Shown: one piece after another, positions 1 to 64,000 of the stretch
How positions within the stretch are numbered: the stretch's first letter is position 1
Layout: every line of letters starts with the position of its first letter
The notes under the pieces: generated by a model
What the model was told of the DNA's origin: nothing
Database searches by the model: none
Seen by the model: the letters and a program-made list of their open reading frames with translations, nothing else
Made by a program: the position numbers and the translations under genes
Source: a virus
Length of the DNA: 64,000 nucleotides
IMG/VR virus record: IMGVR_UViG_3300005253_002057
Span: 24,158 to 88,157 of that record
Reading direction: 5' to 3' (one strand)

Positions 1-2
1 TT

Positions 3-41
3 GTAGTTGCTGCAGCTGTATATGCAAGCTTCACTAAGTGA
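3..41 (+). CDS. 3' end of an upstream gene (partial)
   Basis: Only the last 12 codons, rich in Ala and Val, are inside the window. The TGA stop overlaps the ATG of the next gene, as is usual in this element. Nothing can be said about function. Confidence 0.35.
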   Translation, partial: VVAAAVYASFTK

Positions 42-208
42 TGGATGCACTAATTTATCTTATAGACTTACTTCCCTTTAATCCAGCTGTTTTTCTTATC
101 TTTGGATTTATATTCTTAATAGTAGTAAGGATTTTATTAATTAAGCTAGTAATTGGTATATTCAAATTAGCCATAGGTGTAATAGGGGCTTTCTTTGGTA
201 GAATTTAA
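41..208 (+). CDS. small membrane protein (55 aa)
   Basis: An open frame starting at an ATG that overlaps the stop of the preceding frame. It is almost entirely hydrophobic, with one or two membrane helices rich in Ile, Leu, Val and Phe between about residues 12 and 52 and scattered Arg/Lys. I recognise no family. Small membrane peptides of this sort recur through the window and could be virion membrane proteins or host-envelope modifiers; that is inference. Confidence 0.55.
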   Translation: MDALIYLIDLLPFNPAVFLIFGFIFLIVVRILLIKLVIGIFKLAIGVIGAFFGRI

Positions 209-233
209 TTCTTTAGATACTGCATTTAGGCTA

Positions 234-320
234 CTGGGCACTATATTTAGTTTCCCCCCTGTATTCTTAGGTATTATGTTACTTATTATATTCTTTGCTA
301 TAAGAGGACGAACTAGTTAA
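234..320 (+). CDS. possible small membrane peptide, start unclear
   Basis: The frame is open from about base 204 to the TAA at 318-320 and encodes a hydrophobic segment of about 25 residues followed by a short Arg-containing tail. No good start codon precedes the hydrophobic segment; the CTG used here is a guess, and the first ATG (276) would leave 14 residues. It may be translationally coupled to the preceding gene, or not be a gene. Confidence 0.25.
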   Translation: MGTIFSFPPVFLGIMLLIIFFAIRGRTS

Positions 321-330
321 GGCTGTGAAC

Positions 331-359
331 TTGACATTTATACCACATTCATATACAAT
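331..359 (+). promoter_or_regulatory. sigma70-type promoter
   Basis: TTGACA at 331-336, a 17-bp spacer and TACAAT at 354-359. Transcription would begin near 366, giving a leader of about 20 nt with a GGAG at 378-381 before the ATG at 388. It probably drives the replication and DNA-modification operon. Confidence 0.75.
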
Positions 360-387
360 GTATGGACAGTCGAAATTGGAGAAATAG

Positions 388-1425
388 ATGACCAGCCCTG
401 CACCAAAGCCTCCCGCTATCAAAAAGGCCCCAGCAAAAGCAACTTCCCTGGAAGAACTCATAACCCCCAATGATGAAGTGGAGTTTGCCCCTCGTTTACT
501 TATGGCTAACTTTGGAGGCCCTGGCTCTTTCAAAACTAGAATATTTGCTACGGCTTGTGAAGTAGAAGAAACCTCCCCCCTCCTTTATATCCCCTATGAA
601 CCTATACCTACTAGCATTCCAGATTTACTTGCAAGAGATGACTTTGATGTTCTTGAGCCAAGATTAAAGGCTGGTACTAAGAGTCTCTATAAATTTACTA
701 TAGAGGATATACTTCCTTTAATTGCGAAGTCTCAAGGAAAGTATAGAGCTTACTTCTTTGATGGTGTCTGCTCCTTAATGATGGACAGTGCTTTTGCTGA
801 TGCTAGAAGAGAATGTCATATAGCTGATTTATCTGCAGCATCTAGAAATTCAAAGCCCCCCACTCATTCTGAGGACTATCCTTGTAGACAGTGCTATAAC
901 AGACTTGTTCTTAAGGCTCAGATATTTATTTCTGGGATACGAGATTTATGGAAGTCAAATCCTGATGGTGCTGCACACATACTTATGTCCTTTAGAGAGA
1001 AGAACCATCAGACTGTTGAAGGAAAGGGCGACGCAGCTATTACTATAAGTACCTTCAAGGCTGATCTCCCAGCAGCTACTCTGAGAATGATGACTCATGA
1101 TATTCAGACATACTTTAGATTACAGTCAAGCTGGGGACCTGTTAAAGATGAGAAAGGGCAGCCTGTAAGGGGGGAAGGTGGAAGAGGCTTTGTGAGTGAT
1201 TATAGACTTAATATTACTGCTGCTAGAAGTGATGCAGTTGATGCAAGGGATAACTCAGGAAAACTTAAAGGGGCTGTTAATCTAGGAGGAAGGGATATAC
1301 ACTTCTTCGAGATATATAATAGAATGTATCCAGGACAAGGAACTAGAAAAGTAAAGGCAGAAGGGTTTGAGTTTTCAGTATTAGAAGAACCTGACTCAAA
1401 GGATAAGGCTGAGGCTACAGTTTAA
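388..1425 (+). CDS. RecA/Sak4-like P-loop ATPase
   Basis: A 345-residue NTPase. A Walker A motif GGPGSFKT lies at residues 43-50, and a Walker B-like strand AYFFDG ends at residue 126. A Cys pair (C166, C169) lies between them and the C-terminal half, which contains a long Lys/Arg-rich insert. Size and layout fit phage Sak4-like or RecA-fold ATPases that work in single-strand annealing or recombination-dependent replication. It is the first gene after a promoter and sits before a probable ssDNA-binding protein, which supports that role. Assignment beyond P-loop ATPase is inference from context. Confidence 0.6.
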   Translation: MTSPAPKPPAIKKAPAKATSLEELITPNDEVEFAPRLLMANFGGPGSFKTRIFATACEVEETSPLLYIPYEPIPTSIPDLLARDDFDVLEPRLKAGTKSLYKFTIEDILPLIAKSQGKYRAYFFDGVCSLMMDSAFADARRECHIADLSAASRNSKPPTHSEDYPCRQCYNRLVLKAQIFISGIRDLWKSNPDGAAHILMSFREKNHQTVEGKGDAAITISTFKADLPAATLRMMTHDIQTYFRLQSSWGPVKDEKGQPVRGEGGRGFVSDYRLNITAARSDAVDARDNSGKLKGAVNLGGRDIHFFEIYNRMYPGQGTRKVKAEGFEFSVLEEPDSKDKAEATV

Positions 1426-1452
1426 CCCCAAGAATTGTTACAAGGAGGTAAC

Positions 1453-1875
1453 ATGCTTTCACGAGACCAGATGAAAGGACTTCCCCCAATACCTCAGGGG
1501 GAACATAGGTTCACAGTTTTGAGGGCTCAGAAAAGGCCCTCTTCCACAGGAAATCCCTCAGTTGAGGTAATCTTGGCTGTACCAGAGGACACGGAGACTC
1601 TAGGTCCAGAGTTCGTAGCAAGGGATACAAAGGTTACACTCTCACTTCAGGAGCAGGCGGCTTTCACCTTCGGAAACTTCGTAGCAGCAGTGAGTGGCTA
1701 TGCCACTGTTGACGAGTACTTCGACGGAGAAGATATCGAGGACTTCGATGCTAGCGCCTGGGATCCTGAGCCAGTAGTAGGTATGCAGATCATCGGGGTG
1801 GTCTCGCATCAGCTCTTCCAGGGTAGGACGACTCACCAGATCAGAGTCTTTAAGCCTGTCCCTGTCCCCGCCTAA
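1453..1875 (+). CDS. possible single-strand DNA-binding / DUF669-like protein
   Basis: A 140-residue protein. The ATG at 1453 is preceded by AAGGAGG at 1442-1448, so I prefer it over the upstream in-frame TTG at 1435. The sequence is rich in beta-strand residues, begins with a basic strand pattern (EHRFTVLRAQKRP) and has an acidic stretch around residues 90-108. This resembles phage OB-fold-like proteins encoded beside Sak-type ATPases, but similarity is not strong enough to name. Its codon use is richer in CTC, TTC and GAG than its neighbours. Confidence 0.45.
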   Translation: MLSRDQMKGLPPIPQGEHRFTVLRAQKRPSSTGNPSVEVILAVPEDTETLGPEFVARDTKVTLSLQEQAAFTFGNFVAAVSGYATVDEYFDGEDIEDFDASAWDPEPVVGMQIIGVVSHQLFQGRTTHQIRVFKPVPVPA

Positions 1876-1931
1876 AGTTTAACACCGGTGCTGTAGCCTC
1901 AGCCCTATCTTTTGATTTAGGATAAAATTAA

Positions 1932-2648
1932 GTGAAAAGTCTTGTAATGTTAAGTGGAGGACTAGATTCAAGTACTAGTCTTGCTCGAGCTATTAGTCTT
2001 GGAGATAAGTGTGAAGCACTTTTTATTGACTATGGACAGCGCTCCTTAGTTGAGTATGAGTCTGCTGAGCTTATAGCTGAATACTATAAAGTAAGACTTG
2101 TTCCTGTAGAGTGCAGAGGGATGCTGCTTAAGTCATCTCTTATAAAGTCTGACAGTAATGAACTAAAGGAATTCTCAGTAGATGATGAGTTTACTGCTGA
2201 GGGTGATGCTTATGTACCAGGTAGAAACTTGATGCTAGTAGGTATAGGCTTAGCCTATGCAGAGTCAAGAAAGATGGATAGATTACTACTAGGTATAATG
2301 GGTGTTGAAGAAGAAGATGAAGACGACCCTATCTTAAAAGATCAACACCCTAAGTTTCTAAAAGCAGTTGAACAAGCTGCACTCTTTGCTAAAGATCCAG
2401 TTAAAGTAGATAGTTTATTACTTGATCTTACTTGGAGAAGGCAAGTTATAACTTTAGCAGCTGAACTAAAAGTTCCTCTAGGTTATACTTATTCTTGTTA
2501 CTGGGGAAAGCTAGCACACTGTGGTACTTGTGAGGCATGTGTAATTAGAATTTTATCTTTTAAGAGGGCTGGATATAAAGATCCATCCAGATACTCAGAA
2601 GAACAGGAATGGGAAGGATGTAAAGAATGGCCAATAGAGCTACAGTAA
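1932..2648 (+). CDS. queC: QueC, 7-cyano-7-deazaguanine (preQ0) synthase
   Basis: Converts 7-carboxy-7-deazaguanine to preQ0 using ATP and ammonia. At 238 residues it has the usual length. The PP-loop SGGLDSST spans residues 8-15, and the structural zinc site is complete: C189, C197, C200 and C203 (in CGTCEAC). An AT-rich TAAAAT hexamer lies just before the GTG start, so a local promoter with almost no leader is possible but its -35 is poor. It overlaps queD by 22 bases. With queD, queE, folE and a DpdA-like gene it forms a pathway for deazaguanine DNA modification. Confidence 0.95.
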   Translation: MKSLVMLSGGLDSSTSLARAISLGDKCEALFIDYGQRSLVEYESAELIAEYYKVRLVPVECRGMLLKSSLIKSDSNELKEFSVDDEFTAEGDAYVPGRNLMLVGIGLAYAESRKMDRLLLGIMGVEEEDEDDPILKDQHPKFLKAVEQAALFAKDPVKVDSLLLDLTWRRQVITLAAELKVPLGYTYSCYWGKLAHCGTCEACVIRILSFKRAGYKDPSRYSEEQEWEGCKEWPIELQ

Positions 2649-3067
2649 GTTATAGCTGGGAATTCTCAGCAGCTCATAGACTGATGAATCACCCTGGTAA
2701 GTGTAAGAGACTTCATGGTCATAACTATTATGTCACCATAGAAGTAGAAGGAGCTATGGATAGAGAAACTGGAATGGTGATTGACTTCTCTATACTTAAA
2801 GACGCATCCAGGCATGTAGACGAGATTATGGATCATATGACTCTTCTACAAAGTACAGATCCTGTAGCAGAAGCCCTTGCTACTATTCAGCTAGAGGGAG
2901 ATATAGTCTTCTTTTCAGTTCCTCCTACAGTCGAGGCTATATGTGTACTAGTAGGAGAAGAGATTAAAATTGCCTTATCTAAGTACTCCCCTGCAACTAC
3001 TTATCCTCGACTTACTAAGGTCATTATAAAGGAAACAGAGACTGGAGTAGCAAGCATAACATTATGA
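2627..3067 (+). CDS. queD: QueD, 6-carboxy-5,6,7,8-tetrahydropterin synthase
   Basis: Makes 6-carboxytetrahydropterin from dihydroneopterin triphosphate, the second step to preQ0. The 146-residue sequence carries the family signature: SAAH with zinc ligand H17, catalytic C26 and the HGH pair (H30, H32), then TGMVIDFS at residues 48-55. The start overlaps the end of queC, and the stop overlaps the lipoprotein start (ATGA), implying translational coupling. Confidence 0.95.
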   Translation: MANRATVSYSWEFSAAHRLMNHPGKCKRLHGHNYYVTIEVEGAMDRETGMVIDFSILKDASRHVDEIMDHMTLLQSTDPVAEALATIQLEGDIVFFSVPPTVEAICVLVGEEIKIALSKYSPATTYPRLTKVIIKETETGVASITL

Positions 3068-4404
3068 GTTTAACAAGAACAAGATTAACATTTCTTATGG
3101 TTTTCGGTGTTCTCAGTCTAGTATTACTTACTGCATGTACTACTGATGCTAGTAGAATTCGTGAGGCTAATAAAGCCTTTCGAGGGATAACAATTCCTGT
3201 TATTTCTACCCCTTCTATTCCTACCCCTTTTATTGTACCTTCTACTGGATCCTCATATGTTGAAGCTTATCCTGTATTTGACAATCCTCAGTTTCCGACT
3301 ATAGCTCCTTCAACCTCTATTCCTATTCCTACATCTTCCCCTACTAGTATTCCTACATCTTCTCCTACCAGCATCCCTACACCTTTCCCTACTTCTACTA
3401 GTGTTCCTACTTTAACTCCGCCTACAGCTACTTCAGTTCCTTCTACACCTACACCTCCTCCTATAGAAGCGGATATATCTGCTACTAGTTTGGAGGATGG
3501 AGACTGTGCTCGTAGTAACTTTACTGATGATGAAATACTTAGTGGTAATACTGTTAAGTTTTATGACTTCGTGCTTCTACCGTGTGACGGTCCTTGGCAA
3601 TTTCGAGTAGTTTCGTCGTTTCTAGTAGAATTAGATGCTGGTTATATTGGTTATCCGAGCGACGAGAAGTTTATGAGTCTAGCCCAGGATAACTGCAAGC
3701 GTACGTATACGCTTCCCTTTTTCCCATTGTTTGAGAGCTGGAGGCTTGGTGATAGAACAGTTCATTGTATACAGATGGATATGGGTATAGCTCATTCTGA
3801 CTTTGCTAGACTAGATAATATTATTGACCCCTACTTAGTTAAAGTAGAAGAATGCTTTAATGAGCTAGATGAGGGACTGGCTTATGAAATTCTATCGTGT
3901 GCTGGAGAATGGCAGTATCGTATAGTAGAAATTATAAGTCTAGCCTTGCTAGAAGAATTTCCAGGTGATGAGTATATTTGGACCAGAACACTTCAAGACT
4001 GTGATCGAAGAAGTTCTATGTATTTTCTTCCTACCCACGAGACTTGGATAGATGAGGGTGCTCGTCTTATCTATTGTGCTCAGGGAGGGCAAGGTCTAAG
4101 TGGCTATAGCCTGGAGCGAATAGATCGTATTGTTGGCGAGTATAAGCTTAATGCTGGAGAGTGCTATAATGAGGATACCAGCTATGCTTCTCCCTTAGTT
4201 GAAATAGTAGCGTGTGATGGCCCTTGGGAATATAAAATTCTAGATAGGCTTATACTAGATAGAGATGGACTGTATCCGGAAGATTTATACTTTGATACTG
4301 AAGTATTTAATCGTTGTAACCGTTTCTATGACTACTCTTTGTCCCCTACTCAAGAACGCTGGGAAGCAGGAATTAAGTATATTCTATGTATTCAAGAAAG
4401 ATAA
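3064..4404 (+). CDS. secreted lipoprotein with Ser/Thr/Pro stalk and three septum_form-like repeats
   Basis: A 446-residue surface lipoprotein. The signal peptide (about residues 1-24) ends in the lipobox LLTAC. It is followed by a low-complexity stalk of Ser, Thr, Pro and Ile (about residues 42-135) with SPTSIPTS repeats. Three Cys-containing repeats of roughly 90-100 residues follow, each with the pattern C-x-CDGPWQ/E-x-C-x-P-x-ESW-x-G-x-C. This resembles the septum_form domain of Actinobacteria and Chloroflexota. It lies between queD and queE in the same transcript, although it has no obvious link to deazaguanine synthesis. It may modify the host surface, for example in superinfection exclusion; that is inference. 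Confidence 0.7.
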   Translation: MSLTRTRLTFLMVFGVLSLVLLTACTTDASRIREANKAFRGITIPVISTPSIPTPFIVPSTGSSYVEAYPVFDNPQFPTIAPSTSIPIPTSSPTSIPTSSPTSIPTPFPTSTSVPTLTPPTATSVPSTPTPPPIEADISATSLEDGDCARSNFTDDEILSGNTVKFYDFVLLPCDGPWQFRVVSSFLVELDAGYIGYPSDEKFMSLAQDNCKRTYTLPFFPLFESWRLGDRTVHCIQMDMGIAHSDFARLDNIIDPYLVKVEECFNELDEGLAYEILSCAGEWQYRIVEIISLALLEEFPGDEYIWTRTLQDCDRRSSMYFLPTHETWIDEGARLIYCAQGGQGLSGYSLERIDRIVGEYKLNAGECYNEDTSYASPLVEIVACDGPWEYKILDRLILDRDGLYPEDLYFDTEVFNRCNRFYDYSLSPTQERWEAGIKYILCIQER

Positions 4405-4408
4405 CGCT

Positions 4409-5086
4409 ATGACTCTTATAGACACTGAGATTAAGGTAAGCGAGTTATTTACTTCTATACAAGGGGAAGGTAACTATGCTGGCTTTCCTACAACTTTTAT
4501 TCGATTATTTGGGTGTCCTCTTCGCTGTTCTTGGTGTGATAGCAAATATACTTGGGATAATAAAAGTAGATGGGAGCTATATTCTTTACAGGATATACTA
4601 AGGTATACACTCAGACAAAAGTCTAAATATGTATGCTTAACTGGTGGTGAGCCACTAGCAGACTATAATCTAGAACCTAGTAGATTAATTTGTGAAAGAA
4701 TTAGTCCGCACCGCAGTATTTCTGTAGAAACTTCTGGCTGCTTCATGTTACCTGGGTGGAGAAACTTGGTAGAGAGCTGGGTCTGGGATGTTAAACTTCC
4801 TGGGTCTGGTATGTTTGAAGAGAATGAATTAGATGAATTATCTAAGCTAGGTTTTAAGGATCAAGTTAAATTTATAGTAAAGGATTCCACTGACTTTGAG
4901 CAGGCTCTAGCTATATACAAAGAGTATAAGCTATCTTCAGTTAGTGGCTTGACAATACTATGGGCTCCGGTATATAATGAGTTAGATTTAAAGTGGTTTG
5001 CAGCTAAAGTGATTGCCCTGGGAGAAAATAATAGATTAAGCATACAAGTTCACAAATTAATTTGGAGAGAGAAAAGGGGAAAGTAA
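4409..5086 (+). CDS. queE: QueE, 7-carboxy-7-deazaguanine synthase (radical SAM)
   Basis: Rearranges 6-carboxytetrahydropterin to 7-carboxy-7-deazaguanine. I chose the ATG at 4409, directly after the lipoprotein stop, giving 225 residues, normal for QueE. The radical-SAM cluster motif CxxxCxxC is visible as GCPLRCSWC (C36, C40, C43), preceded by FTSIQGEG and followed by GGEPL at residues 79-83. All three steps after FolE are therefore present in this operon. Confidence 0.95.
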   Translation: MTLIDTEIKVSELFTSIQGEGNYAGFPTTFIRLFGCPLRCSWCDSKYTWDNKSRWELYSLQDILRYTLRQKSKYVCLTGGEPLADYNLEPSRLICERISPHRSISVETSGCFMLPGWRNLVESWVWDVKLPGSGMFEENELDELSKLGFKDQVKFIVKDSTDFEQALAIYKEYKLSSVSGLTILWAPVYNELDLKWFAAKVIALGENNRLSIQVHKLIWREKRGK

Positions 5087-5313
5087 TGTTAAGTTTGCTT
5101 CCAGTAGTAAGTTTTATAGGCTGGACAGTTATAGCCATAGCTGCAGTCTATACCTGGGGGAGAATGGTATCCAGACGTAGAAGGAATCCAGACTACGTAG
5201 AGTCTCTTAAAGCAGCTGGACAGTACCAGAGATATAAGCTAGGTCTATTCTTCGCCTTTATGCTGATGATGGTTGCGCTTGTATTTGCTGCAATCTCTTT
5301 ATCGTTCGTCTAG
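5086..5313 (+). CDS. small two-helix membrane protein (75 aa)
   Basis: The ATG at 5086 overlaps the queE stop (TAATG) and is preceded by a purine-rich AAGGGGAAAG. Two membrane helices (about residues 4-24 and 52-74) flank a basic loop with SRRRRNP. I recognise no family. Its place between queE and folE does not imply a role in deazaguanine synthesis. Confidence 0.65.
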   Translation: MLSLLPVVSFIGWTVIAIAAVYTWGRMVSRRRRNPDYVESLKAAGQYQRYKLGLFFAFMLMMVALVFAAISLSFV

Positions 5314-5362
5314 CCCTTGAGGGAGAAGTTAACTAGTTGGACCTGGTGGCGTGCATGGCTTA

Positions 5363-5408
5363 AACGCCAGCTTTCTTTCAAGGCTGGCGTTGAGGCCTTT
5401 TTAGCCTC
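5363..5408 (+). terminator. tandem hairpins, possible terminator or attenuator
   Basis: A perfect 9-bp stem, AACGCCAGC (5363-5371) with GCTGGCGTT (5383-5391), is followed at once by GAGGC (5392-5396) with GCCTC (5404-5408), whose loop contains a T run. They follow the stop at 5313 by about 50 bases. They argue against reading a long gene through this stretch and could limit transcription into folE. Confidence 0.45.
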
Positions 5409-5442
5409 CTTTGTCAAGGTTAGAACTAGACAAGAAAGAGGA

Positions 5443-5553
5443 ATGAATAAAATAACCAAGGCATCTAAGATGTACTTAGGGATAGGACGTAGGGCTGAAA
5501 GGAGAAGGCTTGCTAGAAGAGGGCAAAGTAATAGAGGCACAGATAAAAAATGA
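5443..5553 (+). CDS. small basic peptide (36 aa)
   Basis: The ATG at 5443 is preceded by AAGAGG. The product is strongly basic, with RRAERRRLARRGQ near the C terminus, and overlaps the folE start by 44 bases in another frame. An in-frame TTG at 5317 would extend it through the tandem hairpins, which I consider less likely. It may be a nucleic-acid-binding peptide or only a leader for folE. Confidence 0.35.
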   Translation: MNKITKASKMYLGIGRRAERRRLARRGQSNRGTDKK

Positions 5554-6133
5554 GCAATTTGCTGATAGCTATGAGAAAATAAAAAGCTCTGTTCAAGGAC
5601 AATTAACTATAATGGGCTATGACTTAGCTAGTGATGGTCTAGTTGATACTCCTGATAGAGTTGCTAGAATGTTCTTTAGTGAGCTTTTTGTCACCGATAT
5701 AGATCTGAAAGACGTGTTATCTGTTACCTTTGACGAAGGTGATAGAGAAGGGACAGATGACTTAGTTGCTATGTCTAACATAAAGTTTAGTTCCTGGTGT
5801 GAACATCATATGCTACCTTTCTGGGGCGAAGCCTTTATAGCTTATGTTCCTAGGGAAAGGGTAGTAGGAATATCTAAGTTAGTTAGACTGGTAAGAGCTG
5901 CAGCTAGAGGGCTTAATATACAAGAGAGGATAACTCATAACGTAGCTGACTGCCTGGATGAGTACTTATCGGCTAAAGGAGTCTTGGTGGTTACAAGAGC
6001 AGTCCACTCCTGTATGATAGTTAGAGGAGTCAAGGGCTTTTCTGAGCAGCTTACTGTTTCTGCAGTTAAAGGACTTATGAAAGATTCTGGCACATTAAGA
6101 AGTGAGGCCCTTAGTTTATTAGGCTTGGCTTAA
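5510..6133 (+). CDS. folE: FolE, GTP cyclohydrolase I
   Basis: Converts GTP to dihydroneopterin triphosphate, the entry point for the preQ0 pathway. The 207-residue protein has the type I signature: WCEHH with zinc ligands C97 and H99, GISKLVR at 120-126, the IQER motif ending at 140, and H166/C168 in the HSCM segment. QueF is excluded by these motifs. The TTG start follows GGAGAAGG. The gene stands just before the nuclease, dpdA-like and polymerase genes. Confidence 0.92.
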   Translation: MLEEGKVIEAQIKNEQFADSYEKIKSSVQGQLTIMGYDLASDGLVDTPDRVARMFFSELFVTDIDLKDVLSVTFDEGDREGTDDLVAMSNIKFSSWCEHHMLPFWGEAFIAYVPRERVVGISKLVRLVRAAARGLNIQERITHNVADCLDEYLSAKGVLVVTRAVHSCMIVRGVKGFSEQLTVSAVKGLMKDSGTLRSEALSLLGLA

Positions 6134-6135
6134 AC

Positions 6136-7152
6136 ATGGGCAGTATAGCAATAGCTACTAAAGAAAGGTTAATAGAAAAGCGGAAATCTTATAGATCAAG
6201 AAATCCTACTTCTTCCATAATATCTAGATGTGAGCGGTACATATGGTATAACATAACTGGCGCAACTCTTTATGGATGGCAGACTTTAGAACAGATGCTT
6301 ATTCTTAAAGAGGCTAAAGAAGTTCATGAAGACCATATGGTTGAAGTACTTAATGAGGCTGGATACCGTGTACATTCTAGAGAGGCTATATTAAAAAGAA
6401 CTGGCTCACGCTGGGATGGGCTTATCTTCTTTCAGAAGCAAGATTGGTTATTAGAGCTGAAGGCGTTAGGAGAATGGGCATTTACTCGTCTTAGAGAAAT
6501 GGGGCTAGAAAAAGGCTTTCCCCATTACTATGACCAGATACAAGATATGTTGCGCGAAGCCCCTTACTTACCTGGGGGAATACTTTTTGTTAAGCAAGTT
6601 TATCCTCCAGATTTTGAAGATGTTATAGTAAGACATGATCTTGATAGACAAGAAATTTTAGAAGAGAAAAGACAGAGAATTAAAGAATACTTAGCCCTAG
6701 AAGAGTCTCCCCCACGACCTTATAGTTATACTTCTTCTGAATGTCAAACTTGCCCAGCTATGTACACTTGCTGGGGTTCTATAGCCCAGACTGACGAAGG
6801 GGCAAAAATACTCACTCCTGGACTAGAACGTGAGGGTTCTGTTATAATGTCCGAGGAGGACAGAGGGGCTTTGAAGCAGCTAAGTGATGATTATATTCTT
6901 TACAAGGCACACGTATTCAAAGCTGAGAGTATGGAAAAGTCTATAAATGATAGAGTTATGGAGCTGCTGGAGAAATACTCATATAGAAGATTAAAGGGTT
7001 ATGGCTTCAGAGCCACCTTTAGTGCTAATGCTACTAAGACTAGGATAGATTATGCAAGACTTAAGCATGTAGTTAGTCCTAGATCACTAAAACTTACCAC
7101 TAGACTAGAGCCTAGTACTCGTTTAACAAAAGGACATGAGGTCTTTAAGTGA
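6136..7152 (+). CDS. Cas4-like PD-(D/E)XK nuclease with Fe-S cysteines
   Basis: A 338-residue nuclease of the RecB/Cas4 type. The catalytic core shows D94 (RWDGLI) and E107-x-K109 (LLELKAL). A Gln-Tyr-like motif (YYDQIQDM, about 131-138) follows. One N-terminal cysteine (C32) plus a C-terminal trio (C203, C206, C212 in CQTCPAMYTC) match the four-Cys cluster of Cas4 and AddB. No CRISPR array or cas1 is present, so a role in replication or recombination end processing is likely. The stop overlaps the next gene's GTG. Confidence 0.75.
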   Translation: MGSIAIATKERLIEKRKSYRSRNPTSSIISRCERYIWYNITGATLYGWQTLEQMLILKEAKEVHEDHMVEVLNEAGYRVHSREAILKRTGSRWDGLIFFQKQDWLLELKALGEWAFTRLREMGLEKGFPHYYDQIQDMLREAPYLPGGILFVKQVYPPDFEDVIVRHDLDRQEILEEKRQRIKEYLALEESPPRPYSYTSSECQTCPAMYTCWGSIAQTDEGAKILTPGLEREGSVIMSEEDRGALKQLSDDYILYKAHVFKAESMEKSINDRVMELLEKYSYRRLKGYGFRATFSANATKTRIDYARLKHVVSPRSLKLTTRLEPSTRLTKGHEVFK

Positions 7153-7979
7153 AAATTTGCATTATTAGTCCCATAGACTATCTAGAAGAGCTAAGTGTAC
7201 ATACTAATAGTCAGATGATGTTAGCCCATCTAGTGCTCAAGAGTCTTAAGTATAGAAACTTCTATAGGGCTATGGTCGAGCGTGGTGACTTCATAATGAT
7301 GGATAATAGCTTTCATGAGCTAAGAGAAGCCTTGCCTACTCTTGAGTTAGTTAAGGCAGTTGAATCCATAGGTAGAGTTGATGTAATGGTAGCCCCAGAT
7401 GTGTGGCCTAAGAGAACTGAAACAGAAATTCTCACTAAGATGTTTCTTGATGAGCCAAGAGTGCAAAGGCTTAGGTCAGAAGGTACAAGAATAATGTATG
7501 TAGCTCATGGAGGAACTATTGAAGCATTTAGCCTAGCTGCTCATTTTTGTAAGGCTCAAGACCTTGATTACATAGGTCTTAGTAGCGAGAATGCTAGTAG
7601 TGGGGGCTTATCCAGAGCAGAAGCTACTAGAGCTATATTAAAAGAAGGCTTTGAGGGAGATATACACTGGTTAGGTATAGGACAACCAGTTATGGCAGTT
7701 ATACAGGCTGCTTGTTCTGTAGGAGTGGCTAGTATAGATGGCTCTTCTCCTATAAAGATAGCAACCAGGGGATATCCTTTTGACTTCAGAGGCTCAGTAA
7801 AACCTACAATGGATTTAGAACAAGGTGAGTATACTGAGAGTATGATTATTAGATCAAAGGTTATTATCTCTCAGATGAAACAGATAGTTCTAGCTAAAGG
7901 TATTAGTAGTAAGGCTCAAACTGAGCATGAAAAAGTACTTAATAATCCTAGCCAGTGTGGAAGAGGAGATCCTCATTAA
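7149..7979 (+). CDS. dpdA: DpdA-like 7-deazaguanine DNA transglycosylase
   Basis: A 276-residue protein of the TGT/DpdA superfamily, which swaps guanine in DNA for preQ0 or a derivative. The fold is indicated by MMDNSFHEL (D52), VAPDV (D84), HGG at 120-122, IGLSSENAS, WLGIGQP and ASIDGSSP (D197), in the order seen in phage DpdA proteins. It follows queC, queD, queE and folE, which supply preQ0, so insertion into viral DNA is the natural reading. No QueF is visible, so the mark may be dPreQ0 or an amidated form. The family is firm; the exact base product is not. Confidence 0.78.
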   Translation: MKICIISPIDYLEELSVHTNSQMMLAHLVLKSLKYRNFYRAMVERGDFIMMDNSFHELREALPTLELVKAVESIGRVDVMVAPDVWPKRTETEILTKMFLDEPRVQRLRSEGTRIMYVAHGGTIEAFSLAAHFCKAQDLDYIGLSSENASSGGLSRAEATRAILKEGFEGDIHWLGIGQPVMAVIQAACSVGVASIDGSSPIKIATRGYPFDFRGSVKPTMDLEQGEYTESMIIRSKVIISQMKQIVLAKGISSKAQTEHEKVLNNPSQCGRGDPH

Positions 7980-7982
7980 GTA

Positions 7983-10712
7983 ATGGCAAAAGCACAATGG
8001 GCTAGGCTAGATAAATCTTGGGCTTCTAGACTTGAGTTTTATGATCTTGATAAGCGAGATCAGAAAAAGCTTGCTGGAAAGCGTAAGCATCCTTTAGCTA
8101 AGTGTGAAGAATGTCCTCTTGAAAGAAAGGTATGTGTTCCTGGCTTTGGCACAAGAAAAGCACAGATAGTTTGGTGTGGTGAGTCTCCAGGGGCGCAAGA
8201 GTTATGGGCTAGGGAGCCTTATATAGGGCCTGCTGGAAAGCTACTAAAAGAAATACTCAAAGAGGAATCAATACCTATAGAGGACTGCTGGTTTACTAAC
8301 TCCACTCTTTGCTTAATGAGCGAAGATGAAGAATGGGCTGAGAAAGAAATACAAGCATGCTCAGATAGATTATTTGATGAGATAGCAGAAGTCAATCCTA
8401 AGTTGGTAGTTGCTTTAGGAGCAGATGCTTTCTACTCCCTTACTGGATTTGATGAAAAGATAACTTTAGTATCAGGTACTATGTTCAAAACAAAGGATGG
8501 AAAGTACGATGTACTACCTATAATCCATCCTGCTTATGTTCTTCATAATGAGGGAGAAGTGTCTAATTTTAGGCACTATGTACGTCAGGTATTTAGATTA
8601 GTTTATGCTCCCAGTCTTACCTCTAGACTTAAAGATCCAAATACTACATTAGTATTAGATGAAGATTGGGAAGATGCTTGTAACTTAGTTCATAAGAAGG
8701 CTAGTAAGACTGGGAAATTACTTATAGATATAGAGTCCACTGCCTATGATCCTTTAAGAGAGAATTTACTTATTGTAGGTGTTTCTCCTGATGGAATTAA
8801 CTCCTATCTTTTTCCTACTGCAGAATTTGATGAAGACGGAGAATGGTTAAGACCTATAGAGGAAAATGTTCCTGAAGAAAGTATTAAATTTAAGCAACTT
8901 AATAAGTTAATTTCTGAAAGAGAAGCCTTTGAGAGAGAAGGGCATAATGTAGACTTTGACCAGAAATGGTTGAAGAGTAGAGGCTTTGATGTATACTTTA
9001 CTAGAGATACTTTTCTTGCTGACTATACAATGCATGAACAAGCTGGAGGTCATGGACTTAAGTCATTAATAAATTATCACTTTGGAAATGATGACTGGGA
9101 GAAAACTCTAAAGAAGGGACTAGGAAAGATAAAGAACTACGCTGATATTCCAGTTATTTCAATGAACGAGTATGCTGGTAAAGATGTTGCTTGGAACTGG
9201 TCTCTAGGCGAGAGTCAGCGTAATGAGTTAATGACTGATGATGATAAGTTTGTACACGATGAGATACTCATAAAGTGTATGCACACATTCTCAGCTACTA
9301 CTTTAAGAGGCTATAAAGTAGATCTAAAGAAGTCTCTTGAGTTAGTAGAAGAGCTTACTGATAAACTGGATTATCATGCCTCCACTCTTAGGGATCTAGT
9401 TGAGGATACTAGCTTTAATCCCGGCTCCAGTATTAAGGTTTCTGCCTATCTATATGATGAGCTAGGGCTACCTACTATCCTTGGAAGAAACTCTCAGGCA
9501 AAAACTCTTAGGGCTGTACAATCTTATTGTATTGATAGAGTTACTAATGGGAATGATACAGACGGAACTCTTGCTCACGCTTTAGAGTTTATAGATTCTA
9601 AGTTGGAGTATGCTTCCCTTGCGAAAGAAGTAGGAACTTATGTAGTAGGAATAGTTAGAAAGCTAGGACCAGACTTAAGACTACATCCTAGAGTACGTTT
9701 AAGTGGGGCTGTTACTGGCCGTATTGCTATGGATGAGCCCTCTTTACTTAACTTCTTAAAGGGCTCAAGAGTTAGAGAGCAAATAGTTCCAGATAATGAT
9801 GAGTGGCTAATAGCTGAGGCTGATGCTAAACAGTTTGAGCTCCGCTACTATGCCGATTACATAAAAGATGAAACCTTAACTAAAGGATTGGCCAATCCAG
9901 ACTATGATCCTCATGATGAAGCTACTACTTTAATATTCAAGCAAGTAATAGAATTATGCAGAATTATAGCACGGGCTGAAGTTAAGGAGGTAGCTGAGAG
10001 AGCGTACGAGGACCTTAAGTTATTAGGTACTAAAACTGGTAGTTATCTTACTGAAGAAGCCAGAAGAGCAGTATTTTATTCAAAGCTCCCAGATAATATA
10101 TCAGCAATTCCTTTTGAACAAATAACGAAAGCCTTTTCTGACTGCTGTGATATATACAGAAGAATTGCAAAGACAGTAGTATTTGGACTTCTTTATAATA
10201 GAGGGGCTCAAGCTATAGCCAGGGCATTTAGAATTACATATGCTGATGCTTTATTATGGATAGAAGCTATAAAAGGTCCTTGGGAGGGAGTTCCTAGATA
10301 TGAGGACTATGTAAGAAAGTGTCTGGATGAAGATGGAAGAATAACTTCTCAGTTTAGACGTTGGCGTAGAGCCCCTTCAGTTAATGATACTAACTGGCAT
10401 GAATGGTTTAATGCTTTCATTAACTTTCCAATACAGTCTGCTTGCAATGATATAAATATGTTGAATATGAACTTGCTGTATAATAGGGAAGAGGAACTGG
10501 GAATCAAGGTAATGTGGCCTATTCATGACTCACAGATATTTCAAGTTAGAAAAGATGGATATAAAGAAAGATTAGCCTTTATTCAGACTTTACTAGAGGA
10601 AAATATACAAAAACTGGTAGGGGCAAAAGAAGTTAAGTTTGCAGTAGAGACAAAAGTGGGCCCTGACTGGTACAATGTTAAAGACGTATCAAAGTTTGAG
10701 CTGGTAGCCTAA
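7983..10712 (+). CDS. DNA polymerase I-type (family A) with N-terminal family 4 uracil-DNA glycosylase domain
   Basis: A 909-residue replicative polymerase. Residues about 38-200 form a family 4 UDG-like domain: C41, C44, C110 and C126 for an Fe-S cluster, GESPG at 66-70 and IHPAY at 181-185. A DEDD 3'-5' exonuclease follows (D249-E251, HNVDFD at 321-326, YAGKD ending at 401). The polymerase has motif A DAKQFELR (D614), motif B R726-K730-F734-G735-Y738 and motif C HDS (848-850; HDE is usual). Between motifs A and B there seems to be an insertion of about 60 residues. A similar fusion is known in phage SPO1. Confidence 0.93.
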   Translation: MAKAQWARLDKSWASRLEFYDLDKRDQKKLAGKRKHPLAKCEECPLERKVCVPGFGTRKAQIVWCGESPGAQELWAREPYIGPAGKLLKEILKEESIPIEDCWFTNSTLCLMSEDEEWAEKEIQACSDRLFDEIAEVNPKLVVALGADAFYSLTGFDEKITLVSGTMFKTKDGKYDVLPIIHPAYVLHNEGEVSNFRHYVRQVFRLVYAPSLTSRLKDPNTTLVLDEDWEDACNLVHKKASKTGKLLIDIESTAYDPLRENLLIVGVSPDGINSYLFPTAEFDEDGEWLRPIEENVPEESIKFKQLNKLISEREAFEREGHNVDFDQKWLKSRGFDVYFTRDTFLADYTMHEQAGGHGLKSLINYHFGNDDWEKTLKKGLGKIKNYADIPVISMNEYAGKDVAWNWSLGESQRNELMTDDDKFVHDEILIKCMHTFSATTLRGYKVDLKKSLELVEELTDKLDYHASTLRDLVEDTSFNPGSSIKVSAYLYDELGLPTILGRNSQAKTLRAVQSYCIDRVTNGNDTDGTLAHALEFIDSKLEYASLAKEVGTYVVGIVRKLGPDLRLHPRVRLSGAVTGRIAMDEPSLLNFLKGSRVREQIVPDNDEWLIAEADAKQFELRYYADYIKDETLTKGLANPDYDPHDEATTLIFKQVIELCRIIARAEVKEVAERAYEDLKLLGTKTGSYLTEEARRAVFYSKLPDNISAIPFEQITKAFSDCCDIYRRIAKTVVFGLLYNRGAQAIARAFRITYADALLWIEAIKGPWEGVPRYEDYVRKCLDEDGRITSQFRRWRRAPSVNDTNWHEWFNAFINFPIQSACNDINMLNMNLLYNREEELGIKVMWPIHDSQIFQVRKDGYKERLAFIQTLLEENIQKLVGAKEVKFAVETKVGPDWYNVKDVSKFELVA

Positions 10713-10734
10713 AGATCATAATTCATTAATTTTT

Positions 10735-10774
10735 AATGACCAAGGTTTACCATTGTCGCAGTTTCTCATATAAT
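10735..10774 (+). promoter_or_regulatory. promoter of the coat-like gene with shared upstream motif
   Basis: TTTACC (10746-10751), a 17-bp spacer and TATAAT (10769-10774). The GTG start follows only 4 bases later, so the mRNA is leaderless or nearly so. The -35 is part of AATGACCAAGGTTTACC (10735-10751), a motif found again before the promoter near 20767. Confidence 0.7.
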
Positions 10775-10778
10775 CAGG

Positions 10779-11039
10779 GTGAGTTTAAGTGTGCAAGACA
10801 CTAATCTGGCTCAGAAAGTGAGGAACAGAACTATGGAGATGGTAGGAGCGCTGATTGGCGTAGTTATAGCGATGGTAGTGGGAGTAGCCTTGCTTCCAGT
10901 CATTGTGAACACTATAGCCACCCTTAATACCGAGACCACAGATGCCTCGGTAATTTCCTTGGCGGGACTTCTTCCTATAATCCTGATTGCGATCGTGATT
11001 ATGGGAGCTGTGGCTTTCGTCGCCGGCGGTCTGGGCTAG
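10779..11039 (+). CDS. small two-helix coat-like protein (candidate major virion protein)
   Basis: An 86-residue protein with a polar, basic N terminus (about residues 1-18) and two hydrophobic helices (about 21-46 and 59-84) separated by a short Thr/Asn/Asp loop. This is the profile of membrane-derived coat proteins of filamentous and spindle-shaped viruses. It has its own promoter and a strong hairpin at its 3' end, and its codons are more GC-rich than its neighbours, all consistent with high expression. A second protein of the same layout lies at 14342-14563. Function is inferred, not shown by similarity to a named family. Confidence 0.6.
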   Translation: MSLSVQDTNLAQKVRNRTMEMVGALIGVVIAMVVGVALLPVIVNTIATLNTETTDASVISLAGLLPIILIAIVIMGAVAFVAGGLG

Positions 11040-11069
11040 TAGCTGTTACGAGAATTTTCTAGCCCAGAC
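11029..11069 (+). terminator. strong hairpin at the end of the coat-like gene
   Basis: GTCTGGGCTAG (11029-11039, including the stop codon) pairs perfectly with CTAGCCCAGAC (11059-11069) across a 19-base loop. No U-tract follows, so it is either an mRNA stabiliser or a non-canonical terminator. Filamentous phages also place a terminator or 3' hairpin just after the major coat gene. Confidence 0.5.
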
Positions 11070-11091
11070 GATAATTAGTGAGTACGGTGCT

Positions 11092-11174
11092 ACTAGCTAC
11101 GCCTAGCGTATCGGGGTACTTAATGGTGGTGATGCTTTACAAGCATCTAATGGATAGCGAGCCCACCAGCTAGT
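11092..11174 (+). ncRNA. possible structured RNA element
   Basis: ACTAGCT (11092-11098) pairs with AGCTAGT (11168-11174). Inside it GGTGG (11125-11129) pairs with CCACC (11163-11167), and GATGC (11131-11135) with GCATC (11143-11147) around a 7-base loop TTTACAA. The anticodon-like hairpin looks tRNA-like, but D-arm and T-arm are missing. A competing hairpin GCTA-CGCC-TAGC (11096-11107) overlaps the outer stem, so switching is conceivable. It occupies the gap before the gene at 11202. Confidence 0.35.
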
Positions 11175-11201
11175 TATGAATATGTCTTACAGGTTTTCCC
11201 T

Positions 11202-11426
11202 ATGTCAATAAGAATGTCTGCTAGAGGAAGTGCTTGGATAGAAAAGCAGCTTCTTCGAGAAGGACCAGGAACAGTTCCAGAACTGGTCGCTGCATTTATA
11301 GTCACCTCCAAGAATCCTATAGATTCTGTTGAAGATATACAGGTTGAGCTAACTGCGCTTGACCCTGACTTGGTTGAACGTTCCTTTATAGCCCTGTCAC
11401 AGCAGGGAATGGTACAGGTGACTTAG
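11202..11426 (+). CDS. small protein with winged-helix-like ending (74 aa)
   Basis: Predicted mostly helical, with a C-terminal segment FIALSQQGMVQVT. It ends in the same way as several small proteins between 32.9 and 37.3 kb: helix, then Gly plus hydrophobic, then a short strand. No strong Shine-Dalgarno is visible. It lies between the two coat-like genes and so is probably a virion or assembly component, which is inference. Confidence 0.55.
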   Translation: MSIRMSARGSAWIEKQLLREGPGTVPELVAAFIVTSKNPIDSVEDIQVELTALDPDLVERSFIALSQQGMVQVT

Positions 11427-11427
11427 C

Positions 11428-14340
11428 ATGTTTAATATTGAAGAAGAACAAGAAGAAGAAAAAATCTGGGTTCTTAGTAAGAGATCTGATCAGAGAAAGA
11501 AAGACAAAAAGGCAAGTAAAGCTGCAGTAAGGGCTAGAAGAGGCGAAAGAAGAGAAAAGAGACTAAGTCTTAAGAAGGAGAAGAAGAAGAAAAAGTCTAC
11601 TGCTATTCAAAGGCTTAGGGGTAAAGGGCCAAAGATAAGTTCCACTCAGATAGTAGCTGAGAAAGCCTCTACTAGGGCTACTGCTCCTCCTTCTCCTGCT
11701 ACAGCTAGTGCTAGGCCTAAGCGAGGTGTAGTAGCAAGGGAGACACAGGCTCAGTTTAAGGCTTTTCAGGCACGAGAACAATTAAAAGCGGCCCCAGCTC
11801 TTTTAGCTGCTTTTAATAAAAAGGTTGCGGACCAGAGGGCAGCTTCAGCTAAGAAGCGAGAACAAGCAGCTAAGAAGCAAGCACAAGCAGCCCTAGTAGT
11901 TAAACTTCGAGATCAAAAGAGAATAGATGATAAGAAGGCTAGAAGTACTAGGTTTACGGCTCCAGCCATTACTGGCTCTACAACCTTTGAAGACGACGCA
12001 CCTGATACTGGACCCGCTTTTGCTAGAGCAGCTACCGCTAAAAGAGGAAAAGTCGCAGGATTGGCTTCACTAAGTCTTGCTGCTGCTACTAGTACACTAG
12101 CTACAACTAGGCCAACCACTGTAGCACCTAGAGATTTTAGGGATGTAAAACCTAGAGTTACTAGACCACCAGAGACTGAACGTTTTAGAGATGAAAAGGG
12201 ACAAACAGTAATAGACTTTGCTATATCCAGATCACTAGGTAGATTTACTAAACCTAGGCCACGATCTATTACAAGAGTTGCTAGTAAAGGAGTTGTTAGT
12301 AAAGGAGTTGTTAGTACAGGAGAAAAAATAAGGAGAAGAGCTGTAGCTATATTCAGACCTAGTGACGAAGGTAGAGGTAGACAAGATCTAGGTACTGGTA
12401 GAGGGACTAGGTTCTTTACCAAGAGAGCTATTGATCTACGGCCTGATTTTGAAGAAAGCGGACTTAGCCCAAGGCAAGGAAGATTTGTGGCCCGAGGACT
12501 AGGAGAAGCAACTAAAAGGGCAAAAGAAGTAGCCCTTACAACTCGCAGAGTTGGAACCACTTCAGAGGATATTAGACAAATTAGACTACGTGTAGGAAGG
12601 ACTCTTGGAAAAGCAACAGAAATAACTGATGCTAACCGAGCAGCAATAGAACGAGGGGAAATAGAATTTTTAACTCCTGTACCTAGCACTTTTAAGAGAG
12701 CACTAATAGCTGCTGAGGTTGGTAGCCTAATACTTCCTGGAGGTGTAGTTGCTAGGCCTGCAGGCTTTGTACTTAAAACAGTAGCAAGACCAGTAATAAG
12801 TTTTGCTGCTCCTAAAGTGGCTAGACTTGCTACACCTGTAGTTACTAGAACCACTGGTTTACTAGCTAGAGGATTGGCTAGGGAAAGAGTTATAACTGGG
12901 GGAGTAAGAAGTACTAGAGGACTGTTTCAGTCAGCAGCTCAGAGGGCAAGAGAGCTAGGTTCTTCTACCATAAGAGTAACATCCCCAGTAGCTACAAGAA
13001 CAGCAGCCGTAGCTTCAAGAACTACAGCTGCTGCAGGTAGAGCAGCCACTTTAGCAGCCAAGCCTGTTAGAGCAACTGGAGAAGGACTATTTAGTGTTGT
13101 TAGAGCTACACCTAGAGTAGCTAGAACAGCAGGACAAACTGTAAAAACTCTAGCAAGAGGGGCAGATGAGGGAGTAAGAATTAGTGCTAAAGCCTCTCGT
13201 CAGTTAGCCCAAACTGCCCAGCTTCAGGCTCTAGCAGCTAAACAAGGTGGTAGTGTAGTAAGAGTAGCTACTAGAAATCCATTTGCTGCATTTGGTAGAG
13301 GAGTAGCAGGCGCTACTAAGCTAGCTGCTAAGTCTACAGCAAGAAAAGCAGCCTCTCCAGGTAGACGTTTAGCTGCTCCAGCAGCTAAGGTAATTAAAGG
13401 AGCTAAAACAGGAGCAAGAGTTGGTACAAAGGTAGTTAAACCTGTAGCAAAGCCTGTATTACGAGGATCTGGTAGACTACTTAGAAGTCCAGTAGGCTTA
13501 GTAGCTGGGGGGCTAGGTGCAGTAGTAGGAGGAGGTTTAATACTACAAGGACTTAAAGGTGCTCCCCTTGCTCCAGCTCAGCAAGCCCCAGCCCCAGCTG
13601 CGCCAGCTGCTCCTCAAGATACTAGAAGACCCCAGAGACAGCAGCAACAGCAGGCTGCACAAGCTGTACAAGCTGCTCCAGCCCCAGCTAGAGGACCTGC
13701 TAGGGTTACTACAGTTACTCCTGTTACTGCGCCTAGTACAGTAGTAATAGATGAAGGGGCTACATCAGCCCCAAGTAGAACCCCTGTACCTATAACTACT
13801 ACTCCTGGTAAGATAGCTCAGACTATAGCGGTGCCTACTATAGGTCCTGATGGTCAACCTATTATAGACCCTATTACTGGGGAAGTAGTTACTACTGTAG
13901 TGGATATAGTAGATGTTCCTCTTGTTGAAGGTGAGCCTGATGTAAGTCCTTTACCTGCTATAGTCCCACTAGTAGCAGCTGCTGCAGGTATAGCAACTGG
14001 TCTTCTTTCAAGAGGCAGAGGTGGAGGAAGCTCTAGTCAATCATTCTTTGGTGGAAGTAGTTCTTTTATAGGGCCAACTATATTTAGAACAGCTGAGGGA
14101 CAGACTGGAATAAGAATAGTGAAGGATGGTAAAGGCACTATAACACTAGAAGTAGAGAGAGTTCCAGTTAAGAGATTTACCATTTTAGGTAGACCTTTAG
14201 TAAAGAGACCTACCAGAATCTTAGGAGCAGCAGTACAAAGTAAAGCAATAGCTTCTGCTGGTCAATCACTGCTCAATCCTCCAGTTGTAGGAAGTACAAC
14301 TGTACTGGCTAAAAGAGCTTTACAAGGAAGGCTTAGATAG
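11428..14340 (+). CDS. large basic Ala/Arg/Lys-rich putative structural protein (970 aa)
   Basis: The first 190 residues are Lys/Arg/Glu/Ala-rich and likely coiled coil. A long stretch of Ala, Arg, Thr and Val follows, with repeated amphipathic or weakly hydrophobic helices. Hydrophobic segments SPVGLVAGGLGAVVGGG (about 692-708) and PLPAIVPLVAAAAGIA (about 848-863) flank a Pro/Gln/Ala-rich linker. The end is a short beta-rich domain. I recognise no family. Strong positive charge and location in the virion block suggest an internal virion protein that contacts DNA or membrane. Its composition resembles the 495-residue protein at 30661. Confidence 0.6.
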   Translation: MFNIEEEQEEEKIWVLSKRSDQRKKDKKASKAAVRARRGERREKRLSLKKEKKKKKSTAIQRLRGKGPKISSTQIVAEKASTRATAPPSPATASARPKRGVVARETQAQFKAFQAREQLKAAPALLAAFNKKVADQRAASAKKREQAAKKQAQAALVVKLRDQKRIDDKKARSTRFTAPAITGSTTFEDDAPDTGPAFARAATAKRGKVAGLASLSLAAATSTLATTRPTTVAPRDFRDVKPRVTRPPETERFRDEKGQTVIDFAISRSLGRFTKPRPRSITRVASKGVVSKGVVSTGEKIRRRAVAIFRPSDEGRGRQDLGTGRGTRFFTKRAIDLRPDFEESGLSPRQGRFVARGLGEATKRAKEVALTTRRVGTTSEDIRQIRLRVGRTLGKATEITDANRAAIERGEIEFLTPVPSTFKRALIAAEVGSLILPGGVVARPAGFVLKTVARPVISFAAPKVARLATPVVTRTTGLLARGLARERVITGGVRSTRGLFQSAAQRARELGSSTIRVTSPVATRTAAVASRTTAAAGRAATLAAKPVRATGEGLFSVVRATPRVARTAGQTVKTLARGADEGVRISAKASRQLAQTAQLQALAAKQGGSVVRVATRNPFAAFGRGVAGATKLAAKSTARKAASPGRRLAAPAAKVIKGAKTGARVGTKVVKPVAKPVLRGSGRLLRSPVGLVAGGLGAVVGGGLILQGLKGAPLAPAQQAPAPAAPAAPQDTRRPQRQQQQQAAQAVQAAPAPARGPARVTTVTPVTAPSTVVIDEGATSAPSRTPVPITTTPGKIAQTIAVPTIGPDGQPIIDPITGEVVTTVVDIVDVPLVEGEPDVSPLPAIVPLVAAAAGIATGLLSRGRGGGSSSQSFFGGSSSFIGPTIFRTAEGQTGIRIVKDGKGTITLEVERVPVKRFTILGRPLVKRPTRILGAAVQSKAIASAGQSLLNPPVVGSTTVLAKRALQGRLR
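12283..12322 (+). repeat. 15-bp tandem repeat within the 970-residue gene
   Basis: AGTAAAGGAGTTGTT is present twice in perfect tandem (12283-12312), followed by a 10-base imperfect third copy. It encodes repeated SKGVV units in frame, so it changes length without breaking the gene. Confidence 0.8.
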
Positions 14341-14341
14341 A

Positions 14342-14563
14342 TTGGGAATTGTAAAAACCTTCGGAGCCTTTATAGGCACAGCCATAACACTAGTTTTGCT
14401 CTGGGAGTTTCTTCCAGTTATTCAGACTTTGTTTGATGGAGTTTCTGATAACTCAGTTCTGAGTGATAGGGAACTAGGGACTATAAGTCTACTACCTTTA
14501 ATAATAGTAATAATAATACTGCTGGGCTCTGCAGCTATAATAAGATCCAAACTAAAGAGATGA
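14342..14563 (+). CDS. second two-helix coat-like protein (73 aa)
   Basis: TTG start 1 base after the preceding stop. Two hydrophobic helices (about residues 8-30 and 46-67) are joined by a polar loop, followed by a basic tail IRSKLKR. It shares layout and the LLPLIIVIIIL-type second helix with the protein at 10779. It is probably a paralogous minor coat protein. It lacks its own promoter and so should be made at a lower level. Confidence 0.55.
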   Translation: MGIVKTFGAFIGTAITLVLLWEFLPVIQTLFDGVSDNSVLSDRELGTISLLPLIIVIIILLGSAAIIRSKLKR

Positions 14564-14676
14564 AAGTCCTTGCCTTGTTAAAAACTCATTATATAGGTCT
14601 AAGTAGCTCCTTCTCCATAGTTGGAGCTTTTATGATCTGGTGGGCCTCAAATGGTTGGGACTGTCCCTTAGGTTAA
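14560..14676 (+). CDS. small membrane protein (38 aa)
   Basis: The ATG overlaps the preceding TGA (ATGA), and the stop lies inside the Shine-Dalgarno of the next gene (TTAAGGAGG), so three genes are tightly coupled. The product has one hydrophobic segment (about residues 12-29, ending with two Trp) and a short tail with Asp-Cys-Pro. Small membrane peptides in this position recall minor coat proteins of filamentous phages. Confidence 0.5.
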   Translation: MKVLALLKTHYIGLSSSFSIVGAFMIWWASNGWDCPLG

Positions 14677-14687
14677 GGAGGAAATAT

Positions 14688-15770
14688 ATGCCTTACTCTC
14701 ATTCTTGGATAAAGCAGTTAGGACTTTCTATTGGGCTTGCTATAGTATTTATAGCAGGCTTTGTATATCTTACAGCCCCTCCCTGTGCCTTTGGAGCAGC
14801 TGAGTGTCCTGTAGGTTCAACTTCTGTATTCTCTGAGAATATAGGAATACAAGGTGGAACTACTTTTACTACAACTATAGATAGTACTCCTACAGGAGAT
14901 AGAACATATACTATACCTGCTACAGGAGCAAATGATACTTTTGCCCTACTTGGTACAAGTAATGTGTTTTCTGGTAGTGGGGCTCTACTAGATAAGTTTG
15001 TCAACTCTGGAGATGGTATAACTATTACAGTTGAGAATACTAATGGAACTCCAACTGGATTTAGTGTAGTAGATATAATTGGCCCTTCAAGCACCGCAAA
15101 CTATGAACTTCTTACTATATCTAATGATGGGGTAGATGAATCAGGAGATGTGCTTAAGATCACAGGTAATGGAGTCGTAGATGTTACCAGTGCTCAATTT
15201 AGCGTAAGTACCGCAGTAGGGGGATCTAGTGCTGGTGCAACTATAGCTATTCCAGCTAGTGGAACCGGAGATGCTGTAACCCTATTTAGTCAGGGCGCAG
15301 CAGATGGATCTGCTAATAATATGGGATATATAATGGGTTATGATGGTGGTGCAGGATATTTGAAGTTAGCAAGTACAGATACTGATGGAGCCTCTACTGA
15401 CGCAGATATCTGGAGAGTTCTAGATAGTCAGCTATCTATAGATGCTAACACTACTTGGGACGAGAATGTCTTTGACAGCTATAGAGATGCAGAACTATTA
15501 GCCGCTTCTATTAGTCCTTCAGCCCCTTCTTATCAGTTTGAAAATGGAAAAGTTTTAAGAGGAAGAGATGTTCTTATAGAAGTAGGTATTCTTAAGTCTT
15601 ATGATGATGAATTCGTAGGTTATAATGACCAGCGGATGGCAGCTTTGCTGGCAGGAGGCATATATCAATCAGCTGAACTTATAGAACGAAACATGGTGCT
15701 AATAGAAGAGTTAATAAATAAAGTAAATCTTTTAGAGAATGAGATCTGTGAACTTAAAGAAGCTTGTTAA
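14688..15770 (+). CDS. membrane-anchored fibre-like protein (360 aa)
   Basis: The ATG at 14688 follows AAGGAGG at 14675-14681. A signal anchor spans about residues 9-28. The rest is Gly/Thr/Ser/Asp-rich, typical of viral fibres, with GDRTYTIPATGANDTFALLG near residues 82-101. The C-terminal 60 residues contain SYDDEFVGYNDQRMAALL and a coiled coil ending in EICELKEAC, like trimerising tail-fibre ends. Likely a virion surface or receptor-binding protein made through the membrane. It overlaps the next gene by 32 bases. Confidence 0.65.
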   Translation: MPYSHSWIKQLGLSIGLAIVFIAGFVYLTAPPCAFGAAECPVGSTSVFSENIGIQGGTTFTTTIDSTPTGDRTYTIPATGANDTFALLGTSNVFSGSGALLDKFVNSGDGITITVENTNGTPTGFSVVDIIGPSSTANYELLTISNDGVDESGDVLKITGNGVVDVTSAQFSVSTAVGGSSAGATIAIPASGTGDAVTLFSQGAADGSANNMGYIMGYDGGAGYLKLASTDTDGASTDADIWRVLDSQLSIDANTTWDENVFDSYRDAELLAASISPSAPSYQFENGKVLRGRDVLIEVGILKSYDDEFVGYNDQRMAALLAGGIYQSAELIERNMVLIEELINKVNLLENEICELKEAC

Positions 15771-18261
15771 CAAGCGATATCCTATTGCCTGGGCTATAGT
15801 ATTAGTTTTTGCTTTATTATTTATAAATGTCTTTGATTCTATAAGTAATAAAGCTTGTAAGACTTATGCTAATCACGTAGTAACTGACTTCTGTAGACAA
15901 ACTGACATATTTGTTACTAAGGTAAGTCCTGGAAATCTTAGTAACTATCCAGTAGCAGTTCCTATAGATCTTAGAGCCTATGTAGATGGAAATACTCTCT
16001 CTGAATTTGGCTGGGACATTCTTCCTGTACAAGGGGCTGAAGTTCCAGCTATGATACAAGATATAGACCCTGGAGATGTAGAGAGTATCTTTTGGATTCA
16101 GGGAGACTTATTAGGCAGTGAAGCCACTGTTACCTTTAATGTCTATACAGGTAATGCAGATTTTAAGCGAGATCAGGGAATTCTCTTACATCAAGCTTCT
16201 GGCGCCGACTCTTTATCAGTACTTGCCGATGCAGTCTTTAATATAACAGACAATATTGAAGTTATAGTACATGCAGATACTGATACACCAGATCAGAATG
16301 GAATTCTACTAGATAAGTTAAATGGAAATAATGGTTACCAGTTAGAAGTAACTACTACAGGAGCTGGTAGTATACTTGCCACAGTAGGGAGTGGTGCAGC
16401 TACTGATACTTTAGAAGTAGCTTGGACTGGTGATGAAACTATAAGAATGACCTTTGATGCAGGGGCTGTTAACGATTTAGATATATCATTTCTTAATGCT
16501 GCTGGAGTATGGGTATCTCAAGGAGATACAAATACAACCTTTGCTAGCTTAGGAACACATGGTAATGATCTTCTCATAGGCACTGGCTTTGATGGAGTTA
16601 TACAAGAAGTTGAAATAAGAGATGATGTAGGTTTAGGCTCCTATGCTAAAGTAGCCCAGTGGTCTTTTGATGCTAGAGATATAACTGAGACTCAAACTGG
16701 AACTGATGCAAATAGTTGGACTTATATAGGAACTGTAGAAGAACTTATATCAACGCACGACGCTACTTATACCTTAATAAATGACCAGTCAGGACTTAGC
16801 GTAGCTATAGGAACTGCTCCTTTAGTAAGTGGAGCCAGTTCGAGTATACAAGGAGTTGCTTTCGCACTCTCAGCCTTAGATTCTATAGCTGGACTAGCTG
16901 GGGCTACTAATGCAGTAGAAGCTTGGCAAAGAAATACTAATACATGGTATATAGGAGTAGTATACGATGTTGCTCCTTTTTTCTCAATACTAGAGTGGAA
17001 TGGAGATGCTCTATCAGTAAAGTCTACTGCTGGAGTAGGACTCATAACTGGACAAGGAAATGCTATATCTTCCTGGCCGTCTAGAACTGTAGTAAGTGAT
17101 AGAATTATAGCAATAGGGCATAACACAGCGCCCTTTCTAACATTATTAAGATGGGATGACAGTGCTCAAGCTATAATAGGGGAAGATACTCCAGCTTTAG
17201 CCCCTCAGGGTAATACTTTAGATCTTGTCCACTGGACTAATCCTAGAGTGAGCACTGTAACAATAGCTGTAGCCAACGTAGTTGATGTAGAATTTTACTC
17301 CTATTCAGAACGAGAATCCAATCTTAGCTTTAAAGGAAGTCCTACAATACCTATCCCAGAGCTAACTGCAATTACTTCTATATCCATACCTCAGGAATTT
17401 AGAAAGAGAACAGTAAATACTAATTTAGATGTAGAGGACACAAGCGTATTTATAACTCAAGCCCAGGCTTTTGGTGCTGATGTTCTTAGTTGGTTATGGA
17501 TAGATAGCTCTAACGCTGACGAAGATGTAGCAGATGACGACTTTAGCCTTACTGATGACACTACTGATATAATAGTCTGGAATGATCGAGAGGGTGATGC
17601 TTCTGAGCACTTAATACTTATTGCTTATTCTTCAGGCAGTGAGTTAAGAGTACTAAGAACTAGTCATGAAAAAGGTAGTATATTATCTCAAGCCACTATA
17701 AACTCTGCTGGAACTAGTACAGCGGTAGATAGCTGGAGTACAGAAGTTGTGGCTAGCAGACTAATTGCCTCTACTTATATTACTACAGCTAGAGTAGACT
17801 TACTAACATGGAATGAGCAAGCTTTAGGAACAGTAGCTACCTTAGGTTTAGCCACCTCTCCAACTCATCTTACTTCTTGGAAAGAACCTGCAGACACTGT
17901 AGTAGCTGCAGTAGAAAGTCAAATATTAGCCATAAGCTGTGGCTCATGTAATGGAGTGTCTATAGTAAGAGCTTCAGTATCACTGGAGGAAATAATAGTA
18001 AGAGAAGAAGGGCTAGACTTTATAGAAACCTTTGCAGCTCAAGTAGGTTTAGACTCAGTGGCTGCAGCTGGTATAGTAATACTCCTTTCTTTTGTAGGTA
18101 TATATATAATAGAAGGAAATCTAATAGGTTCAGGGCTAGTTACGTCTGGCCTGCTAATATACTTTTTAGTAACAGGACTTATAGGTTTCTGGGTTGCTAT
18201 ACCTATAGTATTTCTAGGACTATTTGCACTGTATAGTAGATATAGAGGAGCCTGGGAATAG
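15739..18261 (+). CDS. large membrane surface protein with DUF2341/lectin-like domains (840 aa)
   Basis: An N-terminal signal anchor (about residues 14-33) precedes a DUF2341-like region (NYPVAVPIDLRAYV to about residue 140) and a concanavalin/LamG-like region (about 150-320). A long beta-rich middle follows. The C terminus has three membrane helices (about residues 773-836). This exposed-head, membrane-tail design matches adsorption proteins of membrane-assembled viruses, such as filamentous phage pIII. ATG 15739 is used; GTG 15748 is an alternative start. Confidence 0.65.
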   Translation: MRSVNLKKLVNKRYPIAWAIVLVFALLFINVFDSISNKACKTYANHVVTDFCRQTDIFVTKVSPGNLSNYPVAVPIDLRAYVDGNTLSEFGWDILPVQGAEVPAMIQDIDPGDVESIFWIQGDLLGSEATVTFNVYTGNADFKRDQGILLHQASGADSLSVLADAVFNITDNIEVIVHADTDTPDQNGILLDKLNGNNGYQLEVTTTGAGSILATVGSGAATDTLEVAWTGDETIRMTFDAGAVNDLDISFLNAAGVWVSQGDTNTTFASLGTHGNDLLIGTGFDGVIQEVEIRDDVGLGSYAKVAQWSFDARDITETQTGTDANSWTYIGTVEELISTHDATYTLINDQSGLSVAIGTAPLVSGASSSIQGVAFALSALDSIAGLAGATNAVEAWQRNTNTWYIGVVYDVAPFFSILEWNGDALSVKSTAGVGLITGQGNAISSWPSRTVVSDRIIAIGHNTAPFLTLLRWDDSAQAIIGEDTPALAPQGNTLDLVHWTNPRVSTVTIAVANVVDVEFYSYSERESNLSFKGSPTIPIPELTAITSISIPQEFRKRTVNTNLDVEDTSVFITQAQAFGADVLSWLWIDSSNADEDVADDDFSLTDDTTDIIVWNDREGDASEHLILIAYSSGSELRVLRTSHEKGSILSQATINSAGTSTAVDSWSTEVVASRLIASTYITTARVDLLTWNEQALGTVATLGLATSPTHLTSWKEPADTVVAAVESQILAISCGSCNGVSIVRASVSLEEIIVREEGLDFIETFAAQVGLDSVAAAGIVILLSFVGIYIIEGNLIGSGLVTSGLLIYFLVTGLIGFWVAIPIVFLGLFALYSRYRGAWE

Positions 18262-18265
18262 TAAT

Positions 18266-18595
18266 ATGAGAGCTGTAATAATATTTACATTACTTTTTTA
18301 CTCCTTGGTTGGCTTTATAATAACTAAGCTTCCTACTCCTGACCAAGCAGAGGGCTTCAATATAATAACTGAAGCTGACATAGAAGAAACTGTAGTAGTA
18401 AAAGCTTCTGAGCAGCCTAGCCCAGCTACTGCCATAGTAGTGGCAGGACTAAATCTCTTTGCAGTAATAAAGACTATATATCTATTACTTAGCTTTCAAT
18501 TAAGTGGAGTTCCATTTCTTATAAATCTATTGTTCTTAGTCCCAGCAAATATAACAGTCTATATGGTAGCAGTCCAGTTGGTTAGAGGGGGCTAG
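18266..18595 (+). CDS. small membrane protein with three helices (109 aa)
   Basis: The ATG at 18266, four bases after the preceding stop, is preferred over an upstream in-frame ATG inside that gene. Helices lie at about residues 3-20, 51-72 and 80-102, with an acidic loop between the first two. No family recognised. It is flanked by two large surface proteins with similar C-terminal membrane segments and may form a complex with them. Confidence 0.6.
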   Translation: MRAVIIFTLLFYSLVGFIITKLPTPDQAEGFNIITEADIEETVVVKASEQPSPATAIVVAGLNLFAVIKTIYLLLSFQLSGVPFLINLLFLVPANITVYMVAVQLVRGG

Positions 18596-20734
18596 ATGAC
18601 TAAGAAACTAGCAGGGCTAGTTCTAGTCTTTATATTCTTTCTAAGTAGCTTTACTTCAGTACCAGTATCTGAAGCTTCGCATTTAGGAATAGAGTTTCTG
18701 TTTGATAATGGAGACCATTTTATAGCTGGAGAACCTGTAAGAATTAGATTGAGAATAGACTTTACAGTAGGAGCTCTTTTCACAATACAGTTAGTAAGAC
18801 TTGATACCTCGGAAGTAAAAAACATACAAACCTTTGTAGTTCCAGCAGCTATAAATGGCTTTAGTACTATAAATTATGAGTATAAGTCTGAGGCTACTGA
18901 TTTCTTTCCCTTCTCTTTAGTAGCTACTGATTTAGATGCTATATCTAGAATAGCCTTTATAGCTATTCTTCCTAATAGCATAGCTAGTTCTCAAGGTGCT
19001 TTCGATAACTTAGCTCTTGATACAGTCTATATAGTTGATGCAAGCCCAGATTTTGAGCTTAGATTAAATGACTATACTTTTAAGCAGGGGGAGTACATAG
19101 TAGTCTGGCATAGATTAGAAACAGTTGCAGAATCAGTAGCCCCTGATATAGTAGAGCATGTATCTAATCAAGATGTTAGATCGGAACTTCAGCTTTATGA
19201 CGTAGCCTTTAACTCAAATGGAGTAGTACTACCAATAAATAAGCCTCCAGAGGCTACTGATAATCCACGTTATACCTTACTTGTTCCTGTGTTCGAAGGA
19301 GAAACTAGTACCCCTTTCACTGATAATACTCACGCTATCCCTAACAGTGGACTATTTGTAATTGGATTAGATAAGTCAGATCAATCTATAGATAGATTTA
19401 CTGGAGGATCTGGCACTATGGCTGCTAGGACTCCAGATAAATCTAGTGTCTTAGGAGCAACATGGACTAACCAAGTAGGAACTTGGTCAGTAGATGGTAG
19501 CGGAAAAGCTTCTCCTACTGCATCTGCTGCTTCTGGACCTTATACCTTTAGCGCAGTAACTACATTACAAGATGGAGCTACTGCATTTAGTAATAAGACC
19601 TTTTCTGCAGCCATAGACATAGATACAGTAGCAGCTGCTGGTAGTGTTGGGATAGTTACTAACTGGACAGATTCAAATAATCATTGGCGCTTTATAATTA
19701 CTTGGGATGCTACTCCAGCTGACGCTACATTTTCTATAGGTAATTATAATGCTGGGGTGTTGTCTGAAGTAGCTTCTGGAGCTATTACTCTTGCAGTAGA
19801 TGACGTAGTTAATCTTTTTGTTAGTGTGGATAAAGAAGGAACACAAGGAAACTGGACTATACTGGCTTTAAAAGGAGACCAGTCCCCTACGTTAGGAGAT
19901 AATGTAACTGTAGTCGAGCCTTTATTAGAGTTCTCCTTTGCAGATAATACTTTATTAGATGCTGATGGCCCAGATACTTGGGGTCTAATAGCTACAAGTG
20001 CAGTGGATGCAGCTAATGTACTTAACAGATCTGTAGAGTATATAGCCTGGACTGCATTACTACCCTCTGTGCTAGCAGTAAATGAGCCTGACCATGCTCA
20101 AAACTTTGTAGATCAATATGGGCTAGAAAATCCAGTAGTAGGTATAGCTATATCAGGAAAGTCTTTCGAGGTTATAGAACAGTTTAATGTAGTATCACTT
20201 AACTCAGAGCAACTAGTAAAACTAGCCCATCCAGATGCTAAAGTATTTACCAGCTTTAATAGTAAGGTACTGCAAGATACTGGAACTGCTACTAGACAAG
20301 AATTAGCCTATTCTTATAGGGATTCCAGAACTTTGAATCTAGGTACAGTTGTATGCTGCTCAGATGATACTCATCATATATCACTGGAGCTAGCATCTAC
20401 TAGAGTAAATTCTAGAACTGGTAGTACTTATGTCTGGATATTAGCAACTGAGTATACTGTAGGGCAAGTAAGAAGTGTAGTGGGGGGATTAAACAGACTA
20501 TCTGGAAGCTTTGGGATGGGCGATACTAAAGGACATATTGCTTTTGCTTTTATACTTTCTCTTTTAGTTACCATACTTATGCTACACTTTTCCCTAACAG
20601 GATCTATTATAGCTGGGACTACACTATGGATAGGACTTGTAGTAATAGGTTATGTACCACCTTGGACGCTGATGTTTCTAGTACTAATAGGAGGATTACT
20701 AAATGTAACAGGGCTCCTAAGTAGGGAAGTATAA
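18596..20734 (+). CDS. large secreted membrane surface protein (712 aa)
   Basis: Signal peptide at residues 1-26 (cleavage near VSEAS). It continues with Ig-like beta-rich segments and a LamG/concanavalin-like domain (about residues 255-460, with NHWRFIITWDAT and WGLIATSAVDAAN). Three C-terminal membrane helices (about residues 640-705) close the protein. It shares its overall design with the 840-residue protein upstream, suggesting two related receptor-binding or envelope proteins. Confidence 0.65.
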   Translation: MTKKLAGLVLVFIFFLSSFTSVPVSEASHLGIEFLFDNGDHFIAGEPVRIRLRIDFTVGALFTIQLVRLDTSEVKNIQTFVVPAAINGFSTINYEYKSEATDFFPFSLVATDLDAISRIAFIAILPNSIASSQGAFDNLALDTVYIVDASPDFELRLNDYTFKQGEYIVVWHRLETVAESVAPDIVEHVSNQDVRSELQLYDVAFNSNGVVLPINKPPEATDNPRYTLLVPVFEGETSTPFTDNTHAIPNSGLFVIGLDKSDQSIDRFTGGSGTMAARTPDKSSVLGATWTNQVGTWSVDGSGKASPTASAASGPYTFSAVTTLQDGATAFSNKTFSAAIDIDTVAAAGSVGIVTNWTDSNNHWRFIITWDATPADATFSIGNYNAGVLSEVASGAITLAVDDVVNLFVSVDKEGTQGNWTILALKGDQSPTLGDNVTVVEPLLEFSFADNTLLDADGPDTWGLIATSAVDAANVLNRSVEYIAWTALLPSVLAVNEPDHAQNFVDQYGLENPVVGIAISGKSFEVIEQFNVVSLNSEQLVKLAHPDAKVFTSFNSKVLQDTGTATRQELAYSYRDSRTLNLGTVVCCSDDTHHISLELASTRVNSRTGSTYVWILATEYTVGQVRSVVGGLNRLSGSFGMGDTKGHIAFAFILSLLVTILMLHFSLTGSIIAGTTLWIGLVVIGYVPPWTLMFLVLIGGLLNVTGLLSREV

Positions 20735-20795
20735 TGACCAAGGTTTATCCCTGCCACAGCCAAGACTTGACACTTGGCGCAATCTGATGTATAAT
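20733..20795 (+). promoter_or_regulatory. promoter before the assembly genes, with shared upstream motif
   Basis: TTGACA (20767-20772), a 17-bp spacer and TATAAT (20790-20795), with the extension TGATG just before the -10. The ATG at 20805 is 9 bases downstream, so the leader would be about 3 nt. AATGACCAAGGTTTATC at 20733-20749 nearly repeats the sequence at 10735-10751. Confidence 0.8.
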
Positions 20796-20804
20796 TAATA
20801 TATA

Positions 20805-21347
20805 ATGATTTTAACTAATAATCCAGCTGCTATACAACTACTCCTTGTGATAAGTGTACTCTTTACTGCAGGATTAATTCTAGCCTTATACTTTGGCTTT
20901 AGAAGATGGATAGCAGCTAGAATGTTAGTATGGGTAATACACCCAGATAGAAGACTAAGCAAACATATGGTTAGACCAGAATCTGACGGTAATATAAGAA
21001 TACCTAAGATAGGGTCTAGATTTCTTTTCACTCCTGCTGATGTATTCTACTCCAGTCTTCCTTTAGTAGGGGAACCAATTCCAGCAATAATGTGTCACAT
21101 AGATAAACCTGAGGCGCTGGATATAATAGGGCTAGTTCCCAAAGAAGGTATAACTTCTACTGAGTTATCAAGTGCTTTCGATAATAGAATGTTAGAGCAG
21201 TGGGTAAGAGCTACTAAAGAGCCAGGATTGGCTAGATTAAGGTCTACTTTGGTAATAGGATTAGCAGCCGTGCTGCTTGCAGTACTAGGTTCTACATACT
21301 TTATTGCTACCTCAGTATTAGGTCCTATAAGCCTACTGGAAAGATAA
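20805..21347 (+). CDS. two-helix membrane protein, candidate minor coat or assembly protein (180 aa)
   Basis: Helices at about residues 7-29 and 148-172 flank a cytoplasmic-like domain of about 115 residues rich in Pro, Arg and Asp. It is the first gene behind a strong promoter and lies two genes upstream of the Zot-like ATPase. In inoviruses the corresponding place holds the pVI-type minor coat protein or the membrane part of the assembly machine. Since the ATPase here has no membrane helix, this protein could anchor it; that is inference. Confidence 0.55.
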   Translation: MILTNNPAAIQLLLVISVLFTAGLILALYFGFRRWIAARMLVWVIHPDRRLSKHMVRPESDGNIRIPKIGSRFLFTPADVFYSSLPLVGEPIPAIMCHIDKPEALDIIGLVPKEGITSTELSSAFDNRMLEQWVRATKEPGLARLRSTLVIGLAAVLLAVLGSTYFIATSVLGPISLLER

Positions 21348-21350
21348 AAA

Positions 21351-21830
21351 ATGGAATTCTTTTCTAAGCAAAAGACTAAGTCATCTAATAATGGAGCCAC
21401 TCCTAGTGAGAACTCTTCTAGCAATAATAAAGTAGAAGCTGGGGATAATAACTTTAGAAGCGCCTTTTGGCAGAGTCTAGCTGGACAGGCACCTACTACA
21501 GAAGGGGGCCAAGGTTTAGCCTCTCTATTAGGTATAGGAGGTCTTGGCGGAGACGATAATCAAAATGCTTTAGAGTTATTTGACATTCCTACAGACTTTG
21601 GTGATCTTCATGAGCTTAGAAGACTAATAGCAAAGTCTGATATTCCAGCTGAGTTGGTACAACCACTAATGACTTTACTAGGATTGGCTGAAAGATTTGC
21701 ATCCAAGCTAGTTCCAAGCCTAGTAGGTTGGTACTTGGTAGGTAGAATAGGAAAGAATAGACTTGGACGGGAAGAGTTTATCAGAGCAACTCAACGGCAA
21801 GCCTTAGTACAGAAGGACGATGATGACTAA
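21351..21830 (+). CDS. unknown protein upstream of Zot-like ATPase (159 aa)
   Basis: The N-terminal 70 residues are Asn/Ser/Gly-rich and likely disordered. The rest is helical, with a hydrophobic stretch LVPSLVGWYLVG near residue 117 and an acidic end KDDDD. No family recognised. Position suggests a partner of the neighbouring ATPase. Confidence 0.55.
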   Translation: MEFFSKQKTKSSNNGATPSENSSSNNKVEAGDNNFRSAFWQSLAGQAPTTEGGQGLASLLGIGGLGGDDNQNALELFDIPTDFGDLHELRRLIAKSDIPAELVQPLMTLLGLAERFASKLVPSLVGWYLVGRIGKNRLGREEFIRATQRQALVQKDDDD

Positions 21831-22367
21831 GTGGCTATAACAGTGATAACTGGCCCTATGGGAAGTGGAAAGACTACTCTTATGACTGCAGTAGGAGTAC
21901 TGGCCCATGAACTAGATGGAGTTAGGATATTCTGTAACTATCGCTTGACTGGTATAGAACATACCTTTTTTAGACCTACTGAGTTTGCCGACTTGATGGA
22001 GGCTGAGGAATTAAATAATTGCATAGTTCTATTAGACGAGGCATATCTTCTTATGGATTCCCGTACTTCTGGTGCTAGGATAAATAGATTATTTTCCGCT
22101 TTTACTTACCAAGCAAGAAAAAGAGGAGTAGACTTACTAGTAGTTACTCATCATACAGATCATATAGATAAGCGAATAAGAAGAGCCATGTCTTATAGAT
22201 GGAGGCCTAGATTTAATCCAACTACTCATGTAATAACTGTATACTCAAAGGCTGAAGAAGTAGGGCATAGGTCTAGATTCAAGATACAAGCAGATAAGTT
22301 CTGGCCTTACTTTGACACTAATGAGATTCCTATTATAAGCAAGCAGTTAAAGAGGGTAGTATTTTAA
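21831..22367 (+). CDS. Zot/pI-like morphogenesis ATPase
   Basis: A 178-residue P-loop ATPase. Walker A GPMGSGKT is at residues 8-15, Walker B CIVLLDEAY ends at 72, and VVTHHTDHID sits where Zot proteins have their sensor segment. Zot/pI drives extrusion of filamentous phages through the inner membrane. This copy is only the ATPase domain; the usual C-terminal membrane helix and periplasmic part are absent, perhaps supplied by the preceding two genes. The GTG start follows the previous stop directly. A related FtsK/HerA-type packaging ATPase is the main alternative. Confidence 0.75.
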   Translation: MAITVITGPMGSGKTTLMTAVGVLAHELDGVRIFCNYRLTGIEHTFFRPTEFADLMEAEELNNCIVLLDEAYLLMDSRTSGARINRLFSAFTYQARKRGVDLLVVTHHTDHIDKRIRRAMSYRWRPRFNPTTHVITVYSKAEEVGHRSRFKIQADKFWPYFDTNEIPIISKQLKRVVF

Positions 22368-22541
22368 TCAAGAAGCTGTTCCAGTACAGCTTAGTAGGGG
22401 ATTGTGCTTCTGTACTGTGTAGCTAACTGCTAAGAAGGAGGTTGTCATGAGCTTTGGCCCTGGCGTAAAGATTTAGGCTATAGGCTAACTGAAAAAGATC
22501 CGGTTGAGGAAGCGTGAGATATAGGCGATCAAGTTACTACT
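22368..22541 (+). promoter_or_regulatory. structured leader with a 9-codon peptide
   Basis: CAGTACAG (22382-22389) pairs with CTGTACTG (22410-22417). An alternative pairing is CTTAG (22390-22394) with CTAAG (22430-22434). AAGGAGG at 22435-22441 then precedes an ATG at 22447 that opens only nine codons (MSFGPGVKI, stop at 22474-22476). The best ribosome site in the area thus serves a tiny peptide, while the gene at 22542 has none. This suggests a leader controlling the downstream genes, but I see no clear terminator. Confidence 0.35.
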
Positions 22542-23240
22542 GTGGTGGACTCCCCTACTAAGGAAAAGTCCCTAGATGAAATTAGGACTAACCTAGCAAA
22601 GTCCTATGTTGAGAACAGTGGTGGCTTGGTCGCTGTATATAATAGGGAAGAAATAACATTTCTATTAAGTATTCTAACTAGAGCTCTAGAAGGTAGTACT
22701 TTTCCAGGTCAGCAAAGAATAGTTAATGAAACTAGACAACTTCTAAGTAAATGGGACTGGAGCAAGCTTCCAGCTGAACTAGAGGGTAACTTAAAGCTTT
22801 ACGTCTTTAATAGACTTAAGTTAGAAAAATCAAAGACCTACACTTTTAGAAGAGTAGAGGCTTTAATATTTGCTGACCAGAATAAGGAGAAGGGTTTGAA
22901 TCAAGAAAATCAAGGAAGTAGTAGCCTAGAACAGTACGCAGAGTCTCAAGATGAAGACTCAGAAGTAATAGATTTGCAGAAAGCGGATGACGAAGAGTTC
23001 ACCTACTATGTAGTTAGGGCTGAGGAATTCTCCCGCTTTGAGCTAGCTACTATTTTAATTTCGATGGGAAATCAGTCGGAAGAAGATCTACAAGTAAGAC
23101 TTCACGAAGAATTACTTATAGTATCTGATGACCCTGACTTAGAAGATCATCAAGAAGAAAGTCTTGCTGTCTATATACTTGACCTAGAAAAGGATGGAGG
23201 TATTTTAGATAAGAAGGCTCTAGATGAACAAAAAGACTAG
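22542..23240 (+). CDS. unknown helical/acidic protein (232 aa)
   Basis: The first 110 residues form a helical domain with LLSKWDW-x-LPAEL and RLKLEKSKTYTFRR. The remainder is strongly acidic with EDQ-rich segments. The N-terminal domain is clearly related to the 113-residue protein at 50953, which has LLRKFNW-x-LPEEI at the same place. The GTG start lacks a Shine-Dalgarno. Function unknown; two copies, each near a promoter or leader, suggest a regulatory or DNA-associated role. Confidence 0.6.
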   Translation: MVDSPTKEKSLDEIRTNLAKSYVENSGGLVAVYNREEITFLLSILTRALEGSTFPGQQRIVNETRQLLSKWDWSKLPAELEGNLKLYVFNRLKLEKSKTYTFRRVEALIFADQNKEKGLNQENQGSSSLEQYAESQDEDSEVIDLQKADDEEFTYYVVRAEEFSRFELATILISMGNQSEEDLQVRLHEELLIVSDDPDLEDHQEESLAVYILDLEKDGGILDKKALDEQKD

Positions 23241-23246
23241 TCTGTA

Positions 23247-23561
23247 ATGAATAAGGTTCAATATATCTTATCTCTATGGTATTATATACTAGGAGATATA
23301 ACTAAAGAAATAGTAGAGTTGCTAAATTCAATAGCTATACACTATGCTCCTGAGCCCCCTCTAGATATATCTGACAAAGGTAATCTTAATCTATTCGACT
23401 TATTACTACTAGGCACTTACGAAGGAGGCAAGATAATGGCTGGGCTTCTTAGAAAAGGCCTAGTAGCATATAGAAAAGGTATGATAATAGGGGGAAAAGC
23501 CTTAATAGCATACTCTAAAAAGAAACGCAGGGAGAAAAAGCAAAGACAGGGAGTGGGATGA
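23247..23561 (+). CDS. small protein with hydrophobic N terminus and basic tail (104 aa)
   Basis: An amphipathic or weakly membrane-associated first third (about residues 6-32). The C terminus is very basic (KKKRREKKQRQ). It overlaps the next gene by 4 bases. No family recognised; a peripheral membrane protein that touches DNA is possible. Confidence 0.5.
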   Translation: MNKVQYILSLWYYILGDITKEIVELLNSIAIHYAPEPPLDISDKGNLNLFDLLLLGTYEGGKIMAGLLRKGLVAYRKGMIIGGKALIAYSKKKRREKKQRQGVG

Positions 23562-23752
23562 CTAAGAAAGCAGCTACTCTAGGGGACATAAAAAAGGCGG
23601 CTAACTCCTATCATAAAGGGGTAAAGGAGGCTAGCAAAAGCTTTCATGGTACCTATGGAGGGGGCATAAAAGACTTAACTAAGCATCTAGGTAGAAAAAA
23701 GACTTCTATAAAGGGAAGAAAGGTAAGGGCTAGAAACAGTCTAAAATTCTAG
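23558..23752 (+). CDS. small basic protein (64 aa)
   Basis: Lys/Arg/Gly-rich with a helical first half and tail KGRKVRARNSLKF. It overlaps the previous gene (ATGA-type). It may belong with the basic, possibly DNA-binding peptides in the 33-38 kb block. Confidence 0.55.
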   Translation: MTKKAATLGDIKKAANSYHKGVKEASKSFHGTYGGGIKDLTKHLGRKKTSIKGRKVRARNSLKF

Positions 23753-23769
23753 CGCTTAATTAATGCTTA

Positions 23770-24012
23770 ATGAGTGAAGAATCTGAGACTGAGGATGAAA
23801 ACTCTGTAGAATCTGTAGTATTGAGGTTTGCAGGTTTTATAGCTGGTTTATTCATATTCCTTCATTTCTTACAGAGAATGGAGACTAACCAGCTTTTTCT
23901 TTTTCTAGCCTTTATAGGGCTGGGCCTAGGACTGCATGTAGGATTTACTGCTTGGCAAGGATTTGGGGCAGTAAGAAAAAAGAGGGATGAGGCTAAGGAG
24001 CGTTATAAATGA
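23770..24012 (+). CDS. small membrane protein (80 aa)
   Basis: Acidic N terminus, two helices (about residues 17-35 and 41-63) and a basic C-terminal end. It overlaps the giant fibre gene by 4 bases. No family recognised; virion membrane component is likely from location. Confidence 0.55.
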   Translation: MSEESETEDENSVESVVLRFAGFIAGLFIFLHFLQRMETNQLFLFLAFIGLGLGLHVGFTAWQGFGAVRKKRDEAKERYK

Positions 24013-27000
24013 AGAATCAAATGGCTTTAGTACTTATAATAATAGCAGTAGCTGTAGGACTGGTATCTTTAGGTGGGGGAATTACATCACTGGGTGTAGT
24101 TGCCCCAATCTCTTCTACAGGAGGTACAGCTCCTACACTTAGTATAGCCGCTTGTCCTGATGGAGAAACTTATACCTTTGATTCAGGTACTAGCACCTGG
24201 ACTTGTGGAAATGCTGGACATACTATACAAGATGAGGCTGTAAGTCTAGCTACAGAACCAACTCTAAACTTCACTGGAGCTGGTGTAGTCTGTGCGGATA
24301 ATCCAGGTAATACTAGAACAGACTGTACTATAACAGGAGTAGCAGGTTCAGGAGTACAGCTAGACTTAGGTAATGATGATGTAATAGAATCCACAGGCAT
24401 TACAGAAATAAATGTAGATAATGACACTAATTCTATATTTACAGAAACTCCAGCAGATCAACTATTAATAGATGCTAGTCTTAATTGGCCTATATCAGAT
24501 GACGTAAGCTGTACAGACTGTCTAAATGCCACAGAGATAGAAGATATCTATGTTCTTATTGTTGGAGACACAGTAACAGGGAATATAGACTTCGATGATG
24601 GAGTAGGGGAAAGTCCTCGTGTTCTCTTTTCCCCTCAAACAGGGACAGTCTGGGATATCTACGCAGAAGACGCAACAGATGACTTACAGATAGAAGTTAC
24701 TACTGCTGTTGCTGAAGGTCTTGATATTGTAAACACTGGTGCAGGTATTGTAGTTTTAAGTCTTGATTCTTTAGCCACAGGTGGGGCTTCTGAATGTGTA
24801 GAGGCAGACACTAATGGAGTATTAGCTCTAGCTGGTTCTGCTTGTGCATCAGGAGGTGGAGATTCAATAGAAGTAGAGGACGGAGATAATACTGGTACCT
24901 TTTCTACTATTGATACTACAGCTAGATTTGAAGACTCAGCAGATATTAACTTTTCTTTAGCAGATGGTGGGCCTGGAGGTCCTGACGATATCACTGGAAC
25001 TGTTAGGGCAAATGCAGTAGCCCTAGCTACAGATACTACTGGTGCCTTTGTTGCTACAGTAGCAGATTCTGGAAACACTAATATAACAGTAGCAGGCTCA
25101 GGAGCTGAGAATGCTGCTGTTACTTTAGATGTTATAGACGTTAACTGTACTAACTGTCTTGATGCCACTGAGATTGCAGATATCTATGTTCTAGTTGCCG
25201 GAGATGTTATGACAGGCAACCTAGATATGGATGATGGAACCACAGATTCTCCTAGAATTCTCTTCACTGTTCAAACAGGTACAGTTTGGGATATCTATGC
25301 TGAAGACACAAGTGATGATCTTCAAATAGAAGTAACTACTGGAGTAGCTGAGAATCTAGATATAGTAAATACTGGTGCTGGAACTGTAGTTCTTACATTG
25401 GACTCACTTGCTACTGGTGGGGCTTCAGAGTGTGTTCAAACTGATACAAATGGAGTCTTCTCTAATACAGGAGGAGCCTGTGGTGGGGGCAGTGTTGATC
25501 TTCAAGGAGCTTACGATAACGAAGTTAATCCAGCTCTTATTACCCTTGATAATACTATAGGAGGTATTATCTTTGATGGCGATGCTGAGCTTTCTGACCC
25601 CACCTTTACAATTAGAGATGATGGAGGATCTGTAGGAATACTTATAGATAATGATGATGAAGCAGGAAATGAGGCAAGTCCTCCTTTAAGAATAGCAAAC
25701 TCAACAGCAGCTGCTGGAGACACACAGTTTTCTTTTATAGTTACAGCAACAAGTGAGTTGGAGATAAGAGGAGATGATGACGCTGCAGACTTAACGATAG
25801 AAGCTGATGGGGATCTAGATCTGGCGGCCAATTTGACTTGCTCTAGTTGTATAGATCTAGGTGGAGAGTCAGCTGGGGCTTACGTGGCTACTGTAGCTGA
25901 TTCTGGTAATACTAATATTACTGTAGCAGGCTCTGGAGGAGAAACAGCAGCAGTTACTTTGGATGTAATAGGTGTTAACTGTACCGACTGTCTTGGAGCT
26001 ACAGAGATAACTGATATATACGTCTTAGTTGCTGGCGATGTAATGGCTGGTAACTTAGACTTTGATGATGGCACTACAGATTCTCCTAGGGTTCTATTTA
26101 GACCACAAACTGGAACTCTTTGGAATCTTTATGCAGCTGATTCTGATGATGATTTTCAAATTGAAGTAAATACTGCAGTAACAGAAGTAGTTGAGTTAAC
26201 TAATTTAGGCATAGGAGACGTAGACCTAACTCTAGATGGGGATATAAACTGTACAAACTGCATAACTTTAGCCACTGAAACTGTAGGTGCATTCGTAAAT
26301 GATATCACAGGTGGAGATGGAATATCCTCAACTGGTGGAGGTGCAGAAGACTCCACACCTACTATAGCAATAGACCTGACAGATGATGCAGATGGAACTA
26401 GTGCTACAACTGCAGCTGAAAGTGGGCTGGAGTTTCTTACCAGTGAGTTATCTTTACTTAGAGGTTGTTCCAACGGGGAGATACTAAAGTGGACTCTCGG
26501 AACTGAAGACTGGGGTTGTTCAGCAGATAGTACAGGAGGCTCCCCTACCTTTGATACTATAGCTTCAGGTACAAATACCACAGCTACAATGACCATAGAC
26601 GAAGGGGCTGAGATTATTCTAGCAACGGGGGGAATAAATGAAGCTTCTGAAGTTCTTAATACTGTACATAATGACTCAGGTGCTACACTCTTCCAGTGTA
26701 CAGCCGTTTACCTAAACGGGTTTGATATTCCAGCTGACCTTCCAGATGTTTTAATTGCTGATTCTGATGTCTCAGGAGCTGCTATAGGTCTAATATTTTC
26801 TGATGCAGTTACAGGGTCTGACGTTTTAATCGTAGTTTCAGGTCAGATGGATGACCTAGACACAGTAACGGGGGAAGGTTGGACTGTAGGAGATACATTA
26901 TATCTCAATGACTCTGGTACTTCAGCCGATAATGATTGTGGTAACACTTTAACCAATGTGCGCCCTGCCAACACTGATGACATAGTACAGGCTATAGCTA

Positions 27001-28934
27001 AAGTAGAAAGAGTTCATGCTACTAAAGGAAGATTAGAAGTCGTAGGTGCGGGTAGAGGAAATGATGTTCCTAATCTCCCTGACGATCAAGTTTGGGTAGG
27101 TAGTGCAACTAATGTAGCTACAGGAGTAACTGTTACTGACTCAGATGCAGCAACGGAGAAGCTTCAGTACGATCAAGCTACTAATACATTTATTACTGGA
27201 ACTGATGATACTGTACCGAAAGCTGGGGACTTTGCTAATGCAACCGATCTAGATCTTAATGGAGCTATCAATTGCACTGATTGCCTTAATGCTACAGAGA
27301 TTGAAGACATCTACGTTCTTATAGCTGGAGATGTTATTGAAGGCGATCTGGATTTTGATGATGGAGTCACAGACTCTCCCAAGGTACTATTCAGAGTACA
27401 AACTGGTGTAGTTTGGAGCGTCTATGCTGAAGATGGGGCTGATGATCTACAGTTTGAAGTTAACTCAGGTACTGCGGAGACTATAGACTTTATAAATCTT
27501 GGGGCTGGTGTCATAGACATTACTGTAGATGGAACTATTACTGGAACTACTGCAGTAGCTGGACCTAATGTTACTTCGGGAGCAGACCCAGGTCACACTC
27601 ACACTGGAGGTTCTCTAGGTGGCATAGACATATCTGATGATACGAATCTGACTTGTGGAACTAACTGTACCTTAACTGACGACGAGATTTCAGTAGATGA
27701 TGTCTTCGTCTTAACAGCTGGTGATACGATAGCTGGTGATCTATCGTTTGACGATGGGGTAGGTGATACACCAAAGCTTAACTTCACTCCAGCTACAGGC
27801 GATGTTTGGAATATCTATGTTGATGATGCTTCTGGTGATCTGCAGTTCGAAACTAATACAGGTGGGCAAACTAGTTTCGATTTTGTAAATCTTGGACTCG
27901 GTACTATGGCTCTGTTTCTTGATGGGGATATTGATGCTGGGAATCCCAGTGGTGGCAATTCGACTATAAGGTCATCGTCGTTTCTTATTACATCGACATG
28001 GACTAACTTCGATGACCAGGGGGAGATTCGTCTTAGTGAGCCTGATGGAGCTGGCACAGAATACATATCAATACAGGCTCCAGCAACCTTAGCATCCAAT
28101 AGACTGTGTGTTCTTGAGGATGATGCAACTCCTTTTGACCCTTGCGTCTCAGGTGCTGGCGGCGGAGATATAACAGCAGTAGGACCAGGATATTCTTCAG
28201 GAGCAGCCTTTACTGATACAGTAGTTTCTGTAGGTACAGAGATGCTGGTTTGGGAAGGAACAGCTTCTGATGCTAATGAGCTAACAATTAGTGCACCTGC
28301 TAACCCTGCTGTAGATCAAAACTTTGCATTTCCTGACGATCAGCTGGCTGATGACGACTTAATTATTGCTAACGGGGCTGGTACCTTTGAGTACAAGGCT
28401 ACTCCAGACTGCGATGCAACTAATATAAGTAGACTTCAGTATGATACTACTACTAATCTCTTTATCTGTGACACAGATCCAGTAGCCGCAGGAGAGTACG
28501 CAGCCGCATCTATAGATGGAGATGATGTAAATAGTAATATAGCAGGAGCACATCTAACCTTAACAGCAGCAGCTCCTGATACTTTAGATCTAGATGTTGA
28601 AATATTCACTAATACTACGGGAATCTGGTTTGAAGATCCTACAGCTGCTGATGACTTTGAATCTATATGGGTAGTAAATGGATTCGCAGTAACTATAACA
28701 AAGATCTGGTGCGAGTCTGATCAGACTGTAAATATGGATCTACAGATAGATGATGGTACACCAGCAGATGTCAATGGAACAGATCTTGTATGCGATGGAA
28801 CACCTGCATTTGACGAAGCAATGGGCGGAGATGCCACTATGGCTGACGGAGATAGACTAGATCTTGTTATTACATCAGTGTCAGGAACTCCTACTTGGGT
28901 AAGTATTATGTGGACTTATACAAAGGATGACTAG
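24009..28934 (+). CDS. giant repetitive fibre-like surface protein (1641 aa)
   Basis: A signal anchor (about residues 5-27) is followed by an acidic, Gly/Thr/Asp-rich, beta-repeat protein. A unit of about 95-110 residues recurs five times, starting near residues 166, 377, 654, 1085 and 1216. It begins with CT(D/N)CL-ATEI and continues through D-IYVL-GD, FDDG-SPRVLF and DDLQ-EV to NTGAG. Copies 1 and 2 also share an ATGGASEC-DTNGV end. Between copies 3 and 4 is a region with GDTLYLNDSG-like elements seen in phage fibres. Probably the main host-attachment or surface fibre, with Cys pairs that could form disulfides outside the cell. Confidence 0.65.
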   Translation: MKNQMALVLIIIAVAVGLVSLGGGITSLGVVAPISSTGGTAPTLSIAACPDGETYTFDSGTSTWTCGNAGHTIQDEAVSLATEPTLNFTGAGVVCADNPGNTRTDCTITGVAGSGVQLDLGNDDVIESTGITEINVDNDTNSIFTETPADQLLIDASLNWPISDDVSCTDCLNATEIEDIYVLIVGDTVTGNIDFDDGVGESPRVLFSPQTGTVWDIYAEDATDDLQIEVTTAVAEGLDIVNTGAGIVVLSLDSLATGGASECVEADTNGVLALAGSACASGGGDSIEVEDGDNTGTFSTIDTTARFEDSADINFSLADGGPGGPDDITGTVRANAVALATDTTGAFVATVADSGNTNITVAGSGAENAAVTLDVIDVNCTNCLDATEIADIYVLVAGDVMTGNLDMDDGTTDSPRILFTVQTGTVWDIYAEDTSDDLQIEVTTGVAENLDIVNTGAGTVVLTLDSLATGGASECVQTDTNGVFSNTGGACGGGSVDLQGAYDNEVNPALITLDNTIGGIIFDGDAELSDPTFTIRDDGGSVGILIDNDDEAGNEASPPLRIANSTAAAGDTQFSFIVTATSELEIRGDDDAADLTIEADGDLDLAANLTCSSCIDLGGESAGAYVATVADSGNTNITVAGSGGETAAVTLDVIGVNCTDCLGATEITDIYVLVAGDVMAGNLDFDDGTTDSPRVLFRPQTGTLWNLYAADSDDDFQIEVNTAVTEVVELTNLGIGDVDLTLDGDINCTNCITLATETVGAFVNDITGGDGISSTGGGAEDSTPTIAIDLTDDADGTSATTAAESGLEFLTSELSLLRGCSNGEILKWTLGTEDWGCSADSTGGSPTFDTIASGTNTTATMTIDEGAEIILATGGINEASEVLNTVHNDSGATLFQCTAVYLNGFDIPADLPDVLIADSDVSGAAIGLIFSDAVTGSDVLIVVSGQMDDLDTVTGEGWTVGDTLYLNDSGTSADNDCGNTLTNVRPANTDDIVQAIAKVERVHATKGRLEVVGAGRGNDVPNLPDDQVWVGSATNVATGVTVTDSDAATEKLQYDQATNTFITGTDDTVPKAGDFANATDLDLNGAINCTDCLNATEIEDIYVLIAGDVIEGDLDFDDGVTDSPKVLFRVQTGVVWSVYAEDGADDLQFEVNSGTAETIDFINLGAGVIDITVDGTITGTTAVAGPNVTSGADPGHTHTGGSLGGIDISDDTNLTCGTNCTLTDDEISVDDVFVLTAGDTIAGDLSFDDGVGDTPKLNFTPATGDVWNIYVDDASGDLQFETNTGGQTSFDFVNLGLGTMALFLDGDIDAGNPSGGNSTIRSSSFLITSTWTNFDDQGEIRLSEPDGAGTEYISIQAPATLASNRLCVLEDDATPFDPCVSGAGGGDITAVGPGYSSGAAFTDTVVSVGTEMLVWEGTASDANELTISAPANPAVDQNFAFPDDQLADDDLIIANGAGTFEYKATPDCDATNISRLQYDTTTNLFICDTDPVAAGEYAAASIDGDDVNSNIAGAHLTLTAAAPDTLDLDVEIFTNTTGIWFEDPTAADDFESIWVVNGFAVTITKIWCESDQTVNMDLQIDDGTPADVNGTDLVCDGTPAFDEAMGGDATMADGDRLDLVITSVSGTPTWVSIMWTYTKDD

Positions 28935-30341
28935 ATGACTAGATTGATTTTACTCGCAATTGCTCTCATTACTCTTGCCTTAACTGCAAATAGTGCTTCT
29001 GCATATGAGTCGATTCAAGCTCAAGCTAAGGTACCAGCTAATATATGTCTCATTAATTGGGAGTGGGCAACAGAGGGAGACCTTTCATTCTGGCGCATTC
29101 CTAATGCTAGCAACGCTTTAGGTACGATTGACCTTCGTTCTAGGCCTCAGTACGAGCAGAAAGGAGGTCCTCCAGAAGGCTACGCTTTGGTATCTTACGA
29201 TACTAGTGGACTATGCGTTGGGCCTACTATGCTCGTATCTCTCGGAAGTAGTCTTGATAGAGGTCTTCGCCCCGATGAGAAGATAGCCCTTGAGATAGGG
29301 ATGGGTTATGAGTTAGGAGCAATCACTTCATTAACAACTAGAGATGCTCTCTGGGAGATGTTTACTACCTTAAGTGATCCAACTGGACTAACTGGACCTA
29401 AGCCCGTTCGGAAGGAGAGCACAGGAGTTGTTCGGCTGATTCTGGGAGGCTATGGCGATATTCACTCTGAATCCTATAAAGATGATCCCATACACGTCGA
29501 TAATATTATTGCAGTATTTCAAGCAGATTATCGACGCCATAAGATTGATGGTATTACATCCTTAACGTCTCTCCAGAAATGGACTGGACATACTATGAAG
29601 TCCATTGAGGAAACCAGTGCATCGAAAGTCCTTCCTCCAGAGTATGTTACTGATGGATCGAAGGATCCTAGTACGACAGCTGGAGATACCTTCGTAGAGG
29701 CAGGAGATACAGATCTTAGTGCTCATACTGCAACAGGACCTAATGGAGGCTTCAGTTGGGATGATACCATAACTGGGGCTGGCGGAATGACTGTCATTGG
29801 CGCCAGCGATGATATTGATTCTGATAGTAATAGTACACAGGCTGCCAGAGCAGAGTCAGATTTATCTACAGATGATATGACGGTGATCTTCGATTGGGTT
29901 GCTGATGGTGGGGGTACAGGTAACTATCAAGGTGCTCTAGCCCGTCATAATAGCGCAAATCGTGAAGCCTATCTCGGGATCTATAAGCTATTCGATGGTT
30001 GGGAAGTCTATAGAATAAGTACAATTGGAGGATACACCCAACTCGGTGCAGATTTAAGTGCTGCTGATGTGCCAGACTCTACCTTACAGCTAAAGGTTGA
30101 TGGCAGTAGTATTGAGCTCTTTAGAGATGGTGTAAGCCAAGGTACGCGTACAGATACGAACATAACAGGCAATCTGAGATCTGGTATTGAAATGTCTGAG
30201 ACCGGATTTACTATGGACAATTTCGAAGCAGTGGATCTTGGGGTCGCTGCGCCTAGAAGAGTAATAAGATTAACTAAACTTTATAACGATTACTTAGAGA
30301 GACACATACAAAGAATCAGGGAACTTATAAAGCCCTCTTAA
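28935..30341 (+). CDS. secreted protein with C-terminal concanavalin-like domain (468 aa)
   Basis: Signal peptide at residues 1-23 (ending SASA). A unique alpha/beta region follows to about residue 240. Residues about 245-440 form a LamG/concanavalin-like sandwich (MTVIFDWVADGGGTGNYQGA, LQLKVDGSSIELFRDG). A basic helix ends the protein. Codon use has more CGT, CGC, CTC and ATT than nearby genes, hinting at a separate origin. It could be a virion lectin or a secreted effector; no catalytic motif is visible. Confidence 0.6.
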   Translation: MTRLILLAIALITLALTANSASAYESIQAQAKVPANICLINWEWATEGDLSFWRIPNASNALGTIDLRSRPQYEQKGGPPEGYALVSYDTSGLCVGPTMLVSLGSSLDRGLRPDEKIALEIGMGYELGAITSLTTRDALWEMFTTLSDPTGLTGPKPVRKESTGVVRLILGGYGDIHSESYKDDPIHVDNIIAVFQADYRRHKIDGITSLTSLQKWTGHTMKSIEETSASKVLPPEYVTDGSKDPSTTAGDTFVEAGDTDLSAHTATGPNGGFSWDDTITGAGGMTVIGASDDIDSDSNSTQAARAESDLSTDDMTVIFDWVADGGGTGNYQGALARHNSANREAYLGIYKLFDGWEVYRISTIGGYTQLGADLSAADVPDSTLQLKVDGSSIELFRDGVSQGTRTDTNITGNLRSGIEMSETGFTMDNFEAVDLGVAAPRRVIRLTKLYNDYLERHIQRIRELIKPS

Positions 30342-30399
30342 TGAACAAGGTATCATAACAGGCTAGAATGCTGATAAACTGACCAAGGAGAGATGTAAC

Positions 30400-30660
30400 A
30401 TGGTCGAAGCAATCAGTACTACTGGAAAAGTAAAAGCAGAAGCTAAGGTGGCTAGACACACAGTAGGAGACGTAGTTAGGGCCAGAAATCTTAGAGTAGG
30501 TGATGTAGTAAGTGTAATAGATACTAACTACAAGTTCCAAGTAGTTACCAAGACCTTCTTTGAGATAATAGCAGTACCTATTATCGAAAAGCAAACTGAC
30601 CACAGACATCGAATTCAGTTACTAAGCTTTACACAAGTTGTGTTACTAGAGAGACTCTAA
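30400..30660 (+). CDS. small beta-rich protein (86 aa)
   Basis: The ATG follows AAGGAGAG. Strands VGDVVRARNLRVGDVVSVI and KFQVVTKTFFEIIAV suggest a small beta-barrel. No family recognised. It opens the block of small proteins that runs to 39 kb. The 58-bp gap upstream contains ATGAACAAGGTATC and CTGACCAAGG, similar to the motif at 10735, but no clear promoter. Confidence 0.55.
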   Translation: MVEAISTTGKVKAEAKVARHTVGDVVRARNLRVGDVVSVIDTNYKFQVVTKTFFEIIAVPIIEKQTDHRHRIQLLSFTQVVLLERL

Positions 30661-32148
30661 ATGGCTATACAGATAGTCCTTCCAAGACAAGTAGTATTTA
30701 CTATTGAGTCTAATAAAGGGCTAATACAACAGTTCGAGAAAGCTGGGCGCCCTGAGTTCGCAGAGCCTTTTCTTGATGCTATAGAAGAAAATCCTAATGC
30801 TCAATCATTCATCGTAGAACTTGAGCCAACTATGGTTCTAAGACTAAGAGACTTTCTATCCTCTAGAAGGTCTGAATCTTTTACAGTTCTCAAGACTGCA
30901 CTCAAAAGTCTAGAAGCAGGGGCAAAGCCCATAAGGCAACAAGATGTTCTTAGAGTGGCACTTGCTCAATTAGGATTTAATAGACTCGAGCAGATACAGT
31001 CAGAAGCTGATAGGGAACAATTAGCCATAGCCTTATCTAATCAAGGGGCTAAGCCACAACAAGTTACTAGAGCGCTGCAAAGGGCAGTGCAGAGAACTAG
31101 GCTCAAAGGAGACACAGATTCTAGGCAAAATATAATAGCTATAGCTAGATCCTTAAGAACCTTTGAGATAATTGGTCGAGAAGCTAAAGGACAAACTAGC
31201 CTTTTTCCTTCGTCAGAAAGAGCTGCTTCCAGACCCTTGATAGCGCCTGAAGTAGCTTCAGCCTTTACTAGTAAGAAGGATCGTCTACAGTCTATATTCG
31301 ATCAAAAGCGTGCCGAATTTGCTGGAAGAACAGCTGGAATAATAGAAGGAGCCATATCACAGTCTGAGAGAGAAGTTAGAAGAGCGGGAAAAGCCACTGC
31401 TAGAGGAGCTGGAAAAGGAGCTCTAATAGCAGGTAAAGGTGTGCTTATAGGTAGTAAAGCAGCTGTTAGAGTAGGATTACCTGCAGCAAAAAGAGGGGCT
31501 AGAAAAGGGCATGCTCTAGCCAGACAAGCTGCTGCTGCTACAAGACCTCAATTAGCCCTAGCTGCAAAATTTACGAGGGAAGAAGCTATACCAGCCGCTA
31601 AACAAGTAGCTAGTGATATAGCCACTACTATAGCAACTTCTACATCCATAGCTGCTGATAGGGCCATAACAAAGGCAAGAGAGATCGGAAGAGGAATACA
31701 GTCAAGGGACAGAATAGCCATAGGTAGATTCCAAGCAGTAGAAGCAGGAAGAGAAGATAAAGCTACTAAAATTGCTAATCTTCTGTTTGAAGTAGGTATA
31801 GGGCCTAAAGAATGGAATCCCCTTAAGCCAGAAGAAAGAAGTAAATTACTTAAAGAAGCTGTTACAGATGAGGAGTTTATACAGTTAACAAGACTTATAG
31901 ACTTCCGCTTCAGTATTCCTTTTTCCCCCTTAACTAGAATAGAAGAACTTAATATACCAGAGCCAATACAAGTAGAGCCTAGTAAGACTCCTTCTAGATT
32001 AGCAGTAGGAGAGAGGCCTAGTCCTAGCTTAATAAAAGAGGCTAAGGAAAGAGCTCTGGAACTTGGAGCTTCTGAAGAGGTATCTGATAGTCTTGTAGCC
32101 TTTAATCAAGGCGTAAAAGAAAGACTAGAAAAGTTGGCAGAAAAGTAA
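30661..32148 (+). CDS. Ala/Arg-rich helical putative structural protein (495 aa)
   Basis: A folded N-terminal region (about residues 1-175) is followed by a long Ala/Gly/Arg/Lys-rich stretch (about 235-350) with repeats such as AGKATARGAGKGALIAGKG, then a helical C terminus. The basic Ala-rich part is similar in composition to the 970-residue protein at 11428. Likely a virion internal protein binding DNA or membrane; no family recognised. Confidence 0.55.
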   Translation: MAIQIVLPRQVVFTIESNKGLIQQFEKAGRPEFAEPFLDAIEENPNAQSFIVELEPTMVLRLRDFLSSRRSESFTVLKTALKSLEAGAKPIRQQDVLRVALAQLGFNRLEQIQSEADREQLAIALSNQGAKPQQVTRALQRAVQRTRLKGDTDSRQNIIAIARSLRTFEIIGREAKGQTSLFPSSERAASRPLIAPEVASAFTSKKDRLQSIFDQKRAEFAGRTAGIIEGAISQSEREVRRAGKATARGAGKGALIAGKGVLIGSKAAVRVGLPAAKRGARKGHALARQAAAATRPQLALAAKFTREEAIPAAKQVASDIATTIATSTSIAADRAITKAREIGRGIQSRDRIAIGRFQAVEAGREDKATKIANLLFEVGIGPKEWNPLKPEERSKLLKEAVTDEEFIQLTRLIDFRFSIPFSPLTRIEELNIPEPIQVEPSKTPSRLAVGERPSPSLIKEAKERALELGASEEVSDSLVAFNQGVKERLEKLAEK

Positions 32149-32711
32149 TGGCCAGACGATTTAGAAACTTTGAGCGAAGTGGAAGAGTATTTTCCTTTGA
32201 ACCTGGAGTAAAGGAAAGAAAAGGCAAGGGTGCCTTAGCCAGTATTCGTATTACTCAATCTCAGCTTACTAATAGATACAGGCTAGAAAAAGAAGAATTT
32301 GGAAGAGCTGGTTCTGGTTTAACTGAGTTAATAAAGTTAGCCCTTTTTGACAAAGCTGGGGGGCTAGCACCAATTGATGAAGTATTTGTAGAAGAACCTG
32401 CAGATATAATTCTACGATTGCAAGAGGCCAATGACTTCGCCCAGGCTCAACCAGATCTAATTCAGGAAGAGAAACGAATAAGAAGTTTACCAGTAAGAAA
32501 GACTGGTAGAGTTATTGAGACCCTAGGAAGTAACCCCAGCCAAGCGACTTTGGAGCAATTCAAGAAACAAAAGCTTTCTAGTAGACCAGATCTCCGAGCA
32601 AGACAGCTTCAAATCAGAGCCAGAGTAGCAAAGCTTGCAGAACGAGAGAGACGAGAAGCCTTAACCAATCCCAGGCTCAAAAGAATACTAGAGGCTCAGC
32701 AAGATGGCTAG
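32148..32711 (+). CDS. charged helical protein with NPRLKR motif (187 aa)
   Basis: Basic N terminus (RRFRNFERSGRVF) and a mixed-charge helical body. The C terminus RREALTNPRLKRILEAQQ matches the end segment QENPRLKRELAEAAG of the protein at 37239, suggesting a shared interaction motif. It overlaps both neighbours by a few bases. Function unknown. Confidence 0.55.
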   Translation: MARRFRNFERSGRVFSFEPGVKERKGKGALASIRITQSQLTNRYRLEKEEFGRAGSGLTELIKLALFDKAGGLAPIDEVFVEEPADIILRLQEANDFAQAQPDLIQEEKRIRSLPVRKTGRVIETLGSNPSQATLEQFKKQKLSSRPDLRARQLQIRARVAKLAERERREALTNPRLKRILEAQQDG

Positions 32712-32940
32712 ATTTCTTAAGGTCCCAGGTAGAAATAGGGGAGTAGTAATCAATACCAGCATACCTATAGGACTGGATGAAGATACTGCTGAGCAACTAC
32801 GTAATCTCATAACAAAGAATGATGGAACTATATTAGGTGTTGTAGAAAGTGGTGGAGGATTAGTTATTCAAAGCAGCTTTCCTGATAGTTCTAGTGCCAA
32901 CGCCTTCGTATTAGAAGCAGAAGAGTTTGGATTAGGGTAA
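32704..32940 (+). CDS. small alpha/beta protein (78 aa)
   Basis: Beta-alpha-beta-beta-alpha pattern with VVESGGGLVIQSSF and a final acidic helix. It weakly resembles the protein at 36775 in its final strand-helix part. No named family. Confidence 0.5.
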   Translation: MARFLKVPGRNRGVVINTSIPIGLDEDTAEQLRNLITKNDGTILGVVESGGGLVIQSSFPDSSSANAFVLEAEEFGLG

Positions 32941-33149
32941 TGTTTAAGTTTAATGATGCAGAAACAGTTTCAGCCACAGGCTTCGCAGACGCAGTTATGA
33001 TAAGAGATTTAAGAGGTGAGCTTAACCTAGAAATTGGGGAGACCTTTTCTATGAGTCAAGCCATGACTGCTCTCCAGTCAATAATAGGGTTTCGTGCAAA
33101 GAATACATTCAACAGCCTACTCCGCTCCAATCTCATAATAGAAGTTTAA
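32940..33149 (+). CDS. small winged-helix-like protein (69 aa)
   Basis: Contains a helix-turn-helix-like run (FSMSQAMTALQSIIGFRAKN) and ends TFNSLLRSNLIIEV. This matches the shared helix-Gly/Asn-strand ending of several neighbours. Starts where the previous gene stops. Probably a member of the local small-protein family. Confidence 0.5.
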   Translation: MFKFNDAETVSATGFADAVMIRDLRGELNLEIGETFSMSQAMTALQSIIGFRAKNTFNSLLRSNLIIEV

Positions 33150-33185
33150 CAGACCATCAACTTTATGAAAGGAGGTCCCGCTTAA

Positions 33186-33296
33186 ATGATTCTATCAAGA
33201 GTCTGGTCACTTCACACCAAGATGAAGGGTAAGAGAATTAAGTCTCACAAACACCCTCATGGCGGCTCGAAGCGCAAAAAGCGTAGGAAGAAGTAA
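33186..33296 (+). CDS. very basic small peptide (36 aa)
   Basis: ATG behind AGGAGG (33170-33174). About half the residues are Lys, Arg or His, ending in GGSKRKKRRKK. The composition is protamine-like and points to DNA or RNA binding, possibly genome condensation. It is shorter than usual gene-calling cut-offs. Confidence 0.5.
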   Translation: MILSRVWSLHTKMKGKRIKSHKHPHGGSKRKKRRKK

Positions 33297-33505
33297 GCAG
33301 GGTTTACGAGCGTTTTGAAAGCGCCGTAGGCACCGCCTACATTGAAGGGAGAGGTACCTTTATAAGGTTGCTTGAAACGTCTTATAAAGGCTACTAGGGA
33401 GGGACTGAAATGGACTCATATGGTTAAAAAGGCCCCTGCTAAGGGAAAGAAATAGCGAGCAAAGCGTAAGAAGATGAAGAACAGAAAGAAGAAGTATCAA
33501 AAGTA
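33297..33505 (+). ncRNA. hairpin-rich stretch with a tiny basic reading frame
   Basis: GTAGGC-ACC-GCCTAC makes a tight hairpin at 33326-33340. CCTTTATAAG (33357-33366) pairs perfectly with CTTATAAAGG (33381-33390). A basic frame from TTG 33372 to TAG 33453-33455 continues in frame after the amber codon to TAA 33504-33506, again Lys/Arg-rich. The stretch may be an RNA element, a tiny basic gene, or both. Confidence 0.35.
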
Positions 33506-33787
33506 ATGGCTGGACGATTCAATAATGTCAGAGACTTTTTTATGGTTACCGATAAAGGAGTTGACTGGATACTTGAAACTGCAGATGAGCAATCTGCGCC
33601 ATCCATCTCAGCATTTAGACTCTTCGACTTTTTAGCCTTTGGAGTAGGGAGGGAAGTCTTTGAAAATAGAAGGCCCTTTAACTTAACCCTAGTTAAGCAC
33701 AATTTAGTTAATGGGCCTAATGATGATGCCAGTCTAGAAAAGATGATAAGTGAAGCCTTAAACAGAGGTTTCGTGGCAAGACTTTAA
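33506..33787 (+). CDS. small winged-helix-like protein (93 aa)
   Basis: Helical with a C-terminal LEKMISEALNRGFVARL, the helix-Gly-strand ending seen in neighbouring genes. The ATG overlaps a TAA. No named family; likely virion-associated or DNA-binding by context. Confidence 0.5.
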   Translation: MAGRFNNVRDFFMVTDKGVDWILETADEQSAPSISAFRLFDFLAFGVGREVFENRRPFNLTLVKHNLVNGPNDDASLEKMISEALNRGFVARL

Positions 33788-33788
33788 G

Positions 33789-34175
33789 ATGGCTCATCAA
33801 CCCTTAAATTTACTTGATAGAGAAGTAGCTGAAACCTTTTTTGACATAGCCCAAGGACAGGAAGTTGAAATAGATTCAGTATCAAGAGAGATAGCTGACA
33901 TACTTGGCATAACTAAAGGAGAAGCGACTAGATCTATTTCAAGACTAGTAAATGCAAAGATACTCACAGTCTTTGGAGTAGTAGGAATGGTAATGGTATC
34001 AGCAGCTGGTACAGCAAATGTACTAAGTATTCCTACCAAGGAGTTTGACCAAATAGAAATAAGTAAGATGAGAATTCTAGGCAGCATGAAAGAGGGAAGG
34101 GCGCCTAGAATTGCTAAGGGAAACAAAGGAAACTTTACTGAGTTAACTGACCCTAGTACAGGATATAGGCAGTAA
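33789..34175 (+). CDS. HTH-like protein (128 aa)
   Basis: Residues 30-60 (SVSREIADILGITKGEATRS then ISRLVNAKILTVFG) look like a winged helix-turn-helix. A short hydrophobic segment VVGMVMVSAAGTANV and a basic C-terminal tail follow. A DNA-binding or architectural role is plausible. Confidence 0.5.
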   Translation: MAHQPLNLLDREVAETFFDIAQGQEVEIDSVSREIADILGITKGEATRSISRLVNAKILTVFGVVGMVMVSAAGTANVLSIPTKEFDQIEISKMRILGSMKEGRAPRIAKGNKGNFTELTDPSTGYRQ

Positions 34176-34176
34176 T

Positions 34177-34479
34177 ATGACATCACAAAGAATAGTATCT
34201 AGAGAAGAAGCCATTATAATAGTAGCAGAAGAACTAGAGTTAGATCCTGATAGACTATTCTTTTTCGGAGCCCTACAAAGCCCTGGACAATATGCTAGAA
34301 TAGTAACAGATGGAGTAGCAGCTAGTAGAAGTAAAGGCTTTGATGCAGATAGTAGGGCAACTGCTTTCATAAATCGGGCCTTATTTTCATTAACCAATAA
34401 CAACCCAGTAGACTTAAGTAAGCAAGAAGTAGGAGAAGCAAGAAGAAGGGCCAAGGCTAGAATAACTTTTCCAGAATAA
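34177..34479 (+). CDS. small unknown protein (100 aa)
   Basis: Helical, with EEAIIIVAEELELDPDRLFF near the start and a basic end (ARRRAKARI). No family recognised. The 69 bases after it contain only a 10-codon frame (34506-34538). Confidence 0.5.
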   Translation: MTSQRIVSREEAIIIVAEELELDPDRLFFFGALQSPGQYARIVTDGVAASRSKGFDADSRATAFINRALFSLTNNNPVDLSKQEVGEARRRAKARITFPE

Positions 34480-34548
34480 GAAGTACAAAAGAAAAGAGCG
34501 GTAACATGGTAATAGCCAGAAAAGAAAAAGTGAGCTAGGTCTCCAGTA

Positions 34549-34980
34549 ATGGCAGAACCTAAATTAAAACTTACCCCTGAAGCTAGTCACTTTAATAGAG
34601 TGATGCGTAACAAATTTGGGTGGGTGCCAGGAAGTCCCCCAGATACTATCCCTAAGGCTGTACTAGAGCAAATGATGACTGTAAATGCTATGAGAGGAGC
34701 TAGCTTTGGCTCCTCAGGAGTAACTGAAGCAGAGATAAGAAAATCTATTAGATCTATAGCTGAAGAAATGAGGGAAGCAAGACCTCTAGACACAAACATC
34801 TTTGAAGGTCTATTAAAAGAAGGCCAACTTAGAAGAGTATTAAGGCTACTCTTTGAGCAAGGAATTATTGAAGGTGCTGATTCTGAGGACGATGATGAAT
34901 TAGAGGCTAGAAATGAAAGAGCCTCTAGTAGAATGCCTCAATCAATGAGGGCTGAGCTAAAGGACATTAGAGGCTTCTAG
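34549..34980 (+). CDS. small winged-helix-like protein with acidic tail (143 aa)
   Basis: Helical body with a segment LRRVLRLLFEQGIIEGADSE, the clearest form of the local shared motif, followed by an acidic then basic tail. Similar endings occur at 34980, 35930 and 36532. Stop overlaps the next GTG. Confidence 0.55.
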   Translation: MAEPKLKLTPEASHFNRVMRNKFGWVPGSPPDTIPKAVLEQMMTVNAMRGASFGSSGVTEAEIRKSIRSIAEEMREARPLDTNIFEGLLKEGQLRRVLRLLFEQGIIEGADSEDDDELEARNERASSRMPQSMRAELKDIRGF

Positions 34981-35312
34981 TGGCTCAAGCATTTAGATTA
35001 AATCAGGTGCAAGGGAAAAAGCTATTTAATAGTCTATCCAGTAGGCAGAAAGTACTAGTAAATATAATAGCTAATCTTGAAGTAAATAGAGGGTCACCTT
35101 CTTCCCTAGAAGATATAGCAGATACAATAGATGCTTCTAATATAATTCTCAATACTGAAAGTCCTATGCTAGGAGTTACAAGAAGAAAAGATCCATCAGC
35201 CCCTAGATTCTCTATAGAAGTAGAGGAACTAACAGATGTATCAGTACTAAGAAGAGAACTAAAAGGGCTATTCGAAGCTAGAGTACTAGATCAAGTAGAA
35301 AACGATGGCTAA
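34980..35312 (+). CDS. small winged-helix-like protein (110 aa)
   Basis: GTG start overlapping the previous TAG. Helices LFNSLSSRQKVLVNIIANLE and LEDIADTIDAS are followed by a strand, then LRRELKGLFEARVLDQVE. This repeats the family ending. Overlaps the next gene by 8 bases. Confidence 0.55.
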   Translation: MAQAFRLNQVQGKKLFNSLSSRQKVLVNIIANLEVNRGSPSSLEDIADTIDASNIILNTESPMLGVTRRKDPSAPRFSIEVEELTDVSVLRRELKGLFEARVLDQVENDG

Positions 35313-35556
35313 AAGAAAAAGAAAACGTCCTCCCTTAAACATAACTGCCGAAAGAGCCCTCGATGAAGGTATCAAGTTTACTAAGAATGTTGTAGACTAT
35401 AGACAAGCAGGAAGATCAAGAAGACGTTGCTACAACTGCATATATTTTGAAGAAGGACCTAACAGAAGCGCTGTTGGTACTTGCGAAGTAGTAGAAGGAC
35501 CGATAAAGGGCTACATGGTAAGCGATATCTTTGAAGCAAGACAGGAGTTGATGTAA
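35305..35556 (+). CDS. small cysteine-containing protein (83 aa)
   Basis: Basic N terminus (AKRKRKRPP) and a motif CYNCIYFEEG-x-CEVVEGPIKGYM (about residues 42-70). The arrangement CxxCxYF-x-C recalls small HiPIP-like or zinc-binding phage proteins, but only three cysteines are present. Function unknown. Confidence 0.5.
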   Translation: MAKRKRKRPPLNITAERALDEGIKFTKNVVDYRQAGRSRRRCYNCIYFEEGPNRSAVGTCEVVEGPIKGYMVSDIFEARQELM

Positions 35557-35714
35557 TGGCTTCCCTTGAACTAGAACCTGTTCAAGTAGGTATTATACTA
35601 GAAGTACTAGAGCAGAGCCTACAGTCTAATAAAGTTAAAAGACAGCTTGGTACCCACTTCTTTGCAATGATTCCAGAGTTAATAGCTAATATAAAGACTC
35701 AGTCTAGGCAGTAA
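35556..35714 (+). CDS. small helical protein (52 aa)
   Basis: The ATG overlaps the previous TAA (TAATG). Helical segments PVQVGIILEVLEQSLQSN and HFFAMIPELIANIKTQ. No family recognised. It fills the gap between two overlapping neighbours and matches their spacing, which supports its being real. Confidence 0.5.
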   Translation: MASLELEPVQVGIILEVLEQSLQSNKVKRQLGTHFFAMIPELIANIKTQSRQ

Positions 35715-35717
35715 CTA

Positions 35718-35930
35718 ATGGCCAAAAAATCATTTCTTACCATTGCTAAAGAACAAGGAAAGGCTACGTTCTCCATCAGAGGAAGTAAAGCAGCTAAGAG
35801 TATAGCAAAGAAAAGACCCTCTGTAAATCTTAGGGATAATCGCTTTCTTAGAAGTATGGGGGAAGGATTCATAGACGTCTTCAGTGGAAAGAGCAGGGAC
35901 AGAACCAAGAAAAGGCTTGTAAGAAAGTAG
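35718..35930 (+). CDS. small basic protein (70 aa)
   Basis: Lys/Arg-rich throughout (KSIAKKRPSVNLRDNRFLRS, tail DRTKKRLVRK). A likely DNA-binding or virion core protein. Stop overlaps the next GTG. Confidence 0.55.
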   Translation: MAKKSFLTIAKEQGKATFSIRGSKAAKSIAKKRPSVNLRDNRFLRSMGEGFIDVFSGKSRDRTKKRLVRK

Positions 35931-36313
35931 TGTCTAAGAAATTTAGATTAACAGAGAGTGGCTTAGATGCAGCTAGCGATTTAGCCATAAGATTTGATAA
36001 CTTTCTAAAGGCTGGAAAACACGCAAATATTCTAAATGCTACTCAAGAAGATCAAGACATGGTAGGACTAGCCGCTCTACTAGCTACAATAGAAGTAAAA
36101 GACCCCGAAACTTCGTCTGATAGAGGATTAACTTTTAGAACTATAATTAGATCTATGGGAGCAGATTCAAAGATCTCGTTATGGAAAGAAAATGATATAC
36201 GAAGATTCATGAGGCTAGCCGCAGAGGCTGGCTGGCTAGTGGAATCAGATGATGATGAAGATTTAGCCCCTAGACCAAGAAGAAGATCAGGCAGAAGGTT
36301 GTTTACAAGATGA
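35930..36313 (+). CDS. small winged-helix-like protein (127 aa)
   Basis: Starts FRLTESGLDAASD and contains IRRFMRLAAEAGWLVESDDDE, the shared ending, then an Arg-rich tail RPRRRSGRRLFTR. The acidic-then-basic tail suggests it binds nucleic acid or other basic proteins of this block. Confidence 0.55.
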   Translation: MSKKFRLTESGLDAASDLAIRFDNFLKAGKHANILNATQEDQDMVGLAALLATIEVKDPETSSDRGLTFRTIIRSMGADSKISLWKENDIRRFMRLAAEAGWLVESDDDEDLAPRPRRRSGRRLFTR

Positions 36314-36516
36314 TGGGAAGAAGTCCTAAAAGACGTACAAAAAGAAAGTCCATGAGACCCAAGAAGCTTAGCATGAAAAATGCCTTCAAGGGAATCAGAA
36401 CTGTAGGAGCACCTTCTGGTAGGGCAATGAAGAGAGTAGGAGATGCTATGGCGGCTGGTACTAGAATAAGAAAAAAGAAGGGCTCCAAGATGATGAAGAC
36501 TCCTAGGTTCATATAG
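36310..36516 (+). CDS. very basic small protein (68 aa)
   Basis: About 40 percent Lys, Arg and Met (GRSPKRRTKRKSMRPKK, RIRKKKGSKMMK). Histone-tail-like composition; probably condenses the viral genome. It overlaps the previous stop. Confidence 0.55.
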   Translation: MMGRSPKRRTKRKSMRPKKLSMKNAFKGIRTVGAPSGRAMKRVGDAMAAGTRIRKKKGSKMMKTPRFI

Positions 36517-36531
36517 AAAGGATTATCTAAG

Positions 36532-36765
36532 ATGAAATTCTATCGACTAACTGGAAAAACAGAGACTAAGAGCCCTACAGATCCTGGAGTAGCTGCAGTA
36601 GTAGGGGCAGTAATAGCTGATGGACTGGCTCACGGAGAAGACAGTGTAAGCTTCAGTGATGTCTCTAAACAGCTGCGACACCATGATCTTAGCGACACTG
36701 AAATAAGAAGGCTACTAAATCTAGCTGACAAGCAAGGTTTTATCTATGAAGACGACAATGATTAG
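36532..36765 (+). CDS. small winged-helix-like protein (77 aa)
   Basis: Helix AAVVGAVIADGLAHG, then SFSDVSKQLRHHDLSDTEIR and IRRLLNLADKQGFIYEDDND. This is the most compact version of the winged-helix-like pattern in the block. The upstream AAAGGA may serve as Shine-Dalgarno. Confidence 0.55.
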   Translation: MKFYRLTGKTETKSPTDPGVAAVVGAVIADGLAHGEDSVSFSDVSKQLRHHDLSDTEIRRLLNLADKQGFIYEDDND

Positions 36766-36774
36766 GTTAATCTA

Positions 36775-37032
36775 ATGCCAGAAGTTACGGCAGAAGTTTT
36801 CTACAGAGGAACAATAAATCAGGAAAAAGATAACCAGCTTCTAGCCATAGCCAAACGCTTCAGTGGGGAATGGATAGGGTCTGGAGTTGACACCCCTATG
36901 AAAGGAAAGCAACAAGACAGGAACAATCAGTTTGAGTTCCCTTCTAGAGGTAGGGCCTTAGGATTCTTTAAGGCTGTAAGAAAGAAAATAAAAGGCATAG
37001 GAAAAATGTTCGTAAGGAAAGATAATGGCTGA
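36775..37032 (+). CDS. small alpha/beta protein with basic C terminus (85 aa)
   Basis: Strand-helix pattern EVFYRGTINQEKDNQLLAIA, then NQFEFPSRGRALGFFKAVRK and basic KKIKGIGKMFVRK. Weakly similar to the protein at 32704. Overlaps the next gene by 8 bases. Confidence 0.5.
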   Translation: MPEVTAEVFYRGTINQEKDNQLLAIAKRFSGEWIGSGVDTPMKGKQQDRNNQFEFPSRGRALGFFKAVRKKIKGIGKMFVRKDNG

Positions 37033-37237
37033 GCCAGTATTTAGACTAGCCACAGAAGTGGACGTAGGAAACGTTCAAGGTAACATAAAGTCTGTTGACT
37101 TTGAGTCAATAAATAGGCTAGAGAATGCCTTCGGACGAGAAGCTTTCACGTTAACCGAAGCCTTAGATATGACTGGGGATAGACAGTCTATAAGAAGGCT
37201 TAGAAACGTAAGGCTTATAATTTCTGCTGAGAAGTGA
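37025..37237 (+). CDS. small winged-helix-like protein (70 aa)
   Basis: HTH-like AFTLTEALDMTGDRQSIRRL followed by RNVRLIISAEK. It has the same order as the protein at 32940 (two helices then a short terminal strand), and the two may be paralogs. Confidence 0.5.
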   Translation: MAEPVFRLATEVDVGNVQGNIKSVDFESINRLENAFGREAFTLTEALDMTGDRQSIRRLRNVRLIISAEK

Positions 37238-37238
37238 A

Positions 37239-37886
37239 ATGGGAAGAAAAAGAAAGCCCCCATCACCTGTAGAAGAAGAAGTACTAAGAAGAGAAAGATT
37301 TAGAGAAATAAAGGCTCTAAAAGCAAAGCTTTCTCGTCTAGTAACTAAGGAAGATAGAGTAGACTTTCTAGATGATACTCTTAGAGAGGTACTTAAGGGA
37401 GCTACACCTGACGATGACGTACAGGTACTTCAAATAGTGGCAAAAGAATTTAGATTACTTCCTGAGCTAAGTGAGTTAGTATCTAGATTTGACAGAGAGG
37501 CACAAAGATTAGTAAGGACTGGAAACCTCACTATACTAGAAGGAGTAAGGGAAGGAGAACTTAGACCTGAACCTTTAACTTCTTCTCAGACAAAGACTAG
37601 AGCCCAAGCTTTAGAAGACAGAAAAGCGTTCTTGCGTAGGTTACAGGAAAATCCTAGACTCAAGAGAGAGTTAGCCGAAGCTGCAGGGGCACCTAAAGTA
37701 GATATAGACAATCCTGTATCTGATATAGCAAGAATAATGACTGAGAGAAGAATAATAGAAGAACTAAGAAAGAAAGAAAAAAGACCTGTAGGTCCACTAA
37801 CTGGAGTAGATGTGGAAGGAATAAAAGAAAGGGTAAGAAAACTAAGAGGTCTAAGAACATTTAGAAAGGGACCTTTCGATAAGTAA
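37239..37886 (+). CDS. charged helical protein with NPRLKR motif (215 aa)
   Basis: Highly charged, mostly helical and probably coiled coil, with basic ends. RRLQENPRLKRELAEAAG (about residues 129-146) repeats the motif at the end of the protein at 32148. The gene is followed by a promoter, so it probably closes a transcription unit. Confidence 0.55.
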   Translation: MGRKRKPPSPVEEEVLRRERFREIKALKAKLSRLVTKEDRVDFLDDTLREVLKGATPDDDVQVLQIVAKEFRLLPELSELVSRFDREAQRLVRTGNLTILEGVREGELRPEPLTSSQTKTRAQALEDRKAFLRRLQENPRLKRELAEAAGAPKVDIDNPVSDIARIMTERRIIEELRKKEKRPVGPLTGVDVEGIKERVRKLRGLRTFRKGPFDK

Positions 37887-37887
37887 C

Positions 37888-37916
37888 TTGACATTATCAT
37901 CAAGATGATGTATAAT
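37888..37916 (+). promoter_or_regulatory. sigma70-type promoter, leaderless start
   Basis: TTGACA (37888-37893), a 17-bp spacer and TATAAT (37911-37916). The ATG at 37923 is where transcription should start. The context AACTTGACATTA and ATGATGTATAAT is nearly identical to the promoter at 50917. Confidence 0.85.
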
Positions 37917-37922
37917 GTAATT

Positions 37923-38195
37923 ATGAACATTTTCACATCCGTAAGCAAAATAGAATCAGCCACAGGGCTATGGAATGAGGTAAGAAATTCTAGTAAGTGG
38001 TACAGCTTTATAGTACTAGGGGAAGAAACCACAGCATTTTCTCAAACCATAAAATATTCCCCTCTAGTAAGATTGGAGTTTAGTTGTGAGGCTGCAGATC
38101 TAACCAGCATCATAGTAAGCAAACAGCTAGGAAGTCAAATAGACTGTGAGCTGTATGCAAAACGTCTATTGTATCATTACACCAGAAAAGACTAG
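37923..38195 (+). CDS. unknown protein behind a strong promoter (90 aa)
   Basis: Upstream in-frame ATGs lie inside the -10 element, so the start must be 37923, giving a leaderless mRNA. Mixed alpha/beta sequence with two Cys and a basic end. No family recognised. Being first in a transcript, it may be made early. Confidence 0.6.
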   Translation: MNIFTSVSKIESATGLWNEVRNSSKWYSFIVLGEETTAFSQTIKYSPLVRLEFSCEAADLTSIIVSKQLGSQIDCELYAKRLLYHYTRKD

Positions 38196-38206
38196 GAGGA
38201 GAAGAT

Positions 38207-38434
38207 ATGGCCAAGCTCAAGAGAAATACACTAGCACGACCAGCCCCTAACTCTGTAGTGGGAAGCTCCTTCAGAGCAGCAGGCAATGCTCTTCAGCCCA
38301 AGAAAATGAAGACTGGGACCGGCTCCAATAGGGGCTCCTTAACCAAAGCAAACAAATTAATAGTGAACTCCTTCGGAAACGCTGGAAAGCATGCTTTCAA
38401 GCCTGTTAAAAAGGTTAAGATGGGAAGAAAGTAG
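38207..38434 (+). CDS. small basic protein (75 aa)
   Basis: ATG behind AGGAGGAG. Rich in Lys, Asn, Gly and Ser (NALQPKKMKTGTGSNRGSLT, tail KPVKKVKMGRK). Grouped with the other basic, probably genome-binding peptides. Confidence 0.55.
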   Translation: MAKLKRNTLARPAPNSVVGSSFRAAGNALQPKKMKTGTGSNRGSLTKANKLIVNSFGNAGKHAFKPVKKVKMGRK

Positions 38435-38438
38435 TGCT

Positions 38439-38963
38439 ATGGCCCAGCTACTAAGAGGAAGTCCCAGTAATAAAGGCTTTGCCTCAGTACAACCCTTCTT
38501 CCCCACAGAAGGATCTGGAGATCGCTTTGCTCAATGGGCTGTAGAAGTATCTGACTTTCTAATAGCATCAGGGGCACAAGAATTAGGGCAAGTAAGATCT
38601 GGTAAGACTATAGAGTCTTCCTTTGACTTTCAAGGGGGACTAATTAAAATAAAGGCTAGTCTTCCAGAAGCTGAGGCAGAGTTTGCTGAAGTTCTAATAG
38701 CTACTAAGCATCCAAACAAGAGAGCAGTGGCTGAAAGATTAGCCTCTCTTGCCAACCCTGCTAGCGCACTCACTACTACTAGTACAGAAGCCATACCTCT
38801 TCCAGCTACTAATCTAGAGCCTACCTTAGATGAACTAGAGACTGATATAGATTCTCAAGAGTTAGAACTAGAACCCGCACAAGCAGGTCCTACTAGAAGA
38901 GGGTTCTTCAGTCTTTCAGGCTTTAGTAGCGGAAGGGGATTTAGCGTTGCTCCGAGACAGTAG
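38439..38963 (+). CDS. unknown protein (174 aa)
   Basis: The ATG at 38439 is used because the longer frame would overlap the previous gene. An alpha/beta N-terminal domain (about residues 1-105) is followed by a Thr/Pro/Glu-rich linker and a Gly/Phe/Arg tail. No family recognised. Confidence 0.5.
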   Translation: MAQLLRGSPSNKGFASVQPFFPTEGSGDRFAQWAVEVSDFLIASGAQELGQVRSGKTIESSFDFQGGLIKIKASLPEAEAEFAEVLIATKHPNKRAVAERLASLANPASALTTTSTEAIPLPATNLEPTLDELETDIDSQELELEPAQAGPTRRGFFSLSGFSSGRGFSVAPRQ

Positions 38964-38973
38964 GGTCTTCTAA

Positions 38974-39171
38974 GTGCGTCACTGCAACAACAAAGACTGT
39001 AGACACATATTCGCAAAACCCAATATAGTACTAGACAAGCTATCCGTAGCCATACGTGGTCCTGTCCCCTTAGAAGATTCTACTGCCGAACTAGAACTCT
39101 TACCTAAAGATAAACAGCAATTTTGCTCCTCTAGATGCCTAATAACTGAGCTAGAAAGGGCTATATGTTAG
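38974..39171 (+). CDS. small zinc-ribbon-like protein (65 aa)
   Basis: C-x4-C near the N terminus (HCNNKDC) and CSSRC near the C terminus make a plausible four-Cys zinc site with a long loop between. GTG start. It overlaps the TSCPD gene by 7 bases. Confidence 0.5.
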   Translation: MRHCNNKDCRHIFAKPNIVLDKLSVAIRGPVPLEDSTAELELLPKDKQQFCSSRCLITELERAIC

Positions 39172-39500
39172 AACTGCCTAGGCTAATGAGGGGGGAAACT
39201 ACAGTAGAAAGAACCGGACACGGTAATGCTTATATAGTAGTATCCTTTATAGATAAAAGTAACTACCCTATAAAAATACATTGCTATATGGGAAAGACTA
39301 GTTCCTGCGATAGAGCTAATTCTGAGGCTATATCAATAATAGTAAGTATTCTACTACAGAATAAAGCTGACCCTAGTGAAATACTAGCCCACTTAGTAGG
39401 TATAGAGTGCTGTCCAGTAGCTGGAGGGGCTAAGTCAGTTCCAGATGCTATGGGTAGAGTACTAAGGAAATACTTACAGCCTTTTATAGACAAGCAGTAA
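39165..39500 (+). CDS. stand-alone TSCPD-domain protein
   Basis: The 111-residue product matches the TSCPD domain usually found at the C terminus of B12-dependent (class II) ribonucleotide reductase. Visible elements are GNAYIVVSF, GKTSSCDRANSEAISIIVS, DPSEILAHLVGIECC and VPDAMGRVL. No reductase core is present in the window. Stand-alone TSCPD proteins occur in some genomes with unknown role; here it could bind nucleotides or regulate a host or distant viral reductase. Confidence 0.75.
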   Translation: MLELPRLMRGETTVERTGHGNAYIVVSFIDKSNYPIKIHCYMGKTSSCDRANSEAISIIVSILLQNKADPSEILAHLVGIECCPVAGGAKSVPDAMGRVLRKYLQPFIDKQ

Positions 39501-39504
39501 GATA

Positions 39505-40377
39505 ATGAATATTCTTCTGGAAGACAACGAAGTAAGTAACAGTGTAGTTTCTTTTCTACGACAACAAGGCTACACTGTATTCAATAAGCTTCCTAAAGCT
39601 ACTAGACTAGACTATGCTATATCTACTAATGGAATAAGTACTCTATACAAATGGAGTCCTAGAAGAAACTTATTCAAGAAGACACCTATAGCTAACAAGA
39701 TAATACTTTGGCAAACTAAAGAACTAATAAAGAATATAAGCAAGTTGGATAAGTTAGATGATGTATGGTACATAACTCATCCAGCTCAACTAGAAGGAGT
39801 TTTACCCCTATCTCCTAAAGTATTACCCTTACTTCTAAAGGATCTACCTGCTGTATCTATAGGAGATGAAGAGAAAAGGCTAAGAAAAGTAATAGTAATA
39901 GGTGAAGAGCGAAGTAAGCATATACAGATGACTAAAGATGCTTGTCAAAGCATTGATGTAGACTTTGAAATCTTCGACCCTATAAAAAGGGCAAGAAGCT
40001 GGGGATTAGGTGAAGAACAAGTGGCTAGAGAGTTACAAGAACTACTGTCCATAGCTGCTATATCTGTGGCCCTATACTCCCCTAATGAAGATAAGAGCTT
40101 TTACTACTCGGATCCAAAAAGAATAAAACAATCCCTAGCCTTTGGAGTGCCAGTAATAACCACTCCTATACCACCTATATGGGAAGAAATAGAGCAATTC
40201 TCAGCTGGAGTAGTTATAAAAGACTTTTATCTTGATTCCTTAAAACTTGCTCTTGAAGTAGTACTAGATAATTGGCAAGTAATGGCCATAAATGCCAGAA
40301 CCTTGGCAGAAAAATATGTAGTATCCTCAGACTGGATAAATCTAATGGAGGAAGTAGAGAGAGTTGAATCAAACTAG
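39505..40377 (+). CDS. GT4-like glycosyltransferase, paralog 1
   Basis: A 290-residue protein. The C-terminal half contains SVALYSPNEDKSFYYSDPKR then GVPVITTPIPPIWEEI, the donor-binding region shared with the proteins at 42594 and 58757. The N-terminal half is shorter and divergent. Predicted to transfer a sugar to a lipid-linked surface glycan. It overlaps the following dehydrogenase by 14 bases. Confidence 0.65.
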   Translation: MNILLEDNEVSNSVVSFLRQQGYTVFNKLPKATRLDYAISTNGISTLYKWSPRRNLFKKTPIANKIILWQTKELIKNISKLDKLDDVWYITHPAQLEGVLPLSPKVLPLLLKDLPAVSIGDEEKRLRKVIVIGEERSKHIQMTKDACQSIDVDFEIFDPIKRARSWGLGEEQVARELQELLSIAAISVALYSPNEDKSFYYSDPKRIKQSLAFGVPVITTPIPPIWEEIEQFSAGVVIKDFYLDSLKLALEVVLDNWQVMAINARTLAEKYVVSSDWINLMEEVERVESN

Positions 40378-41518
40378 CATAGGAGTAATAGGACTAGGTA
40401 GACTAGGACTTCCAGTAGCATCTTTGCTAAGTAGATATTATCCAACTGTAGGGCTAGATATAGATCAAGCAAAGATAGACTCACTTAACAAGGGTACATT
40501 CACAACCAGTGAGCCTAACTGTACTACTTCTGGGGCAGCCTACTATACTACAGACTACGATAGCTTAGTATCCTCTTCAGATATAGTAGTGGTCTGTGTT
40601 AATACTCCTACAGATGCAAATGGCAACATGGACTCTACTCAGTTAAAAGAATGCTTCAAAAGTCTAGACAAGGCACTGGCTAGTACTAGCAAGAATATAA
40701 AGATACTAGTGCTTAGCACTCTAATGCCAGAACATGGAGAATGGCTAGCCTCCTTCTTCTCCGAGCGCAAGTGGCCTCCCCAGATAGTAATTAATCCAGT
40801 CTGGATTGCTATAGGTAGCGTAATAAAAGATCTGCAGAATCCTCCAATGCAAGTATACGGAGGTGATTCAGATAAGCCAATTCTATGGGCTATAAAGTTA
40901 TGGGCAGATATTCCGTCAGTTGAGTATCATACGCCTATAATAACTGACACACGTACAGCAAGTTTCTTAAAGCTAGCCCATAACGCTTGGTGTACTATGA
41001 AGATGTCATTTATAGGAGAGCTGGGGGACAAAGCAGCGCAGTTAGGAATAGACATAAATACCACGTCAGAGTTCTTCAGGCGAGGGGGAGAGAGGCCTGG
41101 AGCGTTCTGGCAGTATGGACCTTCATTCGGAGGACCTTGTTTTCCCAGAGACTTAGACTTCTTCAACCAATTCACTGACTCAGGTCTAGGCAGGCGAGTA
41201 CAGCTAATAAATTTTAGTAGACTACATAACATAGCTGCACAAGTTAAGTCTAAGAACACAGTTCTTATAGTAGGTAAGACCTATAAAGAGGGAGTAGACA
41301 TAACTGAGTCTTCTATATCACTTAAGCTGGAGCAGCTACTACTGAAAAAGAGCTGTGTAGTAGACTTTCTAGATGAAGATCTTAATGAACTACCTGGCTC
41401 AGACGTATCAGCCTACGATACAGTAATAGTACTTCATAGAGGATACGATAGACTAATATCCGAAGCCAGAGAGACTAGCAATCTACAAGTAATAGACTTA
41501 TGGTCAACCAAGGAGTAG
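40364..41518 (+). CDS. UDP-glucose/GDP-mannose dehydrogenase family enzyme
   Basis: A 384-residue NAD-dependent sugar-nucleotide 6-dehydrogenase. The Rossmann motif GLGRLG is at 10-15, CVNTPTD near 78-84, and the catalytic cysteine C259 sits in GPSFGGPCFPRD. It would make a UDP-uronic acid or similar for the glycan. The sequence is divergent from textbook Ugd; the second copy at 54738 is closer to the WecC/WbpA type. Start overlaps the preceding gene. Confidence 0.8.
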   Translation: MNQTSIGVIGLGRLGLPVASLLSRYYPTVGLDIDQAKIDSLNKGTFTTSEPNCTTSGAAYYTTDYDSLVSSSDIVVVCVNTPTDANGNMDSTQLKECFKSLDKALASTSKNIKILVLSTLMPEHGEWLASFFSERKWPPQIVINPVWIAIGSVIKDLQNPPMQVYGGDSDKPILWAIKLWADIPSVEYHTPIITDTRTASFLKLAHNAWCTMKMSFIGELGDKAAQLGIDINTTSEFFRRGGERPGAFWQYGPSFGGPCFPRDLDFFNQFTDSGLGRRVQLINFSRLHNIAAQVKSKNTVLIVGKTYKEGVDITESSISLKLEQLLLKKSCVVDFLDEDLNELPGSDVSAYDTVIVLHRGYDRLISEARETSNLQVIDLWSTKE

Positions 41519-41520
41519 TA

Positions 41521-42594
41521 GTGAAAATAGTTGTAACTGGTGGAGCATCATTCATAGGTTCTCATCTAGTAGAAAAACTAGATGAACTAAATCACGAAGT
41601 AACCATAATAGATGATCTTTCAAGTGGAAGCAGAGAGAATCTAAAAGCTGTTTCTTATAGAAGACTTCTAACCTGGGATCTTCGTTGGGCCAGTCTGCAC
41701 AATCTTACTAATGAACTCAAGAGAGCGGATGTAGTCTTCCATCTAGCTGCAGATCACGGAGGGAGAGGATACGTAGAACTAGAGCAAGTAGCCTGCAGTA
41801 ATAACTTTGCTATAGATAACAATGTACTTCAAGCCTGTATAGAGGCTAAAGTACCTAGACTAATCTTTGCTTCAAGTGGCTGCATCTATCCAATGTTCAT
41901 GCAGAATGATACTAGTAGAAGCGTCTATCTAAAAGAGGACTGGGCCTCCTTAAAAGGACCTAGACACGCAGAAGTATCTGAATCAGCTAGTCTAGATGGA
42001 CTAATTCAACCTGATGGTCTCTATGGATTAGCTAAGCTAACTATGGAAATGTCTCTACAAGCAGCATACAAAGAAAAAGGGCTCAATTCCGTATCCTGCC
42101 GTTTCTTCACTGTATATGGACCTAGGGCAAAAGAAAATCACGCAATAATATCATTTATAGCAAGAACTCTAGTAAAACAAGATCCTTTCACTGTATGGGG
42201 CGATGGAACTCAAATACGAAACTGGACTCACGTAGATGATATAGTTAAAGGAATGATTCTAGCCATGGAGCATTCCTCTCTACAAGAAGGAGCCCACGCT
42301 CTTAACCTAGGTACTATGGAGAAGATAACTGTATCCGAAGCAATCTCTCGTACAATTGTCCTAGCTAGGGCTGCACACGGTTGGGAGTACAACCCTCAGA
42401 TCGAACACCAGCTAAACAAGCCAATAGGCCCTCTTAATAGAGTGGCTGATAACTCTAAACTCCTAAGCCTAGGGGGGGATGAACCAGTGCCATTCAAAGA
42501 GGGACTAAAGAGTACTCTAGATTGGTACTTCTCTACCAAAGATCAAAGCTATGTAAAGGAAAATCTTGAAAGATTGCTGGTATCCAGAAAGTAA
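41521..42594 (+). CDS. NAD-dependent sugar-nucleotide epimerase/dehydratase
   Basis: GTG at 41521 follows AAGGAG and is preferred to the ATG at 41500. It is an extended SDR: GGASFIGSH near the N terminus, ASSGCIYP, the YGLAK active site (Y168, K172) and RFFTVYGPR, with WTHVDDI further on. Likely epimerises the sugar nucleotide made by the neighbouring dehydrogenase, for example a UDP-glucuronate or GDP-mannose-type substrate; specificity cannot be read from the sequence. Confidence 0.85.
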   Translation: MKIVVTGGASFIGSHLVEKLDELNHEVTIIDDLSSGSRENLKAVSYRRLLTWDLRWASLHNLTNELKRADVVFHLAADHGGRGYVELEQVACSNNFAIDNNVLQACIEAKVPRLIFASSGCIYPMFMQNDTSRSVYLKEDWASLKGPRHAEVSESASLDGLIQPDGLYGLAKLTMEMSLQAAYKEKGLNSVSCRFFTVYGPRAKENHAIISFIARTLVKQDPFTVWGDGTQIRNWTHVDDIVKGMILAMEHSSLQEGAHALNLGTMEKITVSEAISRTIVLARAAHGWEYNPQIEHQLNKPIGPLNRVADNSKLLSLGGDEPVPFKEGLKSTLDWYFSTKDQSYVKENLERLLVSRK

Positions 42595-43550
42595 TGGACA
42601 TACTAGTAATCTCATACAATATCCCAGGCTATGCTCCCAACCTACTTATAAAATGGCTCAAGCCTCAAATTGGCTATAGAACAGGAGCAATAAGACTCCC
42701 AAGTAGAATAGATAAAAACTTCGCCCCTATACTAGGTCATCTACTTAACTTTCTAAGTCTAGTAAAGAGATGGGGTAGATATGATCTAGTAGTAACACCA
42801 GATCCCTTAACTACTCTTGCCGTACACTACTCTAAAGTAAAAACTAAGCGTCTTTGTTACTGGCGCTTAGACTATCACCCTAAGAAATTTGGACACTTCA
42901 ACTTCGTCTATCAATGGATAGAAACAAAAGCCTTAAAAGTTGCCGATGAAGTATGGTCTATGGCTGATCCTACTGATACTAGAGTACAAAGACAGCTAAT
43001 GTATAAAGTTAACTTAGAAAGGCATAGCAAAGTAAAGCACGTACCTTACATGCTATCCAAGCTACCACCAGTTCATCCAATAGAAGAAAGACTTAAAAGA
43101 GTCTTATGGATGGGACCAGATAAAAGTAGGGCTAGGGAAGTATTTAAGTCCATAGCTCCTGACTTGGCTAAACTTGGATTCATGATTACGATAGTAGACT
43201 ACTCAGTAGAAGACTTAAGAGTAAATACTCAGGCTCTAGACCAAATACTAGCTACATCAAAAGTAGGAGTAGCCCTCTATGACCCTAATAATAGAGAAGG
43301 AAAATATTACTCAGACCCAGCCAGAATAAGACATTATCTTGCTAATGGAATTCCAGTAGTAGTTACAAGAGTTCCTCCAGTTTGGAAGGACATAGTTGCT
43401 TATGGAGCTGGAGTAGCTATAGAACTGGATAAAGTAGAATTACTAGGAGCCATAAAGCACTGCCTAAATAACTTTGAGACAATGTCTAAACAAGCCCTAC
43501 TACTAGCAAAGATGAATGTAATGACAGAGGAACGCTTTGGACTGGTATAA
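42594..43550 (+). CDS. GT4-like glycosyltransferase, paralog 2
   Basis: A 318-residue protein starting MDILVISYNIPGYAP. It shares with the protein at 58757 the segments YWRLDY-PKK, DEVWSMA and HVPYMLSKLP, and the late donor-site region KYYSDPARIRHYLANGIPVV then PPVWKDI. The two are clear paralogs. Predicted to act at the inner face of the membrane on the lipid-linked glycan. Confidence 0.75.
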   Translation: MDILVISYNIPGYAPNLLIKWLKPQIGYRTGAIRLPSRIDKNFAPILGHLLNFLSLVKRWGRYDLVVTPDPLTTLAVHYSKVKTKRLCYWRLDYHPKKFGHFNFVYQWIETKALKVADEVWSMADPTDTRVQRQLMYKVNLERHSKVKHVPYMLSKLPPVHPIEERLKRVLWMGPDKSRAREVFKSIAPDLAKLGFMITIVDYSVEDLRVNTQALDQILATSKVGVALYDPNNREGKYYSDPARIRHYLANGIPVVVTRVPPVWKDIVAYGAGVAIELDKVELLGAIKHCLNNFETMSKQALLLAKMNVMTEERFGLV

Positions 43551-44238
43551 GAAGGCAAGAGCCTATGCAAGAAGACTAAGATACAGCTCTAGAATAGAAG
43601 ATGGGCTCTGTGGACTGGCTAATATAGATTTCAAAACTGTTCTAGACATAGGAGCGGCAGATGGAAGATCTGCAAAGAAGTATCTAGGAATATTTCCAAA
43701 TGCAACAATACATTCTTTTGAGCCTCAGATAAAAGAATATAATAAGTTACGTCTACTGGAAGAAAAAGAACCTAGATTAGTAGCTCACAACTTAGCCTTA
43801 GTACAGAACGATAACTTATCAATAGGTACATTACTTAGATATAAAAATCAAAGTACAAGTACAGCTTCTATACTACAACCTACTGCAGTTTTAGGAGATT
43901 CAGCCCGCACTCCAAAAGTTAGGGAAACAGTTAACTTAATGACTCTAGATCATTGGGCAAATAATTTCAGTCTACAAGGCCCTATACTAGTAAAGATGGA
44001 CGTACAAGGCTATGAGATGTCTGTAATACTAGGAGGGCAAGATCTTCTTAGAAGAGCCAAGGCTGTAATAACTGAAGTTTGCTTTGAAGAATACTATGAA
44101 GGACAAGCAAACTTCTGGCAACTTTATTATAGCCTAGGCTTTCCAGAACTAGGTTTTGATTACATAGGAAATCTAGACCAAGTAGCTGCTTCAGATGGAA
44201 AGATAAAGTTCATAGACGCATGTTTCTTACGACAGTAA
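43537..44238 (+). CDS. FkbM-family methyltransferase
   Basis: A 233-residue SAM-dependent methyltransferase. SAM motif VLDIGAADGRSAKKY (about residues 35-49), acidic EPQ, and the FkbM signature LVKMDVQGYEMSVILGG (about residues 147-163). FkbM enzymes commonly O-methylate sugars in surface glycans. Overlaps both neighbours by 14-19 bases. Confidence 0.8.
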   Translation: MDWYKKARAYARRLRYSSRIEDGLCGLANIDFKTVLDIGAADGRSAKKYLGIFPNATIHSFEPQIKEYNKLRLLEEKEPRLVAHNLALVQNDNLSIGTLLRYKNQSTSTASILQPTAVLGDSARTPKVRETVNLMTLDHWANNFSLQGPILVKMDVQGYEMSVILGGQDLLRRAKAVITEVCFEEYYEGQANFWQLYYSLGFPELGFDYIGNLDQVAASDGKIKFIDACFLRQ

Positions 44239-45380
44239 AGTTAGCCCTCTCCAAGTCTACTAGAATACTAGTATATGTACTACTAGGAATTCTATTTAAC
44301 ATAGGGGAACAAACAGATGAATTCTTTTTAGCCTATTCACTTGCCACTTTTGTAGTAACAGTAGTTACTGTATCAGAATCATATCTACTAAAATACACTA
44401 GTCAGATGTTAGGAGCCTTTATACTAATACTAACCCCAATAGTAATAGTACTAGCAACTGCTATATTCTTCATAGGAAACAGTCCTCTAGTATATATGTT
44501 ACTTCCTTACATAATACTAGCCACTTTGGCTAGTGTACTAACTGGTACAGTAAACAGTAAAAAACAATACACCATAACTTTATACTCATCTATAGCATAC
44601 ATACTAATACTCCCAATAGTATTTACAGCCAAGTTATTAGAGACAGAATACATACTAGAAGTAATAATACTACTAATAACTTTACCAGAATTAATAAGGC
44701 TAGTACTCTTGATAAAGCTAAGCACAAGTCCTCTAAATACTTTAACTAAGATAGAATTTCCTAGTAAAGTAATGTTACTCTTAATAGCAGCTCCTATACT
44801 AGTAACTATATCAGTAGTACTGGAAAGAATAGTAATAACCACTACACTACCAATAGGCTCAATAACTATCTGGTCCTACATTTTTGGCTTAGTAGGAGTA
44901 ATAGGTGGAGTAGTAAACTATGGAAGAATAGTACACTACACTAACGAGGATGACGAGAATATAAGTATAGTACCAAGCCTAAAACTAGGACTAATAATGA
45001 TTTTAGTTCTAATAATACCAGTCGGTATAGTTTCTCAACTACCCCCTATAGAAATAAACTTTACTCTTGTATCCCTTAGTCTACATGTCTCAGCAGCAAA
45101 CATATTAGTACTACTATTCATAGCCTCGCTTTCCCTTCCAATAAGATACACTATAGCAAGACTTGTAGTAGTATTAATAAAGTATGAGAAGACAAAGACA
45201 CTAATACTTGCATCTATAACCCTACTAATAGCCAAGCTACTGTTAGTGGGGATTCTTAGTCTAATAAGTATAGAAGCCGCAGCTGTAGGTGTTGTATGCT
45301 CAGAACTAGTGTATCTAATTATAGTATACATATCAGTAAAGCGCACTTTCTTGTCCCCTCAATCCTCCTATTCTTATTAG
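44220..45380 (+). CDS. Wzx/MurJ-like flippase (putative)
   Basis: A 386-residue, extremely hydrophobic protein with about 11-12 membrane helices. The early GEQTDEFFLAYSLATF resembles the TDAFFLA-type segment of MurJ/Wzx lipid-linked oligosaccharide flippases. It is placed among glycosyltransferases, the initiating transferase and a polymerase, which fits a flippase. Shorter than most Wzx proteins (about 410-480). Confidence 0.6.
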   Translation: MFLTTVKLALSKSTRILVYVLLGILFNIGEQTDEFFLAYSLATFVVTVVTVSESYLLKYTSQMLGAFILILTPIVIVLATAIFFIGNSPLVYMLLPYIILATLASVLTGTVNSKKQYTITLYSSIAYILILPIVFTAKLLETEYILEVIILLITLPELIRLVLLIKLSTSPLNTLTKIEFPSKVMLLLIAAPILVTISVVLERIVITTTLPIGSITIWSYIFGLVGVIGGVVNYGRIVHYTNEDDENISIVPSLKLGLIMILVLIIPVGIVSQLPPIEINFTLVSLSLHVSAANILVLLFIASLSLPIRYTIARLVVVLIKYEKTKTLILASITLLIAKLLLVGILSLISIEAAAVGVVCSELVYLIIVYISVKRTFLSPQSSYSY

Positions 45381-47083
45381 TAGTACATGTAACTATATAC
45401 ATAGTACTAAATTTCTACATAAGACAAGGAGTATTAGAGCATCCAGATAGTCCATTCTATCACGCAATAGCTCTAACACTTGCGAGGGATTGGGGAGAAG
45501 GCTATATACACTTCGCAAAATACCCAGAGTATACTAACATACTTGCCTTACCTTACTACATTTTAGGCCCAAGTAGAATCTGGGGAGAGTTACTAAATAT
45601 AGCAGCTCATCTAGGCACTGCCCTGATAGCATATAAGACTGTAAAGAACTTAGGTTTTCTACCCAAGCAAGCTCCTATACTAGCCTTATTAATAATAGGA
45701 TTAAATCCTTATGAACTCTACATGTCTACTCAGTTACTTAAAGATACACTAATAATCTTTGGAGTCTCACTATCATTACTAGCCTTTACTAGAAGACCTA
45801 GACTTTCAACTAGTCTAATACTTCTAGCAGGTTCTAGCATAGTAATGTTTTTAAGACAAGAATTTGGTATAGCAGTATTCGCAGTATTAAGCTTATATAC
45901 TATTCTACTCTTGATAAGAGTAAAGAGACCAGCTAGTAAAGAAATAGGGCTTATCATCCTTCCTGCAGCAATAATTCTTGTACCTCTTATTTCTATGCAG
46001 TATATAATTAAGTACACTCACTTTCCAGCCCTAGACAGCGAAGAAATAAGAGCTGAGGCTAAACTCAAAGCTGAGCAAGTAAAAAAGAGAGTAAACTGGA
46101 TACCAGGGCAGCCTCATATAGAATTCTTTGACACTAGAAATCCAGTAGCGCAAGCGACACATTGCAGAACACCTTTACTATACTCTAAGAATATAACTTA
46201 TTGCTCTACTATATTAATAAAAAATGCTCTGGAGACGGTATTCTTTCCATATCCTTGGACAGCAAATACTATAGTAGAGCTAGGATTCGCTGTATATATG
46301 TCAGGTTGGTATCTCTTATTAGCTATAGGAACAATAACTCTTGCAGTAAATAGGCCCAAGATAGTATTAGTTTTACTAGTAGTATCATTTCTACTACTAC
46401 TACCTCTATCAATGCACATAATAAAGCAATCTGGTTTTGTACGCTGGAGGCTACCAGTCTTTTACTTACTGGAGCTAGGGCTTATAATAAGTGTATCACA
46501 GCTATTTATCTACAAGTATGCAAAAAGATTACTGGATATAATTCTCTCTTTAACTTTTCTAATTTTAACTGCCCCAGTAGCTTTTGCTATAATTTTAAGT
46601 AATATGTACTTACTAGTTCCTGTATTCTATTCTCAGATAAGAGCAGGAAAGTTAGGCATTCAAATAACAGTCTATAAGTTCACAACCCTTATCAAATCAG
46701 ATAATGTGGATGAGTCCCCTCCTGGATTAGCCCCTTCAGCAAGTGGAATGAAGTATACAGCTATAGGAAAGTTATTAAGAAGTCTTGCCTTAGATGAGAT
46801 ACCCCAGCTAGTAAGTATCCTTAAAGGAGATATATCCCTAGTAGGGCCTAGAACGCTAGACTGGGAGCTACATACCCACTGTAAAGAAACCATACCTAAT
46901 TGGACTACCAGAAACAAGGTAATACCAGGAGTAACTGGCCTAGCACAGTTAAATACTGACAGACTTGACAATTTCAAGCGACTGTATTATGATATACAAT
47001 ATGTAAACAATCCAAGTATGATCCTCGATCTAAAACTTATAGCGAAGGGATTAATAAGAAGCATTAAAAGGAAGTGGCATTGA
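45296..47083 (+). CDS. membrane GT-C-like domain fused to initiating sugar phosphotransferase
   Basis: 595 residues. The N-terminal part (about 1-400) has about 8-9 membrane helices with LNPYELYMS and LLKDTLIIFG, also seen in the protein at 57727 and typical of GT39/ArnT-like membrane proteins. The C-terminal part (about 405-595) is a bacterial sugar transferase: ALDEIPQLVSILKGDISLVG and PGVTGLAQLN. The second half would start glycan assembly by loading sugar phosphate on undecaprenyl phosphate. The fusion is unusual. TTG 45350 is an alternative start that reduces overlap with the flippase gene. Confidence 0.8.
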   Translation: MLRTSVSNYSIHISKAHFLVPSILLFLLVVHVTIYIVLNFYIRQGVLEHPDSPFYHAIALTLARDWGEGYIHFAKYPEYTNILALPYYILGPSRIWGELLNIAAHLGTALIAYKTVKNLGFLPKQAPILALLIIGLNPYELYMSTQLLKDTLIIFGVSLSLLAFTRRPRLSTSLILLAGSSIVMFLRQEFGIAVFAVLSLYTILLLIRVKRPASKEIGLIILPAAIILVPLISMQYIIKYTHFPALDSEEIRAEAKLKAEQVKKRVNWIPGQPHIEFFDTRNPVAQATHCRTPLLYSKNITYCSTILIKNALETVFFPYPWTANTIVELGFAVYMSGWYLLLAIGTITLAVNRPKIVLVLLVVSFLLLLPLSMHIIKQSGFVRWRLPVFYLLELGLIISVSQLFIYKYAKRLLDIILSLTFLILTAPVAFAIILSNMYLLVPVFYSQIRAGKLGIQITVYKFTTLIKSDNVDESPPGLAPSASGMKYTAIGKLLRSLALDEIPQLVSILKGDISLVGPRTLDWELHTHCKETIPNWTTRNKVIPGVTGLAQLNTDRLDNFKRLYYDIQYVNNPSMILDLKLIAKGLIRSIKRKWH

Positions 47084-48339
47084 ACTGGACAAAGGCACTA
47101 GAAGGACTTAGAAACATAGGTATACTTTTATATGGACTAGCCGCTGCACTAGCTTATCTACCAATATTTGACTCTCCATTCTACACTCCCTATGAATTAT
47201 CAAACTATGCAAGATTCACTGGAATAAGCATATCCTTATCAGATATAACCTTTGTATTTGCACTAGTACTAACTCTATTTACAACTATAATTCTAGACCT
47301 TACTAAAGTATTACTAACTAAACAACAGACATTAATACTAGTTGCCATATTATTTCCTTTAGGAGTAAGTATAGGAAACAATCCAGAATTAGCAACACTA
47401 GCAAGGGTATTAAGATTAGTAATATATACTACACTACCCTTATTGCTGCTAAATAATAAAAAAGACTTACGCATGTTTGCACTAGGATATATAAGTCTAA
47501 CAGTGCCACAACTAGCAGCAGTATTAGGGCAAAGACTAGATGGAGCCCAGATGATAGGGCTAACTCTTAATCCTAACTTAGTTGCTAGTTATGGATTAAC
47601 CAGCCTAATTATATGGATATACGCTTGGTTTCCAGCAAACTATAGGACTAAATCAATAAAAGTAATAATTCTACAAATACTACCAGTAATACTAGCCTCC
47701 TTTCTTATAGTATTACCTGTTAGCAGGGGCTCAATTATAGCCGTACTTTCCCTACTAATAGTACTAGTAGTAATATACAGAGGAGGGCTAACAAGATTTA
47801 CTTTAATACTACAAGTAGCAGGACCAGCACTCGTAGTTGTAATTATAGTAATAACCACAGGTCCTAGATTAGACCATCTTATAAGATCTCACTCCTTTGA
47901 AGAAGCAACTCTAATAGGAAAAGTAGACTCCTTCACATCTGGAAGAGTAAGTAGTACTCAAAGACATATAGATAAGATAACAGAGGATGGAGTATGGACT
48001 AAGGGATATGGGGCTGGAAGATATACAGAGGCTACTGGAAAAGCCCCACCTAACAATCTATATCTTACAACTATAGGGGAGCTGGGAGTCATATTAGCTA
48101 TACTTTACCTCTCAGCCTTTATAGCATTAGTAATACTAAGACCTCAGCTAATACTACCCTTAGCAATACTAGGGCTAGTATCATATCTAACACACTCAGC
48201 AGAAGGAACTCTGATAACCTATACTCTTATAGGAGTAGCAATTGCAAGCCTTACTTATATTACTGAAACCAGCAGCACTATTGTTAAGCATATTCATAAA
48301 GAAACCAAGGTCCCTACTAGCCAAGAGTCTACTATATAG
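47080..48339 (+). CDS. Wzy/O-antigen ligase-like membrane polymerase
   Basis: About 419 residues with about 11 helices. A loop between helices near residues 285-335 (RVSSTQRHIDKI, KGYGAGRYTEATGKAPPNNL) matches the Wzy_C/WaaL periplasmic loop, and LPVSRGSIIAVLSL precedes it. TTG 47080 is chosen because AAAGGAA lies 7 bases upstream; GTG 47074 is the alternative. Predicted to polymerise or ligate the flipped repeat units. Confidence 0.75.
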   Translation: MNWTKALEGLRNIGILLYGLAAALAYLPIFDSPFYTPYELSNYARFTGISISLSDITFVFALVLTLFTTIILDLTKVLLTKQQTLILVAILFPLGVSIGNNPELATLARVLRLVIYTTLPLLLLNNKKDLRMFALGYISLTVPQLAAVLGQRLDGAQMIGLTLNPNLVASYGLTSLIIWIYAWFPANYRTKSIKVIILQILPVILASFLIVLPVSRGSIIAVLSLLIVLVVIYRGGLTRFTLILQVAGPALVVVIIVITTGPRLDHLIRSHSFEEATLIGKVDSFTSGRVSSTQRHIDKITEDGVWTKGYGAGRYTEATGKAPPNNLYLTTIGELGVILAILYLSAFIALVILRPQLILPLAILGLVSYLTHSAEGTLITYTLIGVAIASLTYITETSSTIVKHIHKETKVPTSQESTI

Positions 48340-49090
48340 AATACGTAGACTACTAGGAGTGCACAAAGCTTTTAATAAGCTGGATAAAGACATAGAAAGA
48401 ATAGCCTTAAAACTAAATACAGAAGCTCTAACAATGCCTAGTGTTCTGACTATCACGAATAGTACTATTACAAATAAGTTAGCCATACTACTACATGGAA
48501 CAGACACAGTACCTAACGACTTTTTCAACAGGGCAACATACTTAAACAATCTAGGAAATAGACTAACTGCATACGACTATGTAGTATCTGCCCCTTATAT
48601 AGTAAGAGAGGCAAAGACACTACAAAGAATACGATCACTGAGTGAAAGAATAAAGTGTACATCCTTTGAAAGAGACCTAGCTCTAGGTATAGCAAGTAGC
48701 ATACCATTTTATTTTGATGTAGTTATATATGGAATAAGCTGGGGGGCAGAAGTTGCTATAAGTCTAGCTAGAATAATGAAGCCTAGATTACTTATTCTCT
48801 CAGGGCTAGATCCTGACCCAGTAGATACTTTACAACATAAGTTCAGTCTGGGCAAAAAACTAGACCCTATGTACGTTCCAGCAAGACCATCACTCTATGC
48901 AACACTACAAGAACTAGAAACAACTACTATACTTGAGTATGGAAACCAAGATATAGACCCTAGTGGGCTAGACAGCCTTGGGCCTTGGCCAGACAACGTA
49001 CTAGAACTAAGATTCCAGGGAGGCCATGAGATAAATCCTACAGACACTACCTTAAAAGCTATGGAGAGATTACTTGAGCAAACGAATTAG
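48242..49090 (+). CDS. alpha/beta hydrolase, membrane-anchored, copy 1
   Basis: 282 residues with an N-terminal hydrophobic anchor. The fold shows the oxyanion HGT, the nucleophile elbow YGISWGAE (GxSxG), the acid in LEYGNQD, and the final GGHEINP histidine. It is a close relative of the next gene. It may remove acyl groups or cut glycan in the polysaccharide pathway; substrate unknown. It overlaps the polymerase by about 98 bases, so the start may lie further in. Confidence 0.65.
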   Translation: MQALLILLKPAALLLSIFIKKPRSLLAKSLLYRIRRLLGVHKAFNKLDKDIERIALKLNTEALTMPSVLTITNSTITNKLAILLHGTDTVPNDFFNRATYLNNLGNRLTAYDYVVSAPYIVREAKTLQRIRSLSERIKCTSFERDLALGIASSIPFYFDVVIYGISWGAEVAISLARIMKPRLLILSGLDPDPVDTLQHKFSLGKKLDPMYVPARPSLYATLQELETTTILEYGNQDIDPSGLDSLGPWPDNVLELRFQGGHEINPTDTTLKAMERLLEQTN

Positions 49091-50099
49091 GTTCATATTC
49101 GCTTTACCTGTGCTACTAGTAACAGTAGCCTTATTAGTATTACTGCTAACCTCAGCAGACACACCCCCTGCAGAACAGACAAGGGGCAGATATACTCAGG
49201 CACTAGACCAGCTCTATCTTAATATGCCCAGCATAATAGGATGTAATACCTCTCTGACCATAGAAAGTATGCTTAATAGTAGTCCTAGATCAGTAAAGCA
49301 GTGGGGAAGAAATCTAGAACAGGAGTTCAGTTTTATAATAGATGAACCTAAGAACAAGTATACACTACTCACAGCAGACTATACTTCAAGATTCATACGT
49401 CTAGCAGTACTATCAAAGATAGCAGTTCCACACTCTGCTACTAGGGAAAGTAAAAAGCCTTTAGTAGTATTCATCCACGGATTAGCAACTAATCCAGACA
49501 GGGCCTTCGAAGGACCAAGATTAGATTATCTAAACAACATAGGTCATAGACTAGCTAGTAACGACTTTATAGTAGTAGTACCTTTCATCTACAATGACTT
49601 AAGATGGAACTCGTTAGCAAATAGCCTATATCCAGTGCTAGAACTCAACGTAGCAGCTATACAAGCTTCTATAGATCTAATGCTCCATGAGTTTCCTGTA
49701 GACGAAGATAAAATAGTCCTATATGGAATCTCAGAGGGGGCTGACATAGCTAGAAGAGTGGCTTCTCTAGATGAGCGAATCGATCTAGTAGTACTTAATG
49801 GAAGACATAACGACCCAACAGGATTTCTGCTAGATCAAGGAATAGATACAGCAAATATAGATCCCACTGCTTTCTCGGACAAAGATCCTTGTTCTTCAAG
49901 TATTCTAGCCGAGTATAAAGAAATAAAGGTACCTATAATACTAGAATACGGAGGAGACGATCAACAAGATTTCAATCTAGAAAAGACGGTAGAACTTCTA
50001 GGGGAAAAGGATTTAGAAGTTGTACGATATAAAGGGGGACATGCTATAAATCCAGACAACGAAACAATCAACTTAATTAAGAAAAGGCTGGGACAATAG
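49074..50099 (+). CDS. alpha/beta hydrolase, secreted/anchored, copy 2
   Basis: 341 residues, with a signal anchor at about 7-27. FIHGLATNPDRAFEG, the nucleophile YGISEGAD, LEYGGDDQQD and YKGGHAINPDN give a complete Ser-Asp-His triad. Clear paralog of the preceding gene, with the same final GGH-INP element and the shared DYLNNIGHRLAS-type segment. Probably acts outside the cytoplasmic membrane on surface glycan or lipid. Confidence 0.7.
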   Translation: MSKRIRFIFALPVLLVTVALLVLLLTSADTPPAEQTRGRYTQALDQLYLNMPSIIGCNTSLTIESMLNSSPRSVKQWGRNLEQEFSFIIDEPKNKYTLLTADYTSRFIRLAVLSKIAVPHSATRESKKPLVVFIHGLATNPDRAFEGPRLDYLNNIGHRLASNDFIVVVPFIYNDLRWNSLANSLYPVLELNVAAIQASIDLMLHEFPVDEDKIVLYGISEGADIARRVASLDERIDLVVLNGRHNDPTGFLLDQGIDTANIDPTAFSDKDPCSSSILAEYKEIKVPIILEYGGDDQQDFNLEKTVELLGEKDLEVVRYKGGHAINPDNETINLIKKRLGQ

Positions 50100-50893
50100 T
50101 GCTTAGCTGGCCACAGAAAAAAGCAATAGCAGACATATCTTACTCTAGCCTCCCTAAAACTAAAATACTAGAAGTAGGCTTTGGAAATGCTGAAGTCCTA
50201 GACCGATTATCCCTACATACTGAGTACGAACTAGTAGCTGGGATAGAAATATCTGAAGAAGCAGTAAAAGCAGCTAGAAAAAGACTAGGCTATAGAAGAA
50301 ATATACTACTAATGAATGAAGAGGGCTCAGGACTAGGAAACGTACCAGGCTATGACATTGCGCTGGCCTTTGAAGTAATAGAACATCAAAAGAATCCCTT
50401 AGAATTTCTACAGCGCCTTCCAGGACATATATTATATCTAAGCACCCCAAATGTAAGAAGATGGTACGTAGAAAAATTCAAAGACTACGAGTACTGGGAC
50501 TGGCCTCCAAATCACCTATGGCGTTTCTGTGACTGTCCAGCCTCTACTAGTGCTAGAACTTATTGCTCTGAAGCATGTACATGCTGTATGATAGACGAGA
50601 AAGTACCAACAGTACATATAGAGACACTTCTTAAGGAAGCTGGTTATAATGTAGTAAATGTACAGGCTGGACCTGTACAAGCAATAGATATAGTTAGGAG
50701 TATCTCTGGAAGAATAAGGCCCAAGAAGTTAAGTGCAGATTACGATGAAATGAGATCTGAATCCAGCTTAATAAGAACTATAGCCAGAAACATACTACTA
50801 CCCCCCTCAGCACTTTATGCTAAGTACTTATCAGCTAAGGGATATCAAGGGGGTAACTTATACATAAAGGCAGTAAGAGACTACCCTGTATAG
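50099..50893 (+). CDS. class I SAM-dependent methyltransferase with Cys-rich insert
   Basis: 264 residues. SAM motif KILEVGFGNAEVLDRL (about 22-37), acidic GIEISEEAV and AFEVIEH. An insert FCDCPAS-x-YCSEACTCCM (about residues 142-162) has six to seven cysteines and likely binds metal. Last gene of the first polysaccharide block. Target unknown; a glycan modification or a DNA/protein target are both possible. Confidence 0.65.
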   Translation: MLSWPQKKAIADISYSSLPKTKILEVGFGNAEVLDRLSLHTEYELVAGIEISEEAVKAARKRLGYRRNILLMNEEGSGLGNVPGYDIALAFEVIEHQKNPLEFLQRLPGHILYLSTPNVRRWYVEKFKDYEYWDWPPNHLWRFCDCPASTSARTYCSEACTCCMIDEKVPTVHIETLLKEAGYNVVNVQAGPVQAIDIVRSISGRIRPKKLSADYDEMRSESSLIRTIARNILLPPSALYAKYLSAKGYQGGNLYIKAVRDYPV

Positions 50894-50894
50894 C

Positions 50895-50945
50895 TTTACC
50901 AAGCCTTGGTAAAAACTTGACATTACTGTCACAATGATGTATAAT
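50895..50945 (+). promoter_or_regulatory. sigma70-type promoter with upstream palindrome
   Basis: The palindrome TTTACCAAGCCTTGGTAAA (50895-50913) lies just before TTGACA (50917-50922), with a 17-bp spacer and TATAAT (50940-50945). ATG 50953 is where transcription should start, so the mRNA is leaderless. The palindrome is probably an operator; it could also serve as a hairpin after the previous gene. Confidence 0.8.
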
Positions 50946-50952
50946 AACCAAG

Positions 50953-51294
50953 ATGAGTATTGAAGTCGACATATTAGACGTAGCAGATGCTAAAGCTTCT
51001 TCCCTTATATTCATAAGTAACCATCAAGATTTATTAACTATATATACAGAAGACGATGCAGAATTTCTAGAATCTGTACTAGGCTTTAGAAGTGAGTTCG
51101 GTTACATAGCACCTTTACTAGACATCTATCAGGCTAAAGTTTTACTAAGAAAGTTCAACTGGACTATTCTTCCAGAAGAGATACCAAACCATCTAGCTTA
51201 TTATCTCTTCAGAGTATTAAAAATCAAGTGCAGAAAGTACAGACAGCATAAATACAGAAAAGTTATGCAGATGATAAGGGAAGAAAGTAGATGA
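50953..51294 (+). CDS. helical protein related to the N-terminal domain at 22542 (113 aa)
   Basis: Residues 61-108 align with residues 64-109 of the 232-residue protein at 22542 (LLRKFNW-x-LPEEI, YYLFRVLK-x-CRKY). Very basic C terminus. First gene of the PolB cassette, so a replication or regulatory role is plausible. No named family. Confidence 0.6.
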   Translation: MSIEVDILDVADAKASSLIFISNHQDLLTIYTEDDAEFLESVLGFRSEFGYIAPLLDIYQAKVLLRKFNWTILPEEIPNHLAYYLFRVLKIKCRKYRQHKYRKVMQMIREESR

Positions 51295-51626
51295 CTAGCC
51301 CTAAAAGAAGAAAGTCTATAAAAAGACAACGTTTCGAGCGAAGAGTAAGAATGGCTGGACTTATAAAAGATGGCTTTGACCCTGGAGAGGCTGAATTTCT
51401 AGCCCAGCTTAACTGGAAGCTAGGAGATAGTCCATTAAAAGAAAGACGAGTAGTACGTAGAAGAGAGGTAAGGGAGCTAAAGAAAAGGGGCTGGAGTAAT
51501 ACAAGAATAGAAGAATTCTTCTTTCAGCAGTGGGTAGCTATAAATGAGTCAGAACTTGTTAGCCAATTAATAGATGAAAAGTATCAACAATCAAGAAGAA
51601 CAGGAAGAAGAGCCAGAGCGGCTTAA
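51291..51626 (+). CDS. basic protein directly upstream of PolB; terminal-protein candidate
   Basis: 111 residues, strongly basic and helical (RRKSIKRQRFERRVR, RRREVRELKKRGWSNTRIEE, RRTGRRARAA). In protein-primed viruses the terminal protein gene often sits just before the polymerase. This protein overlaps the polymerase start and is basic, but it is shorter than known terminal proteins and no homology is visible, so the idea is speculative. Confidence 0.5.
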   Translation: MTSPKRRKSIKRQRFERRVRMAGLIKDGFDPGEAEFLAQLNWKLGDSPLKERRVVRRREVRELKKRGWSNTRIEEFFFQQWVAINESELVSQLIDEKYQQSRRTGRRARAA

Positions 51627-53584
51627 TGAGAAGCAAGAAACAAGTAAGAAGGCCAAAGCCAGAACCTACACAGAAGTACTCTGAGATAGTAACTGGTACT
51701 GAGTTCGAGAGAACACCTTGGGAAGACCTTGATTTTTCTTTAGACATAAAAGGCTATAGTCCTGAAGTAGAAAGACCTATATTTTTAGCAGTAGGATTAG
51801 CTATTGCAACTAACATAGCCGGTGATGTACTAGCAGTAGGAGACACCAGAAACAATATCACATATACGATAGCATCATTACTAGATCTTCACGAGCACAT
51901 AACTACCAACAGACTTGATATAGACATAGAAGAGACAACTGGCTACTTCTTATATAGTGAATCAGACTTTGATTGTCTACTAAGACTACTTCCATTCGAC
52001 CAGGCTGAAGATTTAGCCATAAACAGAAAAATAGCAATTCCAGAACTTCAGATATGGTACACACCAAATTCCAAGCTTACACTAAAAAGCAAAGGGGCTA
52101 CAATAAGAATATATGCTCTACAAAATATACTACCAGCATATAATCTAGAAGAGGCAGTAACAAAGTATGGATTTTCTGATAAGCATGGGAACAGCTTTCG
52201 TGTCAGCACTAATAATCTTCATAACGATAGCAGCAGCTATAATCTACTGGAAGAAGCAAAAACCCACCAAGAATTAGCCATCTTTGCAAAGGATAGGCTA
52301 AAACAAGTAATAGACTTACAGAAAGATGAACTAAAGAATCCTAGCACCTGGGTAGATAGGGACATAAGAATGTCCCAACTAGCCATAGATAGATCATCAA
52401 TACCAGAAGAAGTATACTCTGAGTACTATAGAGGAATACATGCCCCTTGGGTAGAGACATTTCAGAAAGGATACTTTCCCACAGCCTACGACTATGATAT
52501 CAATAAAGCATACGCCTGGGCAGTAGGTAATCTAATAAATGTAGATTCACACTCAGGATCTTGGATTTATTCAGAAGAGTATGAGCCAGATGCAGCATAT
52601 GGAATAGTAATGTGCTACATAAGATTAAATCCAAGTTCAGTATCTCCAATCTTTTTACGTCTAGATAGCTGGGTGGCATCAGTATCAGGAACCTTTATAG
52701 AGAGATTAACCAAATCAGAAATAGACTTCATCTACAAACATCGACTTGGAATAGTAAGAATACTATATGGGTACTGGTTCAAACCAGAAACTATAGAATA
52801 TCCATTTTACCACAAGATGAGAAAAAGGCTTGCCCAGTATGAACTAGCGGCAAAAGACAATCAAGTACTAAGAGTGGTCTTGAGATTGATGTACACTCGC
52901 ATAGTAGGAAAGTTTCTTGCAAGATATGAAGATTTAGAGACAGGAAGATGGAAGCCAGGCCCCTTCTTCAATCCTATATACTATGTAGAAGCTGCAACCA
53001 CAGTAAAGCTAAAGGTAGCAGAAGCAGCACTACTAAATCCTAAGAGTGTAATATCAATAGCCACCGACGGAGTGCTAACATCCAGTCCCTTACACTTCAA
53101 GCAGAGTAGAAACCAAAAGAAGGCTAACCCAAGATTAATAACAAGCACAGCCCCAGGAGAATTCAAGTTATCCACTACAGGCCCTGCAGTAGTAATATCA
53201 GCAAACATAGCTGAGGTACATGGAAAGGATAGCTTCTTCCCTCTAATAGAAACTATATTAGACAAGCCAGAAGACACCATATATAAGTTTGAAGTAGGGG
53301 AAAGAATAAAACTTTGCACAGCTCTAAGAGGAAAGAATCTAGCCAGGACAGGAAACCTTAACTTGGAAGCAGTTCATGTAAATATAAGGGCAGACAATAA
53401 GAGATTCTGGCCAAAGCTTCCATTTGTAGGAAAAGATTTACTAGTAGATAGATTCGGTTCAGCTATACTAAGTGTAGAAGAAGCTCTACTACAATCAAAC
53501 TATAGATACAATCAGCAAGAAGATTGGCTGGGCAAAGCTAATAGAGAATTAAGAAAGAAGCTGAGTGTTGAAAGAGCTGTTTAA
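51626..53584 (+). CDS. divergent family B DNA polymerase (possibly protein-primed type)
   Basis: 652 residues. Motif A is YDYDINKAYA (D291), motif B RLMYTRIVGKF (420-430) and motif C SIATDGV (D481). The order and spacing fit family B polymerases of the small, protein-primed kind. In motif C the first Asp of the usual DTD is Ala, but the second catalytic Asp remains. The N-terminal 250 residues do not show a convincing exonuclease; a separate PolB-type exonuclease is encoded at 60789. This is the second replicative-type polymerase in the window. Family is likely, activity is inferred. Confidence 0.7.
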   Translation: MRSKKQVRRPKPEPTQKYSEIVTGTEFERTPWEDLDFSLDIKGYSPEVERPIFLAVGLAIATNIAGDVLAVGDTRNNITYTIASLLDLHEHITTNRLDIDIEETTGYFLYSESDFDCLLRLLPFDQAEDLAINRKIAIPELQIWYTPNSKLTLKSKGATIRIYALQNILPAYNLEEAVTKYGFSDKHGNSFRVSTNNLHNDSSSYNLLEEAKTHQELAIFAKDRLKQVIDLQKDELKNPSTWVDRDIRMSQLAIDRSSIPEEVYSEYYRGIHAPWVETFQKGYFPTAYDYDINKAYAWAVGNLINVDSHSGSWIYSEEYEPDAAYGIVMCYIRLNPSSVSPIFLRLDSWVASVSGTFIERLTKSEIDFIYKHRLGIVRILYGYWFKPETIEYPFYHKMRKRLAQYELAAKDNQVLRVVLRLMYTRIVGKFLARYEDLETGRWKPGPFFNPIYYVEAATTVKLKVAEAALLNPKSVISIATDGVLTSSPLHFKQSRNQKKANPRLITSTAPGEFKLSTTGPAVVISANIAEVHGKDSFFPLIETILDKPEDTIYKFEVGERIKLCTALRGKNLARTGNLNLEAVHVNIRADNKRFWPKLPFVGKDLLVDRFGSAILSVEEALLQSNYRYNQQEDWLGKANRELRKKLSVERAV

Positions 53585-54008
53585 TAAAGATCTCTGGGAG
53601 TTCTATGACAAAGGAAATTGGATAGCTATAACTACTAACAACGTAGTAAAGACTAATGGAGAGGCTGTAATGGGAAAAGGAGTAGCCTTAGAAGCGGCTA
53701 ATAAATTCCCTACTCTTGCACAAGAACTAGGTCGCTATCTTCGTCTACTAGGAGATAATATACCTTATATTTTTCCCCACTTCAACCTAATAACCTTTCC
53801 TACTAAACATCACTATCGAGAAGATTCTAGCCTAGAATTAATAAAGTCAAGCACAGAATTTCTAATAAAGTGGTTAAAAGGGCACCCAGAAATAAAGACT
53901 ATCTATATGCCAAGACCAGGCTGTGGTAATGGAAATCTACACTGGGCTGATGTAAAAGCTTTGCTAGAACCTAGTTTAGATGATAGATTCATAGTAGTGA
54001 GTCTCTAA
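53565..54008 (+). CDS. macro-domain protein (ADP-ribose binding/hydrolysing)
   Basis: 147 residues. AITTNNVVKTNGEAVMGKGV (about 21-40) and GCGNGNLHWADVKALLE (about 119-135) are the macro-domain nucleotide loops. Phage macro domains of this sort may remove ADP-ribose from ADP-ribose-1''-phosphate, proteins or nucleic acid. GTG start overlaps the polymerase end by 20 bases. A truncated ADP-ribosyltransferase-like gene lies at the right end. Confidence 0.75.
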   Translation: MLKELFNKDLWEFYDKGNWIAITTNNVVKTNGEAVMGKGVALEAANKFPTLAQELGRYLRLLGDNIPYIFPHFNLITFPTKHHYREDSSLELIKSSTEFLIKWLKGHPEIKTIYMPRPGCGNGNLHWADVKALLEPSLDDRFIVVSL

Positions 54009-54009
54009 G

Positions 54010-54549
54010 ATGAGAGGAACTCAACAAGAATTTTTAATACTAGAAGGCCCTCTACTAGATTATAATATTAATACAATAGTAGAAATACTTAATATACAAT
54101 TAAAGAGGGCAGTAGCTTCAGATATAAAACTAAAGAGGCCTAGTACTTATTTACTGGAAGAGGCAGTAAATACAACTATAGAAATACACCCTCTCACACT
54201 AGTAAAAGGAATAGTCTACTGCAAAGAGCAAATTATTACACTTTATCCAAGCGTGCTAAAGTTACTATATATTTTAGCCCAAGCCCAAGGAACTATAGTA
54301 TTAAACAGAACCCTAGCAAGACTTTTATGGCCAGACGATCTACGAGATGATACTAAATACAGTATAAAGAAAAATATAAGTAATCTACGAAAGGCTCTTA
54401 GCCCTTTTATAGAACCAAAAGAATATATAAAGACTATACCTGGACTGGGCTATATACTAGTAACACAAGAGGAAGTAAGCTCAAATGGAGTTAGCAATAA
54501 TGACTCCCTGTCCCAGCTCTCCCCTGTGCAACTGGAGAATAAGACATAA
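54010..54549 (+). CDS. OmpR/PhoB-type winged-helix DNA-binding protein
   Basis: 179 residues. The C-terminal part (about 75-155) is an OmpR-type effector domain: LYPSVLKLLYILAQAQGTIV, ARLLWPDD, SIKKNISNLRKAL and IKTIPGLGYIL. There is no receiver domain before it; the N-terminal 70 residues are unassigned. Likely a transcription regulator of the element, possibly using the palindrome at 50895. Confidence 0.8.
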   Translation: MRGTQQEFLILEGPLLDYNINTIVEILNIQLKRAVASDIKLKRPSTYLLEEAVNTTIEIHPLTLVKGIVYCKEQIITLYPSVLKLLYILAQAQGTIVLNRTLARLLWPDDLRDDTKYSIKKNISNLRKALSPFIEPKEYIKTIPGLGYILVTQEEVSSNGVSNNDSLSQLSPVQLENKT

Positions 54550-54772
54550 CTGGAGTAAAGAAAAAGTATATAAAGTAACTGGAGGCTTTGCGATAGTGGA
54601 TTGCTTCACATGCAAAGCTCCTATGATAGTATGGCTATACTGTAAAGAACCAGGGCCAAGAAGCAAGCTTAGGGCACTAAAAGAAATGCACTCTCTATTC
54701 GGAGCAAATTCTGTAATAAGGGGAACAAGAACAAAGTATGACCACCCTCACGAACATATCCTACTTACATAG
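54485..54772 (+). CDS. small zinc-binding protein (95 aa)
   Basis: Cysteines at CPSSPLC and CFTCK plus a later Cys, with an HEH near the C terminus, suggest a zinc ribbon. It overlaps the regulator by 65 bases and the next dehydrogenase by 35, in different frames, so the start is uncertain. Confidence 0.45.
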   Translation: MELAIMTPCPSSPLCNWRIRHNWSKEKVYKVTGGFAIVDCFTCKAPMIVWLYCKEPGPRSKLRALKEMHSLFGANSVIRGTRTKYDHPHEHILLT

Positions 54773-56000
54773 TAGAATCAAGCAAAACCTTGAGACTGAG
54801 ATAATAGTAGCAGGCCTGGGTTACGTGGGAAATCCTCTAGCCAAGCTACTTATGAAACACTATCCTAGAGTATCAGGAGTAGACCCTAACCCAAAAAGAG
54901 TAGAAGGAGTTGGAGTAGAGGCACATATAGACTATGACTACTTAAGAACAACTTCAGTTAACGTAGTAATAGTCTGTGTACCTACTCCATTAAGTAAAAC
55001 ACACGAGCCAGACTTATCTTACATAGTAAGTGCTACAGAAGATGTGGCTCAGTACATAATCAAGAGAGCAGGATCTCCTGTATTAGTAGTAATTGAAAGC
55101 ACTACTTACCCAGGAACTACAGAGGAGCTTATTTTACCTATACTACAAAAGGTAGGGGTCCTGGGCAAAGACTTTTTCCTAGCCTATTCACCAGAGCGTC
55201 TTGACCCTGGAAACGAAGAGTGGAACATAGGAAACACTCCTAAGATAATAAGTGGAGTTACAGAAGACTGTCTCACACTAGTAGAAGCCCTTTATGAACC
55301 AGTAGTACCTGTAGTAAAAGTGAGTTCTCCAAAGGTAGCAGAAATGACAAAGCTGCTAGAAAATACCTTTAGAGCAACCAACGTAGCTCTAGTTAATGAG
55401 ATAGCAATAGTTTGTGACAAGCTAGAGATAGATGTATGGGAGGTAGTAAAAGCAGCAGCTACCAAGCCTTTCGGCTTCATGCCTTTCAGACCAGGCCCTG
55501 GGCTAGGAGGACATTGCCTTCCAGTAGATCCTCAGTACCTAGCTTGGAAGCTAAAAACATTAAATTACAATACTAGATTCATACAAACTGCAACAGAGAT
55601 AAACTCAGAGATGCCTGCATACTGGGTATCCAAAGTACAAGATGCCCTCAATGAAAAACAGAGATCAATAAAAAGTGAAAGCATCTTAGTTCTAGGAGTG
55701 GGATACAAGCCAGACACCGACGACATAAGAGAGTCTCCAGCACTAGACATAATAAAGTTGCTACAGGATAAAGGAGCAGTAGTATACTATCACGACCCAC
55801 TAGTTAAAGACCTTAGTCCCTTACTAGAGATGAAGTCAGTAGCCGACTCCGAGCTCAACTATGATGGAATATTCGGCTATGGCGCAGTAATTCTAGCCAC
55901 AGACCACTCAGTATACTTTGACCAAGTACCAGGTATACTAGATACACTAAAGTACCCACCAGAACATCTATGCGTAGTTGATACAAGGGGAGTCTTATGA
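54738..56000 (+). CDS. UDP-N-acetyl-mannosamine/glucosamine 6-dehydrogenase-like enzyme
   Basis: 420 residues, full length for the WecC/WbpA type. GLGYVG is at 26-31, CVPTPL at 80-85, and the catalytic C260 sits in GPGLGGHCLPVDP. A C-terminal domain with LGVGYKPDTDDIRESPA follows. Oxidises a UDP-HexNAc to the uronic acid. It is more canonical than the paralog at 40364, suggesting that the glycan contains two different uronic acids or that the copies arrived separately. Confidence 0.88.
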   Translation: MTTLTNISYLHSRIKQNLETEIIVAGLGYVGNPLAKLLMKHYPRVSGVDPNPKRVEGVGVEAHIDYDYLRTTSVNVVIVCVPTPLSKTHEPDLSYIVSATEDVAQYIIKRAGSPVLVVIESTTYPGTTEELILPILQKVGVLGKDFFLAYSPERLDPGNEEWNIGNTPKIISGVTEDCLTLVEALYEPVVPVVKVSSPKVAEMTKLLENTFRATNVALVNEIAIVCDKLEIDVWEVVKAAATKPFGFMPFRPGPGLGGHCLPVDPQYLAWKLKTLNYNTRFIQTATEINSEMPAYWVSKVQDALNEKQRSIKSESILVLGVGYKPDTDDIRESPALDIIKLLQDKGAVVYYHDPLVKDLSPLLEMKSVADSELNYDGIFGYGAVILATDHSVYFDQVPGILDTLKYPPEHLCVVDTRGVL

Positions 56001-56080
56001 GCAAGTTAAGGCTAATAGGTCTAGCAGTAATAGTAGGTGGAGCACTAGCCCTAGTAATAACATTTCTAGCACAGCAATGA
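55997..56080 (+). CDS. tiny membrane peptide (27 aa)
   Basis: The ATG overlaps the dehydrogenase TGA and its own TGA overlaps the next ATG, both as ATGA, which strongly suggests a real coupled gene. One hydrophobic helix fills nearly the whole peptide. Confidence 0.5.
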   Translation: MSKLRLIGLAVIVGGALALVITFLAQQ

Positions 56081-56301
56081 CCACTAGAGAAGAAAGAATA
56101 ACCAGAGCTGCTAAAGCTTTAGCCTATACCTATGCTGACACCGGAAAAGCTATAGAGTGTAAAGTCTGTAACAGCTGGATATATACTCATAAAAGAGGAG
56201 CCTCAGCGGAGTATGATGCTCTAGCAGTGCACTTAGAGAACGATCACCCAGAGCTGCACAAAGAACTAGAAAAAGACTTTTACAGATTGAATCTAGGATA
56301 A
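56077..56301 (+). CDS. C2H2-type zinc-finger-like protein (74 aa)
   Basis: The ATG at 56077, coupled to the preceding peptide, is preferred to an upstream start in the dehydrogenase gene. CKVCNSW and, 23 residues on, HLENDHPEL give a C2H2-like site. Possibly DNA-binding. Confidence 0.6.
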   Translation: MTTREERITRAAKALAYTYADTGKAIECKVCNSWIYTHKRGASAEYDALAVHLENDHPELHKELEKDFYRLNLG

Positions 56302-56311
56302 GGAGTAAAAC

Positions 56312-56698
56312 ATGGAATTCTTAGAAGGAAAATTCATAACCATAACACGAACCAATCCTTTCGAGGAGCTAAAGCTGACAGACTCCTATAGAGAGTGGTA
56401 TGACTCCTTGGACGAAGCCATAAAGAAGCTGGAAGAAGAAGAGGCTAGCTCCACGTTCCCAGTAAGATACGAGGAGACAGTAATACTAAAAGTAGAAAAG
56501 GTGATAATAAACATAGACAATACCAAAATAGACATCAAGGCCTATAGAATTGAAGACGCAAAGAAAAAGATCCAAGAGCTAGAAAATATAGACTGGAGAA
56601 CCCTAACTCTTAATGAAGTAAAGTATATAGCCGCATTAAGGGACTACATAGACGGCAGACGAGATGAGTACCCTAAGAGGACTAGAGGCATAGGTTAA
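56312..56698 (+). CDS. charged helical protein (128 aa)
   Basis: ATG behind AAGGAG. Rich in Glu, Lys and Ile, with a beta section in the middle (VILKVEKVIINIDNTKIDIK). No family recognised. Confidence 0.5.
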   Translation: MEFLEGKFITITRTNPFEELKLTDSYREWYDSLDEAIKKLEEEEASSTFPVRYEETVILKVEKVIINIDNTKIDIKAYRIEDAKKKIQELENIDWRTLTLNEVKYIAALRDYIDGRRDEYPKRTRGIG

Positions 56699-56700
56699 AA

Positions 56701-56898
56701 GTGGAGAACCAGAAAACTTCTATACAACTAGAAGTAGAAGATGCTAATGGAATAGCTATATACAAGTCTCTACTAGGAGGAGAGGCCCACCACTGGATAG
56801 CAGAAGCTTATCTAGAGAACCCAGATCGCCATGGAGTAGGCTATGGAAAGACTATGCCTGAAGCACTAGAAGAAGCCATAGCTAACGTGGAAGAATAA
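56701..56898 (+). CDS. small protein, HicB-like fold possible (65 aa)
   Basis: Pattern of short strands, GYGKTMPEALEEAIANVEE at the end: a Gly, then a helix beginning near T-x-EAL. This resembles HicB-type or DUF1902 half-domains but lacks a DNA-binding part or a HicA partner. GTG start. Confidence 0.4.
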   Translation: MENQKTSIQLEVEDANGIAIYKSLLGGEAHHWIAEAYLENPDRHGVGYGKTMPEALEEAIANVEE

Positions 56899-56900
56899 GA

Positions 56901-57734
56901 ATGAAAACGCTACTTAAAAATCTCTGGTTTAGGTTACCATACAATCTAAGCATACCTGCTCCCTTACCATACAAAATAGCAGGGACAAGACCTTGGATAC
57001 CAGCGCATCCAGATGAAACAGGGATAGCCATAGCCCAGCGCTGGCCCTTTCCTAACTATAACTACGAAAATAGACTCTGGGACTTTATACAAAAGTTAGA
57101 ATTCAAGCCTAGAAAGGTTGCCATAGACGCAGGAGCAGGACAGGGATTTTATACCCTCATGCTTGCAGACAAGTTTGAGACAGTACTAGCCGTAGAACCT
57201 AATCCCATAGAGGCAGAAATTCTACATAATAATCTAGATAAGTATGGAGTAAAAAACACTGTCATACTAAAGCAGCCCCTATCATCAAGAATAGAAACAG
57301 TAGACTTTCGTTGGATACAACACCATGAGTCAAGATCCTCTTTCGCCCCAGTCTTTCAAGAGGACGTGGTTAAGTTCAAGAGGGGAAATAATAAAAAGAG
57401 GAAAGTTCAACTAGAAACAACTACTCTAGACATAATACTAGACGGAATGAACTGGATAGAAGACGTAGCGTTTATAAAGCTAGACATAGAAGGGGCTGAG
57501 CTTGAAGCTCTATCAGGAATGAAGAGAACGATACTAATAAACAGACCAATAATAGTTTGTGAGCTAGCAGACATAGCAACAGATTCTTTCAATTACTGGG
57601 CATCAGAAATAATTAGTAGACTAACTAGCTATGGATACAAAGGATTCACCTTTGACTCAAATAGAAAATTACAAAGTCTAGATGAACATGTAGGTCCTTT
57701 AAGAACAGAAGGAATATTCTTACCTAATGATTAG
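56901..57734 (+). CDS. FkbM-family methyltransferase, second copy
   Basis: 277 residues. SAM motif VAIDAGAGQGFYTLML (about 73-88), EPNPIEAE, and FkbM signature AFIKLDIEGAELEALSG (about 190-206). It opens a second small glycan module that mirrors the one at 42.6-47 kb. Likely methylates a sugar of the surface glycan. Confidence 0.8.
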   Translation: MKTLLKNLWFRLPYNLSIPAPLPYKIAGTRPWIPAHPDETGIAIAQRWPFPNYNYENRLWDFIQKLEFKPRKVAIDAGAGQGFYTLMLADKFETVLAVEPNPIEAEILHNNLDKYGVKNTVILKQPLSSRIETVDFRWIQHHESRSSFAPVFQEDVVKFKRGNNKKRKVQLETTTLDIILDGMNWIEDVAFIKLDIEGAELEALSGMKRTILINRPIIVCELADIATDSFNYWASEIISRLTSYGYKGFTFDSNRKLQSLDEHVGPLRTEGIFLPND

Positions 57735-58839
57735 GCTGAGAAATATTATAATACTTGCCCTAATACTAAAGATATCTCTACTCTTAGTACTAAACATCTT
57801 TATCTTTAACTGGCAGCCTGAGCACGAAGATACAGTAGATTACATACATGATGCTAACACTTATGCTATATTTAGGGGAGACCCTAACGAAGTAATACTA
57901 CCTTATAATGGCCTGAATATGTTACTTCTTATGGCTCCCAACTTTATACACACAAAACTTACAGCTACTCAGCCCTTACCTTTCATAGTAGCTAGTCTAC
58001 TTATAACATCCTTCACTATAATGGTATCCCTGCTCACAATAAGACTTGCATATAAGATAACTCCTATAGCTGGAATATTACTAGCCCTAGACCCGTATCT
58101 AATGTATTTATCAATAACTCCACTCAAAGATACTTTGTTAGTATTTGCAGCAGTCCTACTAATACACGAGTTTCTCAAGTCCCATAGACGAGAATCAACA
58201 TCTGTATTCTCTGCAATACTAACTACAGGACTAAGAGTTAAGTTAGGTATAGCCCTAGGTATAATATTTCTAATACCTACAATACTCAGAAAGAGGTACA
58301 AAGAAGCATTCTTTATAGTACTAGGGTTAATAGTAATAGCAGTAGTCTTTCCCTTAATAGGTTATGAAACAGGACTCAACTTACTAAACCCCAGCAAAGT
58401 ACTGGTAGCACAAGAAAATCCACTTAAATCTAGCAGAACAGACTTTTTTGAAGAAAGACCAACTAGTACTTGGCTAGCTCCAGTAAGATTCATGCTTGAA
58501 CCCTATCCATTCTCCTGTCATTGGAGTAACACAGGATGTAATTTAAGAGAGCAACTATTCTCACTATATATGACATACTGGCTACTAATAGCCCCACTAG
58601 CTTTCTATATACTTAAACGTGAAACAGTATACATATTATTATCAGTAATACTACTAGGAACAGTACTAGCAGCTACAACTGAATCTATAACTGCACTAAT
58701 GAGATGGAGAATGCCTTTATTTGCAATGCTAGAAATACTAGCAGGAGTAAGTACACATGAATATCTTAGTAGCAACAATAGATATGCCAGGTTACGCACC
58801 AGCCTTAATAGTAGACTGGCTGCGAGAACAGGGGCATAA
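57727..58839 (+). CDS. GT39/ArnT-like membrane glycosyltransferase (putative)
   Basis: 370 residues, 8-9 helices. ALDPYLMYLSITPLKDTLLV (about residues 120-139) is shared with the N-terminal half of the protein at 45296, and an acidic HEDTVDYIHDANTYA segment follows the first helix. This is the pattern of polyprenol-phosphate-sugar-dependent transferases. It overlaps the next gene by 83 bases. Confidence 0.6.
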   Translation: MIRLRNIIILALILKISLLLVLNIFIFNWQPEHEDTVDYIHDANTYAIFRGDPNEVILPYNGLNMLLLMAPNFIHTKLTATQPLPFIVASLLITSFTIMVSLLTIRLAYKITPIAGILLALDPYLMYLSITPLKDTLLVFAAVLLIHEFLKSHRRESTSVFSAILTTGLRVKLGIALGIIFLIPTILRKRYKEAFFIVLGLIVIAVVFPLIGYETGLNLLNPSKVLVAQENPLKSSRTDFFEERPTSTWLAPVRFMLEPYPFSCHWSNTGCNLREQLFSLYMTYWLLIAPLAFYILKRETVYILLSVILLGTVLAATTESITALMRWRMPLFAMLEILAGVSTHEYLSSNNRYARLRTSLNSRLAARTGA

Positions 58840-59764
58840 CGTAGAAGTAGTCTACAACCCATCCAAGTCTACAAGAGGACAGAGGGAAAAATTCTTCCCT
58901 ATATACTCTCACTGGCTAAACACCAAGCACCTAATAAGAACAACTAAGCTATTAGCCCGAAAGTTACCTGAGTTGGAATTCGATCTAGCCATAGCCCCAG
59001 ATACTGCACTAGCACTAGGTATAGTAGCCTTAAAGAGAAAAAGGCTAGTGAAAAAGACAGTATACTGGCGTCTAGACTACTATCCAAAGAAGTATCCAGG
59101 CCCTGCAAATTGGATATACCAAGCTGCAGAAGCACTTGCCTTGGTATGGTCAGACGAGATATGGTCTATATCATCTCTATTAGACAAAAAAGTGCGTAAG
59201 TCACTTAAGAGGCATCTCAAGAAGACCATACATGTACCTTACCTACTACCAAAGATACCAAATCTTTGGCCTACAGACTTAAGAAAAGACACAGTAGTAT
59301 GGCTAGGTACAGATCTTGATGGAGGGGAAAGCAGATATCTAGCCCAGACAGCAGTAGCTAGAGCAGCTGTAATAGGTAAGGACTATAGAAGAGGAGTAGG
59401 ATTAACAGTAGCCGACTACTCAAATCCTAATTACGTACAGACTGAGGAACAGTTACAGAAGACTTTAGACACAGCTAAAATAGGCCTCGCGATCTATAAA
59501 CCTGAGAAGGGATCTTGCAAGTATTACTCAGACCCAGGAAGGATAAAGCATTATCTAGCCCACGGCCTTCCAGTAATAGTAACAAAAGTAGCCCCTATCT
59601 GGAGACAAATAGATTTAAAAGGAGCTGGTATAGTAGTAGAATGGGACCCTGACTCCATAGCGGAGGCAATAAACATAATACTAACTAACTGGGGTTGGTA
59701 CTCAAAGAATGCCAGAGAACTAGGAGAAACTTTTTTAGTATCAGATAAGTGGATAAAGCTATGA
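58757..59764 (+). CDS. GT4-like glycosyltransferase, paralog 3
   Basis: 335 residues, starting MNILVATIDMPGYAPALIVD. Shares YWRLDYYPKKY, DEIWSIS, HVPYLLPKIPN and KYYSDPGRIKHYLAHGLPVI with paralog 2. The donor site lies in the C-terminal half. Part of the second glycan module. Confidence 0.75.
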   Translation: MNILVATIDMPGYAPALIVDWLREQGHNVEVVYNPSKSTRGQREKFFPIYSHWLNTKHLIRTTKLLARKLPELEFDLAIAPDTALALGIVALKRKRLVKKTVYWRLDYYPKKYPGPANWIYQAAEALALVWSDEIWSISSLLDKKVRKSLKRHLKKTIHVPYLLPKIPNLWPTDLRKDTVVWLGTDLDGGESRYLAQTAVARAAVIGKDYRRGVGLTVADYSNPNYVQTEEQLQKTLDTAKIGLAIYKPEKGSCKYYSDPGRIKHYLAHGLPVIVTKVAPIWRQIDLKGAGIVVEWDPDSIAEAINIILTNWGWYSKNARELGETFLVSDKWIKL

Positions 59765-59952
59765 AGCAAAAGATAGGTACTATTCTTTATATAATCTTAT
59801 TTCTAACCTACTTTCCCTTATTTATAGTAGGTATCATAGTCCTAGCCCACTGGCTAACTCCTAATCAATTCTATTTTGCTATCCTAGGAACAGCATTAGC
59901 ACTAGTGTTATTGCTTAACAAGACATTATTTCCTAGCAAGAGTAAAGAATGA
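59761..59952 (+). CDS. small two-helix membrane protein (63 aa)
   Basis: The ATG at 59761 overlaps the preceding TGA and is preferred to a start within that gene. Two helices (about residues 6-30 and 37-56), basic tail. No family recognised. Confidence 0.55.
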   Translation: MKQKIGTILYIILFLTYFPLFIVGIIVLAHWLTPNQFYFAILGTALALVLLLNKTLFPSKSKE

Positions 59953-60152
59953 AAAGCCTAATAGAGGGAAGAGAAGTAGACGTATGTGAATCCTGTGAAG
60001 AACCAGCAAAAGAAGGTAATCCTTTACTATGGATGCACGGTCCTCTAGGATTCAGAGTAACTTGGGCCTTCCACAAAGAATGTCTAGCAAGCTTTTTCAC
60101 TAATCTAAAAGAGATACTAGGTTTAAGCCCAAACACAGAGATGTCATGGTAA
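59949..60152 (+). CDS. small zinc-binding protein (67 aa)
   Basis: CESCEEP near residue 13 and HKEC near residue 41 form a plausible C3H zinc site. Overlaps the previous gene by 4 bases. Function unknown. Confidence 0.5.
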   Translation: MKSLIEGREVDVCESCEEPAKEGNPLLWMHGPLGFRVTWAFHKECLASFFTNLKEILGLSPNTEMSW

Positions 60153-60389
60153 ATGAATAACATTAAGCACATAAAAGCAGTAGGCTCATTATCTAAAATA
60201 AAGTTAGAGATACTAGGCTTAGTTGCCCAAGGCTATACTAACAATGAAATAGCCTTTGCTAGAGACGTAGATCCTAACACTATAAACTATCATCTAAGAG
60301 CAACAGCTGATAAACTTTGCATATCAAGAGCAAGCAGGGTACATCTAGCAGTAGAATATACCAAGTGGAGGTTGGCAAATGATAAGTGA
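60153..60389 (+). CDS. LuxR-type HTH regulator (78 aa)
   Basis: A bare LuxR/GerE DNA-binding domain: LEILGLVAQGYTNNEIAFAR then VDPNTINYHLRATADKLCI. No sensor domain. With the OmpR-type protein at 54010 it is the second clear regulator in the window. Confidence 0.75.
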   Translation: MNNIKHIKAVGSLSKIKLEILGLVAQGYTNNEIAFARDVDPNTINYHLRATADKLCISRASRVHLAVEYTKWRLANDK

Positions 60390-60732
60390 TATCACAATGT
60401 TGAATACAGAAAGACAAGCCTTCTACGATGAGATAAGTGATACTATGACAGTGATGCAGTATGAGATGGGGGCTGTAGCACAGAACATAATATACGCCAA
60501 GAGGGCTGACGAAGTAGGTAGAAGAGCCTTGCATGCAAACGCTTTACTAGAACTAGGAGACTTATTGGCTCAATGCGCAGTTCTTTCCTTAAAGATACAA
60601 CAGGAGACTCCAGGACTATACTTTGCCCCTAGCTGGGATGAGCTAGTAAGAGTAGGCAGGGAAAGACAAATAGATAGAATGGAAAGAATAATAGCAGGGG
60701 AACAACGAGACCCTAGCATGTCAGAAGGATAA
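60379..60732 (+). CDS. unknown helical protein (117 aa)
   Basis: Mostly helical, Gln/Ala/Leu-rich, overlapping the regulator by 11 bases. No family recognised. The following 56 bases hold no feature I can name. Confidence 0.5.
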   Translation: MISDITMLNTERQAFYDEISDTMTVMQYEMGAVAQNIIYAKRADEVGRRALHANALLELGDLLAQCAVLSLKIQQETPGLYFAPSWDELVRVGRERQIDRMERIIAGEQRDPSMSEG

Positions 60733-60788
60733 GAAACAAGCCACATACAGAACATGCAAAAGATTGGACGCAGCAAGAAGGTTCAGAG

Positions 60789-61463
60789 ATGGATAAGATA
60801 TTAAGCTTTGACATAGAACTATCTGACATAATAGAAGTGCAGGAGCTAAATACTAGTAAAGACCTACATATTTCTGTAGCTGCTACAGTAATACTAGGAG
60901 AAAAAGGTGCAGCTTGGTATTCCTACGGCTTAGACACAGCAACTAAAGAAATTTGTCTAAATCTATTGAGATATCTAAGCATTCAACAAGACTCAGGCTA
61001 CAAAGTCTGTGCCTGGAATGGTTTAGGCTTCGATCTTAAGTGGATAGGTCACAATGCTGAAGACATGGAACTAGCTAAACAAGTAGCTTTAAGAAGCTAC
61101 GACCCTATGTTTCAATTTTATAATCAACGAGGCTTTCCTATAGGACTAGCCTCAGTAGCAAAAGCATTTGGAATAGAACAAGAAAAATCTATGCACGGTT
61201 CTGAAGCTCCAGTAAGATGGAAAGAAGGAAGAAAACAAGAAGTAATAGACTACGTAATAGGTGACTGTGAACTCACCAACCAAATAGTAGAAAAGATAAT
61301 AGGCACAGGAGGAATAGTATGGATGCCACAATCTGGCATAAAAGCTGGAGAGCCTATGATACTAAAAACTGTAGCAGAGGTGTTACTAGATCCTCTACCA
61401 GACCAAGGCTGGATGACTAACACTATACCAAGGGAACAGTTCACTGGATGGCTTGAGCTTTAA
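60789..61463 (+). CDS. PolB-type 3'-5' exonuclease (DEDDy)
   Basis: 224 residues. ExoI FDIE (D8, E10), ExoII CAWNGLGFD (N77, D82) and ExoIII YVIGD (Y155, D159) make a full DEDDy site. It resembles stand-alone exonucleases related to the proofreading domain of family B polymerases. The divergent PolB at 51626 lacks a convincing exonuclease, so this gene might proofread for it; that link is inference. Confidence 0.8.
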   Translation: MDKILSFDIELSDIIEVQELNTSKDLHISVAATVILGEKGAAWYSYGLDTATKEICLNLLRYLSIQQDSGYKVCAWNGLGFDLKWIGHNAEDMELAKQVALRSYDPMFQFYNQRGFPIGLASVAKAFGIEQEKSMHGSEAPVRWKEGRKQEVIDYVIGDCELTNQIVEKIIGTGGIVWMPQSGIKAGEPMILKTVAEVLLDPLPDQGWMTNTIPREQFTGWLEL

Positions 61464-61660
61464 TGCAGACTAAAATACAAAGTGCTATTTATAATATAAG
61501 CCTATTAGTAGTAGGAGCACTTACTGCTACTTCTAGTTTACTACCTACATGGATAAGAATACTAGCTGCAATAGTCATAATACTTTATATAGCTTTATTT
61601 CTTACATCTGTTGTTGTATTAGTTAGGCAAAAGATGGCAAGCAAAACCAGGAATCTTTAA
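61463..61660 (+). CDS. small two-helix membrane protein (65 aa)
   Basis: Helices at about residues 9-27 and 31-54 and a basic tail. ATG overlaps the exonuclease TAA. No family recognised. Confidence 0.55.
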   Translation: MQTKIQSAIYNISLLVVGALTATSSLLPTWIRILAAIVIILYIALFLTSVVVLVRQKMASKTRNL

Positions 61661-61973
61661 ATATTGAAGGCGCAGTCCCAGCACCATAAAGATTTACTGG
61701 GAAGGTATACTTATAGGGAGGCGGAAACGGAGTATAATTCTTTAAAGCTAAATCGGATGCTGCTGCTAACGCTTTTTTGTAAATGGCTGAAGAAGGCAGT
61801 AAAGGCCACTATAGAGCCAGGCTACAAAGGTTTCTAGGGCCTGTAGTTGATGGGTGATGCAACTCCCACCTGGTTAAATCCCTTAAAGGAGTAGCGTCCA
61901 TAACTGAAAGTGAAGCCCTGGAGCATCGCCTCTGTAACCAGGGCTTAACTTAAGAAAGAAAAGAGGATAAGAT
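61661..61973 (+). ncRNA. structured non-coding region
   Basis: The longest gene-free stretch (313 bases). Visible stems are TCCCAG (61676-61681) with CTGGGA (61697-61702); TATACT (61706-61711) with AGTATA (61731-61736); AGTTG (61845-61849) with CAACT (61860-61864); and AAGCCCTGG (61913-61921) with CCAGGGCTT (61938-61946, 9 bp perfect). A TATAAT at 61733 lacks a good -35. A 24-codon frame from ATG at 61783 is the only short gene candidate. It matches no RNA class I know; not a tRNA or a recognisable tmRNA. Confidence 0.45.
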
Positions 61974-62066
61974 ATGTCAGCAAGAGACTTTACATTCTTC
62001 TCACTAGGAGGAATAGCTGGAATAACAGCATTAGCTTTATTACAGCTACTAGTAGAGTTGATATAG
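61974..62066 (+). CDS. tiny membrane peptide (30 aa)
   Basis: ATG behind AGAGGA. A single hydrophobic helix (about residues 8-29) rich in Gly, Ala and Leu. It follows the structured RNA directly. Confidence 0.5.
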   Translation: MSARDFTFFSLGGIAGITALALLQLLVELI

Positions 62067-62068
62067 CT

Positions 62069-62245
62069 ATGACTAACAAAGAACTAGGAGAAGCCTACAT
62101 AAATGGCTCTGGCAGGTTAATCCAAAGAGTGCTTGAAACTATAGAGCATACTCCAGACGATATCTTTACTAAAGAAGTGGTTATAAATCTAATACACCAG
62201 ACTAAAGAGCTATTCGATGAGCAGACCAAAGAAATGATGGGATAG
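62069..62245 (+). CDS. small helical protein (58 aa)
   Basis: Starts two bases after the preceding stop. Charged helix, RLIQRVLETIEHTPDDIF and LIHQTKELFDEQTKEMM. No family recognised. Confidence 0.5.
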   Translation: MTNKELGEAYINGSGRLIQRVLETIEHTPDDIFTKEVVINLIHQTKELFDEQTKEMMG

Positions 62246-62248
62246 TAT

Positions 62249-62485
62249 ATGAAGTCAATTTTTACATGGCTATTACTAGGACTATGGGCCATTCACTCTA
62301 TACAAGAAGATACTCCTATACCCATAGAATTTAATCTACCTTCCCTAGGAGCTCTAAACGGTTCAGTGGTACTAGCAGTAGCTGGATTTCTTCTAATATG
62401 GAATCTAGCCACAGAATTCAGGCTAGGTAAAGCAAGAATTATAGCATGGTACAACAAGGAAGAAAAACAAGAGGAAGCTGAGTAA
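62249..62485 (+). CDS. small membrane protein (78 aa)
   Basis: Signal-anchor-like N terminus, a second helix (about residues 36-54) and an acidic/basic tail. Function unknown. Confidence 0.55.
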   Translation: MKSIFTWLLLGLWAIHSIQEDTPIPIEFNLPSLGALNGSVVLAVAGFLLIWNLATEFRLGKARIIAWYNKEEKQEEAE

Positions 62486-62486
62486 G

Positions 62487-62777
62487 ATGCCAATAATAAT
62501 AAACATAAGAAACTATGGCAAGACTCTTCCACCAAATACCATTATACTAGATCGTAGAAGTGAATGGGGAAATCCTTATAGAATAACTCAAGTATTAAGT
62601 AGAGAAGAGGTAATAGCAAAGCACAGAAAATGGTTCTTTTATGGCTCAGACGCAAGTAATCTAAGAGGTAAGATAGAAGAACTAGATAAGTATGACTACT
62701 GGGCCTGCTGGTGCACAGAAGAAGCGTGTCATCTAGACAATCTCAAAGACTTTTTAGACATAATCAAAGGAAGGTAA
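62487..62777 (+). CDS. DUF4326-family protein
   Basis: 96 residues with the family pattern: INIRNYGKTLPPNTIILDRR, RRSEWGNPY, REEVIAKHRKWF and ACWCTEEACHLDNL with paired cysteines. The family is common in phages and its function is not established to my knowledge; the conserved Cys and His suggest metal or nucleotide binding. Confidence 0.75.
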   Translation: MPIIINIRNYGKTLPPNTIILDRRSEWGNPYRITQVLSREEVIAKHRKWFFYGSDASNLRGKIEELDKYDYWACWCTEEACHLDNLKDFLDIIKGR

Positions 62778-62780
62778 GAT

Positions 62781-63302
62781 ATGAAGGAAGAAAAGCCAGA
62801 CGCATATGCACTAGGAATTAACGAGGGGCCCAGTGGCATAAATAAAAGGGAAGAAATAAAGCCCACTTATGAAGAACTACAAACAAGACTGGATAAAGCT
62901 TTAGTAACACTACAAGATGCTGGCAGAGTACTGCAAAAAATCCCAGACTTAGCTATAGAACCAGTATTAAAAAGAATAGATGAAGCACTAGGCAGACCTT
63001 CATCAAGACTAGAGCCAGGATTCTTGGCGAGGGAGATAAACAAAGCAGTTAATAGGGAAGAAAACACAGATACAGATAGATGTAAGACGTGTGGAAGAGC
63101 AAGTCCTAAACACTGGGAGAAACCACACTCTTGGGACAAACCAGTACCACTAGCATCAATGACTGACAGCAGGGACAAGTGCACATTCTGTGACTTACCT
63201 GAAGAGGAGAATAGAGCACATGGAGAGATTGCAAAAGGGGCAGAAATCTATGCAGGAACAGACCACAAGTTCAAGCCAACCCGCCAAGGGCATCCTAGGT
63301 AG
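62781..63302 (+). CDS. protein with zinc-ribbon segments (173 aa)
   Basis: Helical N-terminal part (about 1-90), then CKTCGRASPKHW and CTFCDLPEEENRAH, giving a CxxC/CxxC zinc site, and a basic tail. Function unknown. Confidence 0.5.
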   Translation: MKEEKPDAYALGINEGPSGINKREEIKPTYEELQTRLDKALVTLQDAGRVLQKIPDLAIEPVLKRIDEALGRPSSRLEPGFLAREINKAVNREENTDTDRCKTCGRASPKHWEKPHSWDKPVPLASMTDSRDKCTFCDLPEEENRAHGEIAKGAEIYAGTDHKFKPTRQGHPR

Positions 63303-63450
63303 AAGTATGGAAGAAATAGACCAAGCTATAAAGGATCTAGAAAAGGCAATGACCTTTTGCTGGAAGTGTTTAGGTACAGGATGCTTAAACATGATGCAAT
63401 GTCCTTACTGCAGAGGGGAAGGAAGGATAGAATCCACAGGAAGATGTTAA
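63220..63450 (+). CDS. small DnaJ-type zinc-finger protein (76 aa)
   Basis: ATG 63220 follows GAGGAG and is preferred to GTG 63190. A helical part is followed by CWKCLGTGCLNMMQCPYCRGEG, two CxxC pairs like DnaJ central repeats (written here with spacing in mind: CWKC and CPYC). Overlaps the previous gene in another frame. Confidence 0.5.
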   Translation: MERLQKGQKSMQEQTTSSSQPAKGILGRSMEEIDQAIKDLEKAMTFCWKCLGTGCLNMMQCPYCRGEGRIESTGRC

Positions 63451-63569
63451 AATTATGCAAAGAAAAACCTAAAAAGAGTCTCTGGCGATACACAGACTGG
63501 CCAGAAGTCATATTCTGGTACTTCTTTACTGAGTTTATACTTATTATACTACTAGTAGAGTTCTTTTAA
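63444..63569 (+). CDS. small membrane protein (41 aa)
   Basis: ATG behind AGGA, overlapping the previous stop. Basic N terminus and a C-terminal hydrophobic helix rich in Phe and Ile. Confidence 0.5.
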   Translation: MLKLCKEKPKKSLWRYTDWPEVIFWYFFTEFILIILLVEFF

Positions 63570-63682
63570 TGACTTATGAACCAGATAAACTCAAGCCTGG
63601 AGAACCTCTTTACACAACTGAGCTCAATCCTCACAAGACATTAGTAAGAGCCTCTCCTAAAACAGAAAGGATAATACCTTGA
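63569..63682 (+). CDS. small protein (37 aa)
   Basis: Overlaps the previous stop (TAATG) and ends at TGA 63680-63682, overlapping the next start. Polar, Pro-rich, no family recognised. Coupling on both sides supports it. Confidence 0.45.
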   Translation: MTYEPDKLKPGEPLYTTELNPHKTLVRASPKTERIIP

Positions 63683-63970
63683 TACTTTTTCATGCTACAG
63701 ACCCTAAAAACGTACAAAATATACTAAAAAGAGGCCTCGTACCTAGTCTAGCTTGGTTAAAGCGCTTCCCTCCAAAATTACTAGATCACCCAATACTCAG
63801 TGAAAAGAACCAAAAGTTTGTCTTTTTAGTATCGCCCGATGGGCTAGACGGTTTCGTAGAGGACGTTCTTGACCGAGGAAAAATTGGGCTAAAAGTAGAG
63901 ATTCCTAGTAATATACAACTAACAGATCTAGGATCAGCCACGGGAATACTAGTAACTAGACAAGTAATAC
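63679..63970 (+). CDS. ADP-ribosyltransferase-like protein (3' truncated)
   Basis: TTG start overlapping the previous stop. The 97 residues of true sequence begin ILFHATDPKNVQNILKRGLV, then FVFLVSPDGLDGFV, the H-x-T and strand pattern of ART/KptA-fold proteins. From 63971 the frame runs into adapter sequence and is not biological. Fold assignment is tentative. Confidence 0.45.
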
Positions 63971-64000
63971 CTGTCTCTTATACACATCTCCGAGCCCACG
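63971..64000. other. Nextera transposase adapter (sequencing artefact)
   Basis: The last 30 bases begin CTGTCTCTTATACACATCT and continue with CGAGCCCACG, the Illumina Nextera read-through adapter. In the open frame it yields the familiar artefact peptide VSYTHLRAH. The genuine sequence ends at 63970. Confidence 0.97.

Follow-up and report, generated by a model that had tools for sequence, protein, structure and literature searches.

The virus record IMGVR_UViG_3300005253_002057 (IMG/VR; 88,157 bp) contains two adjacent operons of glycan genes which, with a probability of about one half, provide the virus with its own lipid-linked glycan pathway and alter the surface of both the infected cell and the particle. 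Both are located in the window, i.e., the whole stretch of 64,000 nt that was analysed (positions 24,158–88,157 of the record), in which no RNA families or tRNAs were found. The glycan cluster, correctly delimited at 39505–50893 by a first-pass annotation, consists of 11 genes, all on the plus strand and inside the virus record, and comprises a phosphoglycosyltransferase fusion, a Wzy_C protein, a dehydrogenase, an epimerase, two glycosyltransferases, two methyltransferases, and two alpha/beta hydrolases, together with a candidate flippase. All its frames are open, the motifs are intact, and the genes overlap. The second methyltransferase of the cluster and a second glycan set (54738–59764), which belongs to the next operon approximately 4 kb further right, were absent from that annotation.

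Enzymes of Sugar Activation, Initiation, and Chain Building

The steps of sugar activation and initiation proposed in the first-pass annotation are borne out by family matches. The protein encoded at 40364–41518 is a UDP-glucose/GDP-mannose-type nucleotide-sugar dehydrogenase (PF03721, 4e-21; phrog_9148, 1.9e-52) with the active-site motif FGGPCFPRD, scoring 164.9 bits against TIGR03026, below the cut-off of 189.8. It is followed by an NAD-dependent sugar epimerase/dehydratase (41500–42594; PF01370, 5.6e-49), whose closest solved relatives are GDP-mannose 3,5-epimerases (PDB, 2.6e-29). Initiation is represented by a fusion protein (45296–47083), in which an N-terminal membrane domain precedes a polyprenyl phosphoglycosyltransferase occupying the C-terminal 185 aa (PF02397, 1.8e-39 at residues 410–587; PglC in PDB, 2.1e-25). 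In our own reading, the membrane domain appears GT-C-like; its structure model is poor (pLDDT, 41).

The proteins encoded at 39505–40377 and 42594–43550 are called glycosyltransferases on the basis of paralogy, both mutual and with a third protein in the second set (58757–59764), the motif YYSDPxRI being common to the three. The chain-building enzymes of the first-pass annotation can thus be recognised by mutual paralogy and this motif, although they fall below every Pfam cut-off; 39505–40377 displays a GT-B type C-terminal half (Pfam GT1, 0.0045, below cut-off), and 42594–43550 is 36–40% identical to 58757–59764. The cluster also encodes the FkbM-type methyltransferase already noted there (43537–44238; PF05050, 9.4e-15) and a SAM-dependent methyltransferase (50099–50893; PF13489, 4.3e-8, above its cut-off). 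Likewise, the two hydrolases are indeed paralogous alpha/beta hydrolases with GxSxG and GGH motifs, namely 48242–49090 (GISWG) and 49074–50099 (GISEG; PDB hydrolases, 4e-4), the latter with an N-terminal membrane segment.

The second set, also on the plus strand, contains another nucleotide-sugar dehydrogenase (54738–56000; TIGR03026, 373.6 bits vs. 189.8; motif GLGGHCLPVD), a second FkbM-type methyltransferase (56901–57734; PF05050, 6e-18), a membrane protein (57727–58839) paralogous to the N-terminal domain of the initiating fusion, and the third glycosyltransferase.

Candidate Flippase and Wzy_C Protein

The labels Wzx and Wzy are weaker than the first-pass annotation implied, since the flippase is a candidate and the Wzy_C domain is not specific to polymerases. 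The protein encoded at 44220–45380 is a candidate MurJ/Wzx-like flippase of lipid-linked oligosaccharides, with 13 predicted membrane segments. Its alignment to the MurJ profile (hhalign) spans 255 collinear columns with an E-value of 0.01, only a modest margin over controls at 0.036 or worse; known Wzx-like controls outscore it in this comparison, and other membrane proteins score below it. No match was found in Pfam above cut-off, NCBIfam, PHROGs, or PDB sequences, and its structure model is poor (pLDDT, 47). The putative polymerase (47074–48339) is a membrane protein carrying a Wzy_C domain just above the cut-off (PF04932, 34.2 bits vs. 31.7), a domain that does not separate polymerases from ligases or oligosaccharyltransferases, so that this protein may act as any of the three.

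The first-pass observation is largely borne out, but its description of the pathway as near-complete is generous: neither a chain-length regulator (Wzz/Wzc) nor an exporter was found among the scanned proteins of both operons, and no recognised ligase or nucleotidyltransferase was seen in the glycan gene sets. The missing regulator and exporter could be supplied by host proteins.

Viral Context of the Cluster

The first-pass annotation named a chimera of bacterial and viral DNA as the circumstance that would undo its finding, and an assembly artefact of this kind is scarcely credible from the sequence. A sequencing adapter does remain at the contig end, which indicates that assembly cleaning was incomplete. 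Nevertheless, composition, codon use, gene spacing, and promoters were inspected for breaks, and none was found; the cluster differs in codon usage by an amount near the bottom of the range seen within the element itself, and only 4 nt separate its left edge from a viral ORF. At the right edge, a perfect TTGACA-N17-TATAAT promoter (50917–50945, +), within 25 bp of the cluster end and like those elsewhere in the record, is followed by the gene of a viral protein (50953–51294, +) paralogous to 22542–23240 in the virion module, which ties this edge to the virus. The position of the second, paralogous glycan set only 4 kb further right also speaks against a chimera. Upstream of the cluster, the first perfect promoter of the same form is found at 37888–37916 (+).

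Likewise, a reading of the glycan genes as cargo, recently acquired or in decay and with no role in infection, is very improbable. Some of the enzymes fall far under family cut-offs, as might be expected of such cargo, but the open frames, intact motifs, overlapping genes, codon usage typical of the element, and presence of a second paralogous set all argue against it.

Capsid Protein, Host, and Relatives

The major capsid protein candidate (10779–11039, +) is a VP1-type protein of fuselloviruses with two hydrophobic helices, matching phrog_11172 (4.9e-5) and VP1 of SSV1 (6e-7). In PDB, VP1 (7xdi) was its sole significant match (3.8e-5; next match, 3.6), and the VP1 score was never reached by 2000 shuffles preserving order and hydropathy. 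A second, paralogous capsid-like protein is encoded at 14342–14563 (+; phmmer within the record, 4.1e-6) and has no PHROG match of its own. Among further SSV1 genes, no match was found for the end-filament protein, integrase, or VP2, VP1 and a probable zinc-finger protein being the only ones matched. The virion module also includes two large proteins with membrane segments at the N- and C-terminus (15739–18261 and 18596–20734), and the record encodes a Zot-like ATPase (21831–22367, +; PF05707, 8e-6; phrog_197, 6e-10; phrog_1979, 2.6e-13), possibly the motor for genome packaging or extrusion, as well as a family A polymerase. The suggestion of a membrane virion in the first-pass annotation hence receives unexpected support from the fusellovirus-type capsid protein.

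To our knowledge, spindle-shaped (lemon-shaped) viruses, the one source so far of this capsid protein, have been described only from archaea. In the 88-kb record, seven perfect sigma-70-type promoter sites are present, with 0.03–0.13 expected (spacing 17 in six and 18 in one), which implies a bacterial host; AGGAG before starts and GerE and Trans_reg_C regulators are further bacterial-type signals. The host is thus indirectly indicated to be a bacterium, and not an archaeon as for the spindle-shaped viruses. It is proposed tentatively, at slightly less than even odds, that this is a bacterial virus whose particle is built of a fusellovirus-type capsid protein and whose own polyprenyl-linked glycan pathway coats the host and the particles leaving it.

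No related virus was found in IMG/VR using as queries the phosphoglycosyltransferase fusion, Zot ATPase, polymerase, FolE, dehydrogenase, capsid protein, and alignments of glycosyltransferases and phosphoglycosyltransferases. The phosphoglycosyltransferase alignment matched eight contigs, three of which were examined: in two, the few proteins scanned included neither Wzx nor Wzy, and the third encodes a Wzc-type protein beside the phosphoglycosyltransferase gene, near the contig end. The capsid profile revealed no provirus in 294 genomes belonging to one class or in 400 from the phylum that includes a marine Chloroflexi genome; its one weak match contains internal stops. A Zot match was obtained in one genome, without further viral genes nearby. 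Two apparent phage precedents were set aside. In 'Acinetobacter phage MD-2021a', the matching place is a bacterial capsule locus, while 'Aphanizomenon phage Yong-DA' is probably a plasmid, given that it carries ParA/ParB and a replication protein alongside its polysaccharide cluster but no annotated virion gene.

Proposed Role of the Glycan

In the proposed pathway, the two dehydrogenases and the epimerase would act on nucleotide sugars of the host pool to yield acidic and epimerised derivatives, and the phosphoglycosyltransferase would place the first sugar-phosphate onto undecaprenyl phosphate. Three glycosyltransferases would lengthen the chain, which FkbM enzymes would methylate, while two GT-C-like domains may attach further sugars. 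The lipid-linked glycan would be flipped by the 44220–45380 protein and polymerised outside by the Wzy_C protein, with trimming or de-acylation of the product as a possible task of the two hydrolases. This glycan would then give an altered surface to the infected cell and to any particle exiting through its membrane, most likely with the benefit of blocking rival viruses and altering the particle's own coat.

That operons of the virus itself supply most of what is needed for starting, building, and probably flipping a long sugar chain suggests that the host cell, and perhaps the particle, is re-coated. The first-pass annotation had offered host re-coating and virion glycosylation as alternatives, a reading strengthened by the viral location of the pathway, the lack of sequence support for a chimera, and the capsid protein, and weakened by the Wzx/Wzy assignments. 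A glycan destined for the virion only appears unlikely. The Wzy_C protein would then be an O-oligosaccharyltransferase acting on viral surface proteins, e.g., the anchored 15739–18261 and 18596–20734, whose terminal membrane segments fit such a role. PglL-type oligosaccharyltransferases carry Wzy_C, and the apparent lack of a chain-length regulator and exporter would agree with this use. Moreover, glycosylation of the capsid proteins is known from fuselloviruses, and a glycosyltransferase is encoded by a related archaeal virus (PMC10848311). However, the glycan operons are separate from the virion module, and 47074–48339 bears no protein-ligase mark, showing, as we read it, PPNNLYL where ligases keep a conserved His.

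A change limited to the host surface (serotype conversion or superinfection exclusion), with the particle left uncoated, is judged distinctly unlikely. The host-surface changes known from phages involve one to three genes and no pathway from initiation onward, and some coating is likely if the particle exits via the membrane as spindle viruses do. A host-only change has precedents in phage D3 and in further temperate phages that carry a Wzy or genes modifying the O-antigen (PMC4815439, PMC8787464). The reading considered most likely is that the virus remodels the glycan on the surface of the infected cell, and hence on the particles leaving it.

Comparison with Known Systems and Significance

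As in bacterial Wzx/Wzy capsule and O-antigen loci, a phosphoglycosyltransferase start, glycosyltransferases, Wzy_C, and sugar-nucleotide enzymes are gathered in one operon, with a many-helix membrane protein at the flippase position. Unlike these loci, the cluster sits in a virus and lacks Wzz/Wzc/Wza-type genes, its flippase is a candidate, and its phosphoglycosyltransferase is fused to an extra membrane domain. In Pseudomonas phage D3, a phage-borne Wzy changes the host surface and the lysogen resists superinfection (PMC4815439), and here too a virus-borne Wzy-type protein may change that surface. However, D3 uses three genes to alter the host's own O-antigen (PMC4815439), whereas the present virus encodes initiation and extension as well as methylation and other steps. 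Chloroviruses and mimiviruses, which glycosylate autonomously, also encode nucleotide-sugar enzymes and glycosyltransferases (PMC4691112), but they are eukaryote viruses with icosahedral capsids, in contrast to the polyprenyl-linked bacterial-type pathway described here. A VP1-type capsid protein is shared with the archaeal spindle-shaped viruses (Fuselloviridae, Thaspiviridae, Huangdiviridae, and Eurekaviridae), and a second copy of it with Eurekaviridae. Some members of these families carry a single glycosyltransferase, in contrast to a whole glycan pathway, and the record differs from them in its bacterial promoters, family A polymerase, and Zot-like ATPase, as well as in size (88 kb vs. 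27–29 kb in thaspiviruses and 15 kb in SSV1).

If initiation, extension, methylation, and the probable flipping and polymerisation hold, this would be a prokaryote virus nearly self-sufficient in glycan making, a condition already described for large eukaryotic DNA viruses. Moreover, if the capsid and host readings are both true, spindle-type viruses would not be confined to archaea, which would bear on the age of this lineage.

Gene content of the glycan pathway

The eleven plus-strand genes at 39505–50893, whose ORFs start at 39505, 40364, 41500, 42594, 43537, 44220, 45296, 47074, 48242, 49074 and 50099 and overlap or abut one another, had been described in the first-pass annotation as a near-complete Wzx/Wzy pathway. 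A virus-borne glycan pathway is real as gene content, and the virus harbouring it is unusual in its own right. The pathway extends further than that annotation indicated, as the next gene run after the cluster encodes, also on the plus strand, a nucleotide-sugar dehydrogenase scoring above its NCBIfam cut-off (54738–56000), an FkbM protein (56901–57734), a paralogue of the membrane domain of the fusion described below (57727–58839) and a third glycosyltransferase (58757–59764). Nevertheless, it is less complete than the label implies, and flipping and polymerization are only putative steps.

Sugar activation by a dehydrogenase and an epimerase is borne out by Pfam matches (UDPG_MGDP_dh, 4e-21; Epimerase, 5.6e-49) and by motifs that are intact wherever readable (GLGGHCLPVD and FGGPCFPRD in dehydrogenases, YGLAK in the epimerase); the nearest PDB relative of the cluster epimerase is a GDP-mannose 3,5-epimerase. 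The proposed initiating enzyme was likewise recovered, as the C-terminal part of a 595-aa fusion with an N-terminal membrane domain (45296–47083) matches Bac_transf at 1.8e-39 and has PglC-type enzymes as its nearest PDB relatives. Both NCBIfam and PHROGs concur on the sugar enzymes, and NCBIfam also on the phosphoglycosyltransferase. Methylation agrees with an FkbM match (9.4e-15), and chain building is supported by the glycosyltransferase family, although these Pfam matches are weak. The two annotated hydrolases (ORFs at 48242 and 49074), also weak in Pfam, retain GISWG and GISEG, with GGH further on.

Flippase and polymerase candidates

The protein at 44220–45380, previously called a flippase, matched nothing in family searches. 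Its alignment to a profile built from 17 MurJ sequences spanned 255 collinear columns (E 0.01), with TDEFFLAY opposite a MurJ stretch of the DAFxxA type and ERIVITTTLPIGSI opposite another stretch that matches it. Four Wzx-like controls scored better (1.7e-7 to 0.0015), while 26 further membrane proteins, including three that this virus encodes, aligned over shorter stretches and did no better than 0.036. Its single-sequence structure model has a pLDDT of 47, and the protein stands as a flippase candidate only.

PF04932 comprises polymerases, ligases and oligosaccharyltransferases alike. The protein at 47074–48339, annotated as the polymerase, exceeds the cut-off of this Wzy_C family (34.2 versus 31.7 bits). 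The phage D3-derived Wzy-beta depends on outer-loop residues, Arg as well as a His (PMC4815439). In our own reading of the sequence, PPNNLYL occupies the apparent HN position, and therefore neither a polymerase nor a ligase-type reading is secured.

Virus type, integrity and host

The window covers bases 24158–88157 of an 88,157-bp IMG/VR virus record, and its right end (63970–64000) is leftover Illumina Nextera adapter, so that the genome is probably incomplete there. Nearly all genes in the window lie on the plus strand, and those of the left arm outside it mainly on the minus strand, including one for a protein with collagen-like repeats and another for a secreted, dockerin-like protein (11394–12371 and 5476–6273 of the left-arm sequence, respectively).

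The capsid candidate (10779–11039; 86 aa, two hydrophobic segments) matches VP1 of PDB 7xdi, from the fusellovirus SSV19, at 3.8e-5 (next match, 3.6), as well as two PHROG virion-protein families and SSV1 VP1 (6e-7). A profile built with its paralogue (14342–14563) retrieved PDB 7xdi as sole match (3e-5), with SSV1 VP1 as positive control at 9e-7. Beyond VP1, SSV1 and the record have only a probable zinc-finger protein in common. The scanned portion of the proteins yielded neither a terminase nor a portal gene, nor a capsid gene of tailed-phage type. The open-access journal papers found describe spindle-shaped viruses as archaeal. The two paralogous small hydrophobic proteins, one of them VP1-like, coexist in the record with bacterial-type promoters.

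The window also encodes, in one run (1932–6133), QueC, QueD-like, QueE-like (radical SAM) and GTP cyclohydrolase I proteins, as expected for a 7-deazaguanine pathway whose purpose is possibly DNA modification. At 7983–10712 lies a DNA polymerase of family A that carries a uracil-DNA-glycosylase domain at its N-terminus; a second, divergent protein (51626–53584) matches a PHROG DNA polymerase weakly (1.1e-5) and nothing in Pfam.

Several sequence features argue that cluster and virus belong to one molecule rather than to a chimera. The all-against-all comparison paired 50953–51294, immediately right of the cluster, with 22542–23240 of the virion module. The codon-usage difference between the cluster and the rest (0.058) is the third lowest among 17 blocks (0.049–0.110), and its tetranucleotide difference (0.169) is close to the largest among the other segments (0.118–0.171). 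Perfect TTGACA-N17-TATAAT sites occur at 37888 and 50917, the latter no more than 25 bp beyond the last gene in the cluster. Perfect promoters at 50917–50945, 20767–20795 and record positions 10293–10265 (minus strand) stop 7–10 nt ahead of the annotated start codon; if these start codons are correctly placed, the messages would be leaderless or almost so.

The record holds seven perfect TTGACA/TATAAT sites versus 0.03–0.13 in Markov simulations, spaced by 17 in six cases and by 18 in one; counting sites with one mismatch gives 12 versus a mean of 2.1. AGGAG precedes 28 starts (6.5 expected), and GerE and Trans_reg_C regulators are present. Together, these promoters, regulators and AGGAG sites argue for a bacterial host. 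By record title, each of the best 80 relatives of the dehydrogenase in genome contigs is bacterial; Chloroflexi are commonest and also among the top two. This is only a hint of the host phylum, because surface genes pass between lineages. Capsid-protein profile searches in Chloroflexi found no provirus.

Occurrence in other virus records

Scanning IMG/VR with a phosphoglycosyltransferase alignment yielded eight contigs, a lower bound because the scan patterns were restrictive. In the three contigs inspected, the gene appears lone (L149, L150) or adjoins a Wzc-type protein near the contig end (L145). Phage records with phosphoglycosyltransferase-type genes gave partial matches. The two of these that were inspected were rejected as precedents, being misfiled bacterial or plasmid sequence. 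One of them, 'Aphanizomenon phage Yong-DA' (ON073792), is probably a plasmid: alongside its polysaccharide cluster it encodes ParA/ParB and a replication protein, but has no virion gene annotated.

Proposed working of the pathway

Judged by enzyme family, initiation on undecaprenyl phosphate by the phosphoglycosyltransferase is well supported as the predicted first step, and extension and methylation of the chain and oxidation of its sugars are supported as those that would follow. Flipping and then polymerization may come next. Since bacterial pathways of this kind end outside the membrane and spindle viruses exit through it (PMC8491892), both the cell and the particle would be exposed to the glycan, and the product may thus be displayed on both.
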